Of a DNA stretch of 64,000 nt, positions 1 through 64,000 are shown piece by piece. The position numbers and the translations under genes were made by a program. The notes under the pieces are model-generated. The model was not told the DNA's origin and did no database searches. It saw only the letters and a program-made list of their open reading frames with translations. Within the stretch, counting starts at the first letter, position 1. Every line of letters starts with the position of its first letter. Origin of the DNA: Eudromia elegans (taxonomy: Eukaryota; Chordata; Aves; Tinamiformes; Tinamidae); contig PTEX01000234.1 in the NCBI GenBank assembly GCA_003342815.1, positions 183,132-247,131 of the forward strand, read 5' to 3'.

Positions 1-3000
1 GAGAGTCCTGTACTTTAGAGAATCCTGTTGCATTCCCTATGTTGCAAATGGAGCCTCCTCGGAGCTCCTGCATGCTGTTCTGCACGGTTCCTGTCACACT
101 CTAACCACACTATTAAAAAGCAATGAGCGCTCACTGACTCAGTTTTCTCCTCAACACTCTATAAAAATAATGACATTTCTGTTCCAGACCACCTCTGTGG
201 AGGTCACTCACCCCTTTTACAGCACACTTCCTCGAGGTTCCTCCCGAAATGTTCTCGGGCTCCTGGGACAGCTCAGTTCCTCCAAGGCAATTGCTGCTTC
301 TTTTCCAAAGAACTCGTTGTTTTAACATAGGGAAGTGCTGGTCTGATAGGCATGGAGAATTAAGCGAGTCAAAGTAATGAGAGGGAGGCTTTTTTAGTAT
401 CGTGCTCCAGGGCTTGTTTCTGTCCTGAGAGAGAAGTTTTCTCTTGCAGGGAAATGCAGCCAGAAGGGATACTTGAGCCAAGTAAGAATGTGGCTTTCAG
501 TGGAATTACCTGCCCAAAGGACTTCTGTCAGCCTTGGGTAGGTGCCTGAGATGACTTTCATTATTCATAAATACTCAGAATGAAGCTGAAATTAAAGAGC
601 TTTTAACTGGCAACATGAAATAAGAAAAATACTGCATATGTGACCAAAATTGTTAAAATATAAAGTAGAGGTTTCAGTGCATGGCAGAAGGTTTGGGAAC
701 AGCAGCAGGAGAATGACATGCACAAACCTACTTGTCATGTTCTGGAAAATTTATCCAGTAACTGATTGCCATCAGAGAAAGCATTCTTCAGCACACTCAT
801 CTTGGAAATGACCATATATGAGAGCATAATGAGATCATATGAATATAGATTTGCACAAAATCCAGCTGTTGAGATGTTCCCAAAGCTCCAGCAGCCAAAG
901 AAAGCATACCAGTGAACAGGGATGTGAAGTTTTGCCAGCAGGCACTCTGATGGAAGGGAGAGCAAACACAAGGATTAAGTCTATTTTGGGAGTGGGGTTT
1001 TGTACAGTCTTTTTGTGTCTCTCTTTTGTACTAGTCAAACACTTGGCGAAAGCAGTGATAGTGGTGAGTACATAGGGAGGAAGAAGATGATGAAGGGCAC
1101 ATGTTGGCAGAGGACGCTTGTGCCATGGGAAGGAAGAGCATTTGGGTCTGAACTGCAGCATGAGTGGACAGGGGATGTAGCTGAGCCCGTATTTGGCAAG
1201 AATTGCATAATGTTGCACTGAAGTCCCTCAGGACTTTAAGCGAGGCAGAGAGAAAATTAAATGGAGATTATTTCTGGAAACAGAAATCTGGTAGAAAACC
1301 CAACCTTGTAGGGGAGCAGAAGCACCTTGCGCTGAAGGGAAGAAAAGACAAGAGCATAAGCTTTATCCTGAATTTAATGCTGGGGGAGGGATGAGATCAG
1401 TGCAAGGTCTGTATTCTGCTCATCTGCATCTGGGGGGGTTGTGTCCATTAGGGACTGTGGAGCCCCCTCAGGCATGAGTCCCACAGCTGCTGGCTGCCCA
1501 CGGCCAGAAGCTGTCACTACTTGGAGACTGTTGAATTGCTTGCCTAAAATGAGACTTCGTTGCCTTACCTTACTCATTTTCTGGCAGCTGGGTTGAGAGG
1601 GTGGTTGGGTAGATGTTGGAACAGAATAATTTGTTGCTTAGAGAGGCCATATGAGAGAATCAGGGATGAAACTTATGGACTGCTTTGAAGGGGAGCGAAA
1701 ATTTGCTTTGCAACAACTACATCTGTTTAGTGAATAAATGCAATGCTTCCCGTGGGGGTGACCTCACCACAGGGAAGTGGACATTGTCACTGAATGCGTT
1801 CTATAGCTGTCACTAGAAGTGGTTATCAGCTTGATCTGCAAGTGACATCGCAGAGTGTGACGTTTCTCCATTCTGCCATTGTCATGCGGACACTTTCCTT
1901 GATACTGCCAATAAAAATCACGTGATTGATGGTAGGAGGTGTTGTCGAGATGAACTTCATCTCCAGGTGTGCCCTCCCAGGACGTTTGACCAACGTGTGT
2001 CATGGAGCAGGAAACTCTCATCCAGCCTTTCCAAACAACACATTTGGTACTGTGCCTAAAGCCAACGGTGAGTCAGCTGTTGGAACTGATGCTGTTTTGT
2101 CATCCCCGTGCCAACACGCCAAGCTGGATTCCCATTGCCAGCATTAGGGAAGCATCTGATGGCTCCAGGCTGCTGTGCAGTCATTGCTTCGGTTTCCTGA
2201 GCGGTCATCTGCACGGAAACTGAATCAGAGAACTGAAGGAAAGGTGGGTCACGTGGAGGATTAGTGAATAATACATGGCTAATTGTTTTGGATTTTTAAC
2301 CAGTTGTTAGATCTTTCACCTGACAGACAAAATTCATACATTTCAGAACTCAAACATTCAGAATTCATACATTTATGAAGCCAGGCCACACCTCAGAAAC
2401 CCCTGTGAAATACCTACCGTGTGCAGTGGGTGTGTGCCCATTTCCAAGGAAGGAAAGCTTGAACGTAGGTGATGTTTACCGCGAGGAGGACTTGGGAGGT
2501 AGAGATGTTTAATGCAATAGAGAGACAGCTGGGAATAAATCTATTCAAGCCTTCCTCCCTTTCCCTTAATTCAGAAGGTTGCAGACAGATGTAAAGGAAA
2601 GGAGGAGATGGAAACCAAACTAATCATTTCACTGTTGTCTTTCTGAAAATGTACAATACACATATTATTTTGCAGTAAATGGTGTAAAAATCTTAAGAAT
2701 TCTTTTAAAATGTGTGATGGAGGAGTTACAATAATATACAATATACAATAATAGCAGGATGTTACCTATATTATTATATATATCCCTTTAGCTGCAAATT
2801 TTCTTCCCACTTCTGACACGTGCTTCCAGGCAGCCACTGAATGAGAAGGTAGGTGACTTGTTTTGTCCTGCCGCCTCTTTAGTCAGTCATGTGAAGTATC
2901 CAGCCTGACAGAATTCCCCAACAGGACGGCGAGCTATTACTGCCCGCCACTGGTCTCTTGCCTCTTCAATAGTGTTTTGCTGCCAGAATTAAATACTTTC

Positions 3001-3950
3001 ATAGTGTGGCTATTTAATGAGAGAAATTGTGGTGGTTGCCACAGGCGTATTGTTTAGTTATGAATAACAAGAGAAATGCCTGTGAAAGAATTTCTATTAG
3101 AAGCTGGTCTAAGACACGCAAAAACTGTGAAACTACGAACAGAGTAATAGATGGACGAGGCTGGCGTGCAACACAAGCCTGGGCCTCGGCTGGGATTAGT
3201 AGGAACCAGATGTAGTATCTGGATTCTTGTCCTCCACCCCTTATTTTGAATTTTTTTCTAATGAGGTCCTTGAAGTGAGATTCATTCCTTATGTTTCTGG
3301 GGGAGGCTGATAGGGGTTACACCTGTTGTTGGTTTGCTGCACCCATATGGATGCTGAGGGTTGAGGATGCAACAAGTAAGGACACGGAATCTCAAACAAA
3401 GTCCCTGCTGGATATCAGGAGAGTGCTGATAACGTTGGTAATGTTGAGATTTTAAGCCGTCCTATATTGCTTTAAGAGATCAGTTGGCTGTGAGTACGGT
3501 TCAAATATTTGGCGCTGTACTCTAACAGCTTGTAGTCAAATGCATCCTTTTACCTTAAATGATCTGTCCCAGTTAAATCAGCTGTTCCTCGAATCAGACT
3601 CGGTGCTGGAACTCACTGTAAGAGACGTAGAAATATTTTTAAAATCAGATATTCGTCCACGTCAGTTTGTATTTCTGTTTCTCTAAATGCCTTATGGTAC
3701 TGCTGCTGGGATACCCCTTCCACCATCTGCACAACAACCAGAGGCTAATTTTCTGTTTGACAGCAGTGAACATATTAACCCTGAGAGAGGGAGAAATAGA
3801 AGATTACAGGATAAAACACGTGGAAGAGGAGCAGAGGGCTAATTGCATGTGTTCAAGGAATAAGAAGCATCAGAAGGGAGGATAGAGAAGTCATGTGCAT
3901 CCTCAGGAGGCTATAAATAATTCCAGGGTAATCTCCCCTGCTTTGAACTG
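1..3950. other. Intergenic or intronic stretch, no gene supported
   Basis: Moderately AT-rich unique sequence. Open frames here are short, overlap one another on both strands and have no recognisable protein pattern. I see no tRNA, rRNA or recent CR1 end. A short AT-rich run of alternating TA and AAT occurs around 2725-2790. The stretch could be intron or 3' region of a gene to the left, but nothing proves it. Confidence 0.5.
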
Positions 3951-3959
3951 TGTCGTTAG

Positions 3960-4340
3960 GAAAGCGAGCGGTGGGACGTGGGCGGGACGTACCCTGGGCT
4001 CTGCGCTCGGTGGGGGGCATCGTGCTCGTCCGGGGTGCAGAACACATTCTCCTTGAGCCGAGCAGCCAGGGGCTGTGCCGGCCTCGAGCCCAGGAGAGCC
4101 CTGCTGTCCTCCTCTAATGGCACGGGAGGGCCGCGAGGGGGATTTGGATCTGTGAGAGCCGCAGCCCAGGCCGCCCACTTGAGGCTGCCGCGCGCTCGGC
4201 CTGGAGGCTACTCGGCCCCATGGGGAGCCTGTCCCGCGGGCTCGAGCGCCGCATGGTGTGTGAGAGCCTGCGCGGGGTTCGCTTTGCAGCAGCAAACCTG
4301 CACCTCGCTCGTGTTAGGTACCCGAGCCGTGTGTGTGCAG
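3960..4340. promoter_or_regulatory. Isolated CpG-rich patch
   Basis: GC content and CpG frequency rise sharply compared with both flanks, with many CGs in runs such as GAGCGGTGGGACG and CCGCGGGCTCGAGCG. In birds such patches often mark promoters or first exons. An ATG at 4220 opens a plus-strand frame of 105 codons, with a possible donor (GTTAG/GTACCC) near 4316. The encoded peptide is not recognised, so I do not call a gene. Confidence 0.35.
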
Positions 4341-4999
4341 AGCTCCTGTGGATGCTTTCACAAGACAGGACAGCGGCTGTCTACAGGCTGTGGCAAAGGA
4401 GAGTGTTTGGAGTAATTCTGCAAAAACCTCTTTGTGCGTCAGCTCCTTTCTGCTCGTCTTTTAAATGGTGGGGGTTGTGTCCGTGGGCACAGCGATCAGT
4501 GCAGCTCTTGGAAAGGGCAGCTATGGCGCTGCCCTAGGATGCCCTAGGAAACAGGGGCACGCGACGCTTTCGCTGAGTGCTCTGCTGTGCTCAGGCTCGC
4601 ACGTCTTTCCATGGCTCCACAGTATGGGCTTTCAGGCAGCGCAGTTTTCCTCTAATGTGGCCTTTTTCATTTGTCTGCCTCTAACTGACAGTTTTTTGTT
4701 TTCTGGCCTGCCAGAGCACTTGGCTCTTTCTATGCTTTCTTGCCTTTCATTTCTAAAGCAGCCCATTCCCTACGAGTGGCAGATATTTACAGCCACAAGC
4801 CTGTCTGCAGATCTGAGGGCTGCACACTTGGCAAGGAGCATCAGCATTCCCATCAAGGGCACTTGTGCCACACCTAAGGTGTTTCTAGGACGTGGAGCCT
4901 GGAGAAGGGATTTTCTTGTGCCTCTGGATGAGACACGGCAATGTTGACAACAGAAGAGAGTTTTTATTTCAGTATTCCTATCACCTACAATGGAAGCAC

Positions 5000-5168
5000 A
5001 GGGCTGCGTGGGGCTGTTCTAGGGCTGCGTGGGGCTGTTCTAGGGCTGCGTGGGGCTGTTCTAGGGCTGCGTGGGGCTGTTCTNAGGGCTGCGTGGGGCT
5101 GTTCTAGGGCTGCGTGGGGCTGTTCTAGGGCTGCGTGGGGCTGTTCTAGGGCTGCGTGGGGCTGTTCT
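5000..5168 (+). repeat. 21-bp minisatellite, eight copies
   Basis: Eight head-to-tail copies of the unit AGGGCTGCGTGGGGCTGTTC plus T, at 5000, 5021, 5042, 5063, 5085, 5106, 5127 and 5148. The copies look identical. One N at 5084 sits between copies four and five and shifts the register by one base. Because the unit is 21 bp, each plus-strand frame reads as a heptapeptide repeat (GLRGAVL in one frame). The perfect identity points to recent expansion. The true copy number is uncertain because the ambiguous base lies inside the array. Confidence 0.95.
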
Positions 5169-8100
5169 TGAAGATACCAGTCCTACTGGAGAACAGCAGC
5201 ACTTAAAACAGTTTGAGGGTGGAAACACACACAGCCCCAGGTGTGCACTGTGAATGGCTCCTATGAGAAGACGGATGCACTTCTAAATGTTTCCAAGCAT
5301 TTTCAATCTGAAGAGACTTACTGAGTTTTGAAATTGAGTAGGTGTCCCTTATTCATCGCTCTTTACAAAGGAATCCTTGTTTATCTTCCTAGCAAAAGGC
5401 AAAAAAAAAAAACCCCACACACAAAAAAACCACACTTCAGTACTTGGGTGGATCTTATAGCACTGTTTCTAACATAAACAAGGTTTCCTTTTGCTCTTGA
5501 TTTTGATGCCTTATATGTATTAGCGGAAGCACAGCAGACCAACAGGGATGCGTTAGTGGGTAGGAATACGGGCTCTGCAGTGTGGAGCCTCCCGACTGCT
5601 CCGCGTCTCAGGGGCTGCAGAAGCCCTGTCAGAGCAGCAATTACTTTTAAAAGGATTTGGGTGAGGGTTAATTTCTGGACCTGTGTTTTAATGTGGTGCT
5701 TTTGTCTTGAGAAACACCTCATTCTTTTTTCAAAGTGTTTACTTGACAAGCAGACACCGACTGTCCCCATAGTCATTTTAGACAAAGCCGGCCATTTTAG
5801 ACAACACTGCATTCTAAACTCTTATGCCAGCAAATATTTTCTTTGAATGGAAGCCTGTCCTTTCTCTCAGCCACCATAAAATATAGCTGGAGGAAGCTGA
5901 GGCATTTCCAATGATCGAGTCTGCCCTATCAGTCTTTCCTTGGCAAGTTCTCTAAGGATAACACACAAAACCATGAAATTTCACTGCCACAGATAGGTTG
6001 CTTTCTGATATATAAAAATACTATGGAATGAACATTTAGTCATAAGAAAGATAATTGATTTATGCAGAAACCAAGATGAAAGTGAAATTAATATGTCAAA
6101 TTATTTGAGAAATTTTGAGGCTCTTTGGTGTTTGATTTTTTTTTTTTTAAACTGGCAGCTCTTTTTGGATTGTCTATATTTATTTGTCCGCTTAGATTTT
6201 TATAGTGGTTTGCCATTACATTCCTATTGCATCAATGCCTTGCATAATCCTGAACGAGCGTTTTGGTTTTCTGCGTTGTTACTCTACACAGCTTTTATGG
6301 TTTTTGGATTAACTGTAGCCTCTCCACCCTCTTCTCCTTCTGTAACTGATCAAATCCTGCAAAGAATCCGCTCCTTTGGATAGATCTTTTCCTGCCCGTG
6401 CTCTTTCTCACTGAGGTTGGAAATGTTATTAATTTTATTTAGTATGTGGGAAACACTTGGCTAACCCTTTAAAACCATGTTTCAAACCTGTAATTCAATA
6501 AAGTCTTTATTTTTAATGATAATAGCTCTTTCTCCTTGTGCTTTCCAAGCCGAGTTCTTTCTGGTTTCAAGAGAATGAAGCACTATTTTCCATTTTCAAA
6601 GCAAAATGTTCCTATTATGTTTTTCAGTTTGGCTAAAATAAACCACAAAGTTGTTTAGAAAGTTTTCTAGGGAAAGAAGTACACTGTTATTTTTCTATAT
6701 TATGCAATCTTATAGTGGTTTTTGTGCTAGAAGGTGAGGGAGGAAGGCAGGCAGCCCTATCCATCTTGCTGAGTTTAAAACTTGGTGCTAGGGTGATGAT
6801 CCATCTCCGCTGAGCCCTGGTCAAGGCTCATGCACTAGTGCACAAGACCAAGGAATTTCACTACTTCTTTTAGACTGAAGTGTTTTTCTTTGCTTGCTCT
6901 GTTTTCCTTTGGACTCATTTAGCTCCATACCATGCAATTGTATCGCGTGATGATGTGCATTAAACTGTTGGCCAGAGCTGCCCTTTCAGTTCTTCAACAC
7001 GCCTCTGGTAGCGGCTGGCTTTGCTGCCTTGGTTAGGCGTGCTTGTGGCACCCAGGTGCAAACGATTATCCCCTTGCACAAAGGGAAGGGTGAGTCACAG
7101 GGTATGGAATGATCCTCAGGTGTGGATGAGACTTTAGGAATGCTACAGGCCATGGAGCCGATGGCTTCCTTCCCTCTAGGTCCTCATCAAGCTAAGGGTG
7201 GAGCTAAGGAACAGCAGGTTTGAGGAGACCTGTGAGGTGAGGAGGGCCTACAGCCTCACCTCAGCAGTGCAACTGCCTCTCACCTCTTCACCTTCTCTCT
7301 CTCAATTAGGAAAAAAAGAAATTGAAAGAGAATTTTTTTTGTTGCAATGCGTCTTGCAATGGTTGCTGTGTGTTTTGTGTTCTTAACCATCATGATCTCA
7401 TCTGCGAGTGGCTGTATTAAAAGGTTTCAGGTCATGATTTAAGACTCTATAAGAGGAACTAGATCCTTCCATTACGCTTGGGCATCAGAGATCATCAGTG
7501 CTCCCGGAGGAAAATGGGTGCAGAACAACGAGCATCTGCTGAGGTGATACCTGAGGATGTAGCCCCATTTCGATTGCTACAGTTTAATATTGTTGTCGTG
7601 TCCCCTCAATTGCACTGCTACTTAGATAAGGAGTTCTGTAAAAACAGCTGCAATATTTGAGGCTGAAAATTAAACCAAAACTGAAAATTTCTGTGAGATT
7701 ACAAAATACTGTATTTGTAGATAACAAAACATACAGCAGCCTTAAAAGGTTTCTGAGACCAACTTTGCAGAAGAAGACTGACCATTAAAGTTTATATTGC
7801 TGCTTTGGTTTGTCCGTGATCATCCTGTTCTTAAGAGAATGACAGTAAAGTGCTTTTCAAATTTGACTTGTGGTTAGAATCAGTACTATGCCAAAGCACA
7901 GCTGCCAAGCTTATTTGGAGGTTAGATCACTGGTCTCCAAATAATCTAGAGTTCAGATTCAGGTCTTCTACTGTCAGTACAAAAGGCAGAGAAGCGTCAA
8001 AGCCAATCTAAGACAGTTGCTTTATAGTTTGCACGTTAACTCTTTGATTATTCTTATGGTACTTTTAAATCTTTAAGCAGTTAATGTGCATTTGACCCCA

Positions 8101-9960
8101 GATACTTAGGTAACTTGTCAATTTTCGGTCTGCATCAGTCTGTTGGCAGGGATTCCTTTGTGTTTTTAAGAATGTGCTCTTTTTCTGGTCCCTGAGCATT
8201 TCCAAGAAAAGCATGTATATTGCAAATAGTATCTCTCACACTGTTCACCTAAGAACCAGTTGGCTCTTCATATCAGAGAGCCAGAAGTGAGAATAAATGT
8301 AGAAGGTTGCCAAGATTAGATCAGAAAAGATGTTATACTATAGAGAATTTTTGCCAGTTAGGTGCAGAATCAGATAAAAAGAAGGGTGCCTGGGAGTTAC
8401 AAATGCAGCCAGCAGCAAACCCTTGCAGGCAATTGATTTAGAAGCACTCAGCTTGGAAAAGGAATTGGCAGAAGGCTGGATCAGGGACATCACTAATGGG
8501 ATGTAATGCTTTTCTAGCTAAGCAGTTCAAATCCATAACGGGTCTAGCATGACCGGTGTGCTCTTTGATGCAGATGAAGTAAATGGAACTGTAGGTAACG
8601 GTGCCCTTGCCCCACCTGACTCTGGTGGCAATGGGAAGGAGGCTGCATGAGACCCTAGTGCTGGTACCTTTCCTGCTTGCACCCAGTTTGCAATCTGTAA
8701 AGCTCCTCTAACAATTCAAGCACTCTGCTTGGGTGGAAAAATAAGAGTGGAGAGAGGGCAACGAAGTCAAGAAGGAGCTGTGGACTCCATCATCATGTTG
8801 TTGATATAGTTGCTAAACTATGGATTAACTCAGCTCAAGAGCACTAAACCTTGAATCAATAAGCATTGAATGCACGCTGACGTTCATCCCTTGCTAAACA
8901 TGCCCTTAAAGTAAATCACATTCTTACAAGCTTTGAAGAAACATTGCTTTTCTGCAGATATTTAAAATAGCTTTGGTACAGGAGCGTGAAGTTATTTTGT
9001 GTTGCTAAAGAAGCATGAAATTATTTAACTCTCCGTGACCTCTTCTCTTCTGCCCTTCCAAGCAGATTAGACACAGATTTCATGCTCTCTGTTAAGGAAA
9101 TAAAAAACTGAAATGAGAACTAGACACCTGGACCTGTTTCTGTAGAAGCTAACTTTGAACCCTCCACCTTGCAGAGGACTCAGTACTTATTTCTAACTTA
9201 TTAGAGTCTCTAAAATTCAAGAATAAGTGATATTTGAGATATACTTATTTATGTTAGAACGAAATGTTAATAGCTGAGATTTGCTTTCTGCTCACTTTCT
9301 GTTTACAATCCTTCAATGAATATTTGGTTTTCATTATTTGTTGGTGTTTTAAAAGTTAATATGAAAAAGCTTCCCTTTTATGTTGTGTAGTACTAAGTGA
9401 TGTTGAAAAGTATCAATGTTGCATGCAGCCTTGGTACTGCTACTGTCACCCACAGTAGTATTTGTGCAACTCCCAGTTGTTTCCAGTTAGGAACGTTTAG
9501 GTTCATTTAGGTCTGAGAAAGCCTATCGAAACCTTCAGTCATTTATTTTTCCCTTTGGAAAGCTGAAGGGCTGCCATCACAAAGAGAAGTATTATTTTAA
9601 AATAATAAAAATGAACTTTATTGTAAAGGTGAGTGAAATAGTTCATTTTTATCTAAATTTTGTTTCTTGTAAGAAAAAAAAATGACAAGTTTATAAAGTA
9701 AATCTGATTTTTGGAAGTAGGAGTAGTTTTTGATTACCTCAACTCAAAGGCACAATTCAAAGCCAGCATAAATGTTCTGACCTGAGACTGTGTCCATAAA
9801 AATGTAGTTTTCAGGGGTTGTTGCCTTCTGGAGAGTTCCAGTTCCTGGACAGCAGCATATATGCCGACTCCTGCTCATAATTGCGCTAAGAAAATAGAGG
9901 AAATAGAATTTCCTGAAGAGAGGTTTTGGAAAGAGATCAGATGAACTCCCTAAATGAAGG
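5169..9960. other. AT-rich stretch without a supported gene
   Basis: The frames here are short and unrecognised. An A/C-rich low-complexity run lies at about 5400-5435. A 96-codon frame at 6093-6383 encodes a hydrophobic peptide and stops about 110 bases before a polyadenylation signal, but it has no recognisable family or splice support. No recent transposon end was seen. Confidence 0.45.
6497..6502 (+). terminator. Candidate polyadenylation signal AATAAA
   Basis: A canonical AATAAA is followed within about 40 bases by a T/GT-rich stretch (CTTTCTCCTTGTGCTTT), the usual arrangement at a vertebrate cleavage site. It could mark the end of an unrecognised plus-strand transcript. It may also be chance in AT-rich DNA. 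Confidence 0.25.
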
Positions 9961-10009
9961 CTGCTGAGTTATTGCAAGGATTTAAATAACAATAGGGATG
10001 TCGTGGCCA

Positions 10010-10175
10010 GAGAAACCACACGGATCCTCCAAAACCGGTGCCGGAGGAGGCGATCGAGGTCTCGCTGCAGGAAGGGAGAGCGAGGCCGGCGCGCGCGGCC
10101 CCGCTGTGCGAGGGCAGGGGCAGCGCAGGTAGATGTGCGGCGTGGCAGACGAGGCAGGGCTAAGAGGCTTGTGAG
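10010..10175. promoter_or_regulatory. Short CpG-rich patch with arginine-rich frame
   Basis: A local island of CGs about 1.4 kb upstream of the dehydratase-like gene. On the plus strand it lies in a 66-codon frame (10003-10203) that is extremely arginine-rich, as expected for translated CpG/purine-rich DNA. It could be an upstream promoter or enhancer, or a first exon of an unseen transcript. Confidence 0.25.
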
Positions 10176-10214
10176 GACGATGAAGTTTGACAGAGAAGAA
10201 TGAGAGGAAGACAC

Positions 10215-11400
10215 ATCTAATAATAGTGGGTGTTTAACCGTCTATCGCTCATTAAGGGAATAAGCAGCTCAGAAAATAGTCGTAGTTAACTCAGAGCAAT
10301 TACGGCGTGCTGCGCCTCTGAGACAGCACACAGTCAGCATTTCTGGCCACGCTCAGCCACGGGGCTGGAGTGGATGTTTGACAGGGGCTTAAATCTGCCG
10401 CACAAGGGTCCTTCGTCCCCAGGGAGATGATTGCATGGGAGCACTCCGGAAGGACAGTTGCTGGCGTTTCCATGTACTTTGGTGCTAAAACAGCTCCATG
10501 AATTTGGTGTGAACCACAGGCCGAGCTGCTGTGCCCCCGCCAAGCACGTGCTGCCCCCACAGCCTGAGCCTCCGCTGGCAGGGAGTCTGCACAGGGCAGA
10601 TGAGAGGGGCTTGGGCAGGAGATGCAGGGAAAACCGCCTGGCCCAGAGGTTCCTCAGGGCTGCGGTCTGCACAGTGTGGACCTGCCTGCCCCAGGGGTAA
10701 GTCAGGCTGTGCAGCACGGTTCCATTGCTCCTAGGGACCCCAGAGACTACGTGTGCTCGCTTGTTCTGACCTTCCCATGTGGAGCAGCCTGGCGCATTTC
10801 TCACAGGATGCTGTGGGGAGGGTGAGGTCACAGTTTGGGTTAGAGTACTGAAGGACCACTGAGGTGGGACATCTGAGCAGTTCCCAAGGAGGCTGAAGCT
10901 TAGACCCTCCTGGTACCATGTTATGCAGGGAAGGAATATTACACAGGAAGAGAACCGTCGGAGGGCTTCTGCTCCTGTACCCTACATACAGCCAGCATGT
11001 ACCTGTGAATCCTCCACTGCCTTTGCTAACACTGCCCTACAAAGCTGAAGAATGCTCTTAGGGATCTTTTTCGATACCTCACTGCACTATTTTCCCTATA
11101 CTTTAAGTGATATTTTCTTTCTCTCTATCTGGAGTTTTTGCACAGCATCTCTTCAGCTGCAAGGATTTGTGCCAAGAGAAGACCTGAATGAAGTAATGGG
11201 TCTGCTCTGCACTGGCATCCCTTGGTGCTGCCACGAAGGGCCTCTGCACCTGCCTGAAACGCCAGGAAAAGGGCAGCGATTCCTTGCTGCTTCTGTCTGC
11301 CCAAGTGTGTCCCGTTAAATCACAGGCCCCGCAGCAAGTCTGGGTCATGCTCCACAGCTAAGCAGTAAGTAACTAAAGCTGCAAGTGTCCTGCTAACGGA
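10215..11400. other. Upstream flank of the dehydratase-like gene
   Basis: Unique sequence with overlapping short frames on both strands and no family match that I can recognise. I see no transposon end. Confidence 0.4.
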
Positions 11401-11613
11401 ACGTCACCGCGCGTAATCCGGGCCCTGACTCAAATCGACAAGGACAGGTTGGCCGCTGAAATAATCTCTTTAAATAGCAGCAGCCGCCCCCCAGCGCCGC
11501 TCCCCGCCCCGGCCCACACTGCAGAGCTGCTGCTGCCGCCGTGCCCGGCCGGCACCTCGCAGGCAGGGCTGCCCGCAGGCCCCGCTCGGGCTCCGCTCGG
11601 CCCCGCCGGCACC
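11400..11613 (+). promoter_or_regulatory. Promoter and 5' UTR of the dehydratase-like gene
   Basis: A TATA-like TTTAAATA at 11469-11476 is followed by a GC-rich stretch with several CCGCCCC/CCCCGCCC-type GC boxes, and then by an ATG at 11614 in good Kozak context (GGCACCATGA). If the TATA-like box is used, the start site would be near 11500 and the 5' UTR about 110 bases. The same element (CTTTAAATAG) resembles a MEF2 site with one mismatch. This is inferred from sequence only. Confidence 0.5.
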
Positions 11614-11714
11614 ATGAATTTTGCAGCGCAGCTGCTCTACTCTAGGGCATTGAAGAACAGAACGCCCAGGGTGTGCTCCCGCAGAGAGGAAGACTACGAC
11701 CCGTTCTGGCAAAG
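11614..11714 (+). CDS. Dehydratase-like exon 1
   Basis: The ATG at 11614 has a good Kozak context downstream of a TATA-like box. It encodes 33 residues plus two bases (phase 2), which match the single leading base of exon 2 to give arginine 34. The N-terminus ([16 protein letters not shown]) is basic and free of acidic residues, so it could be a mitochondrial presequence. The donor CAAAG/GTTGGA is weak. Without using it the frame stops after 40 codons. Confidence 0.55.
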
Positions 11715-14700
11715 GTTGGAGAATGCTGCTGTCTGACGTAGAGCTAGAGCGCTCCTTTCTCCCCGCAGGAGTCATGGTCAACCCCCAGGGTCCACCCAGG
11801 GCCAGACCTGCGGGCGTCACCTCCCCAGGACCCCTCCTGCCTCCCTATGGTGCCGTAGTTGGAGCTTTGCTTCACCTCCTTGTGTATCTTGTCGCTGTGC
11901 TGTATAGGTAATGCTTTCTTTTTCCTTCCCTCACTTTCTAAAAAAGGAAGTTGTTTGTAAATTTGCAATATTTCCCAAGGTTCTGGGGCCGTGCCTGGGG
12001 TCCATGGCTGGAAGCAGTGGAGCTGTGAGTACTTTAAGCCTATGGAATTCAACTCTCTACTTCATCCTAAGTACTGTGTTTGAAATAAGCCTGGACTGGC
12101 CAATGGACTGCCAAAAGTTGGTCTTGTCTCGAGACAGCTTTATGCTTATTTTATACCTTGAATTACTGTGTTTGGGCCTTGATGGTGCAGAGGGAAACAG
12201 GAGCCTTCTAGTGCCCCCGCAGAGCACCAGCTGGGGCTGTGATGGCCAGGTGTGCACAGCTGCTCTCCTCACCTTTTCCATAGCTTTGTTTCCCTGGCTT
12301 TTGTTATCTGGACATTGCTGGCAAGTGTTGCTACATGTCACATAAACAGAGGGCCATTGTCATTTGCTGCAAATAACTGCGTATGTTTGCAATGTTTACG
12401 AATACAAACCGTTTCAATGGGCTGGGTGCTCACACTCATATACTCAATACACACTCGTAAAAGAGGCAGCCTGAGCAAAAGGCCTCCAGAAGGGAAGAGA
12501 AGATCTCAGTCACGCAGGAAAACCTGAGCTGCCCAAAGCTGCCTGCGCCCACTGAGATGAGCCTAGAAACCTGAACCAGCCACAGGACAGCTCTCACCTC
12601 TGGCTTAGGGTATTTTTCTTTTATGATGGATTGAATAAACGTGTTAATCGTAAGAGAACGTCTAAATTCAGCATAGATGTAATTTAAAGAGGAAGCAGGG
12701 TTAACTTTTGCAGAGTTTTATCTGCCAAGCTGCGTGAAGTGTTTTGTGATGATGCGCTCGTGCACGCTCTGTGCAAAGAGGTTAGAGGGGTCTGCCTGTC
12801 CAAGGGCCGCGGGAGACGCTGGGGCAGAGGTGACCTTCGGTGCTCGTCTTGCTCTCGGGTTGCCTTGTGCTGTTGTCTGTGCCGCAGCGGGCAGCCGGGC
12901 GGGCGGCCAGCCGCGAGCAGGGGCGCCGTGGCATGCGCACGGGAGCGGGCACGGCTCGGCGGCCGCACGCGCGCCGGGGCCGCCTCGCGCCCCCTCCGTG
13001 CTCAGTGGGGCTCCTGAAATGAGCGAGACGCCCCGGCTCGGCTCCCAGCCCTGCTGCGAGCTTCCGATGGGATTCTTAGGCCAGTCGTTTTAATCTGTCT
13101 GTGCCCCAGTTCCTCATCAGGGAAACTGAGCTAATATTTACTGATTTTGTCTTTCTATTTAGAGGAAGATATCAGTGATTCCTACGTGGCTTAGGAACAA
13201 TTTTTTTTTTTTTTTTTAATAGGATTTGTGTACCTAAATGTCAGAAATTCATTTAAATTCCTGTTCTCTGATTACCAGTGTTGGAGGTGATACTGTTTGG
13301 GGTGGGCATTTCTGAGTACTACAGCTACACAAAATAAAAATTGAGAAATTAACATTCACACATAGTTTGATCTGCTTTAACTGTGTTATCAAAGGGGCAC
13401 TTTTTTCTGTGGTGTTATAATCATGCAGGGGACACTTGGATGCTGCGCAGGTGCCTTAGAAGGGCTAGCAGTGCTGCTGATGACGTTTCTCAGTGCTTCT
13501 TGACATCTGTATCTCAACCAGCCCTAATTTTTCCATCACTCCTCTTTCATAAGGACCAGCTCGTGCCAAGTGCTGAGGGACTTGTAGCAGTTGCGGCTAT
13601 TGCAGCATTTGGATGCGCGTGAGACAGGAAAGCCAAGAGGGCTGGGACAGCTCAGTGGAGATATTGCAAAACTAGGAGAGTTCCCGGGGTTTACACAGGG
13701 ATTTTACAGGAAATCATCTGATATAGGACCTGTGGGGTTAGGAGTTGTGGGGGCAACAAGGAGTGGGGTAGGGTATCAGATGGGTGCAACATGATTTTGT
13801 ACTAAAAATTATTCCTATCATGGCTCTTGAGTTTCTCTTATGGCATTCTGTGCAGGAGCACAGCAGCCCTGGAATGGGTGTCTGTAACTCCAACATCATT
13901 TCTGCCTCAAAATGCACTGCCTTGACTTGCTTGTGAGAGATGCAAAGGCTGCCTCATAGGCCAAATGCTGCTTTTGGATGTGTCTGCAAGTCAAAGAGCC
14001 GTGATGGCAACACTGGGTCGGACCAAAGGACCATCTATCTCTGTGCGCTCTGTGTAGCGATGGCCGGTAACGGGAGCCTAGAGCAAAAGGCAGCATGAAG
14101 GCATTTAAGGAACATGTTTGCTCTGGTAGACTCCTGTGGAGTCCAGCAATCGAGGGCTGCGGGGCTTCCTGAATCACAAATTGCTGCTCGCCCAGTGAAG
14201 TTAACGCACCTTCCTGTATGTGCATAACGTTTTTAGGAACCCTTTTATACTTTTGGCCTTCACAGTATCCTGTGGCAGAGTTTGGCAAGCTAATGGGGGC
14301 AAAAGGACTTGCTTTGTTTTAAAGTTTCAGTGTGATGATTTCATATGATACCTGCTGAGCCTTCATCCCATGGGAAGCGGTGACTGGCCCTTGTCTATTC
14401 ACCATTCCCTAGACAGCTGCCATTTCGTACAGTTTTGCTATAGACAACAATTCTGTTGTCTTGCCAAATTTATTTTTGTTATTATGTTATTAATTTATTG
14501 TTTGATGAATTTTTTTGTTTTATGAAACTTATTTTCCACAGTTCTACGTAACGTGATGTAAGATATGGCTATATATGAGAAAGCAGATTAGGAACTTAAA
14601 AAATATTTGTTCCAAGTTGTTTTTTTATCATTGTCGGAGTACTTTTCAGCACAGTGTCTTTGTCATGGCTTAGAGATTTTAAACTGTGTCAAGCTATCTG

Positions 14701-17700
14701 TTTAAATCTGTATTTTTTTCTAGTTCCTTAATTTTCCACAGTATGTCTCCATATGGATATGCTCTTTTTTTTTTTTTTTTTTTTGCAGTTATGCTGAGCA
14801 GCTGTTCTTGAAAAAGTAGGTTTGTAAACTGTATTTTCATGTTTGCTTTTACTAATCACCTTAAAGGTAACATTGCATGATGTATAGCCCTGTGACAAAA
14901 CTTGCTCTCTGGGTGTTTGTTTATAGCTGGAAATAAACACCCTTTTCAAGAAAAGTGACATGACACTGGTGACACTTTCCATTTGTTTCCTATGACAAAC
15001 TTGTGGAAGTGACAAGCAATTCATTGGAAAGGAGCAATGTTTTCTGCTGCTGCTGGGCGTTCATGTTTCTGTTGGCTCTGCATGTTTGTGTGTGGAGCAT
15101 GATCATTAGAACAGGCACCGTCTTCACTGCATGAGAAGTCCTGTGTCGTTTTTTTGTTGCACCAGCCATTAGGATCTGCATGTTTTGATGCCTGTTTTGA
15201 TTGTTGCTGTGAAAGAAATGAATGCTGAGGTTGTCGCTGCAGAGTATATGGACTGTGTTAGCAGAGAGAATTATATCTAGGCTGTTAATCGCCCTCTTAT
15301 GATAAACTATCAAGCCTGAAGCCTGTTTACTTGGGACAGAGAGCTCACAGTGGGCCCACGATGCACCCAGATGGGTACAATGGGGAATAATGTCAGTCAC
15401 TAATGGAACTGAAAAAATATATCCATAGAAGGAGAATAAACACATCTGAAGTAAGTACAACATGCAACAGCATGATGATTTGCCTTTGTGAATGAGGCTG
15501 CAGATCTTTTCAAAACCAGTATATCATTTTTTCCATATTAAATGCTGAGATGTTGATGTTTCAGATATGCTTCACGTCTTAAGCTTGAAAATGCTGCACA
15601 GTTTTACGTCTGTTTGGCATTTAGTTCTTATTTTTAATGATTGTAAGGTGATGACTCCACTAGAGAACCTAGCGGATATTCCCTGTTTATAGTAGTAACA
15701 CTGTAGATCAGAAACCAATTTTTAGTTATTTATTTATTTTATGGAATTTTGATAGTAGAATATTTGGCCCAAGATTTCTATAGCTATCAAAAAATTATGG
15801 ACCAGACAAAGACTAAGAATCTGATTTTCTTCTCTACTTACTTTAAGCCAGAACAAGGAAACCTAAGAATAGGGCCAAAAATCAATATCCCATTTTGTTT
15901 TTTTTGAGTTTGCTGATACAAAAATATTTGACAGCACTAGTGTGATGGGTTGTTACCCTGCAGCTTGTGCCCTCTAGCAGAACCCTGGTTTCTCAATGTA
16001 CTTTTTGTGGTTGTTTCTGGCTGTGGCTTTTATTGTAGCTGTTTATGAAAGAAACGGGAGAAGTGGGAGTTGATCTCATATCTCAAACACCACTTAGCAA
16101 AAATCTTTGATCTAAGAAACTCACAAGGTTTGGATCTGCCTATGTATCCTTTGAATCCATTGCCATTGTAAGAGATGTCACTCATTGCTAGAGCCTGCTA
16201 CACAAGTTAGATAGATGTTTAGTGATAAGATTCTTTTCTTTTTGGAGTAGCTATGGACTGCTTCAATACGGGAAATGTTTTGGTTTTGTCAGAACCTTAA
16301 TGCCCAAGAGCGAATGCTCTTAGGCCAAGATAGCTGTCACTTATGCACTAATCCCGTCTAATTCCCGAAAACACGGGCTGTGCCGTAGCAAGCTCGCGGG
16401 GAGCCACTCTGATCTCATTCTCATTTGTTGCATTAAGCTAACTCATGTGTGCGAGATTTAACATTGCAAGTTTGACATCCTTACGAAAGGCCTCGGTTCC
16501 CATCAACCTTCTAACCTCAAAGGAGCAGAAAAGCAGAGAACTACGGAAAAGAATAAAATACTTAATTTGAAGATGCAGTCGCTGCCCTGTGATGATAGCA
16601 GCTTTGAGATGTGCTCCTGGCAATATACGTTAATTCACAATGCCCACACAAATTACAGGTGTGTAAATACTCCCTATTTTTTTTTTAAGGAGAGAAATAT
16701 TATTTCTGGTATTTTGGAGAGGCGGGACATTGATAAGATTTTTTTTTCTGTCTCATAAAATAGACCTTTAAGGATATACCTAACATCCCGTGCTACTAAC
16801 AGAGTACTTGATTCAAATAATAAAGCCTTTATGCTGCTCATGTTGTTGCTTGAAGCCCTCGTCGGGATGGCTGGAGTGTAGTAGGAAGCAGAGCTCCTGG
16901 CATAGCTCACCAGACCACAGGGAAGTGAACGCCGCCGTCAGAGGGGAGACCACTGCCCAAAGAGCAGCTGTTTCCCAACACTTTTACATTTCTTGTGGAA
17001 ATGAACATAACGTGCATTATGGTGGTGATTGCTACTGGAAAGCAAGGGCAACAGTTCTTTCATGAGCCCAGCTAATGAAAAACCGCATAACTTAAATCCA
17101 GATTATTCTGTGAACATGATAAATGACAGGAAAGCTTAGGTTTCTTTGGTAGGCGTGTTGAAAAATCCAACATAATTCAGTGTGTATGTTTTTTTAGAAA
17201 ACAGTTTATTCCAAGTAGAGTTAACACTGGGCTCTTTGTGCAGAGGGGCTTGTACCATCTGTGCAGCCACAGCTGCAGACCTGGGGCGCTTTCAGCTCCT
17301 TCCCACATCACTGGTCTTCTGCTTAATGCTTCTTTCCCTCCGCAAGTCACTCTCTGAATTCCAAGAATTCCTAGAAGTTTTGCTCTATTTGTTAGTAGGG
17401 CTGCAAAAATCTGCACTGTAGCGTCTGTCCCATGTGGACGCCTGAAGCATGGCTTCTTTGTTTCACTGTGGACCACAGACCAGGACACGCTAAAGTAGCT
17501 ATGAGGCACTTATATTATTTCCAACAGAGTACTGTATTTATAACATTAGGTTTCTCTAAATATGTCCTCAGGAAACTGGTAGTAATACTGGCATTTTTTG
17601 TAGCAAAAGGGTGTTTTTGAAGCTCCTCAAGTAAGGAGGATTGTCTGGCATTGCAGTCTCGTATCCTCTACGAGCATGAAATGTTAAATGACAGATTAGG

Positions 17701-20700
17701 AGCTCCTGTTCTTTAGCTTCGTAGCAGGATATAATAATTACTGTGTATCACAGTCATTTTCTTCCTGTCTCAAGGCAGCTGATGGCTGATGAGATGCTCT
17801 CTAAGTATGGAAGAGTGGCAAAGCAGATATCTTGCATACATCGTATTCACACTTGCTGTTGCTCCGAGTGGCGTTAGGGAATGGTCTTCAGCTGCTATAT
17901 TCCTCTTGAAAATGACAGAATTGCACACAGCAAACAGTACCAGATATGTCAAGCCTTTTGCAGAACCCGCTGAGAACTGGGACAGTCACTGACTGAGGTT
18001 GGCCTTCTGGAAGGTCTAGCTGCCCACATGGCTGTGCCACCTCTCTGCTTGGTTATGACAGGTTTTCAGTTTGTCCACATGCCAGGTTATCTGCGGCTCT
18101 TCTGCCAGCTGGATGGTTACAGTAGCCTGCGAGATCAATAATATGACATTAGAAATTTAGTGTGCATAATTGAGATTTGAAAAACAGCAGCTGAGCTGGG
18201 CATCTTTCTTGAATGTTAATGTCACCCTTTAATCATCCAGGCATGCCTAACAATTTTCTTCATTTGTTTTTAGGGATGGCAGTAAGATAAAGAAACAAGA
18301 TGCCCCAGCCCACTGTGCTCTTCACTGCTGTAAGGATGGGCCGGTAAGAAATGGCCACGTCGGGCAGCGGCCACCCGCCATCAACCCTGAGAGACTGAAA
18401 GATTTTGCTGAGGAAGACTACCTGAACGGGGATGTGAAGACGTGGGAGATGAAGATAGTGAGTCGTAACGAGGAGCTGCTTGGGGATGCCCATTCCCGAA
18501 TCCCGCAGAAAAGCAGTGCGACCAGCCTGTCGAGCTGTAACAAGCTGATTCGGTTTGAAGACATTAATGCAGCAGCTTTCAAAATCCAGTGTGGTGTTCA
18601 GAAGACACCCTGCATGGTAGGCAATTTGTATAGATCGGCATTCTCTAAATCCTTCCTTAAAATGACCAAGATGACTGATTTTCATATTAGTTGTCAGCAT
18701 CTGTCAATACTCATTTTCTTCTCATCTCTTCACACTAACGTAAATCCTCAAAGAGGGCAGTGACCTATGAGAAAAGGATGAATGGCATCAGGCACAGCCT
18801 TCATGCAGTATGATATCATGAACGTGGAGTGGGCAAACACACGTGCAGCGTGGGTGGTGAGGGGGCCGTGCAGGAAGGAGGGAGCAGAGCCAGCCGGCCT
18901 TGTCGTCTCACTCGGCATCTTGTGTCACCAAGCCCGCAGTGTGTTGTGCCTGAGGCGCACGCGCACCTCTAGACAGGGTGTTTGTGCTTTGCTTGTGTGG
19001 AAAGACTATCCCAGGGAGAGAAGAGAAGCATTTATATCATAGCTAGCAAGCTGGGGATTGTGAGCACTGCATGTCAGCAGTTGACAACCCTGGTCATACT
19101 TGTTAGTTGAGTTCAGTACTGCTTTATGAAGGTAGGTCAGTGGGCAGGGAGAGGGAGAGAGGCCTGAGTTGATGTGCAAGGCAGACCCAGCCAGCCTGGG
19201 GCCACGTGCGTGTCTGCCAAGGACCTGTGCTTGTGGGCACCTGGGCTAGCTGGGTCATTGCAGGACCCAGCTCATGCCCTCTGCTCAGATGGATGAGGGC
19301 AGCAGCTCAAAACCAGCAGCACCTGCATCTCAACCAACCCCACAAGCCATCTGCTTGGCCACAAAGATTTGCTGCAGCTCTTAAAATGGAGATGACCAAC
19401 GTACCCTAATGTGGGGAAAGGTGAGACTGCACCCAGGAGTCCCTCTTCTGCTCCTGCAGCTATCCACAGAATGTGAAATTTTTCATAAAGTGGTCGTGCT
19501 GCTTCCACGTAGTTAAATTCTCTCTGGCCAGTTCTCACCATTTGTTCTTAGGCAGCATAGCCCCTTAAGTAACTTGTTTTTCTTGGGTGTCCCTGGCAGA
19601 TTAACGCTGCACAGTTTATGCCCTTTCTGCTTTCACTGTGGCAAGCTGAACAGACCAACTTTCTTTAGCCTCATTTGTGAAATAAAATCTTAGGATGATT
19701 GTGCTAGTGGGAAATCTATTTGTCTTGCTGTGAAGATAGCCTGTGACTGTTGCTATTCATAAATATATTCATGCAGAAGTCGTTAGTATACATTCCATGC
19801 ATTAACTCAAAAGAAAATTATCTAAAGTGCAATGCTGTGTGCAAGAAAACACGGGTAACTTTTGTTTTATTTCCTCATCAATGAGAAGACTTCCTTTCAC
19901 ACATACATATATATTTGGATAAAAAAGCATGCACAGCTAAAAAAGCATTCAACTTAATTGAATGAATTTTTGCAGCCTGCAGTTTGATCCCTAATCTTCA
20001 GGTAAGCCCAAGGGTGCAACTCCCCACTGGATCCTTGTGCAGGAGCGTGCCTGGAGCTGAGACACGGCACCATGAATGATACTAAAACATCTGGTAGAGG
20101 TTGGGATTATAGGAAAAAGAACCAAGGATTTTAGCATTAAATCAGCTGCTTTGGCTGCCAATGTACGGGTTTCAGATGTTGTTTTGTGTTAGATTTCTGG
20201 ATGCCACATGGAGGCTGCACTGGGGTGTGTTGTGTGTTAGACAGAGTCTCTAGTTCCTAGACAGGATCAAGGTGACAAAAGGGGAAAGTTACTGGGAGGG
20301 AGGTTCACTGAGTCTTACAAGGTCACACATCAGGTTAGTACAGCTGAAATAGCACCGACACCCTCTCTGCCTATTGTTAGAGGTAGCTGCTATATTTAGG
20401 TCTGATGAAAAAAGAAAAACTCAGCTGAAGGAATGATTTGAAGAAGGAAAGGATAACCTACAGAGTTTGGTTATTGAGTATCAAAATTCAAATAGACATA
20501 TCAAAGCTATGCAGTGAATTAACAAGGCTTATTTTAAATGCAGGAGCCTTAGCAATTTTACAAAGTCACAAGACTAGCCTCCTTAAAGCAATTTTGTCAT
20601 TGTTCACTATAGAATCCAAGATGCTCTACAAAAGCAAATATAGTAAAACTAATGTGAAGAACTAGGAAGGAAGTATCTATTTTCCAGTGATTTTGTCCTT

Positions 20701-23700
20701 TCTTCACAGTGTAGGCTGTTATCCTATTATTTTACTCAGAACTTGCCACTCTTTCAGTTCTAAATTTCTAGAACTAGATTTTCATAGTGAGTGAAATCTG
20801 TGCTCTTACATTTTTCAGGATTTTCAGAAACAACATAAAGAATCTGGCCCCACCTATGGGTGAGGAAGTTAATAAATGTTTGTAAATCCTAGAAAGCCTG
20901 GAAGCATTCATTTGAAATATTTAGTTTAATTACTTGTTTGAATTTTACCAACATCTGGATGTTTTGTTTAACTGAAGCAAGTACCTGTTTCAGGTGTGTC
21001 TAATTTGCAGATATACCTAACACTTAATGTCTCACTTTACTAGAACTGGTAAACATGTAAAACTATCCGGTTATTATAACTATCTGTATGTACGCTTGCA
21101 CTTGCATGCCTTTTGAGAAAAATATTTGAAATATCTTGCTATGCTGTCTCCTAATCTATCTTTTTGTGACTTGTCATAAACAGGGACTTGATTCCCTAAA
21201 TCCACAGGTTTTCACTCTCTTTTGCAACTGATTGAAGTTGGGTTCCAATTCCACAGGGTTACTGGATCTCTAGTTAATAATAAATTTTGTTTAAAAAATA
21301 ACAAATGAAAACAAAATAACAAATGAAAACAAATGAAAACAAACAAACAAGAAAGAAATGACAACAGATAATACTGAAAATGAAGTTTTTCCATTTTAAT
21401 TTTTCCATTTCTACTTTTTCCATATTTCTATAACAATACTTCTATACTCCAGTACTCTAGGCTGTCAAAGCAGTATGGAGTGGACATCTACCTAAAGAAA
21501 GAGTTCCTCCAGTACACGGGCTCTGTGAAGGAAAGAGGTGTACTCCACCTTCTGACATCATTGCCTCAGGTATGACAAAACGGCCATGCTCAAAAAGAAG
21601 TAGATCACTTGTGCTTTACAGAAGCTGAGCAGAAATAAAACTCATCTTACTGGCAATGTCCATAGTCTTCCAGTGTTTCTGCACTTTCGAACCACTGTGC
21701 TGTTTAAGCACATGGATAAGTCTGCAAATGCCTGAATATCACATGTTTTACTTACTTATTTACACTTGACAAATCTACTGGATTTTTTGGTGATGTGCTA
21801 AAAATAATTTGAAAGAAGAGTTTGCAAAATGTAAACTTAAGCATTTTTCTTTAACGTTTGGATAAAGGTGTTTTTATCTGTATTATTGTTCTGACATGTT
21901 GAAATGATGATGAAATCAAGTCACAAGAATGAATCTAGATCACTGATGGATTTTGCAATTAATTTAAATATCATTACGTGACTTTTTTATCATCTATTGT
22001 AGGAGATTATTTGGTTTCTGCAATATAGTAATAACTATAATTGGCATGATATTTCTGAACTAACATTCAGGAGCTTTGGTTATTCCTGCACTCTTACAGT
22101 AATATAAATAATGAATAATAATTCTTTCTATTACAAGAAAACTTGAAATTATTTCCTATAGGCAGGGAAGAAGGACTTTGGAGTTAGATGGAGTTTTGCA
22201 GAACAAGAATCGAACCTTGAGAACTAAAGGAAAATAAAATGAGCTTATACTATGCTAGCTTTGTGTGTTAGGTGCTATGATCACCCAGACATGCATATAC
22301 TGTATCATATTATCACTATATGATCAGACAGTACAGGGAGAGAAAAAAAAAAGACTAAAAGTCTTTTAAGTAGGAGGAAGTTGGAACGCCAGAATGATCC
22401 CTGATCGTATGAGACCAGTTTGTGACACTGCATAACGTGCAGTAAGTAATCCTGTTTTGTAGGAGCAGCAAAGAAAGGGGGTGATCGTGGCTTCGGACAG
22501 TAACTTCTCCATGGCTGTTGCTTACCATGCCTCGGAGCTCCGTATCCCCGTGTTCGTCATCATGTCAACCAGCACCTCCCCTGCCCGAGTGAAAACGTGC
22601 CGTGACTACGGTGCCATGGTCATCTCCTACGGCACCACCGCCAAGGACTCCCAGACACATGCGAGAAGGCTGGCGCAGGAGAACAGCTACCTCTACCTCG
22701 AAGAGTACGTGGCAAGTGCAGACACTGGCTTTCCCTATCCCTGTTTATTACAACTTTCCCTGAGGTGTCATTAATTTAAGATTTGATCCAAGGTCCTCAA
22801 AAGGTCTACCTGGAACATGGACAGTTATATGTTTTCAGGTACAAATCATGAATCTGCATGTAATGGCTTGGAAACCAAAATGCACTATCCTTCCCCAAAT
22901 TAGGCAAATGTTCTGACTGGGAATGGGCTGGGCTGGTATTACCCTGTGTGCTGTGTTATTTTTTTATGAAACCCTGTCCGCGTGCATTTAGATTAGCATT
23001 CTTTTTTGGTCTCTGTCTTTGCAGTTAGGACATTCAAAGTCATCCTTTAAAGCAAAGGGTTCAGTGACATGGTATAAAGCAAGGAATGATTCATGCTGTG
23101 AAGATACTCGCCTGCCTGGCATGACTGACAAAACTGGGATACTGGCTTGAGAGAAGGGGATTAAGGGGAGACTTCACTCATGTGTTTAAAGCAGCTAAAG
23201 ATGATTATAAATTTAAGTTTGTGAACTACCTGAGGTCACTGAGTAAGCTGGATCTAATAGAAAGATAATTAGAACAAGAAAAGCCAGGCAGAAGTATTTA
23301 AATTGTGCTACTTCCCTCCTTTCCCTTTTTTCCTACAGTATTCTCTGCCTCTTCCCTCCCTTTTCTGTTTCTCTTACCCTTTTCCAAGGAAAACCACCAA
23401 AAGGGTGGAGGGGGTGAATCAGCAGCATGACGTAATGAGCAGTGGCTCTGTTGGGCTGAGCTGGACTGTCCGGCTCCTTCCCCACCAGCTCTGAGCGGGG
23501 CCGCTCGCCCTCTCGGCCCTTGTCCGGCACCTGCGGTGAGTGCCCGTTCCTGTCTGCCCCTTGGGACTCCTTGTCATAGACTTGGCAATACTGACGAGTA
23601 TGGTAATAGAATACGGTAATAGAAAGAGCATCAGAGAATGAGTGAGAAAGTCCTTAGTTCTTTCCTAGTGGGTTTTTACATATCTATTTCGGGGAAAACG

Positions 23701-26700
23701 ATACTAAAAACTCTGCACTTCAGTGCCAAGCCCAGCTCTGTCAGCAGCTAGTGCTGGACAGGGCTATTTGGCACACCTTGGTTGCCACCGAGGGCAGGAT
23801 CTTGTCTCACACCAAGGCTTTCACAGAAATCCAAGGGAATTAATGCCCCAGATCTCACTGAATTTTAAATACATTTAGACTCCTACATAGCTTTCTGTAA
23901 CCTTTCGATTTCAAAATCACTGTTAGACATTTTTTCGGTAGGTGTGCTAGCTGCCACTCTGTTTCACCACATATCACACTTGGGCATTGGAACTAAATTA
24001 CCTTATTTTCTTTACAAGTTTAATCCTGCTCCCCAGCTAATTCTTTATTTTACAGAGGGCAGATTCTCTAGGTTCATTAAAGTCCGGGGGCGATGCAAGC
24101 AAAGGACTTCAATACCCAGACCCAAACCATTCTAAAAGAGCACGTTACAGTTAATAAGATCTCAGCATTCAGATTTACTTTATTCCAAGATATGAAAAAA
24201 AAAGAGATGTTCAGTTTATTTAGAACCTAAGACTTCAGGCACAGGTTTTCACACTCAAGGCAGGGAAGACCAATATCACGTTTGAGAATCTTTTCATAAC
24301 GAGGTGCTTGAAGCATGAGTACTCAGGTTTGGATTGCGAGAGCTTTCCCAATGGGAGATGTTTATGTGGTATGGCCAGTCTTCTGGCATGTGTAGGCACC
24401 GCACTTTGATCTCATTTATCCAATTGATCCCCTGTGCTTTAGAAGAGAACTTCTGAAAGGAAATCCTATTTTGTTTTGTTCTTTTCTGTTTTATTTCAAA
24501 TCCTGTCCTGTCCAATTTCTAGCTTGCCTAAAATCCTCAGTGATTTGATCCTTAGCAGGTGGAAAAATCACTGTAATGTTTTTCCAAATATCAAATGCAT
24601 TCCCAGGCAATAAATCTGCTCTATTAAGGGGTTGTTCTTGTATTAATTACTAACTGGATAGAAGAAGAAATAAAAAAGAAAAAAGATAAGAAGTGAATGA
24701 TCAAAATAATGGAAAGATCCAACCCTTGTCCTGTTGCAAGCTCGTACAGATGAAATCACAGAGCTGAAGCTTATTTGTTCATCACACTGGTGGCCGTGTT
24801 GCTCAGAAAGGGATGACCTCACGGGATTGCTGGGTTTCCTTAATCCCCAATTTCTTCCTTCTTTTCTGAAGTAAACACTACATGACTGACTTCTGCTTTA
24901 CCTGTAGCATGTCGTGTCCTGCAGTTGGGTGTGCAAGTCTCAGTTCTCCATATTTCTCGAGTACAGTTAAATGCTGAGTTAGGAAAAGCAGGAGGCAAGT
25001 GCTCTGTTATGGGAGGGAAACTCTTTATCCATTTGCAACTGGGACCGGAAGTTCTAGGAAGGAAATTGAACTTTTTGAGCTGGAATTCAACCATGACTTC
25101 TTTGTATCGCTCAAGTAACATGGGGTCAGAACTTCATTGTATGTTTAATTGGAAGATTGGCCCATAAAGTGACACAGTACCTTTGGGGGAACATGAGAGA
25201 ATGACTGGGTTGTGAATCAGAGAGGGAAGAGTGTCACAGAAGGATTGCACACCTTCCTTCCTCGAGTGTCCTGTTTTCCCTTATGTAAATCCATATCCAA
25301 ATACTGAGCAGACCTCTCCCATATTCATGTATGATCTAGCTAGTCTGTTACTCCAGGAAGCCCAGCTGATTCTCTAATTTAGGAGAACAGAACCTAAAAG
25401 AATATGTTACACCAAACTTTGACTGGGAGACTGAGGCCTCAAGAATGGTCTTCAGTTGCTGACTTAGAAGACAAGCACTGATATTTCTAGATCTGATTCA
25501 AAAAAGCTAATTTAAATATGCAGACTTAATTTCTCCTTTTTCCTGCTTTCTTCTTCCTTTATTCCTTACATATTTTTTTATGGCATATGATAGTGAAAGA
25601 GCTAAGTATAAATATAATTTTAAAAATAATTTTATTATAAAAAGCTGAAGGCTACTCAGTGAACTGCTGTTTTAACTAAATGTTAGTGGGAAAAATGTGA
25701 TTGTGTAAAACAGTCATTCAAATTGCTCCAGAAGAACTGCTCAGCAGACCAGAGATCAATCCTGTCATGCATAAAAAGCAGAAGAAAGCTCCCTTGGTAC
25801 CTTCATAAACATACTTGAATTCAAGGGTTCGGTTACCCGTTCCACTGTGATTTCTTGCCTTAGTCTTTGCTGCTGTTAAGGGGTAGAATTTCATTCCCTT
25901 CATCCTTCCGCGTGTGGTCACACTGGCTTGTGCCCAGTGGCGTTTTGCACAGAGGCATCGGCTGTGCATGTGAAGGGACTTCTTCTAAGGAGGGCCTTAG
26001 TCTCCACCTGAGAGGCGCTCCGGGCCCCCTGCTGAGCCTCCCTGTGCAGGTCTAACAGGATTAGAACAACACAACTTCTTAGTTCTAGACCGCGCCGCGC
26101 GAAGCAAAACAAGTGAAATCCCTGGAGCTGTAATTCTGTTTGGTTATCCGTCTGCCAGGAGAAGCAGAATGTACGGGCACCAGCAGCCTCATGTTTTTCA
26201 TTCATATATCATTCCATATTTACATTTTTGCTAACTTTTAACTAAATCCAAAACAGATTTTAGAAACAGATATAAATTAATCATGTAGCTGACTATACAG
26301 CAGGCTTTAATCTTTTTACTCTTTTTCCCCTGTTCTGGTAATTAAACTCCTGTGCCCTAAAGTGTTTTACCAGTAGGTATTTTGGCAGACTAACTGCTTC
26401 TCTTATCCTTCCGTGAGGTCTTCCAAAGTAATGTGAAGATATCGGATATTAGCCCTGGACTATGGAAAGACTTAACTCTGTATTAGCCTGTTTGGTCTCT
26501 AAGAGGGTGAACATAGTGCTTAAATTTAATGAAAAATCCTTTTTTATCAGGAACACTAAATTCCACTCGTAAATAAAGAGAGAAGATCTTTCTAGTCTTC
26601 ACTTTGGTTCTGATTACAGCATTTAAAATTCATGAAGCTTAAGGAGGTGCCAGCAATGAAAGGACTTCTGTCCTTTTCAGATCTGTGTTTATCTGATAGG

Positions 26701-29700
26701 AGTAACAGCAAAGCCACGTGTCCTCTTCAGCCTGCTGGCTGTTTGGGAGCACAGGTTGGATTGCGAGTTCTCCTTGATTGCTGCTGACTGCTTTAATCCC
26801 AGCCTTCTCTCCTGCATGAAAACTCACTGTCCTGTTGAGCCCGGATGAGTGGTGATTCAGCTAGCTTGCAGCACTTGCTGGCGTGGTTGCAACCCAAGGA
26901 TTTGTGCCTCTGTTCTTCAGAAGATTTTTTGATCTGACATCAATTCATTTTGCAATATGGTTACACACTATTTCGAAAAAAGTCAGAATCAAAGCCTGTC
27001 ATGGTCTGTTTGATGGCAGAGACCTGTTGTATTACCTCCTGGCCCAATCGTGCTACTGATTTACTCTCATGTATAACTTTTCTGCTGAATCATATCTTGG
27101 AAGCAATAGATGGAAGTATGATATTGTTGAGATACACGAACTGTGCTGAGCCGGGTCCTTCCTTCCTGCAGAGAGGACAGCGCTGCGTACCTGTCCGGCC
27201 TGGGCACGGTGGGGCTGGAGATGTACGAGCAGGTGCCAAAGCTGGACGCGGTGGTCTTCCCTGCAGGAGGGCACTGCGGCTTGCTGGCCGGCTCGGCTGC
27301 GGCACTCAAGCATCTCAACCCACAAATCTCGGTGATTGTAAGTTCCCCTTCACTTTGAACTGTTGTATTTTGACAGCTTTCGCCTCCTACCAGCAGGATT
27401 TCCAAAAGGCCCTAGGCTCTGGCGAGACACGGGGACAGTCTGTATGTGCCATGGTCAGGAGCCCTCCGTGCCCAGGAGAATGGTATCTGGGCACTTGAGA
27501 AGTCTGCTGACTCTTGTCTGCTTGGCTGGATTTAAAATGTATGCATATATATATGAGAATGCTCTTCCAAAATAGATCAAATCTGGTTCTGTGTTTTGGA
27601 TTCATTTCTTACGGGAAAATTTTGGCCCTGGAAATGTCACAAGATAAGTTTAGTGAGAGTGTAATTATTTGGGGAAATATCTCCTAAAACATTTTGTTAC
27701 TATTTTGTATTGTTGGTTGACTTTCAACTTTTGTGCAGGTGCCATTTTTTTCCATTTTGTTTTGAGCACTTGAACACTATCCATTCTGATGGTGACTTAT
27801 GTTATAACTCGATCAATGAAGTCTGTCATTGCTTCCCTTCCTTAGGGGGTTGAATCTGAAAGCTTCCCTGTGTTACAACAGTCCTTGAAGGCTGGCCACC
27901 CCATTGAAGAGCAGGCTTGCAGCAACCACCACTTCTATGGAGGTAATGGATTATTCTTCTAGAGGTAGAGTAAAAATTGTAATTGATTTCTCCAACCTGA
28001 TCAAATTCTTTTCGTGCTAATTCAGTTCTAACATATTTGAATGAGATCTAACGTTGAAGAATCAGAATTTCACTCACCCTGCTTGTAAGAGCGACTTCTG
28101 ACATGTTACCTCAACAGTATTCCCACCTAGTACTACAGTGCATAGGAAATTTTCAGGACAATACTTAGAAACAAGAGAGTATTTATTTGACAGGTTCACA
28201 AGCAGTATTTATAGGCAGAAAATTTTGATCCTTAAGAATTTAGAGTTAGAAAATTGTCATTAGAACAACAGTATTTATAAACATTTTTCAGTTGGTTTTG
28301 TATCATTTACTCAGAAAAAAAAATGCTTTTAACCAGATTAAGAGTATCCTGTTTACCTGATGTTTGAATCTCTTGAAGTTTTGAATTAAATGAAAGCTTT
28401 ATTTTTTAAATCTCCCAGTAATTCCTGCATATCTCTATTCCCCTTTGCTGACTGTCCTGCTGCAAATTACAGACCCTGCAACTTTGAGTTCTAAATCTGT
28501 GTCAGGCCTCCTCGTACGTTGAAAGCTCTCCTGTATATGGGCCCTTGCTGTGCAAAAAGACTGCAAATAGAGAAGCAGAATTTTCCTACTGGGGCCTAAA
28601 ATGACAAATTCTGGGCAATCTTTGCTCCTTTATTACCAGACTCATTTTTGCCATATAAATATCAAATAACTTGAGATTATATAATAGCAGTGTGCTACAC
28701 TAGTTTTATTTTATTCTATTAAGGTCACAAAAAAAAGAGTCATAACTCTAAAAATATGTAGGAGGAGTTTGAATGAGCTTCTTACTGTTGTGTTTTGACC
28801 TCTGCAGATGTGAGCGGACATTGCTTTGGCAGCAATTCTTTGCAGCTGACCGGGAAACTCGTGGACAAGGTTGTTGCTGTGAGGTAGGCGAAGGGAGGCA
28901 GCGCGACGAAGGACGTTGTGTGAGCGTGGCAGGGTGTGGAGAAGGGGCCACGGCAGGGCACAGTCCTGCTCCGCCTGCGTGGGGAGCAGCGCCTGGGGCC
29001 CGGGTGCGCTGGGTGCCTTCCACTGCAGCAAGGGGCCCTGCCGGCAGCGAGCCCACATTGCCAACATGCCTGTCGTGCCCTACCACGTGTGGTGGTGGCC
29101 TTTGGAAAAACTCCAAAAGGCCCAGAGAACTCCTATAATTTAATTGAGAAAATGGTTGTAGTTAAAAAAAAAAAAAAAAAAAGGAATCATGCTGTCCTGT
29201 CTTTCAGGGAATAGCACTTCTGAGATGGACATCCACCCCCAGCAGCACAACTTTGTATAGTGCGACCACGAGGTCACTACATAACCAGGAGGATAGTAGG
29301 AATTCCTTAATAAGTAGAGGATTTTGGCTTTTGGTAGCTGTTTTGTTTTGACCCAAGTGTGTTGCTTTTAGAGAGGAAGACATCCTCATCTCAATGCTGA
29401 GATTGCTGGAGTATGAGCGAGCCACCGTTGATGCGGAAGGGGCCATTGGACTTGCGGCTTTGATCGCCGGGAAGCTCCCAGAGTTGAAGGGGAAAAGGTA
29501 GGGCAGCTCTTGCAAGCCCAGAGCTTAGCAGGGAGTGGGGCAAAAGCACAGGTCTGAGTGCGCTTTGGCTGGGGAGGGTGCTTGATTTAAGGGAATGGCA
29601 GCTTTTGCCCTGAGCCAGCAATGGGCTCATCAGTGTCACCTCAGGCTGAGGAGACCACACAGAACCCACAAAAACTCACACAGATCAAGACAAACTGCAG

Positions 29701-32700
29701 CCCAGAGAGTGGGCAAATACAATCCTTTGGCTGTGTTCCCAAAAGACCAGGGGAAGAGTCATCGCACCGGCGCAAGGCCCGGCCATGCCCGCGGGGGTCA
29801 GCAAGGAGGGCGTGCTGCCGTGTCAGTCCGTTGCTTCCCTGTGCAGACCCCCGGTGTCCGTGGGACCCTGCTGCCCATGTGAGGGAATGAGCCCAGAGAG
29901 CAGCCAGAACCCTGGCCTGGTGACGGGTGGGATTACCCTTGGCCTTAGAGTTAAACGTGTGCTAAGTGCCTTCTTAGGTCGGGGTGTGAGCGCTCAGCGC
30001 TTAAGCAGCTTGAGCCTTGGCTCAGGACAAAGCCCAGGGTGTATTTAAACATGGATAGACCAAACTACAACAACAAAATCCAATGCACAACATCGTACAC
30101 TAAAATACTAAGTGAAGCAGTTTTTCAGAACTGGTTGGTAAAGTGCAGCCAAGGCAGCAGCTTCAATTCAGTAATTCTGTACAACTAAAATAAATGGGCA
30201 GCTCTACAGGATTAGGTTCAAAGGAGGTCGGGTTTGGTACTTTAGAGGATGATGTCATGGGCTAGCCATATGACTTTACATTTGCTTTTCAAGCCTTTCT
30301 GTATTCACTTTCCAAAGTAGAGATGGATTTTAATGGGTAGAGGAAGGCTTGAGCACATATGTTATCTAACTGCTGAGAAGCAGAAACTCAGAATTTCCTT
30401 TCCAGAGAAAAATACTGTCCCTTTTTTTTTTTTTCTAATTCTGAAACAGAATTAGAATGTTTTAAAAACATCAACAAATGTACAGTGAAAAAAAAATCAG
30501 ACAATCTCATGCATCCACCTTCCAGGGTCCCACTTTATTCCTGCAATGGATACTGAGAGCCAGGAGCTGCTCTTGTCTGTGACTCGATGACTCCTGTGCA
30601 CAAATCTTGACTAACAGAAATCCTGTTTTCTTTGTCCTTTCAGAGTGGCAGTTGCTGTATGCAGTGGGAACTTGGAATTACATTTGCTGCAACAGTGCAT
30701 AGCTCGTGCCCTGACCCTGGATAACAGAGTGTGCAGGTTTTCCCTGGTGCTTTCTGACTGCCCGGGAGACATTGCAAAGTTACTGGAGCTCCTGGCTCGG
30801 GAGGAAGCGAGGTAAGTCAGACACAGGCAGCAGGGATATATAAGGAGTGAGGCTGTCGTGAGAAGGAAAGTAACTTCACAAAAGGTAACTTTTTTTATTT
30901 TGCATTTTTGTAATTCATATTTCAGGAAACTTTTTTTCCCTAACTTTTTATATCAATTTGCAAACATCTTTGCATCTTTGAGGAAGTATCTAATATGGAA
31001 ACCGTAAGAAGTGGTTACAGTCCAAACACTGAAATTATTTTACAGTGACAGATCTTGTTGTGACCTCTAATTTATCCTTTATTTCATCCTAGAGTATTGG
31101 ATCTCAAACAAGAACGCTTGTTTGTGACAACGGGGCTCTTCACTGTTGAGGTAAGATAAAATGCAGTTTCAGTTCCTCTAGCGGTACTGATTTCCCTGCA
31201 TTTCTCCTATTTTCCTACGTCTCTGTGTGGAGTTTTGATGGAGTCCAGCAGTGAATATAGTTCACAGAGTGCTCTGTGATTTTGAAAGTAGCGTGATAAT
31301 CAGCAGTCTCTTCTAGGTTGCACATAATCCTGCCTCATCAAACACTTAATAGGCATATAAATAATACCTGTTCTACCTGCTATTGCAACAGTCAGTGAAA
31401 TACTCCAGCTATTGACATTGCAAACCATCATGTGCCGGAAGTGATGAGCAAGCTTCATGATCCGTTCAGAACTGGACGAGTGAGCTGTGTAGGCTGCCTG
31501 TAATTACCCAAGATCAATCTGCCTTAATCGATGTGGTAACATCCTTGCTCTAAAGGTATCCTCGTTTTTAACTGTGGCCTCCGTTCTGTACCTTGTCCAT
31601 AAACAGCACAGAGCAAAGTTGTCATTCCGATGCTGAGAGTTTGATATAGCAGCAGTGCAGAAGTGTTACCAGCTAATGTCATCTCTTAAAGGATCATTTG
31701 TTGCTTAGTCTCTCTCTTATTCCGACTGGTTTTGCAAAGGTGTGGTTCCACTGATTTCACGCTACTGTTGTCCTAACCTAATCCGACCGAGTTTGTGAAA
31801 TCGCGGGTGGCAGCGTTATGAAAGGGTCAGACTTGGGATCTTGGGTACATGGACTCGCAACCGAAATTCTTACGGTGAGACTAGTGAATAGTTGCTGTTC
31901 CACGGTACTGCTCAAATATGAAGTAAAACCACTAAATTCCATAGCTGCAGGAGTTCCAGACTGACTCGTGTTTTGCGAATGAATTTTCCTGGATGCAAGG
32001 ACCTGCCCAGTGTTTTTGCTGAGGAAAGAAAGATCAGATTAGATTAAAGATTGCTATAGCCAAGGACTGCAGTGAGGTTCAGGAACATCTTTCCAAGTGT
32101 GCTGTTCTCTGAAGTGTCTAGGACTAAATCTGCACTATTCTCCATGTGCTGAGAAGAATGTGCCAGCGTACTCGTTTAGTTGCTTGAAGGTAACATGACA
32201 ATGAAATCAGTTGACAAATGTTTTGGATTCATAAACAACTAATTTAATAAACCTTTTGTTTTTTTTCTTTGACTGAAAGACTGGTCCTACAAACCCCGTA
32301 ACTCTTCTGGAGAGTTCTCAGTATAATTTTTATGCAATAAGGCTTGTAATTTTTACTCATGTTACTAAGTAAATTCAACTAAATCTACTCTCTCACTCTT
32401 TTGATTGACAATGTTAGAGTATTTTTTCATTGCTATTGCAACCTTTGCTGTTAGATAATTTTATCAAAACCTGCAACAACAGTCTCTGAATTTAAAAAAA
32501 GTTTCATGTACTACTACCTACATTTTAAATGAATACAGTCTATTTTCACTGACTAAGCGCTTCAGGAATCTGACACCACATTGCACTACGAGAGGGCTAA
32601 AGGGAGGAATTTATGTCCCTGAATAACTAAATTGGATGTTGGACTGGCATGGTGGCTTTTAACCAGTAAGTCACTATTGGCTAATTAGATGTGAGCTACA

Positions 32701-35700
32701 AAACAGTCATCTAGATTTATAGACCTCCATGATTTTGCGGGTGCTTATATTCAGGCAGCGAATCATAAAACTTTTCCTTGAAAACTAGAACCACAGTAGT
32801 CAAAATCAGATTTGTCTTTAAGAATTGAATTTGCTCAAAAAGGATTTAAAAAATGCAAATTTTCTTGTAGCAAGTTTAGTTCATATGTGGAGGATACTTG
32901 ACTTTGTTGTTATTGTGAAACATTTTAAGCATATATCTACATATAAGCAGACCTAAAAAGAACTTTAAATTGTTTAACTTAACGTACTGTGATTTACAGT
33001 GAGTAATGCATGGGTATAAATCTGGATCAAGAAGCAGAGTTATTTTGTGTGTAGTATAGCTCTGTTGAACTGGTGGTGACCATAGCAAAAACATTACAGC
33101 TATACTGCTCAACTCTAAGTTTAATACATGCTTTTACTGTGGATGTAGGTTATGCATTACACGGAAGCATGCAGTACACATAGTGGCTTATTTCAGATAG
33201 TAAATCGGTCCTGTCAAGATTGTAATTTTGGGATTTTATCGGGATTCGATCATCCTTGTAGATTTATCCTTTCCTTTCAAAGTGGCAGCTCTTCCCTGCC
33301 CCTCAGGGAAACAGAGACTCCTCCTTCCCCATGGTGAAATGCCGGGCCAGATGGGCGCTCATCCGGGCTGTGCTGGAGCACCCTGTGGAAAGAGCCTTGC
33401 TGATAGCCCGATTTCAGCAGCAGCAATGACTTTCTACAGGGATGGAGGACGGGGCTGGCCTCTTCTCAGTGGTGGCCAGTGATAGAACTAGAGGGAATGG
33501 CCACAAATTGAGGCACCAAAAGTTCCACAGGAACTTGAGGAAGAATTTCTTAACGGTGAGGGTGACAGAGCCCTGGAACAGGCTGCCCAGAGAGGTGGTG
33601 GAGTCTCCTTCTCTGGAGATCTTCCAAACCCGCCTGGACATCACCCTGTGCCACATGCTCTAGGGGACCCTGCGTGTGCAGGGGGTTTGGACTAGATGAC
33701 CTCTACAGGTCCCTTCCAGACTTAAGCATTCTATGATTCTATGCCTCATGTTCAGATTACCCTTTTAAAAAGATCACTTTTGAAATATTTCACTAGTGAA
33801 AATAGTTTTAAGAAGGGGATAGAAATAAATCCTCATTTCTTTGAATGATTTATGACTGCATTAGATTCAGCAGGTGCTTAATCAAGTCGCTTGTGCAGTG
33901 GGATCAGCTTGTCCCATTCCCGGGAAAAATACAAGCATTTCTCTCAGATATTTCCTATTGCTGCCTCTAGCTTCTCTTTCCTTATGGCTCATACTGGATT
34001 TCTGTCCTGTGGAGGACTCCAGCTTAGTGTACTCGGGAAGGAACAGAGGCTCTACCAGGAGTGCATCTCTCTCACCTCCACAGGAGCAGTTAGGGAACGG
34101 GCAGATAAGGGAATGGGCTTGGAGCACCTTGGAAGAGACCGATGGCCAAAACAGCCCCATTGTGTTGCATCCTCCTCCCACCAAGCATTAATTTCCAAGG
34201 CCAATTGCAGCTTTCCTTCAGTGTGTGGTATTTCCTGGCCCACCTTGTGCCACGTCATCCCTGCTTCCGCATAGCGTCTCCTCCCCTCAGGCCAGGAGTC
34301 CTTAAACAGTTCTGGTGTGTTGTGGTCAACCCTAGGGAACCCTTGGGGCCAAGCTGCCTTTTGAGGAGACCCGAGGGGAAGATCCAGTCACCGGCCTATT
34401 CCGTGTTATTGGCCTGTTAGTGGCATGCAGAGGGTCACGCAGCCCTGGCCACACGAGGGATGCGATGCAGTCACTCCTAAAGCATTTCCTGCGTGACCTT
34501 GGGCAAGCCCCTGCTTCCCTGCTCCAGCTTCCCCTCTGCAAAGTGCAGATGTTTGGAGCGTGAGTGCAATTATTTTTTTTTTTTCTGAGAAAGAAAATGT
34601 GTTCAGTACTTCTCCACAATAGCATCCCACACCAGACCAATATAGAATATTACACTCCAAATGAGAAAGTGTCTGGGGAGGCTGCGACGGGGCCTGTTTG
34701 ATTTTTATCTTAATTGTGGAATGCTGTGATAACTCGTTTGGGCCTGTGCTCACCGCTGGGAATACGAGAGCTTGCCATAAGCCACGGGCCCCATTGCACA
34801 ACCGAGTAACAGCCGCCGCGGCTCCGATAGCTCTTGCTCAAGCAGCGGGTGCACCGACCTTGTGGGCTCTCTAGCCCCCGGGCCCTGCACTGCGTTGAGG
34901 GCTTACTGAGAAACTGGGAAAAACACGGGGTTTGATCTTTGTGGTAGAAAGCCTTGCCTTATTTGTGGAATTGAAACTAATGTACAAACAAGGATAAACT
35001 CTCATATAAATACATAATATAGGTTAAAAAAATCAAAGTTGTCTTTTCTAACTCCAGCAATTTGCCTGCAAACAAACCTATATTTTTGTATCATAAATAT
35101 TCACTTTTTTAATCCCCACAGATCAACAGCTTAGACGTGGAGTGTGAATACAGTGTCTAGGATTGATGAGTGGGATGCAAACATTCCGTAAATTAGGAAT
35201 AAGTGGGACGTGAGGAACAGTGCTATTCCTTGTTAGTATCCATCTTTACCCAGAGCATGGATGAGCACAGAAGACTGCAGTCCTTGTGGCTGAGCAGTGC
35301 TGCTGCCCTTCACTCTGTTCTCTAGCACTGGCTTTTCGGCTCCACCTGATGGCTTTTTCTGCACGGGCAGCCTACAACAAGGGAGCGGGCAACAGGGAGC
35401 TGCGAAACACATGGGCTGGACTTTGACTACCTAGAAAAGTGTGATTTAAAAGGCAAAATGCCCAAGTGTGAGACTTTCACATAAAGGGGAGCTGAGCTCT
35501 CCTTTCTGTTGCCCAAATGATGTGGCACAGAAGGTATTAAATTTCCCCTGTTCGTGCAGATACAAACTTTCCTCTCTTTGAAATGGAACTAATTAATGCT
35601 TGTGAGTAGTTTAATATAGACATATCCAGATTATGTTGGTGTTGCACAGAGTAATAGCTTTCATTTGATCTTTTCCATACTCTTATTCTTTTAGCCTTTG

Positions 35701-38614
35701 TCCTCCTCTTTTAATCATTTCTAGTTATCTTTTCCAATTATTAAAAACAACTCATGAGACACATACCCAGCAAAGACTGTTTTTATAGGCCTGCTATAAA
35801 AAACAGGCTAGCTAACCCCCAAGGCTAGGTCCAGTGTTTGGATTAGTTGCCACAATAAAAGAACCATCTGGCTGATTATTAATTTACTGAGGCATATCAT
35901 TTTTATTTTTTCAATCCAGCAAGGATAAGATCTAGAAGCAAAGAAGTGCATAGAAATGTACTGTTTGTTGATACATGGAAAAGAAAGACCAAGTATGGTC
36001 TTGAAGTCAATGAGAGCTCTGCTGGATCAGAAAGCCTGTGTCTAGTGCAAATATTGAGGGCTTGGGACTTTGAACTAAATCTAAAGCTGTACTTGCCCAT
36101 TCGCTCTCTCTCTCTGGGTTTGCATGTCCACAGTTATTTAAGGATGGTTCTTACATGAGGCAGTGAGTTTGGCCACTGCCTCTTGAAGAAGACCGACTTG
36201 GAGGACTTGCGCTTAGCTGGTCAGTGCGTATGTGAACAGGAATATGAGGGTTCTCCTAGTGACGCCCACGTAAATCATATTTCCTGGGTGATGTGAAGAA
36301 GAAAGAGGAAGCCTGTGAAGAGATACAAAACTGCAGTGGAAAATGTCTTCATCTGAACAAGAAAGCAAATTCCCACACTTGCCTTCCCTGACTTCTGGAT
36401 CTGTGTAGCTATTACAAAATGCAGACCGATTATCTCTTTGCTCCGCTTGTGAGTAAACTCACATTATCAGACAGTGTAAAAGACCAAGTCAATTTTAAGT
36501 CGTGTTTGCTGCTGTTGTTGCCCTTTCATTTAGGCTGCACTATAACACGTTGAGGGGCAATATTGCATTTGTGTCAAACTCTGTTCATGCACAGAACAAA
36601 ACCACAGTGCTCACCCAGAATGCCTGCGTGCTCCGGCTTCAGTCTGCCCCCTTCCACCTGGCTTCAATCAGCAGCACAAGGAAGAGGGCAGCGGGGAGGA
36701 CGGTTTGCTCTGGGAATCAAAGTCTTTCCCGTGCTTGCTCCCAGGGCAGAGCAACCCCCTGCCTGATATCCAAAGTAGAACCCAGCAAGTTCAGGCTAGT
36801 CCAAAGTGCAACAACTGGTTTGCTCAGGACAGAACAGATGTGATGGCTGCAGAGGGGAGAAAAAGAATGTTTTGTGAGTGGTTTTTTATTTGCAAACTCT
36901 GTGAGAGGTGAATATGTATTTGTGAAAATAGGGCTGCAACGCTTTGAGGATTGATGCTAACCGGAGGCTGGGTAATGGGTGCTTTGGTGCCTTTAGAGAC
37001 CTTTCCAGTCGTGGTGTTCTCTCCTCTTCCCTCAGTATTAAGTAATTCCTTCTTCTGTGACTGTCTTTTTCTTGGGACAAAGTCCAGCTTTTTCAGAGGA
37101 GAAAGAAATTGGCATCTAGAATGTGTTCCAGAGATTGTAAAAGGAATAGGACTGTGTTCAGAATAAGACACAAAGAGTTACAAAAACAGACCAGAAATGT
37201 GGCTTATTTCATGGTGAATATTTAAGAATTTTTATTTAATTAGAGTGAGCTCATAGGTTTTTGGAATAACCTGGAGTTGGTATTTCATCCTCCCAATCAG
37301 TAGTTTGGTTAAAGAATTGTTGTCATCTAAAGCTCATTCCAGGAAACATGAATTCACAAAATTCTGATTTAGGAATGTGCTCATAAACATAATGGAGGTA
37401 AGGCTCATTTTTTTGTTTCTGTCTTGTTTTCTTTAAGCTTTATACGTGGCATCTGTTTCTAGTAATCCACCTTAAAGTTATCAAGACTCGTTTTTCCTCT
37501 CTGTTTTCTGTAGATAGGCTGTTGCAATAAATTCCCTGCTGCTGCACCCTGACTCATCCTGGATCCTTTCCTCCCTAGATTTCCATGTTTTTGTGAGGCT
37601 TTTTTTCCACGTGGCACTTTCTACATCAGTGATAGTTCCAGCGGGAGCAGGGAGGGCTGAAGTGGTCTAAATTCTTGAACTGTAATTTCCTTCGTGCACC
37701 ATGACACTGGTGCCTCGCCTCTGGCAGACTTTGACTATATTGATTTCACATCAGAAAGAAGCCTGGATTTTAGAATGGTGCAGTAAAGATGTGAGTATAT
37801 AGAAAAGATATATCAAAGAATAAATGAAAAAAAAAGTCATTGATGTTATCGGTCTTCTGTTAAGTAAGGGTCAGAAAGGAAAACTGTCCAGTTCACGTTT
37901 GCCTAAGTTTAGTCTGATTTAGTGACAACTCTAACAGAGCACTAGAACTGATGCAATAAGCAAACACAATCAAAACAAACCAACCAAACAGAAAAAGGAA
38001 AGCAGGTGAAGGTTGTGTAAGTGCTTGAAGCCAGCCAGCATCCTGTAGCAGGGGCCAGGTCTGCGGGAGAGGAGAGAATTTAGAAAGGACAAGGGGATGG
38101 AGATGCTGAACACAGACTGCCCGGGAGCGTGGCAATCTGGGGAGGCAAAGTCCAAGTTGGGTGCAAGAGCAGCAGCAGAGGGAACAGGAAAGAGAAGCTG
38201 CCAGTGGGTCACTCCAGGGCCTGCTAGGGGCAGCAGGAAACTCTCTGCCCAGGAGCCAGGAGAGCATCAGCCCTGGAGCTGATGCCCTGGAGCATCTCCC
38301 CCAAACCTGGAAGGTCCTGGCAGGGGGCTTTGCAAGGCCTGCAGATCTCCCTGCAGGAGTGGAGAGACCCAGACTTTCTGTGCTAGCAGTCTTAACTGTG
38401 CAGAAGGGAATGCAGGGTCCAGAGTTTTTATATTGGCTGGTCGTGTTGCTTTCGAGACTGTATTTGTCTGAGAAGGCTGCGCTGTGCTTAAGGGTGTCCC
38501 TACTTCTTTTCCCAGGTCACCTGCACTGTAGAGACTAGGGACAAGGTGCACACGGCTCAGGTGAGAACGGCGCTCCTGGAGCGCTACCCGGCAGCCCGGT
38601 GGACGGAGCGGTGA
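11614..38614 (+). CDS. Threonine/serine dehydratase-like PLP enzyme (11 exons)
   Basis: Fold-type II PLP-dependent protein related to IlvA/TdcB threonine dehydratases, which deaminate threonine or serine to a 2-oxo acid and ammonia. I join 11614-11714, 18274-18616, 21453-21569, 22463-22704, 27172-27337, 27846-27942, 28808-28883, 29372-29497, 30644-30811, 31093-31150 and 38516-38614. This gives 1593 bases, 530 residues and consistent phases. Residues 1 to about 140 are an extension with no domain I recognise. The core has the PLP lysine K174 (TGSVKERG), the Asn loop SDSNFS (198-203, usually SAGNHA), a GLGTVGLE segment, a phosphate loop [11 protein letters not shown] (298-308, usually PIGGGGLIAG), EGAIG (403-407) and CSGN (429-432). 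The tail (about 480-530) contains VETRD, like the ACT-like tail of TdcB-type enzymes. Family membership is clear. Substrate and activity are not, because the two cofactor loops are altered. Exon 1 is the least certain exon. I know of no accepted symbol. Confidence 0.85.
12830..13040. promoter_or_regulatory. Intronic CpG-rich patch
   Basis: Dense CG content (for example GCACGGCTCGGCGGCCGCACGC, described here in part only) inside intron 1, with AT-rich flanks. It could be an alternative promoter or an unannotated first exon. Frames on both strands are low-complexity and unrecognised. Confidence 0.35.
13068..13155 (+). repeat. MIR-like SINE relic
   Basis: The segment CCAGTCGTTTTAATCTGTCT, followed by GTGCCCCAGTTCCTCATC and an A-rich GGGAAACTGAG, lines up with the middle of the MIR consensus as I recall it (gggcaag, ttacttaacctctctg, cctcagtttcctcatctg, taaaatgggg). 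Divergence is heavy, as expected for a repeat inherited from early amniotes. Confidence 0.6.
14000..14400 (-). mobile_element. Ancient CR1-family fragment, antisense
   Basis: The reverse complement contains CTGCCACAGGATACTGTGAA followed by GGCCAAAAGTATAA (about 14240-14280). At its 3' side it contains GATGGTCCTTTGGTCCGACC (about 14010-14032). Both are signatures of old sauropsid CR1 3' regions. The fragment is degenerate, without open frames, and its left end lacks an intact octamer tail. Confidence 0.6.
14766..14785. repeat. Poly(T) run
   Basis: About 20 consecutive T followed by GCAG in intron 1. On the plus strand this resembles a polypyrimidine tract plus AG, but no open exon of the gene follows. 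Confidence 0.8.
18274..18616 (+). CDS. Dehydratase-like exon 2
   Basis: The acceptor TTGTTTTTAG lies at 18264-18273 and the donor CATG/GTAGGC at 18616. It encodes residues 34-148. This is the largest exon and makes up nearly all of the N-terminal extension, including the stretch [14 protein letters not shown]. The catalytic-core homology begins only at its end ([18 protein letters not shown]), which corresponds to the ...TP... lead-in of threonine dehydratases. Confidence 0.85.
18617..21452 (+). other. Intron 2 of the dehydratase-like gene
   Basis: About 2.8 kb of mostly unique sequence. The only low-complexity feature seen is an A-rich stretch built on AACAAATGAA-type units at about 21292-21355. 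No exon is recognised. Confidence 0.5.
21453..21569 (+). CDS. Dehydratase-like exon 3 (PLP lysine)
   Basis: The acceptor ATACTCCAG and donor CAG/GTATGA flank 39 codons in phase 0. It encodes residues 149-187, starting [18 protein letters not shown] and containing TGSVKERG with the Schiff-base lysine K174. The usual motif is TGSFKxRG: the aromatic residue before the lysine is valine here, and the residue after it is glutamate. Confidence 0.92.
22463..22704 (+). CDS. Dehydratase-like exon 4 (Asn loop)
   Basis: The acceptor TGTTTTGTAG ends at 22462 and the donor GAAGA/GTACGT follows 22704. It encodes residues 188-267 plus two bases. It contains [17 protein letters not shown], the counterpart of the SAGNHAQG cofactor loop. 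The cofactor-binding Asn is kept (N201), but the preceding Ala-Gly is Asp-Ser and the following His is Phe. [10 protein letters not shown] matches the helix that usually reads K(V/A)xAxxxxGA. Confidence 0.92.
22705..27171 (+). other. Intron 4 of the dehydratase-like gene
   Basis: About 4.5 kb. It holds a small CG-richer spot around 23460-23535 and otherwise AT-rich unique sequence. The short overlapping frames show no family pattern, and I see no recent transposon end. Confidence 0.5.
27172..27337 (+). CDS. Dehydratase-like exon 5 (phosphate loop)
   Basis: The acceptor CTTCCTGCAG ends at 27171 and the donor GATT/GTAAGT follows 27337. It completes E268 and encodes residues 269-323. [12 protein letters not shown] matches GQGTIGLEIxEx of the family. 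The phosphate loop reads [11 protein letters not shown], so the tetraglycine is replaced by Gly-Gly-His-Cys-Gly and one residue is inserted. Confidence 0.92.
27846..27942 (+). CDS. Dehydratase-like exon 6
   Basis: The acceptor CCCTTCCTTAG ends at 27845 and the donor GGAG/GTAATG follows 27942. It encodes residues 324-355 plus one base. [19 protein letters not shown] aligns with the GVQ(P/S)E...xSxxxG segment of threonine dehydratases. Confidence 0.9.
28808..28883 (+). CDS. Dehydratase-like exon 7
   Basis: The acceptor CCTCTGCAG ends at 28807 and the donor GTGAG/GTAGGC follows 28883. It encodes D356 to R381 with split codons at both ends ([12 protein letters not shown], then [10 protein letters not shown]). 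It corresponds to the DGxxVxxPG...VDDxVxVxE region. The usual Pro-Gly is replaced. Confidence 0.88.
29372..29497 (+). CDS. Dehydratase-like exon 8
   Basis: The acceptor TTGCTTTTAG ends at 29371 and the donor AAAAG/GTAGGG follows 29497. It encodes residues 382-422 plus two bases. [20 protein letters not shown] and then [15 protein letters not shown] match the E(D/E)xIxxAM...ExxxxxxEGAGAxxxAAL block of the family. The acidic E403 of the EGA motif is kept. Confidence 0.92.
29498..30643 (+). other. Intron 8 of the dehydratase-like gene
   Basis: About 1.1 kb. Its first half is moderately GC-rich and holds overlapping frames of up to 95 codons without recognisable similarity. A short T-run is at about 30422-30434. 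Confidence 0.45.
30644..30811 (+). CDS. Dehydratase-like exon 9
   Basis: The acceptor TGTCCTTTCAG ends at 30643 and the donor GCGAG/GTAAGT follows 30811. It encodes residues 424-478 with split codons. [15 protein letters not shown] matches the vxxxxSGGNxdxxxl strand that holds the pyridine nitrogen of PLP. The remainder, [20 protein letters not shown], starts the ACT-like domain (a beta strand, then ...PG.L..LL). Confidence 0.92.
31093..31150 (+). CDS. Dehydratase-like exon 10
   Basis: The acceptor TCATCCTAG ends at 31092. It encodes residues 480-498 ([19 protein letters not shown]), the middle of the ACT-like domain. The donor GAG/GTAAGA is strong. Read through, the frame would end two codons later at a TAA (31157-31159), which would remove half of the ACT-like domain. 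Confidence 0.88.
33419..33743 (+). mobile_element. CR1 LINE, 5'-truncated 3' end
   Basis: The sequence follows the avian CR1 3' region: GGGAATGGCCACAAATTGAG, then CCCTGGAACAGGCTGCCCAG, AGAGGTGGTGGAGTC, GACTAGATGACC and CAGGTCCCTTCCAGAC, finishing with two copies of ATTCTATG at 33728-33743. Only the last ~325 bases of the element are present, so it lacks the reverse transcriptase domain and is dead. It is in sense orientation with the host gene. It is the clearest sign that the DNA is avian. Confidence 0.93.
34488..34556 (+). repeat. MIR-like SINE relic
   Basis: CTGCGTGACCTTGGGCAAGC, followed by a C/T-rich stretch and CCCCTCTGCAAAGTGCAGATG, parallels the MIR core as I recall it (tgtgaccttgggcaag, ctctgtgcctcagtttcctc, atctgtaaaatg). 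It is old and short, and lies in intron 10. Confidence 0.6.
38516..38614 (+). CDS. Dehydratase-like exon 11 (end of ACT-like domain)
   Basis: The acceptor CTTCTTTTCCCAG ends at 38515. It encodes the last 32 residues and a [23 protein letters not shown] matches the final strand and helix of TdcB-type threonine dehydratases, which read (V/L)xxxxETRGxEHxxxxxxxL. The join GAG/GTC to exon 10 is phase 0. An internal CAG/GTGAGA at about 38561 could act as a cryptic donor. Confidence 0.88.
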   Translation, partial: VTCTVETRDKVHTAQVRTALLERYPAARWTER

Positions 38615-38756
38615 CGAGGGAGGCCCCGCGGGACGCGCCGAGGCTCTGCGACGCACGGAGACCCACCGGGACAAACACCTCCCTCCCCAGCGGAAAAGTT
38701 AGCCCATAGCTGCAGGGCATTTGTTTCCTGCTCAAAACGTAGCCAGTGTCCTCAGG

Positions 38757-38762
38757 AATAAA
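38757..38762 (+). terminator. Polyadenylation signal of the dehydratase-like gene
   Basis: AATAAA about 140 bases after the stop codon is the first canonical signal downstream. It implies a short 3' UTR. The downstream GT-rich element is modest, so other sites are possible. Confidence 0.55.
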
Positions 38763-38779
38763 GTTAAACTCCAAACTTT

Positions 38780-41700
38780 AGCTTAGCACAGGGAAATGTT
38801 TTAGTCTCCGCTGGAGCTGGAGTTCAGCTGCTATTGGGATTGTGACTAGCAGGTAGAATCTAACGGCATTCAACAAGTAGAGAGAAGGTATTTTTCTTTA
38901 TATGTGAATATAGAGCTCCCAAAGATCTTTTGATCTTCTGAGCTAAAGTAATTAATGCAGGTTCTGCTGATGGATTTTCCCATATTACTAATGTAATGAT
39001 TTTAAACTCCCAAGCCAGCTTTTCACTTGCTGAATCTGCTTTGGGGGACAGGGGCTGTCTGTGTGTGTGTGAGTAAACATACACATTTCTGTGTGCATAA
39101 AATCTCTGCTATTATGAGGAAATATATTAATAAAATTAAGTAAATAAACCCACTTGGAAATAAAAGCCAACACTGCATTGTTTTTCCAAGGGGTGGAAAA
39201 CTGATCATATTTATAAAGGATGATTCTAGATGTTTCAGCTATAAAAAACATACTCTGAGTATAATTAGATCTCATGTGCAGAACACAAATGCAATTCTTG
39301 CTCCTACTTTTGGACACTCAATATAACAAGCAACATAGAAAATGGCTATTTTCCTTTATAAAAAGGGGTGTTTTTTTGTGATCATCTTAGTCTGCCCGAA
39401 ACAGATTCTGTTCATCTCACATGACAGATGAGGCGCAACATTAAGAGTGAAACATATCTAAAGAGCACATGATAACACACAAAGACAGCTCCCGAGGAAG
39501 GGGAAGCCTGAGTCTTAGGCGAGCGGCTAATGCCATTAGGAGAGAAGCCTTTGACCTGAATCCCGTTTTCACGGCTAGACATAGAGACCTACTCCTAAGG
39601 TAACGTAGTGGGGTGGCAAGAGATCCAAGAGAAACTCTGCCCCACTTCTAGGCGTGCATAGCCCAGACAGCTTCCCAGATGGGTGAAATTCAATCTATGG
39701 GCAGCTGCAAGCCAACCAATATAAACCACTGCACTTAAGCAGGATTGCCCCGAATTCTGCTTGTACGTATTTTAATGACAGCTCCTAATCCTGTCTCCAG
39801 AATATCAGGTTGATAATTAAACACATAAGATAGATGTGTATTTAACAGTGCCCTAACAAGGCCCAGTTCTCAAGCCTATAAAGTCAGAGGAAGAGTTTCC
39901 TCAGGATGTGTGAGAACAAATCATTTGAGGTCCCACGTGTGGAGCTGGGTGAGCTATTGTTTAGTGTCGATAAAATTGAACTTTTGTTATACATTTTGGT
40001 GCAAGAGATGCTGCAAGCCCATAATGGTTCTCTTGCTTTCATAATAAATGAAGGGAGCTGCTGTTTTGGGTTCCCCTCGGCAGTCAGGAGTGTCCATGCT
40101 AACACATCTCTTGTTGTGGTGTCACAGTGCAAGATTTCTGTCTCTAGAGCACGCTCCAGAAATCCCCGGTGGAAGTGCAGAGGCTCTCACGGGGGCGTGA
40201 GGCACGACTATCTCTGCCCCTGTGTGATTTTAGTCCAGTTGTGGGCTAGAAGGAGCATCATTTTAAGTGTTAAACCACCTCAGAGGATCCTAGCGGTCTA
40301 CAACAAATGAGCTGCACATCCTACATGCGTCTTAGCTATATCCTATCTACTATACAGCGATATATAGATATATAAACACAGGCTCTTCATTCCTTCTTAG
40401 TGTGGCTTATGAAGGAGCTAGAGAGGAGAAGAGGCTGTCACAAATGGTGGGGAAATAACAGAAATTCACCGATTTGGTACCATTTTGGCAGGACCATGTT
40501 ATTTGCACATGAAACTCGCATTTTTTGATGCCCCAGAGAAGAGTGTCCCTCCTTTTCTGCTGACCAGAATGGTCGCCAGGGCTTGGTGTAAAAATATTTC
40601 CTATAAATCCCATCCTGTCAGGGACAACTCTTCTTTCATGATCAGGAGAGTTTAAAAAATGTATATAGAAATATATGATTAAAGAATACATGATGTGTAC
40701 ATGTTGTACAGTTACTTGTAGCAGTGATCAACCACTTCACCAAACAGCAGAATTTGGGATGTAAACACACAAATAAGAGCCCAATTACCATCTTTGTTGC
40801 CCAAGCTCTCGGGAAATTGAGAGGTTGTTGCAGGTATCCAGGTGAAAAGAAAATCAGGATTTACACTCACAGTTGTCGGTAGTGGCCGATGACAGCTTCT
40901 GTCTGAATGTTTTATTTACCATTCTGCATTATTCTGGACGTTATTTTTGCAGATACTCACAGCACTAACAACTTCATTTCTAACCAGCAGGAACTGCATT
41001 TAGCACCTCTTCATAAAACCAGAGCAAAAGGGGCAGCAGACAAAACTGTCAAAAATAAAGGCTAAAATAGAAACAATCACAAATAAACCACTGCCTGAGT
41101 TTGAAAGTTTGCTTTAAAACATAATGGAAAGAAATCTAGACATTACTTAATGTGTCATACATAATGTGCAGTTTGGTTATATCTTCTTGTATTAGATATA
41201 AGCATAAATTGTAGAACGTTTTTCAGTGGTAAGCTCCTTGCATTTTAATATAATAATACCAGAGTTAATGTACATTCTATATTGCTTTTACATAAGTCCA
41301 TTGGCTTCTAAAGCTTAGATGAAAAAACTTCCAAGAGAAGGATTCTGAACTTTTAAATGAATGTGTGCAATTGGAAAGAATATGGAAATATCTATACTAT
41401 CAATATTTTTGCATCATGAAATTTAACAGGACTACAGTACTTCACAGGTTTAGCCATGTATTGTAAAATGTCATTTAAAGAAATATTTTTGTATAGAGTG
41501 TTCCTATGTAACATGAAAAGATGTCACTGATAATTTTATAAAATCTACAAATTGTGAAATCAGCAAATATATATATGACAGTTGTATTTACTTTACTGGA
41601 AAAAAATAATTAAAATAACACTGTGGCACCTCAGCAGTGGAAGATGTGTCATCCTCTCATATGGTATTGATAGCATTGAAATGTGCCCTTTGTCCTGCTC

Positions 41701-43990
41701 TGAGCCCTCTGCCCTGTACAGCACATTGAGCTTTACAGACTGTCCACGGTACAACCCGTTGCTTTCATACGCTCCCAACTTCTCACCACGTCCCGCTGGA
41801 GCAGCAATTTTGATTAATTTCTTGACCTCCTAGGATAATGTATTTCCCCTTAGTCAAGGGCCCAAGATATTTTTTAAGTGAGGCTACAGCAAACTAAATC
41901 TCTGTGCCTGGAGAGCGTTCCAATGAAATGTGGATGTCTTAAATAATTATTGAGCACACATGGGGAAGGGAACGGAAAAGTGGGGCAAGTCCCTATGAAG
42001 TAGAGTGAGATCAAGTGCAGCTGAGTGCATTGGAGAAGGGATATGAGGGACCACCCTAGGCAGTTGGGAGTTCAGCTGGGCTGGTGCTGCTGGTTCCTGG
42101 AAGCAGGTACTTGGGTTTGCTCCTTTCCCAAGGGTGAATTTTTAAAGTTTCAAGTTTCTGAAATGTGTTTGGTTTTTCTCAGTAAGTTCTCTGGGTTTCT
42201 TTAGAAAGATATTTTAGCTTGTCTGGTCTTGAAGCCAGGTAAACAGGTCTGTTAAACAGGACTTCATATATATTTAAAAGACATGAATGGCATCATTAAT
42301 GAGTGTTCATGTACAACAGTGCTGTAACTAAGAATAAGAGCAGATATAATCTCCCACTTGATTAAAGGTAGGAGTAAGTACAGAAGGAATATCTAAAATG
42401 TTCTGGTTTGTGAAAATGTTGTTGTTATTCCTCACTATTTACCTGGAAGCCCTAAAGGTAGTGAGTCAATAGCTCTTTCCAGAGCCCCCTTCCTTTAAAA
42501 CTTGTTCCTGTAGAGGGCCTGCACTTTTTGCTACCCCTGTAAGCGCTTGGGTGTTTCCAAAGGCCAGTGCAGGTGGTTCCTGATGACTTTAGAGAAGTCT
42601 AGGTTAGATTTGGAGAGCTCCAAGCTGAGACAACACATCGTGATGCTGAGGGTTTTTCCATCCTCCTCTTTGGAGGAGAGGGGGGAAAAAAAAAAAAAAA
42701 AGAAAAAAAGCTACAGCCCTTAAGGTGCAAGACTGGCTCTTGGGAATGCACTGGAGGTGCTGCATCCCACCTGTCCAGGACCAGCAGGGCCTCTGCGCTG
42801 CCCTTGTCCCAAGCCTGTGCTCTGCTTCCTGCCCTGCCTCTCGGCAGCAGAGCTAGGTCTGACCTGTGGCTCTTACGAAGCTGATTTGTATAGGGCTGAT
42901 TCATATGTGAGTGGGGCTTTGCCCTCCCTTCCGTGTGCTCTTGCATTGTATGATCTGGTAGTGAAAATGATTCTTTGGATCTGGAGGAGAGGATGTTTGG
43001 TTGCAGCTCAAAGAATTCCTCTGCACAGTTCAGTGTAATACTTTACTGTTATTAGGATAACCCACAGAAACGCTTCCTCTGGTGTAGTTGGATCTGCTTC
43101 CAAAGAGCTTTTTAGTAGTCCTGAAAGCCTTTTTCTGGACTTAATAAGTTTGCATGCGACTTGGATTCATACTTGTGCGGCTTGTTGTGAATTCATAGTG
43201 TTTTGGGGGTTTGTTTAACTTCTGGTATACTCATCTTGCTTGTATGTTAAGGACACTGCAAAAAAATTGAGAAACTGCACCTCACTGTTATTGATCTTCA
43301 GACAATATGGGACCTTGTTACCGCATGTGGCTCCCTGGGTCTCCAGGGCTCCTTTGCGTTTTAAAAGCAAGCTAGCATTGTTTATCCCACGCCGAGCTGC
43401 ATTCGAGTCAGAGCTCTCCTGAGCTTTGCAAATACCAAAGGACAGGCATCACTGCTGCCTACAGCTGGGATTAAATACTTGCAACACATGATTACAGCTG
43501 GAAAAACTGCTTGGCTGCCATGGATGAATAGGGAGGGGTAGCTGCTGGCGGGCAGATGGAGGTGAGGTAGCTGTGCCTCTTGCAGCCCCTGGCCCCGCAT
43601 GCAGAGCACAGGGCAGCCTGGAGACAAGAAAGCAACAGAGAGGCTGCCAAAACACTTGCCAGGGCCACTGTCCTCCTCCAACTTTTTAGCTTAAAGTACT
43701 TTTTATTTTTTCATTAAATTCAACTGGAACTCCTTTTCATATGTATGACACTATGCTTACATATCTTCTGGCACAAAGGGAAATTCTGAGGGTTGTCTAA
43801 GTTTTGCAATGAAACAATAAGATCTTGAGGTAACTACTGTGCGGAAATACTAGCCTTCTGTGGGACTTGTTTTGGAAAGCACTCAGTTCATCAGTGTGGG
43901 TACTCAGTTTGTGAAGACACATAATCAGGAAAAGTATTTTGTACAAACACTTGTTTCCAGGGTAAATAAAGGAGAGAATAAAAAAAGTAA
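38780..43990. other. Intergenic space between convergent genes
   Basis: AT-rich unique sequence with no supported gene. An A-run is at about 42687-42710. Overlapping frames at 42599-43038 and 43382-43681 are not recognised. Some of it could be 3' UTR of either neighbour. Confidence 0.45.
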
Positions 43991-44001
43991 ATTTTTTAAC
44001 C

Positions 44002-44007
44002 TTTATT
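44002..44007 (-). terminator. Candidate polyadenylation signal of TMEM254
   Basis: TTTATT on the plus strand reads AATAAA on the minus strand, about 1.4 kb past the TMEM254 stop codon. It is a plausible end of the 3' UTR. The region is AT-rich and other signals may be used. Confidence 0.3.
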
Positions 44008-45408
44008 TTTCAAGGATAAACAGGATAAAGTTACACCTTAAAACACAGCCCACGCTTTTGACCCAATTGTGGATTTTGAGCCACACAACCTGGCTTTCCA
44101 TCTCTCTAGATGATGCTATTTTTACCAGATGACCATTTCTAAAATAAACCCACTTCAACTCCTTCAGTTCTCCATGCTTCTAATACCAACTGAGAAGCAA
44201 CCCTGTACACACCCTGTACTCAAAGGAGACTTCTCAGTCAGCAGCACTGTCTATAGGTACTGCACAAGACACATCTACTTGTTATTCCCTCACTGGCTAT
44301 TTTGTCAGGAGAGAAATCCCTTTTCCTGGCCTCTCTTCCAGAGCAGTAGCACCACAGGTGATGAAGTCAAACTTCCCACAGCATAACGTTTTAAATAACC
44401 ATTACTCTTTAGAAGTGTGAAAACAAGATAGGCTGTTTGTTTTTCCAGTACTTAAAATATAACAGAATAGACTCACTACACATATAGAAGAACCTTAAGA
44501 GATACTTAAGATAGTATCTGTAAAGATTTCTGTACATCAACATCTGGCTAGCAGTAGTGCACATTTACTCAATACATCTGCTTTTCACCCATAAGTGTTC
44601 ACCTATGTTCTGGAATGCTAACTTTTTTCTCTTCCGTTGACTAATAAGTTTCTTTGATAAAAGCTGCCCTCAAAGCTACAGGATTACTGTCCAGGCTATA
44701 TTAAGCCAAGAATTTAGATCTTAATTAAAAAAAAAAAAAGATGGTCATGCTGCATAAAACTTAAGGCACATGTATAAATCAAGCTGAAGTGCTTTCTGTA
44801 TCCTGGCTCACCACTGCACCTCAACCTCAGGTAAGACTTGGTTGTTTTTAATGTGCCTGCAGCAATAAAGTGGTCTGACCTTTATGGGGAAAAAACAGTT
44901 TAACGAAGACAAGCTTTAACCACAAAAGCGTGTGATGCTATTAAAAGCTCCTGTAAAGAAAATGTAGGAAAAGGAAATCCTATCACAAAATATCCTTGTG
45001 GCTGTAAATAACTTCCCCTGTTATGAAGGATAATTCTTCCACACTAAAAAAGAAAAAAAAAAAAGGCAACTTAGCAACCACTACTACCATCTGTTGGTGA
45101 TTCTCCTCTTCAGTCAATACCTGAGAAGATAAGCTAGGTCAAATACTGCAAACGAACAACTTTGGGGTGCTTGTGTAATAAACGGCTTTAAAATTTGGCA
45201 GCCCCAGACTGAAGGGCTAAACTTCTACTGAACTATCTACAGAGCCCAGTGAATTTTAAGTACCTCATCTAGCAAAAAGAGTTGCTTTGAGGGCATAGCA
45301 TCACATAGCAGGAATGTAATTTAGTTAATTACAGCACCTAGACGTGTAAGTGAGGTTATTTCCTAACAAGAATGTACGTGAAGAATGTAAGAGACTTCTC
45401 TAATTCTT

Positions 45409-45529
45409 CTAGTAGTACTTCTTGATTGGAGGCTTGTAAGACACCAGGAGACCAAAGGAAGCATACCCAAATAAAAGGGTCTGAATGAACCACTGGAACT
45501 GAACTGCTGGGTCAGTGATGCCTTTAGTC
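45409..45529 (-). CDS. TMEM254: TMEM254 exon 4 with stop codon
   Basis: The acceptor TACTGTTACAG precedes 45529. It encodes residues 92-130 and TAG. KGIT is shared with the human protein, followed by the last hydrophobic span and a basic tail. Confidence 0.93.
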
Positions 45530-48500
45530 CTGTAACAGTAAGAAAATGTAATATGTTTTAAAATCTAGTCTTGTAGACTACACTTGCAAAGTCAGGTTAA
45601 AAGTCTTTACCCATCTTTAACTTTGCTCTAACTCCTTAATTTACAAGGGAGCTCCCTCTACTGACCTCTGCTAGAACAGTTCAGCTGCTCATCGTCTGGC
45701 ATCATTTATGCATGGAGAATGTTTATGTAGCCGATGTTGATTACACAGGCTCTTACATTTCATTTCTTAACAGCTAGGAAATGATTTTTTTTTTATGATC
45801 AGAGCTGCAGTGTTTTCAATTGAGTGCAGAAAATGTGAAAATTAGGATTTAAGATTTTAATATGCTTACATTAAAATAAGCATTCTTGAAGAGAACATAT
45901 ACACAAGTGTAGACAACCAGCCAAAAGTAATGCTATTAACAAATCTGTAACATCTACTTCCTCTCTGTGTTTCTTATGCTTCCTCAGTGATGGTTATGAG
46001 GACAATCCATCTTTTGCATCAGTAAAATTACTGTGGTATTTAGTGCCAACAATAAAATAGAGCTATTGATTAAACTACAGAAATATGTCTGGAGAGAGAT
46101 GCTGGGCAAACAAATAATGCTAATTCACTTCTGGGTGTTAATCACTACTCCATAAGACCTCATCATGTAACTTGATTACAATGTGCCCATCTAATACATG
46201 CACTGGTAACGAAGCTTCCCTCACACTTAAAGTCAACTTGAGCCCATATACCTACAGTCTGCCCTCAGATTCAGAAGAGTTTACCTTGAGGGCTGCAACT
46301 TAACCTGGAGCTTTATAAGTACATTTTCTTACTAACTTGCATTCTGGAGGCAGGGGAAAAAAGAAATCAAACAAACAAAAACCCCAAAACAACAACAAAG
46401 CACCTCATCCATATTCTATTATCTTGAGAACAAGATTAGAAAGCTTTCAGGGGAACCAAGTCTTCTCAGGTAACATCTCTTAAAGTCAAGAGACTTGTGA
46501 AAGATCGAGCCTGAACTAAGAGCAAAATACATCTAGCTTTGATAACAGCAAATAGACTTGTCATCTATTTTATACAGGTCACAAAAACTAAAAAAAGAAT
46601 TAGTATGAAATGGCATAGCTATATTCTAAGAAAAAATTCAATGTATATATAAATTACATGTTAGGACAGCATATATTTTTGAATGATCTCTTGTCCTGAC
46701 ACAAGACTTGTTGGCCTTATGGTCCAATATAGTTATTTAATTTATTTTTATTTTATTTATAAATCCAATTTATCTAATTTTATCCCACAAACCCCCAGAG
46801 GTACAACAAGATCTTAAGTACACCTGAATAGAAGTATCTTGTTACTGTATTTTCATAATATGGATACAACCTATTTAAGAGAGTAACTAGCAGTCTTACA
46901 ATTCAAGTGTTTGATTTTTATTGGATTTTCTCATCAAGAACCGATTATCTCTATGCTACTGATTGTCCTGACTGCTGCTTCAAGCATTATGAACACAGAA
47001 TCTGAGCTAATAATCAAGAGTGAAACATTCTGTCCTGTTCTAAATAGTTCTAAAGAACTATCCTTGAAAGCAGTTAGCTAAAGAACGGTGGACTGAAATG
47101 CAGGACACCTTCTGGCAGACTTCCCCACCACAAGTTCTGTGAGCTATCACCTCTCACCTTTGACACCTTGCACAATAGCACAGCACAGCACCTGTCTGTA
47201 GCCAGGTGACAAACCTGCTGGCTGTGAGGAAAGGGCTTAAGTTGCAATGCGCGATCTAGGGCTGCTGAGCCCAGGTCTAACTCAGTTGTGCAGACGGTAA
47301 CCTCTTGCTAGCAAAATTATCACTGCAGCCACGATTTAACAATCTTATGAGGGTCCTCAGGACTCGTACCACAATTGACAAATGCCAAAATCTGTTTGTA
47401 ATTTGGGTCACTTGCAATGTGAATTCCTTTCCAGACAATTTAAGTGGGGCAAGGGAGTGCAACAACTTACTGGCATAACTTAACGCCGTAGAAGGCTTCT
47501 ACAATGTGAATCAACCAGGATACCCAGAACCTAAGAAAAAGTAAAAAAGGAATGTTTTGTTGAAAATAACAAGGACAGCATTGTATCCAAAATCCATTTG
47601 CAGAGTATTTAAAACTGGAAGCACAGAAGTATTACTAAGCTTTGAGCTAGAAAATGAGGTATGTTTCTTATCTTAGAAGCATGTTAGGGGAAGAAAAAAA
47701 ACATATATTCTTAAAAGAAACTAAAGTCCCCAGAGAAAGTTACAGAACAACTGAAACTCATGCAATACACCTAGACCTGCCACTTCAACGATCCACTGCA
47801 TATTTTAAAAACTTTCAACACCTGAATTAATCCAAATGCTTACTGCATGCAACACAAGTTGATCCAGTTAAGCATGCGCAGCCTAACTTTCTACGCACAA
47901 TTGTGTTTAGTATTTATGCATTTAGCTGCAACTCTCTTCTACACAGTGCATGATAAGGAACAAGTTAAACCAGTCTGAGATCCCATTTACAGTAAGTGAG
48001 TCAGAGACCTAGATACAGGAAAGTGTTCAACTCTCTTGTGGTCAGGATCAGTTATTAGTATTATATGGAGTGTTCTTTAGTTGAAGCTGGCAAAAGCGGA
48101 GCTCTAGAAGACTCCTAGACAAAGAACCAAGATTACCATAGTAACAGATTAACAAAAGGCAAGATATTAAAGAAGAAAGCTTAAACAGTACTAGTAACTG
48201 TCTCCAGAAGTAGCATTTTTTTTTTTTTTAACTTAGTGTAATGAGACAGATGCCAAATCCTAGGTTGAGTTTTGAGCTTTCAGACTAGCCTTGACCCATC
48301 TGTTCTCCAACCTATTTTTTGCCTCACTCCCCTATAGAGCTTGAAATGAGAGCTCTTTAAATGTAATTAACAACCGGGTTACAAGAAAGCTTGTTAACAC
48401 AGACTAAGAGGAGGGAGATGCAGACACAAGCAGCATTTCCAAGAAATAGCCAAATGACTTACCCATAGCATACCCACTTGTGGTAGTTTTCCACTAAATA

Positions 48501-50263
48501 ATTAAGAAAGCTACCAAATACTCCCAAATAAGTGTAAGGTATAGTTGCAGGCGAAAGCGTCACCCACTGAAAAACAAGCACAACAGAAAACAAGGTTAGA
48601 GTTAGCATACTTCAGTGTAGAATTACTAACAATTTAATGTTTAGCTTTCTCATTGTTCTCCACCTGTCTGTTTAACGTGGGTTGGGGTTGCTTAAGTTAT
48701 GGTATTGCAACTTGTTCATTTCTTTAACCTTGTCCAAGGCCCCACATTCTTTCTTAACAGCAAGATTACTAGCCCTTTAGAGCACGCTTGCCTAAGAGGA
48801 TTCAAACCTATGACACTTCTTTTGCTGATGAGTTGCTATCTGTGCATGAAGCGTGACGCTTAATTTGTAAGCCTGTTACCCATTATAAAGGATAGCAGAC
48901 AAAAAAGTCTGTCCTGAAGAGTTCAAAAATAACCAGACTGCAAATGAGAAATAGTTTTAAAAATACTTAAAACTACAGGATCAGTTGTTGTTTCTTCTTT
49001 CCCTCAAAGAGAAGTTCACAATTAGGTGTACTTTTGAGAACAAAGCACAGACTGTTATCCAGCATGAAACTCAAGGCCAGAGATGCAATACGAAGTTCAG
49101 GCATCTTCCTCCATAGAGCTGTCTCTGCAGCCCTGACATGCACAGTGCTTACCACTTTCTACTTTTAATAGACTAAGAAGGCATAGTTGGCAAGTTGGGC
49201 ATTTTAAAGTCCGCTGGAGATGCAAAGTAAACACTAAGCTGGGCTAAAGTTGACTTGTCGTCTTTTTCCTATCAATGCTGCAGTTTCTAACTATACTGTA
49301 ATTTAACATGGGTTCTGTAGTGCCAGGATGATGCATCTAACCACAGAATTTGCTTGAAGTACATTCTATTTCCTGAAGCAATCCATAAGTTGGTTTGTGA
49401 GCTGCTTGGCTATCCTTGATTGCCATTTTTTTCAGTGGTGGCTCTTGTATGTAGAGGTCCACAAAAAACAGAGGAATTAAAACACAATGACTGGAAGCCA
49501 ATGAAAGAGTTGCATAAGCCCTGTTAGACATATAAAAACTGACATTAATCTGCACCCTACAGTAATCTGCCCTGCCTTAGTTAGCTGAAGTCCATTTTTA
49601 GGATTGAAGACTCCAAGCCAGCACAGTGGTTGAGCTAGCCTGCTGTCTTCCAACAACTACTGTAACGTCCATAAACCAAGGCTGTCGCTTGTTTCTGGGC
49701 CTTATTCATCAGCGCAACAGGCGGTGCTCCCAGGGAAGTTTCACTGACAAGATGTCATTTCAGGTTACGTGTTTAAGGAGCCACCTGGGGCTTGTGGGGT
49801 TGGGGCGCTGTCGCGGTTCTCACTGCGAGCCGAGATGCTGCAGGGCTCCAGGGCCGTGTCCCCGGTTCCTCTGCAAGGCAAGGGAGCCTCAGTGAGCAGA
49901 TCTCTGGGGCCACCTCGGCAACTGGCCAGGCCTGAGCACCGTTTTAGCTTCGAGTGCGTTTTACCCTCTGCCTCCTCCGCGCACACAGAGACTCCTACAT
50001 AAACCTGCTCTGCAAGCCCCAGGCGCCCTGGCCACCTGTGTGCCGTGCTGAGGGGCATCACCCCTCAGTCGGTGGCCTTAGAGCTGTGGCCAAGTCCCCA
50101 CAGAAGCGCTGGGCCCGAGGGGGGAGGGAAGGGTCCCGGCGCCGCGGCTCCTTACGCCCAGCAGGATCATGCCGAAGGTGATGCCGATCATCCAGAGCAG
50201 CCTGGAGCGCTGGAAGTGGCAGCTGCCGTCGCGGGCCCGCTCCGCCGCCATCGTCGCCGTCAT
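45409..50263 (-). CDS. TMEM254: TMEM254, small multi-pass membrane protein (4 exons)
   Basis: The join on the minus strand is 50263-50156, 48566-48463, 47530-47471 and 45529-45409: 393 bases, 130 residues. All splice sites are GT-AG and the phases agree. The product follows human TMEM254 (about 123 residues) along its length: FQRSRLLWM (human FQRGSLFWF), ...IPYTYLGVFGSFLNYLV, GFWVSWLIHIVEGFYGVKLC (human YWLAWLIHVGESLYAIVLCK) and KGIT...FIQTLLFGYASFGLLVSYK. I see hydrophobic segments at about residues 22-38, 71-90 and 103-122, so probably three membrane spans, with a lysine-rich C-terminus (KPPIKKYY). The molecular function of the family is not established. Two in-frame start codons exist, 50263 and 50251. 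The second has the better Kozak context (ACGATGG) and would give 126 residues. Confidence 0.93.
47471..47530 (-). CDS. TMEM254: TMEM254 exon 3
   Basis: The acceptor TTTTTCTTAG and donor GCCA/GTAAGT flank 60 bases with split codons at both ends. It encodes FWVSWLIHIVEGFYGVKLC, the most conserved block (WLIH then a GlyPheTyr/SerLeuTyr turn). Confidence 0.93.
48463..48566 (-). CDS. TMEM254: TMEM254 exon 2
   Basis: The acceptor TTGTTTTTCAG and donor CTATGG/GTAAGT flank 104 bases. It encodes residues 37-70, including PATIPYTYLGVFG and LVENYHKW, which match the human IPYQNLGPLG and LVDHHHTL segments. Confidence 0.93.
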
Positions 50264-50480
50264 CGCTCGCCGCTCTGGGCCCAGCGCCGCTGTCGCCGGA
50301 GCTAAGGTGGCGGCGCGGGGCGGGGCGGCCGTTGGGGCGGGGCCAGGGCGGCCGTTGGGGCGGGGCTTGGAGCGCGGGCGGGAACGGCTGAGGCGGGAGC
50401 GGAGCGCCCTTTCCCCGGGCAGCGTATTGGCCTTTATTTCGTTTTGTCTTTTTCTGGAGCTCAACTTCCGCAGTTGATGT
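50060..50480 (-). promoter_or_regulatory. TMEM254: TMEM254 CpG-island promoter
   Basis: Dense CpG with several GGGGCGGGGC GC boxes and no TATA box near the start. Two identical 21-bp copies of GGGCGGCCGTTGGGGCGGGG plus C lie at 50323-50343 and 50346-50366, about 60-100 bases upstream of the first ATG, so they fall in or just upstream of the 5' UTR. This is the usual housekeeping promoter type. Confidence 0.75.
50156..50263 (-). CDS. TMEM254: TMEM254 exon 1
   Basis: It lies in the CpG island and ends at the donor GGGC/GTAAGG. It encodes MTATMAAERARDGSCHFQRS and the first hydrophobic span. The frame continues in phase 0 into exon 2. Confidence 0.9.
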
Positions 50481-50499
50481 CGCTAGAAATGGGCGAGCA

Positions 50500-51650
50500 G
50501 CGCGGCCAGCGGCCTCCATGCCGTGCTGAATGACCGCACGTTGGTCACAGGGGCTGCTGACCCTGCCAAGCCAGGTGCCAGTCACGGGGTGCCCCGTGGC
50601 TCAGAGACACCCAGCCTCGTGCCATGATGGAAGGGTGACACAGGTGACTGTTGCCAACAACCGGTGGAGCAGGGCCGAGTCACTTCCTCCCTGGCCTCCT
50701 GTCCCCACGGCACAGGATGTGTGAGCCCTGTCCTGTGGCTGGTAGCGACTGGAAGCTGCTGTCATGTCAGTCTTATGGTCATGACACAGACAGACTTGGT
50801 CTGCCCATGCAAGAGCAGGCTAAGAACCAGAATAACCGCTATGAGACACTGTTGGGGTGAACACACATAGGCACGGGATCCGTATTGATGCCCATCAGCA
50901 GGCATGGAGCTTGGCAGGCACTGGCAGCTTGGCGTCGAGAGCTCCCAGTGTCCATACGTTGGGTACTGCTCCATGCCTCCCAACCCCAACAAGGGTCAAT
51001 GCTGGTGGGCTACAGCGCGTGTGTGGGCAGCGTGGCTCCAAGAGGGCAAGCTGTCGATGCCAGGGGGAGCAGGAGTTAATGCTGGCTCTTTGGTGGGGAT
51101 TGTTGTTGACAGTCATCCCCACGGTACATCTTGATGTGGATCCCTCCCGATAGGTAGGGCAGCGGATCGTGCTGGCAGCCTGTTGAGGTCAAGAGGAACA
51201 CGTGCCCACTGAGAGGCCTTGCTGCCTGTAGACGGTGTTCCCTAGCCATAGATGTGGGTATCGATACTCTCAGAGTATCGATGCTCAGTACCGATAGTTT
51301 GTAAGCATGGGGTACTTTCAGCTCAACCACACCAGTCTGTTTTAGGGTTAGAGAAAACGTGGAGATTAGCAGGAATCCCGTCTGAAGCCCCGTGTGTGCT
51401 CCAGGCTCTCTTGGGGACTCCCCTTTGCCCGTGCACCCTCGTTTCACGCCCCAGATTTAGGCCATTGGTAGCCGCAGGCGTCCACCTCGCCTCAGCGATA
51501 CCTGGTGGCGTAGTTAAGCAACGAGTGCTCTCTTGTGGCAGAAGGGGCAAAGTGACGGATGAGGGAAGGCGGCGAGGCTGAAAGGCAGCCCAGAGGAGCG
51601 TGATGCCCGGTGGCCCTCGCAGAACATTGAGGGGTGACCCTGGCACCAAC
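50500..51650. other. Upstream flank of TMEM254, no gene supported
   Basis: Moderately GC-rich, with many overlapping short frames in all registers and no recognised product. It contains the palindrome at 51260-51282. Confidence 0.45.
51260..51282. repeat. Perfect 23-bp palindrome with ATCGAT arms
   Basis: ATCGATACTCT, a single C, then AGAGTATCGAT: both 11-base arms match exactly as an inverted repeat. The left arm starts within GTATCGATAC. With one mismatch the pairing extends to 51258-51284. Confidence 0.85.
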
Positions 51651-51681
51651 TTACCGCCTTCCTCTGCAGTAGATTTTGACA

Positions 51682-51691
51682 GAAAGAAAAA

Positions 51692-51723
<32 letters not shown>

Positions 51724-51739
51724 AAACCCCACAAACACA

Positions 51740-51777
<38 letters not shown>

Positions 51778-51783
51778 AACCCC

Positions 51784-51828
<45 letters not shown>
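51682..51828. repeat. A-rich low-complexity block
   Basis: (AAAAC)n units, then CCCCACAAACACAC, an A-run of about 35, CCCCCACACACAC and an A-run of about 36. The two A-runs are each preceded by a similar AACCCCACA(A)CACAC spacer, which suggests a local duplication. Run lengths in such blocks are unreliable. Confidence 0.85.
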
Positions 51829-51830
<2 letters not shown>

Positions 51831-54778
51831 AAGCCCCATGCTGTGGTATTAGGTTGAATTCGTCTGTCTTATGCTGTGCTGTAAGAACAGAAATGGGGAC
51901 CGAAGCAGATAAGGTCCCTGCAGCTATGGCGAAAGGACGGACAGCTTGGACTTCCACTGCAGCAGTGATAACAGAGCCATATGGCATAGGAGCTCTTGGG
52001 ACGGGGCCCCAGAGGATGCTTGGGAATGAAACATAAAAGACAGGAATATCTTAAATGTTTTAAATGAGGTGCAACTACGCACACCAGTTCAGTATAAGAA
52101 ACAATGTCCTTAAAAAAAAAAAGTGAAATTAGTGGCTTACAGCAGTCAGCTTACCACACTAAATAAGTGTGTGAACTAAATACATGGATAAGCTGTAAAG
52201 ATTAGATACACTTCTTGTTACCAGACTAAAATCAACAGTGATGATAGTTCTATCTAAATCAATTTTTACTGTGTATGAGACTTACTACAAGTCGAGATCT
52301 AGCTTCACACTAAGTCGATTATTTGCACAACTCATGGCTTAGGGGAAAGAAAAGGAAAAATATACATTCCCGTATCGGTACTCCTTTTTCTGCTACTTAG
52401 AATTCTGCACAACATTCATTGTTATACTTTTCTATATGAAAACTGCCAGTCTGACGCATGCTTTAAATGCTGTGCCTCCCGCTCCGCCCTGCCAGAGCCT
52501 CAGACTCAGGGGTGGCATTGCCCAAGGAATCTGCAGGCTCCTGGGAAAGTTGTCCACAGACTGGAATCAGAAATGTTTGGGGGTGTCTTATGCCTTGCTT
52601 AGCTCTCCGCTACCTCTTTGGCAGTGACTTTGCCAGGGTAATAGCTGTTTCTACAGGATAAATAGAGTGAGAAATGTTGACTGTGTTGTACTGTGTGACT
52701 CCTGAAAATGGAGTGCAGCTGCTCTTATATAATTACGTGTTAATGATGTGTCTGCGAAGCTGTTTGCTGCAACAACCAATTCAACAAGTCTAAGATACTC
52801 CCAGCATGAGCAGTGTCCTGCACGAAGGGATGCACAGGGCAGAGGAAATTGCTTTTCTCTGTGTGTTTGTGTGTATTAGGTTTTTGTTAATGTTCTGAGA
52901 CTGTTCTTTTTCCTGGTCTCTGTATTTCATTCCCAGCTATTCCTGCCCAAAGTGCTAGGCCTTCCACTGTCATGTCCCATGGACACTACAGGAGAGACTG
53001 ATATGATAATCCTACAGAAATAGAACTGTTGTCAAGAGAAAGTTTCTCAAGCCATCTATTAAAAAAAAAAAATTACTACAGGAAATATGATCTGCATGAT
53101 ACTGCTGCCTCTGCTGATTTGCTAGTGCAGGGAGGAATATTATTCAGAAGATTTTAGGTTTGTCTTTTAGGCTCTGGTCCTTGCATGTTTTGCTTTGTAC
53201 CTTGCTAAAGATAATACACATACTTCGCCCCCAACATGTAGAATGAGCTGCCTGAGACCACTCGTCTCAAAGCTGTGAACAGTTGATAGCTGCTCACACC
53301 TGGATATAAGGTAACCCACTGGTACTGAACAGCAGGATCACGGATATGGCAGCTCTTCAACTCAGCCCAGAGAAGGGTCACTAAGTTCTTCCTTGTTATT
53401 TTCTGACACAGGAGAACTTGCCCAAGTTTCAGACATGGTGTGGTTTGAGAAACACCTCCTTCCATGCGGCTGCATCCTGTGGCCTTTGCCCCGGGCGCTG
53501 CTGGACTGTGTGTCCCTCTTAGGCTGGAGACGACGCTCACTTAGATCATGAGCGGCCCTTGCAGTCATCCTCCAGCGTGGGGGAAGCTCAGCTGGCGGCT
53601 GCCGGGCGCACCACGTCTCCATAAGCTGTGTGACAACTTGCTCTCCTCTGCACTCTTCTGGTGTGCGTGATGGCCCGTAGCAGGACTCCATGGTGGGTGG
53701 TGTTCCCCAAGATCTCCTGGCTCTGCTACGTGCCGAGCAGGCGGCGCAGGGCAGTGAAGCGCCAAGCAGGGTGCACGTGGCCAGTGCTGAGGCGAGGGGC
53801 CCTGCGGCCTTGTGCCCAACAGGCACAGGGAGGTGGCGGTGGCATCTTCCCTGCCGGGCACTGCTGTGATGCTGCCCACGCTGTGGCATGGGATGAGCAG
53901 GGGAGGACACTGCGGCGCTTCGCTCTTTCACAGGCCTCTCCGATTGGCATCCTAGGACCTCCTTACCCTCAAAAGACAGTCCCCTGCCTTTGGGTTGAGC
54001 CCCGTGGTCTCTCCTGCCCTTTCCTAGTGGTGCCTGGTAGTCGGTTTGGGGGAGTCATTTCCCACGGCCTGTCTGGAAAGTTTTTTCTCACCATATTTTG
54101 CCAAGCAATTGAATTTATACCCTCCTGTCTTGGATTAGTGCAAATGCTTCTGTGGCATCAGCACTGGAAGTTTTTGTTTGTTTGTTTTGTGAATTGCATT
54201 TCATGGCGAGTATAATCTGAATTAGAAATTATGAATTCCCAGCACGGCTTTACGCAGAGTACTGAAAAATGCAGAACCAACTTAATTCACTAGGTTTACA
54301 GGAAATAAACCATTTCTGCATGCCTTGTGTCACCATCCTTAACTATGGAGTTTTCTGCGTTTCCCTTCCCTGTTCTCTTAATCAGAGTCACAGAGTTACA
54401 GGATTAGGATCTGACGTGGTGTTACAAGGTGGCAGCTCTCAATAGCAGGCCAGGTACCAATATATCACGAGGGTTTAGTGCAAACACATGGGCAACTCGG
54501 CACTGCCCATGCTAGTTAGAAGCCGAATTTTGATTTATAGATGGGAACATATATCTTTTAGTCTTCCATTAAAATAACTTTACATTCTTCCTAAGGCCTC
54601 TCCCATGCTCAAGTACATGTGGATAGTGTGAATTGGCATCACTGCCATGATGCCAACAGAGCTGTGTGTGCATGTGACGAAGATGAGCTAATCTAGGTCA
54701 CCCTGACTTCAGGCTACACTGATTGCTGAGTCTATTCTTACGGGAGTAAAGGCTGTAGGAAACTGAGGGGAAGCGTAA

Positions 54779-54800
54779 TTTTTTTTTTTTTTTTTTTTTT
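54779..54800. repeat. Poly(T) run
   Basis: Twenty-two consecutive T. It may be the tail of an old minus-strand insertion, but no element is recognised beside it. Confidence 0.85.
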
Positions 54801-55545
54801 AATGTATACTACCTCATATTTGCACACAAAGATTTATCTTTCACTTGCACCATTTGGTTTAGGTTTCAATTTCAAATTCATGTTGGTAGTGAAAGGCACA
54901 AGTATTCTTTAAGAATCTAAGTCTGACGTGGGTGCTATAAATATGAAGGTATCAGCGGGTGAATTTAGCCCTCACCATACAGTAACATGGAAACAGGGCT
55001 GCCTGGTCTGCTTGAAGCTTTCAAAGACATTAACACCAGTTCAGGAATCACCGTCACTGTATCCCTAGGAGCCTGGGGTTTCCCTGGCGAGTGGGTGCGT
55101 AAGCTGAGCCAGGTCAGCGCTGCCACCAGCCCTGCCCGGGCTCATGCTGTATCTCTGCCCGAGCCCTGAGACACGCGGCCCGCTTCAGACATCACTTTTA
55201 GAAGTGTGTCACTCTTTCAGTTTTTCAAATACTCAAGCTGTCCGTTGCAGTTCCTGGCACAGCAAACCTATTCCCCCTCCAGTTTAGAAGCGGTTGCTAT
55301 CTCTAACTTAGTGATATTGACTATCTCACTTTCATCTGGAAGTACAAAGGGTGTTTGCCAGGTAGTCGGCCCCTTTGTTTTGTGTTCTTGGTAGATGCCG
55401 GAGACCAGATAGAGACATGTTAGCTCTTTTGTGCCTTTCAAAATTTTCTCTTTTTCCCTTCTTAAAAAAAAAAAAAGCTTCTAGTCTATGCAGATCTACA
55501 ACGGATGGCTGCAGACGAAGCTGCTCTCTTTATTTATTGAAATTC

Positions 55546-55549
<4 letters not shown>

Positions 55550-55576
<27 letters not shown>
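55550..55576. repeat. Poly(A) run
   Basis: Twenty-seven A. A shorter A-run (about 13) precedes it near 55464. Confidence 0.85.
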
Positions 55577-55578
<2 letters not shown>

Positions 55579-57197
55579 TTTAGTCTAATCCAGACCGAGC
55601 CTTTCCTTTGCTGCGTGAGTCGTCTGTCATCTCAGTGGAGTCAGTGATGTGACTTGTGTAAACAGCAACTTTCTGTATAAGGAAGGATTAAGGGATTGGG
55701 CTCTTTCTAGGAAATGACTTGTAAATGAACTGCAACCAACTTTAAACTGGATTTGAAGCTGGTATGAAAAGATGAGTTGTGCTCAGTGAAAGTTACCTAG
55801 GGAGATGGAATTATCATAAAAGATTTTTTTCTCAAAGTGACACAGTGCTGTAATGAAACTACTGGAAACAACGCTCAATTTCTAATTTATCTCTCAGTTG
55901 AACTAACAATTTAGTTCCTTAAACATTTTTAATGGGGAGTTAGAAATTATTTCTCTTTGAATTCCAAGACTAGAGAAATGAAACAAAAGTATGGTCTTAT
56001 CACGTGTTCATGTTACAGACCCGCAATCAGAGTACTGAACCTAATGGTCAAAGATTTTCCTCATTAGAATACCAAATTCAATTCACATGCTCCTCGCAAA
56101 GTAAAGCAGTTTTATAAAGCAGTAAGAAGTGCATAAGAAGAATCAGAGGAGCACATTAATTCTGCTTGTTATTGCAATGAGCATCCTTTGTGACTTGGAA
56201 GTGAGTAAATCCTTCACGTACCTTGTATATAGCCTTCTTGTAGGTCAATGGATTCCTTTTGTTTTCAATCGGAGATTAAGGACTCAGTAATACCAGTAAA
56301 CTGTAAAAATGTGAATTTACTATTGATTTTATTAGTAATTCAGTTTGTGCACTGGAGAGGTGTACCTATGTCAGAGTTCCATACGCTTATCCTAAAATTA
56401 CTGCTATGGTCTTCTATTATTAAAAAGCAAAAGAAACATTAAATAATAAACTGTATGTCACGATGCACTTCAACCACCGTTGTCATTAGGCAAAACAAAA
56501 GCTCACCTGTGGGAAACCTAGGTTGGAAAGGGGCTTCCCTTTGGATCACGGTTGTGCTTTTTGCAGCTCTGCTGTCAGTGTTACTGACAACTGTAGGAAA
56601 TCAACAACTGTAGCCCTACTAAAATATTTTGTGAGCAGCTGTGATGGCTCTCTTGGACTGTGCCAGATGCTTCTTTTGAACACTTTCTGACCATGCAGAC
56701 ATGTTCATATCGGTTATGCTGGAAGCTCCAAGTAGCTTGGGCTATTCAGGAACTGTACTAAATAGGGAGTGGGGCACATGACTGTGCGCCGGTATCCTGC
56801 AGCATTATACATTAACTGGTTAAAATGGGCCTAGGGTAAGTTTCCGATAAACTATCAGCATTTTGATGCCTTATTACCTACTTTAACCACTTGATGACAG
56901 TGTTTGAGTACTTAAATAAACAACCTTCTGGTATCACTTTTTGATTTTCTCCAAAGGAATTCCTGCCCTTTTCTTTCTGCTTCCTGTTTTGAAAGATGCT
57001 CACTTACATTGCCAAGTTCTTAGCTGCATTGTAGTAAACACAGGAGAGAATAGTTTTGGGAAAGAGGAAAAGTTGCCGGTTACTGCATTATTCCTGATAG
57101 TCTCCTGGGACCAGCTAATCCATTTTTAACAGGATTATTGGTTAATAGAGGGAAAAAAAAAAAAAGTCATGTCAACTGACACGTGTTTCTAGCTGCT

Positions 57198-57240
57198 ATT
57201 ATTATTATTATTGTTATTATTATTATTATTACTATTATTT
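57198..57240. repeat. (ATT)n microsatellite
   Basis: About 14 ATT units with two single-base interruptions (GTT and ACT). It is an imperfect trinucleotide repeat. Confidence 0.9.
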
Positions 57241-58295
57241 TTCCCCCTTTTCTGAAGGAAAAGCTTACAAAAGCAGGGTGGCTTGCAGAATGGATGGGAG
57301 GCACTTCCAGTAGAGCCTCCTGGGTGGGGACGCCGCCTGGGAGACAGGCAGGAGCAGGGCTGAGCAGGGAGGTGACAGCGATAGTTCTGTGAACAGGGAG
57401 GAGAAGACTCCAGACAAGCCGTCTCCAGTGGCAGCAGAATAGCCTTAAGGCCAAATTCACTCGTCTTTAGGTGGCTGGTTATCGTAATCAAGTTTGGCAG
57501 ATTATGATGTTGTGGCTTGTAGTATTTCTACACTATCACGTGGAGCTGTTTGTGCTCCAGCAACCCATAAAAGATGCAGTCCTAAAATACCTGCAGTTCA
57601 GAGCTCTGCTGCTCTGAGGTGCTAAGAGTCCACAACAGCTTCTGGAGCCGAGCAGTCGCTGGTATTTGCAGGTTACATAAACAGCACCGATGTGGGTGGC
57701 AGGTTCTGTTACAAAAGAGAAAGGGATGCCAGGAAGGTGATGGTGCAGAAGGCAAGGACTGCAGTAAAGCCATGCAAACTGTGGACCTGACCATCCTGGG
57801 GTTTAAAATACTGCAGTGGCCAAATGAAACAGAGCTGATCTCAGTGGTGCCTCCGTCGCCCTGCAGATCCACCCTAACCCTCTGCAGGCCGAGGCTGCGC
57901 CTGTCCGGCTCCAGGTCACTGACTAGGGTCCTTGGGCGAGGGGTGCCGGTCCCACAGCAGACTCATCTCCACCAGCGCAGGGGACACTGCCGCGTGCCAG
58001 TGGTGCTGCTTGCTGCTGCCTTCCCAGCAAGCCTGTGCCTCTCGGGGAGCGCAGAGAGGGGGGAAACGGGTTCCAAAAAGAGCAGCGTGAAGGAAGAAAA
58101 GCATGAGACAAGTACCATAGGGAGGGTGACTGGATGAGCTTCCCTGAACAACTGATGAGCGTCCAGTGGGAAAAAGAAGTAGCTGGGCAGCTTGGAGACT
58201 CCAGGACCAGGGAGCTTGTTTCCAAGTTCTTGTGTTGGAGGCAACCACACCAAATATGACCAGGTGGCAATATAATAAGATTAAAAAAAAAATAA

Positions 58296-58400
58296 TCATA
58301 GAACAGTTAAGCTGTGGAAGTCCTGGTCCAATGATGTTTTGGAAACTAAAATTTTACATTGCCTCAAAAAGAGGCTAGATAAGTTCACAAAGTTCTGCCT
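58296..58400 (+). mobile_element. Ancient CR1-family fragment, sense
   Basis: GAACAGTTAAGCTGTGGAAG, then GATGTTTTGGAAACTAAAA and GGCTAGATAAGTTCACAAAG, matches the pattern of old sauropsid CR1 3' regions as I recall it (ttaaactgtggaactc, gatgttgtgaaggcc, attagataagttcatgg). It is degenerate and short. Confidence 0.5.
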
Positions 58401-60366
58401 AGATTTTTAACGGGAGTTAGAGCAACACTGGTAGTGTTTGACAGTTCACGCCAAGGGTTTTGCTCCTGATTTAGGCTCACTAAAAGGTTTCACAGCGATG
58501 CTTCGCCCCGTTTTGCTGCAGCCACAGAACGTGTCTGCTTCCCGCTTGTGCAGGCGCATCATGGTCATGCGCAGGAGCAGCAACCGAATGTCCCTGGGCT
58601 CCGAAGAGCAGCTGAGGGCACGGAGGTCCCCTGACTCCACGTGCTCCTTAGCACCCTCCTGGGGGGCATTTGCCTGTGACAGGATGGTGCGCCAGCAGCC
58701 ATCTCTTTAGAAGAGTGGGCCTATTACTCTGCTGAGTTGTACAGCCTTACACGTGGAAATGAACCCCCTTTGCAAAGCTCTGCAGTTGTTTTGTAGCGTT
58801 TTTATTTCAATGATGCAAGGGCTGTTTTTTACTGCCCAGCCCCTAATTAAGGCAGTGTTGACTGGTAAGTAATGGGCCGCAAAAGGTGTACCAAAAGATA
58901 ATTGAAGATGCACGCCAGATAAGCAGGGCAAGAGCAGCCTTTTTACGAGGTGTAAATGTCTGAAGACCAACTAGTGAAATTGATCTGGCCTCCTCCAGGA
59001 TGAAAGTCCTGTTGAACACGGGGGAGGCGCTTGGCGCGGGGGTGTCTGCAGGGCCGCGCTGCTGCCGGCAGAGCCCAGACGGGCGCCAGGGCAGAGCCCC
59101 GGCGGCGCTGGTGGTGCCTCCTGCCCTGCCCGCACACGTCGTGTCGTGTCGTGTCTTGGGGGCACCTCCCTCCAGCGCCTCGCGCCAGGGCTGCTCCTGC
59201 TGCCCCGGCCTGGACCAAGATCCATAGAAAGCTTTTTCACAGCCCCCTTGAAGAGCACCACAGCTGGTGCTTCTCTAACAGCTTTGGTGCCTCTCTCAAA
59301 TTTCCTTTAGGTACACAGCCTTAGTTTTTGCTCTGTTTCAGGCGTTTTCCTCATGTGGTTTGGTTCCTCTGCAGATGCTCTTATGCCCTGACCCTGGCAT
59401 AAAGGGGCACTGGCAGGAAATTGAGCAGATTCCTCATCCTGACACCATTCAAATCCAGGGGAAGACTGACATAGGCCAGCACAGGATCCCGAGGAGGATC
59501 TGTGGATTAAAGAAATAGTTTTATTAGGCAGGCTGTTTTCAGGGATATTTTTTCCTGCATACCTGTTCACTCCTTTCAATTCTGTTGATATCTGGTTTTA
59601 GAATGCGTTGTGAAATGAACCAAAAAATACAGGGGAAAAAAAAGAGATTATTACTCCTGTTTCATCTTAATGACAGATGGGGAGACTCACAAACCCTTTT
59701 CGTCATGACCGGCCAAAGGACTGTATGGACAGCAAGGGCTGGTCAGCGCTGTTGCCCGTAGCAGGGCACGGTCAGAGTGCAGCTGTAGCAGAAATTCTCG
59801 TGACGTTAGGCCAAGTCCGTGTGTCTCGGCACAAGGGGGGAGGAGGGAGAGGCAGAGATTGCCATCGTCTTTCCTGGAATCTCCCTCAAAAACAAAACTC
59901 ACAATCTAAGTCTCTATCAATTAGCATTGCAAAAATCTCTGAAAATGAAGGGTGTAAAGAGGCTGCCTGGCGGAGTGCCTGAAACAATAACTCCGGGAAG
60001 TGTGAACTGCTCTCTCTGTAGTCAGAGGATGTTAACAAAAGCCTCCTCTGTTTGACCTAGCTAGTCGTGATGGACCAAGTAGAGGCAAGTTGGTGCAAGC
60101 CCCAGCGTTTTTCCCTCCGCTGACTCCTCCCTATCTCTTCTGCACTGTCTATAGGGAGTACATGAATGTCCGGGGGGTCCCTCTCCTTTGGAGATCCATA
60201 CTGGGATCCTCTGCAAGCTCAGCTTTATGTTGCAGCCATTCCTACAAGGTCATGGCTTCTCCCACGAGAAACTGGAAATCTAGAAAGAGAAATAAGGGTC
60301 CTTATTGCCCTCTTCCCATATGGCTGCGGACCCTTGTGGTGGTGTTCCCCCTGTCTGCCCCTCCAC

Positions 60367-60367
<1 letters not shown>

Positions 60368-60408
<41 letters not shown>
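60368..60408. repeat. Poly(A) run of 41
   Basis: Forty-one consecutive A between CTCCACC and GTGGTCAGG. No target-site duplication or retrogene is evident beside it. Confidence 0.85.
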
Positions 60409-60410
<2 letters not shown>

Positions 60411-62069
60411 GGTCAGGCTTTGGAAGGAGTAGCTCAATTAACTGGCTCCTTCTTCTAGCCAGGTGCACCCTGGACATGGATGTGAGAGGGCACCGGGTGA
60501 TGTGGGGGATTTAAGGCTGGTGGAATTGGACCCCTGGAGCTGTGAATTCTGTAGGAGGAGTAGCTGATTTTGGATGTGTTGTAGAGATCATCCATAAAGC
60601 TATGCCGCCAAGCTCTGTACATTTGCTCATTATGTTTTAACCCACCCCTGCCTACGGAAGTATGTGTATACGTGAACACTATGGATGAAGGGAAGCTCAA
60701 GACCTAGCAGCACAGTCACAGTATTTAGCTTCTCTCACCTAGCTGCTTTTCCCGTTTCTCCCCTCACACCCCAACTCTTGGCCACACACAAGCGGTGTTT
60801 GCATGGAAGGGAAAATCTCGGAAGCGTTCCCGAGTTCTGGGGAGAAGGAGCCTCTCAGGGTGTGTCTGTGCCCTGGCCCTCCTGGCTTATGGGGACAGTA
60901 GGGCCCTAGAGTGGGGAGGAGGAGTAAGCAGTGGTTGAGAGCTGTTGCTTCCACATGTTTTGGACTGCACACTGCTGTGAGTGCTCAGAGCGTCTCACTG
61001 CTGTCGTACACGTTTGGCCTCACAGAGAGAGCTGTGAAAGGAATCTCAATAGGGACTCGCAGGAGGTGACTGTCACCTCTGGGCCAGCGTTCATTTCTGC
61101 TGTGAATTGCCACGGACTGTGTGCGATGTTGAAGCTGTTGCCCAGCTGAAGCCCGCGGCAGTTGCGTGGGTGACGGATCAGTCAAGGAGCCCTGCAGAAC
61201 ATGAGTTCTCTGCAGCAGCTCTTCACCTCGGCGCCCTGTAACTTCAGCGCGAGCTGGAGCCCGTCCCAAGGCTGACAAATGTTCGGGGACATCGAGACAA
61301 AAGACACATGAAGTAATGATGCCCTTGTTCCTGAACACCTTCAGTGATAGCCTTTAATGACCTCATTTGACAAATTATTACATTAGCTAATTGATTTGCT
61401 GCTGTTCTAATCCTTTTCTAACATCTAATCCTTTTAGGCATTCCCACTCTTGCTCTCAGTATATCCTTATGTCACTCTTGGCTCTCTGAATAGTATTTCT
61501 GGCCCACTTCTGGATTAATACTTTGGTCGTGATTTCACCTTGGTCTGAAGGCAGCAGGTTTGCTTGTTCTGTGCATGCTGGGGACGTGCAGAGCTGTCTG
61601 CATTGCAAGAAGTGGGGGAAGCACGTGAGAGAAGGTCGCGTGGAGCTCTTGGGCTCCCCAGGGACACGTCTCCTCCAGGGCCCTGTGGCACGCACAGGAG
61701 CGCAGCCTGGCCCTGTGGCACCTGCCGTGATCCCAGTGCCTAGGGAGGCCGTGTTGTTCACAGGAGAGTCCCCGGGCTGGCAGCAGGAGTGCAGGTGCCG
61801 GGTCAAACAGGAGAGGCCGGGGATCTCTCCCCGCCTGAGGGCCGGGACGGCTCCCCTGGGGAGCAGGGCCGCCGCGGGGCGCCCCTCGGCGCGGGGCCGC
61901 TCCCGCCGAGGGGGACAGGGCCGCGCGGCGCCCGCGGCGGGCGCGCCCCGGGGCAGGGACACAATGGAGGTGGCGGCCGCGCTGAGTCACCGCCCGGCCC
62001 GGCCCGGCTCCGCGGGTGGGGGTCGCCGCCGCCGCCGAGGCCTCATAAGGCGGCGGCGCCCGCAGGGGC

Positions 62070-62611
62070 NNNNNNNNNNNNNNNNNNNNNNNNNNNNNNN
62101 NNNNNNNNNNNNNNNNNNNNNNNNNNNNNNNNNNNNNNNNNNNNNNNNNNNNNNNNNNNNNNNNNNNNNNNNNNNNNNNNNNNNNNNNNNNNNNNNNNNN
62201 NNNNNNNNNNNNNNNNNNNNNNNNNNNNNNNNNNNNNNNNNNNNNNNNNNNNNNNNNNNNNNNNNNNNNNNNNNNNNNNNNNNNNNNNNNNNNNNNNNNN
62301 NNNNNNNNNNNNNNNNNNNNNNNNNNNNNNNNNNNNNNNNNNNNNNNNNNNNNNNNNNNNNNNNNNNNNNNNNNNNNNNNNNNNNNNNNNNNNNNNNNNN
62401 NNNNNNNNNNNNNNNNNNNNNNNNNNNNNNNNNNNNNNNNNNNNNNNNNNNNNNNNNNNNNNNNNNNNNNNNNNNNNNNNNNNNNNNNNNNNNNNNNNNN
62501 NNNNNNNNNNNNNNNNNNNNNNNNNNNNNNNNNNNNNNNNNNNNNNNNNNNNNNNNNNNNNNNNNNNNNNNNNNNNNNNNNNNNNNNNNNNNNNNNNNNN
62601 NNNNNNNNNNN
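62070..62611. other. Assembly gap, 542 N
   Basis: The run of undetermined bases sits in the most GC-rich part of the CpG island, where sequencing coverage is commonly lost. The real length is unknown. It probably hides the 5' UTR, start codon and first part of the coding exon that emerges at 62612. Confidence 0.98.
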
Positions 62612-62820
62612 GGCCCTGCCCCAGCAGCCGTGCCCCGGCAGCGCCCTGCCCCGCGGCTGCCCCGCCGGCGCGGGCGGCGTCCAGCTCTACGGGGACGACC
62701 AGCGGTACCTGCCCGCCAAGGAGAACCTCTGTAGGAGGCCCGTCCTAGACTGCCTGGGCGCCAACCAGGGCCTGGGCGAGGAGAACTATGTGTATTTCGC
62801 ACCCGACGCCTCTGCCGTGG
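62612..62820 (+). CDS. Partial first coding exon of an unidentified gene
   Basis: Read in the frame beginning at 62613, the sequence gives a proline/cysteine/glycine-rich start followed by a complex stretch (VQLYGDDQRYLPAKENLCRR, then PVLDCLGANQGLGEENYVYF). It ends at the strong donor GTGG/GTAAGG in phase 1. The codons are strongly GC3-biased, and the peptide composition looks like real protein rather than translated CpG island. The 5' end is lost in the gap. I do not recognise the family. The position right after a CpG-island promoter suggests the first coding exon of a gene running off the right edge. The frame stays open past the donor to a TGA at 63171-63173, so a single-exon reading is possible. 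Confidence 0.55.
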
Positions 62821-63173
62821 GTAAGGGTTTCGTTTCGGATTTCGGCGAATCTGACGTGAAACTGGAGCCCGAGCAGATGCGGCACAGCCCGGCTCTGGTG
62901 GCGGCGCACGACGCTGGTCTCCCGTCGGCGCTGGCGAAACACGACGGGAAGTACCAGGAGGTATTTTCTCCTGCGGCCCCGCTGCTCGGGCAGCAGCTGC
63001 TGGAGGCAGTAAATGACTGTGACCCTTACTGGCTGGGCGTGAGAAACGAAATTTGGGGCACGGGTTTCGATTCGGTGTTTGAGAATGAGCAAAATGCACA
63101 GCAAGGTGGGCCCAAAAGTTACCTTTTCGCTTTTGATGGCCACAGCTCAACCTACCATTTGGGTCACACGTGA

Positions 63174-64000
63174 AGCGGTGACAGTGGGTCTGTTGGCCTG
63201 TTGGAGACTCAATGGGTTTTGCTCGATTGGCAGTTTCATCCCAAGCAGCTAGAGGTTCTGCAGGTCCGAGTGTGGAGTCCTTGCTGTGTTGTTTGCGTGC
63301 AGGGAAGGGAAGGAAGCAAGCACACTTGGCAGGTGAACAGCCTGCTCTGTGTGTGCCGTTCCTCCCTGCGCTTTCCCCATCCCGCCCAAATTGCCCCCTG
63401 GCTACACATGGTATTTATTGCCTGCCCTTGGTCACTGGTACCACACACTGCCTGTACAAACACCTCCGCCTGTGCACTGCTCGTGGACGTTTCCAGGGCG
63501 AAGGCCTTAGTCCTTGGTGTTGGAGCTGGGTTGGATTCCCGCTGCCAGGCGTTCCGGCTCCCCAGGGTGGCCTTTGTGGCCCTGCTGTAGTGGCTTTCTG
63601 TGCCCAGCCTGGTCAGAAATCACTGTAACTCAGGAAAACTGTAGAAAACAGATATTGTATTTGCAGCTTTTTGGTGGAGAAAGTGTAACGCGAAAGGGAT
63701 ACAGACATGGGGAAAGCCACTGAGGTGGTAGAAGGGGAAGGGTCACGGGGTGTGTTAGTGGTTTAGATCTGCACCTGATTAAGGGCACTGATGTCTTTTC
63801 CTGGATATTTAATGTATAGTGTTTGTTATTTAAAATTGACCAATTATGTAGCCTTTTAAGAGGCAGTATTTTTATGGGGTTTTTTTTGTATGTCTTTTTT
63901 CTTTTATTTTTTCTGAATGTTAATATTTTAAAGGAATGTTGTTAATAGGAAACCCTCCAGACAAGTTCTTTACTAGAAGGAGGTTCTCTACCTGTGCGTG
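63174..64000 (+). other. Probable intron 1 of the partial gene
   Basis: Composition falls from CpG-rich to AT-rich toward the window edge. Several overlapping frames of up to 138 codons have no recognisable similarity. No second exon is visible before the window ends. Confidence 0.4.

Follow-up and report, generated by a model that had tools for sequence, protein, structure and literature searches.

A dehydratase-like gene lies on the + strand at positions 11614-38614 of the window, the 64,000-nucleotide stretch of Eudromia elegans DNA analyzed in this study, and comprises 11 exons encoding a product of 530 residues. The exons are as follows.

11614-11714, + strand: probable exon 1; holds residues 1-33 and 2 further bases, with the start codon in the context GCACCATGA within a CpG-rich stretch
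18274-18616, + strand: exon 2; N-terminal extension, then the first part of the dehydratase domain (IRFEDINAA...QKTPCM)
21453-21569, + strand: exon 3; lysine loop (TGSVKERG, 21516-21539) with the K174 codon at 21528-21530
22463-22704, + strand: exon 4; asparagine loop (S198-D-S-N-F-S-M204, 22493-22513), replacing SAGNHAQ
27172-27337, + strand: exon 5; GLGT (Q278L), as well as the phosphate loop (PAGGHCGL, 27260-27283), which has one residue inserted
27846-27942, + strand: exon 6; contains Y354, codon 356 split across exons 6 and 7
28808-28883, + strand: exon 7; remainder of D356, then VSGHCFGSN...
29372-29497, + strand: exon 8; contains E401D, codon 29430-29432
30644-30811, + strand: exon 9; PLP-nitrogen motif (C429-S-G-N432, 30660-30671) and the first part of a putative C-terminal regulatory-type domain
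31093-31150, + strand: exon 10; C-terminal domain
38516-38614, + strand: exon 11; C-terminal domain and stop codon

In the gene model, all ten introns are of the GT-AG type with matching phases, and the coding length of 531 codons, stop included, stays in frame over the 11 exons. The spliced frame contains a terminal stop only, and 29 and 21 stops were counted in the other two frames. GC3 was 0.654 for exons 2-11, compared to an overall GC content of 0.444 for bases 1-61,900. The assignment of 11614-11714 as exon 1 is probable: the start codon has a good context within the CpG-rich stretch, the donor is weak (AAG/GTTGGA, score 3.8; donors of exons 2-10 score 3.5-11.6), and the model that includes this exon places the lysine at position 174, the number used in the original prediction. 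The open frame through 11 exons claimed there, free of internal stops, was borne out. The span of 21453-30811 given for the gene, however, corresponds to exons 3-9 and holds as a part of the gene, not as the whole.

The protein is a member of the fold-type II PLP enzyme family. It matched PF00291 (PALP, fold-type II PLP enzymes) with 218 bits against a gathering cut-off of 35 (E 2.3e-64), the match spanning residues 107-395 when exons 2-11 are translated, and both the SxKxRG lysine motif (S172-V-K174-E-R176-G177) and the loop asparagine (N201) are present. The best NCBIfam models were PRK07334 and TIGR01127, with alignments extending into the C-terminal domain; that of PRK07334 reached model position 404 of 408, and this C-terminal part could also be aligned by eye. 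A Pfam ACT match was not found in the protein at E up to 1. TdcB and IlvA were the top PDB matches (TdcB E 2.6e-39). Judged by these comparisons, the nearest kin are threonine ammonia-lyases with one C-terminal domain, yet the scores of 293.7 (PRK07334) and 279.5 bits (TIGR01127) fall far below the equivalog cut-offs of 496 and 378.75 bits, respectively. Alphaproteobacterial threonine ammonia-lyases covered by the two models share the combination of PALP domain and alignable C-terminal part. In the tree, the protein falls on the side of the members from Azospirillum (two), Sphingomonas, and Methylobacterium (split support 85), with which it has the KERG motif in common and an identity of 29-33%. 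It differs from the threonine ammonia-lyases in the loops SDSNFSM, GGHCG, and CSGN and in an N-terminal extension of more than 100 residues.

Conserved positions were scored in a reference alignment of 15 hand-picked relatives, which yielded 49 highly conserved columns. The protein departs from the consensus at 17 of these, compared to 0-10 for each relative, in line with the earlier view of altered cofactor loops around a retained lysine. The remaining 32 columns are kept, including K174, R176, G177, N201, G300, G301, G304, and N432. Each of the three loops described in the original prediction was found: Val precedes K174, SDSNFS stands where 14 of the 15 relatives have SAGNHA, and GGHCG replaces the phosphate loop that reads GGGG in 14 relatives and SGGG in one. 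The alignment required one insertion in the phosphate loop, which is absent from all 15 relatives. Beyond the changes listed previously, E401D, G430S, Q278L, A178V, Q204M, and a Cys at the PLP-nitrogen position were identified. Columns invariant in 15/15 relatives are changed by A178V, G200S, H202F, K229R, G302H with the adjoining insertion, E401D, and G430S, and likewise, in less securely aligned parts, by A354Y and G356D. The departures lie mostly close to the PLP site: 14 of 28 conserved columns in the loop stretches are changed, compared to 3 of 21 outside them (post hoc Fisher p 0.015, as the stretches were marked after the alignment had been seen). The terminal branch of the protein is the longest in the tree (1.35; next 1.26). 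A sequencing error is an unlikely source of the changes because they are spread over several exons and because the insertion adds one complete codon.

Some of these residues have precedents elsewhere. Val before the Schiff-base lysine is also seen in a cysteine synthase of known structure (5jjc; weak match, E 1.4) and at two CBS-like loci in the Eudromia elegans genome, and Cys at the PLP-nitrogen (N1) position was observed in 3 of the 15 relatives and in the SRR-like gene of the same genome. The latter residue is also described for mammalian serine dehydratase (SDH) in the accessible parts of PMC6424897 and PMC555945. Given these occurrences, neither residue is a sign of decay. The phosphate loop can vary as well, because the loop of human CBS is reported as GTGGT and not as four glycines (PMC7277093, in part). 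Some of the evidence given in the original prediction, the Val before the lysine among it, is weak. The remainder of the SDSNFSM loop, the phosphate-loop insertion, E401D, G430S, and Q278L remain unusual.

Known fold-type II enzymes offer further points of comparison. Human and rodent serine racemases belong to the same fold type, and K174, D199, and N201 would correspond to racemase Lys56, Ser84, and Asn86 by motif only (PMC6424897 and PMC6333871, accessible text). Asp199 probably stands at the place of Ser84, as assigned by motif from an alignment without serine racemase; the racemase Ser84 is replaced by Asp, the F55 position by Val, and the phosphate-loop insertion is an additional difference. 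Ser84 is described as the re-face base of serine racemase, and the human S84D variant as having lost racemization while keeping beta-elimination, with L-Ser preferred (both from the accessible part of PMC6424897). By analogy with this variant, an Asp in the asparagine loop appears compatible with beta-elimination. The vertebrate dehydratases SDS and SDSL (SDH and SDH1 in PMC555945) are likewise of fold type II and carry Cys at the PLP nitrogen, but their motifs, as given in the accessible sections of that paper, differ (SxKIRG, S(A/G)GNA, and GGGG(L/M)), and they are more remote in sequence (PDB E 1e-12 to 1e-10, compared to 2.6e-39 for TdcB). CBS and cysteine synthase share the Val before the Schiff-base lysine but form another subfamily, and the residue inserted here does not match their phosphate loop.

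With TdcB and the window protein as tblastn queries, neither an alternative canonical exon nor a second copy gave a strong match in the window outside the exons of the gene (rest E ≥3). A PF00291 profile search of the genome assembly gave 11 matches among its best-scoring candidates, on contigs C151 (three), C656 (three), C480 (two), C380 (two), and C41 (one). The three on C151 are exons 3, 4, and 5 of this gene; those on C656, C480, and C380 were read as SDS/SDSL-, SRR-, and CBS-like, the C41 match being left out of this reading. On the best-scoring candidates alone, a second genomic copy appears unlikely. The degenerate pattern P[AV]GGHCGL matched once in the GTDB contigs (one genome per species, 84,980 species). 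This match was dismissed as chance, being out of frame with the sole + strand ORF listed there at a length of 100 residues or more and lying beside an ORF that resembles a transposase. The viral contigs contained neither this pattern nor SDSNFS, which was scanned there only, and no relatives were confirmed in them. Two neighboring open frames, one at 62.6-63.2 kb and one at 50.1-50.5 kb, had no Pfam match, the former had no PHROGs match either, and an Rfam search gave no match. A search for vertebrate threonine dehydratases similar to this one, in a literature collection from which subscription papers were mostly absent, yielded annotation names only. These stood in a catfish table and a honeybee table, in the BLAST naming of a planarian sequence, and on a dragonfish transcript that was called bacterial and closest to Geobacter.

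The reading we favor, with a probability of roughly 0.45, is that of an intact gene from the lineage of the threonine ammonia-lyases, with a PALP domain and one putative C-terminal regulatory-type domain, whose product would be a PLP enzyme of shifted or weaker activity. PLP would most likely still be bound via K174, and the chemistry would consist of alpha-proton removal followed by beta-elimination. N201 is predicted to hold PLP O3', with C429 holding the ring nitrogen and the phosphate bound by the backbone of GGHCG, and D199 may repel acidic substrates, as proposed by analogy with S84D in human serine racemase (PMC6424897, in part). With its substrate and phosphate pocket remodeled, the product would act on small neutral amino acids in a shifted manner or more weakly. 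Against this reading, the changes at columns invariant in 15/15 relatives could jointly abolish catalysis, and the protein has the longest terminal branch and misses both equivalog cut-offs.

A pseudoenzyme, in which catalysis is lost and the fold, perhaps with PLP bound, is retained to serve in binding or regulation, is somewhat unlikely. The clustering of departures near the PLP site and the retention of scaffold residues and open frame are in its favor, but the protein still has the Schiff-base lysine with the following RG, the asparagine of its loop, and three glycines of the phosphate loop, all of which would be needless without catalysis. As the original prediction had proposed, the protein may have a shifted substrate, weakened catalysis, or the role of a pseudoenzyme. 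Relaxed selection in the Eudromia elegans lineage, with the gene starting to decay, would fit the long terminal branch and the many changes at otherwise fixed positions; we consider it improbable given the intact frame, exons, and GT-AG introns, the coding-type GC3, and the conserved scaffold, and decay is not expected to concentrate in active-site loops. An ordinary serine/threonine dehydratase of normal kinetics that tolerates its substitutions agrees with the known occurrence of Val before Lys and of the N1 Cys and with the beta-elimination permitted by an S84D-type Asp (PMC6424897, in part), but appears improbable in view of seventeen departures at conserved columns and a phosphate-loop insertion seen in none of the 15 relatives.

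A more novel reading, which we consider somewhat unlikely, is that the gene encodes a third vertebrate protein of the Ser/Thr-dehydratase type beside SDS and SDSL, in which carboxylate loop and phosphate cup were jointly rebuilt (SDSNFSM, GGHCG, CSGN, and Glu to Asp) and fixed. Its product would then be a PLP enzyme that has acquired a new substrate, or else a regulatory protein that senses PLP. If the loops are fixed across vertebrates, they would represent a natural experiment on how much change a PLP site tolerates while its lysine stays, and the protein would be a little-described addition to vertebrate serine/threonine metabolism. Chicken is reported to be without SDS, and serine dehydratase activity in chick liver was ascribed to SDSL alone (PMC555945, accessible part); an extra dehydratase-like gene in birds would touch this attribution.

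The spliced dehydratase gene is listed here with the other features observed in the window.

Features of the window (positions within the window)
11614-38614, + strand: dehydratase-like gene, eleven exons joining into 1593 bases (530 residues and one stop)
5000-5168: tandem array, 21-base unit, 8 copies, 98% matches
33430-33660, + strand: peptide that we take to be the remains of an avian CR1 element (tail of CR1)
50081-50482, - strand: possible first exon, a GC-rich open frame that encodes a hydrophobic segment (MAAERARDGSCHFQRSRLLWMIGITFGMILLG) and may contain a start; nothing matched in Pfam
51683-51838: A-rich tandem array, period about 53, short pieces interrupting long A runs
62070-62611: run of N in GC-rich surroundings, either a gap in the assembly or withheld sequence
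after the N run, to about 63170: open frame (...EENYVYFAPDASAVGKGF...) resembling a coding exon; no Pfam or PHROGs match

In the splice model, all ten introns were GT-AG with consistent phases, and the only stop in the coding frame was the last codon (29 and 21 stops in the remaining two frames), so that the intact frame over 11 exons claimed by the original prediction was confirmed and its numbering of K174 reproduced exactly. Its span (21453-30811) contained exons 3-9, while exons 1-2 upstream and exons 10-11 downstream fell outside. The model is weakest at exon 1: the start context was good and CpG observed/expected was 0.78 (11400-11799) versus 0.38 overall; its donor was weak.

The protein matched PF00291 (PALP) with 218 bits. 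The top NCBIfam models, PRK07334 (293.7 bits, cut-off 496) and TIGR01127 (279.5 bits, cut-off 378.75), describe threonine ammonia-lyases with a single C-terminal domain, and the protein fell short of both cut-offs. Among PDB chains, TdcB (2gn0, E 2.6e-39) and IlvA (1tdj, 7.8e-39) ranked first; chains named serine racemase followed at about 6e-34 to 7e-30, and mammalian SDS and SDSL at about 1e-12 to 1e-10. The comparison set comprised 13 plasmid-borne relatives, hand-picked for variety among the 40 listed of 936 matching records, and segments of TdcB and IlvA. In a maximum-likelihood tree of these 15, none of them eukaryotic, the protein sided with four alphaproteobacterial KERG members (split support 85) on the longest terminal branch (1.35; IlvA, 1.26), a placement open to long-branch effects.

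Conserved columns were defined by at least 90% agreement among the relatives (n = 49). The window protein kept 32 and changed 17 (F173V, A178V, A199D, G200S, H202F, A203S, Q204M, G214R, P222S, K229R, Q278L, G302H, A354Y, G356D, E401D, G430S, and D434E), A354Y and G356D falling where this protein has a longer stretch, so that both depend on how it is aligned. The phosphate loop also carries one inserted residue. Leave-one-out counts for the relatives, skipping gaps in three short sequences, gave 0 to 10 departures out of 41-48 columns, the maximum belonging to a Rhizobium sequence. Changes affected 14 of 28 columns in loop stretches versus 3 of 21 elsewhere; the Fisher p of 0.015 is post hoc and indicative only, because the loop stretches were marked after the alignment had been seen. 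Ser for Gly, Phe for His, and Met for Gln in the asparagine loop, as well as the phosphate-loop insertion, E401D, and G430S, were unparalleled among the aligned relatives.

The assembly (944 Mb, 723 contigs), probably a bird's to judge by its size and the CR1-like peptide at 33430-33660, contains further PALP genes, two of which, presumably SRR-like and SDS/SDSL-like, served as controls. The former carries SSGNHG and PVGGGG, the latter (L017, contig C656) SFKIRG and AVGGGG. The tetraglycine loop was thus canonical in both and the asparagine loop in the SRR-like gene; that of the SDS/SDSL-like gene, ACAGGNAGMAVAYAARELG, was slightly altered, Ser being lost even in that control and Gly-Asn kept. 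The loop combination of the window gene occurred in neither. Two CBS-like matches on contig C380 (L019 and L021, about 41 kb apart, same strand) both have GGSVKDRISLRMVEDAERAG and possibly represent a CBS duplication.

The Val preceding K174, which the original prediction had singled out, is present but no true oddity: GGSVKDR occurs in two loci of the same assembly that we take to be CBS-like, and SVKDR of the solved cysteine synthase 5jjc, a weak match (E 1.4), aligned at this lysine. Cys at the PLP-nitrogen position is likewise no real oddity. It was found in 3/15 relatives and in the SRR-like gene (L018, contig C480; CGGN), in contrast to Ser313 of human serine racemase, and is described for serine dehydratase in PMC6424897 and PMC555945.

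Fold-type II phosphate loops vary, human CBS having GTGGT (PMC7277093); the kind of variation seen here was absent from all 15 relatives. The single GGHCG match in the GTDB contig collection lay outside any PLP-enzyme frame, which indicates that GGHCG is not a common prokaryotic variant and nothing beyond that. PMC555945 names SDH (SDS) and SDH1 (SDSL) as serine dehydratases of vertebrates and reports SDH1 alone in chicken. The literature searches turned up no paper on a third and yielded only annotation names, e.g., the entry 'L-threonine ammonia-lyase-like' in a table on catfish (PMC11010891).

The main rival reading of these departures is a pseudoenzyme. A decaying gene is less likely, given the intact 531-codon frame and the gathering of changes in active-site loops. 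Most likely, judging from its sequence, the protein is a PLP enzyme. By analogy with solved relatives in the cited papers, and beyond the observed kept residues and family, K174 would form the aldimine with PLP, N201 and C429 would contact O3' and the ring nitrogen, respectively, and the phosphate would be held by the GGHCG backbone. Asp199 matches, by motif, the Ser84 site of human serine racemase, where S84D is described (PMC6424897) as abolishing racemisation, keeping beta-elimination, and shifting preference to L-serine, 50:1 over L-THA. Asp199 and its altered neighbours may reshape the carboxylate pocket, and substrate or rate would then be unlike those of threonine deaminase.
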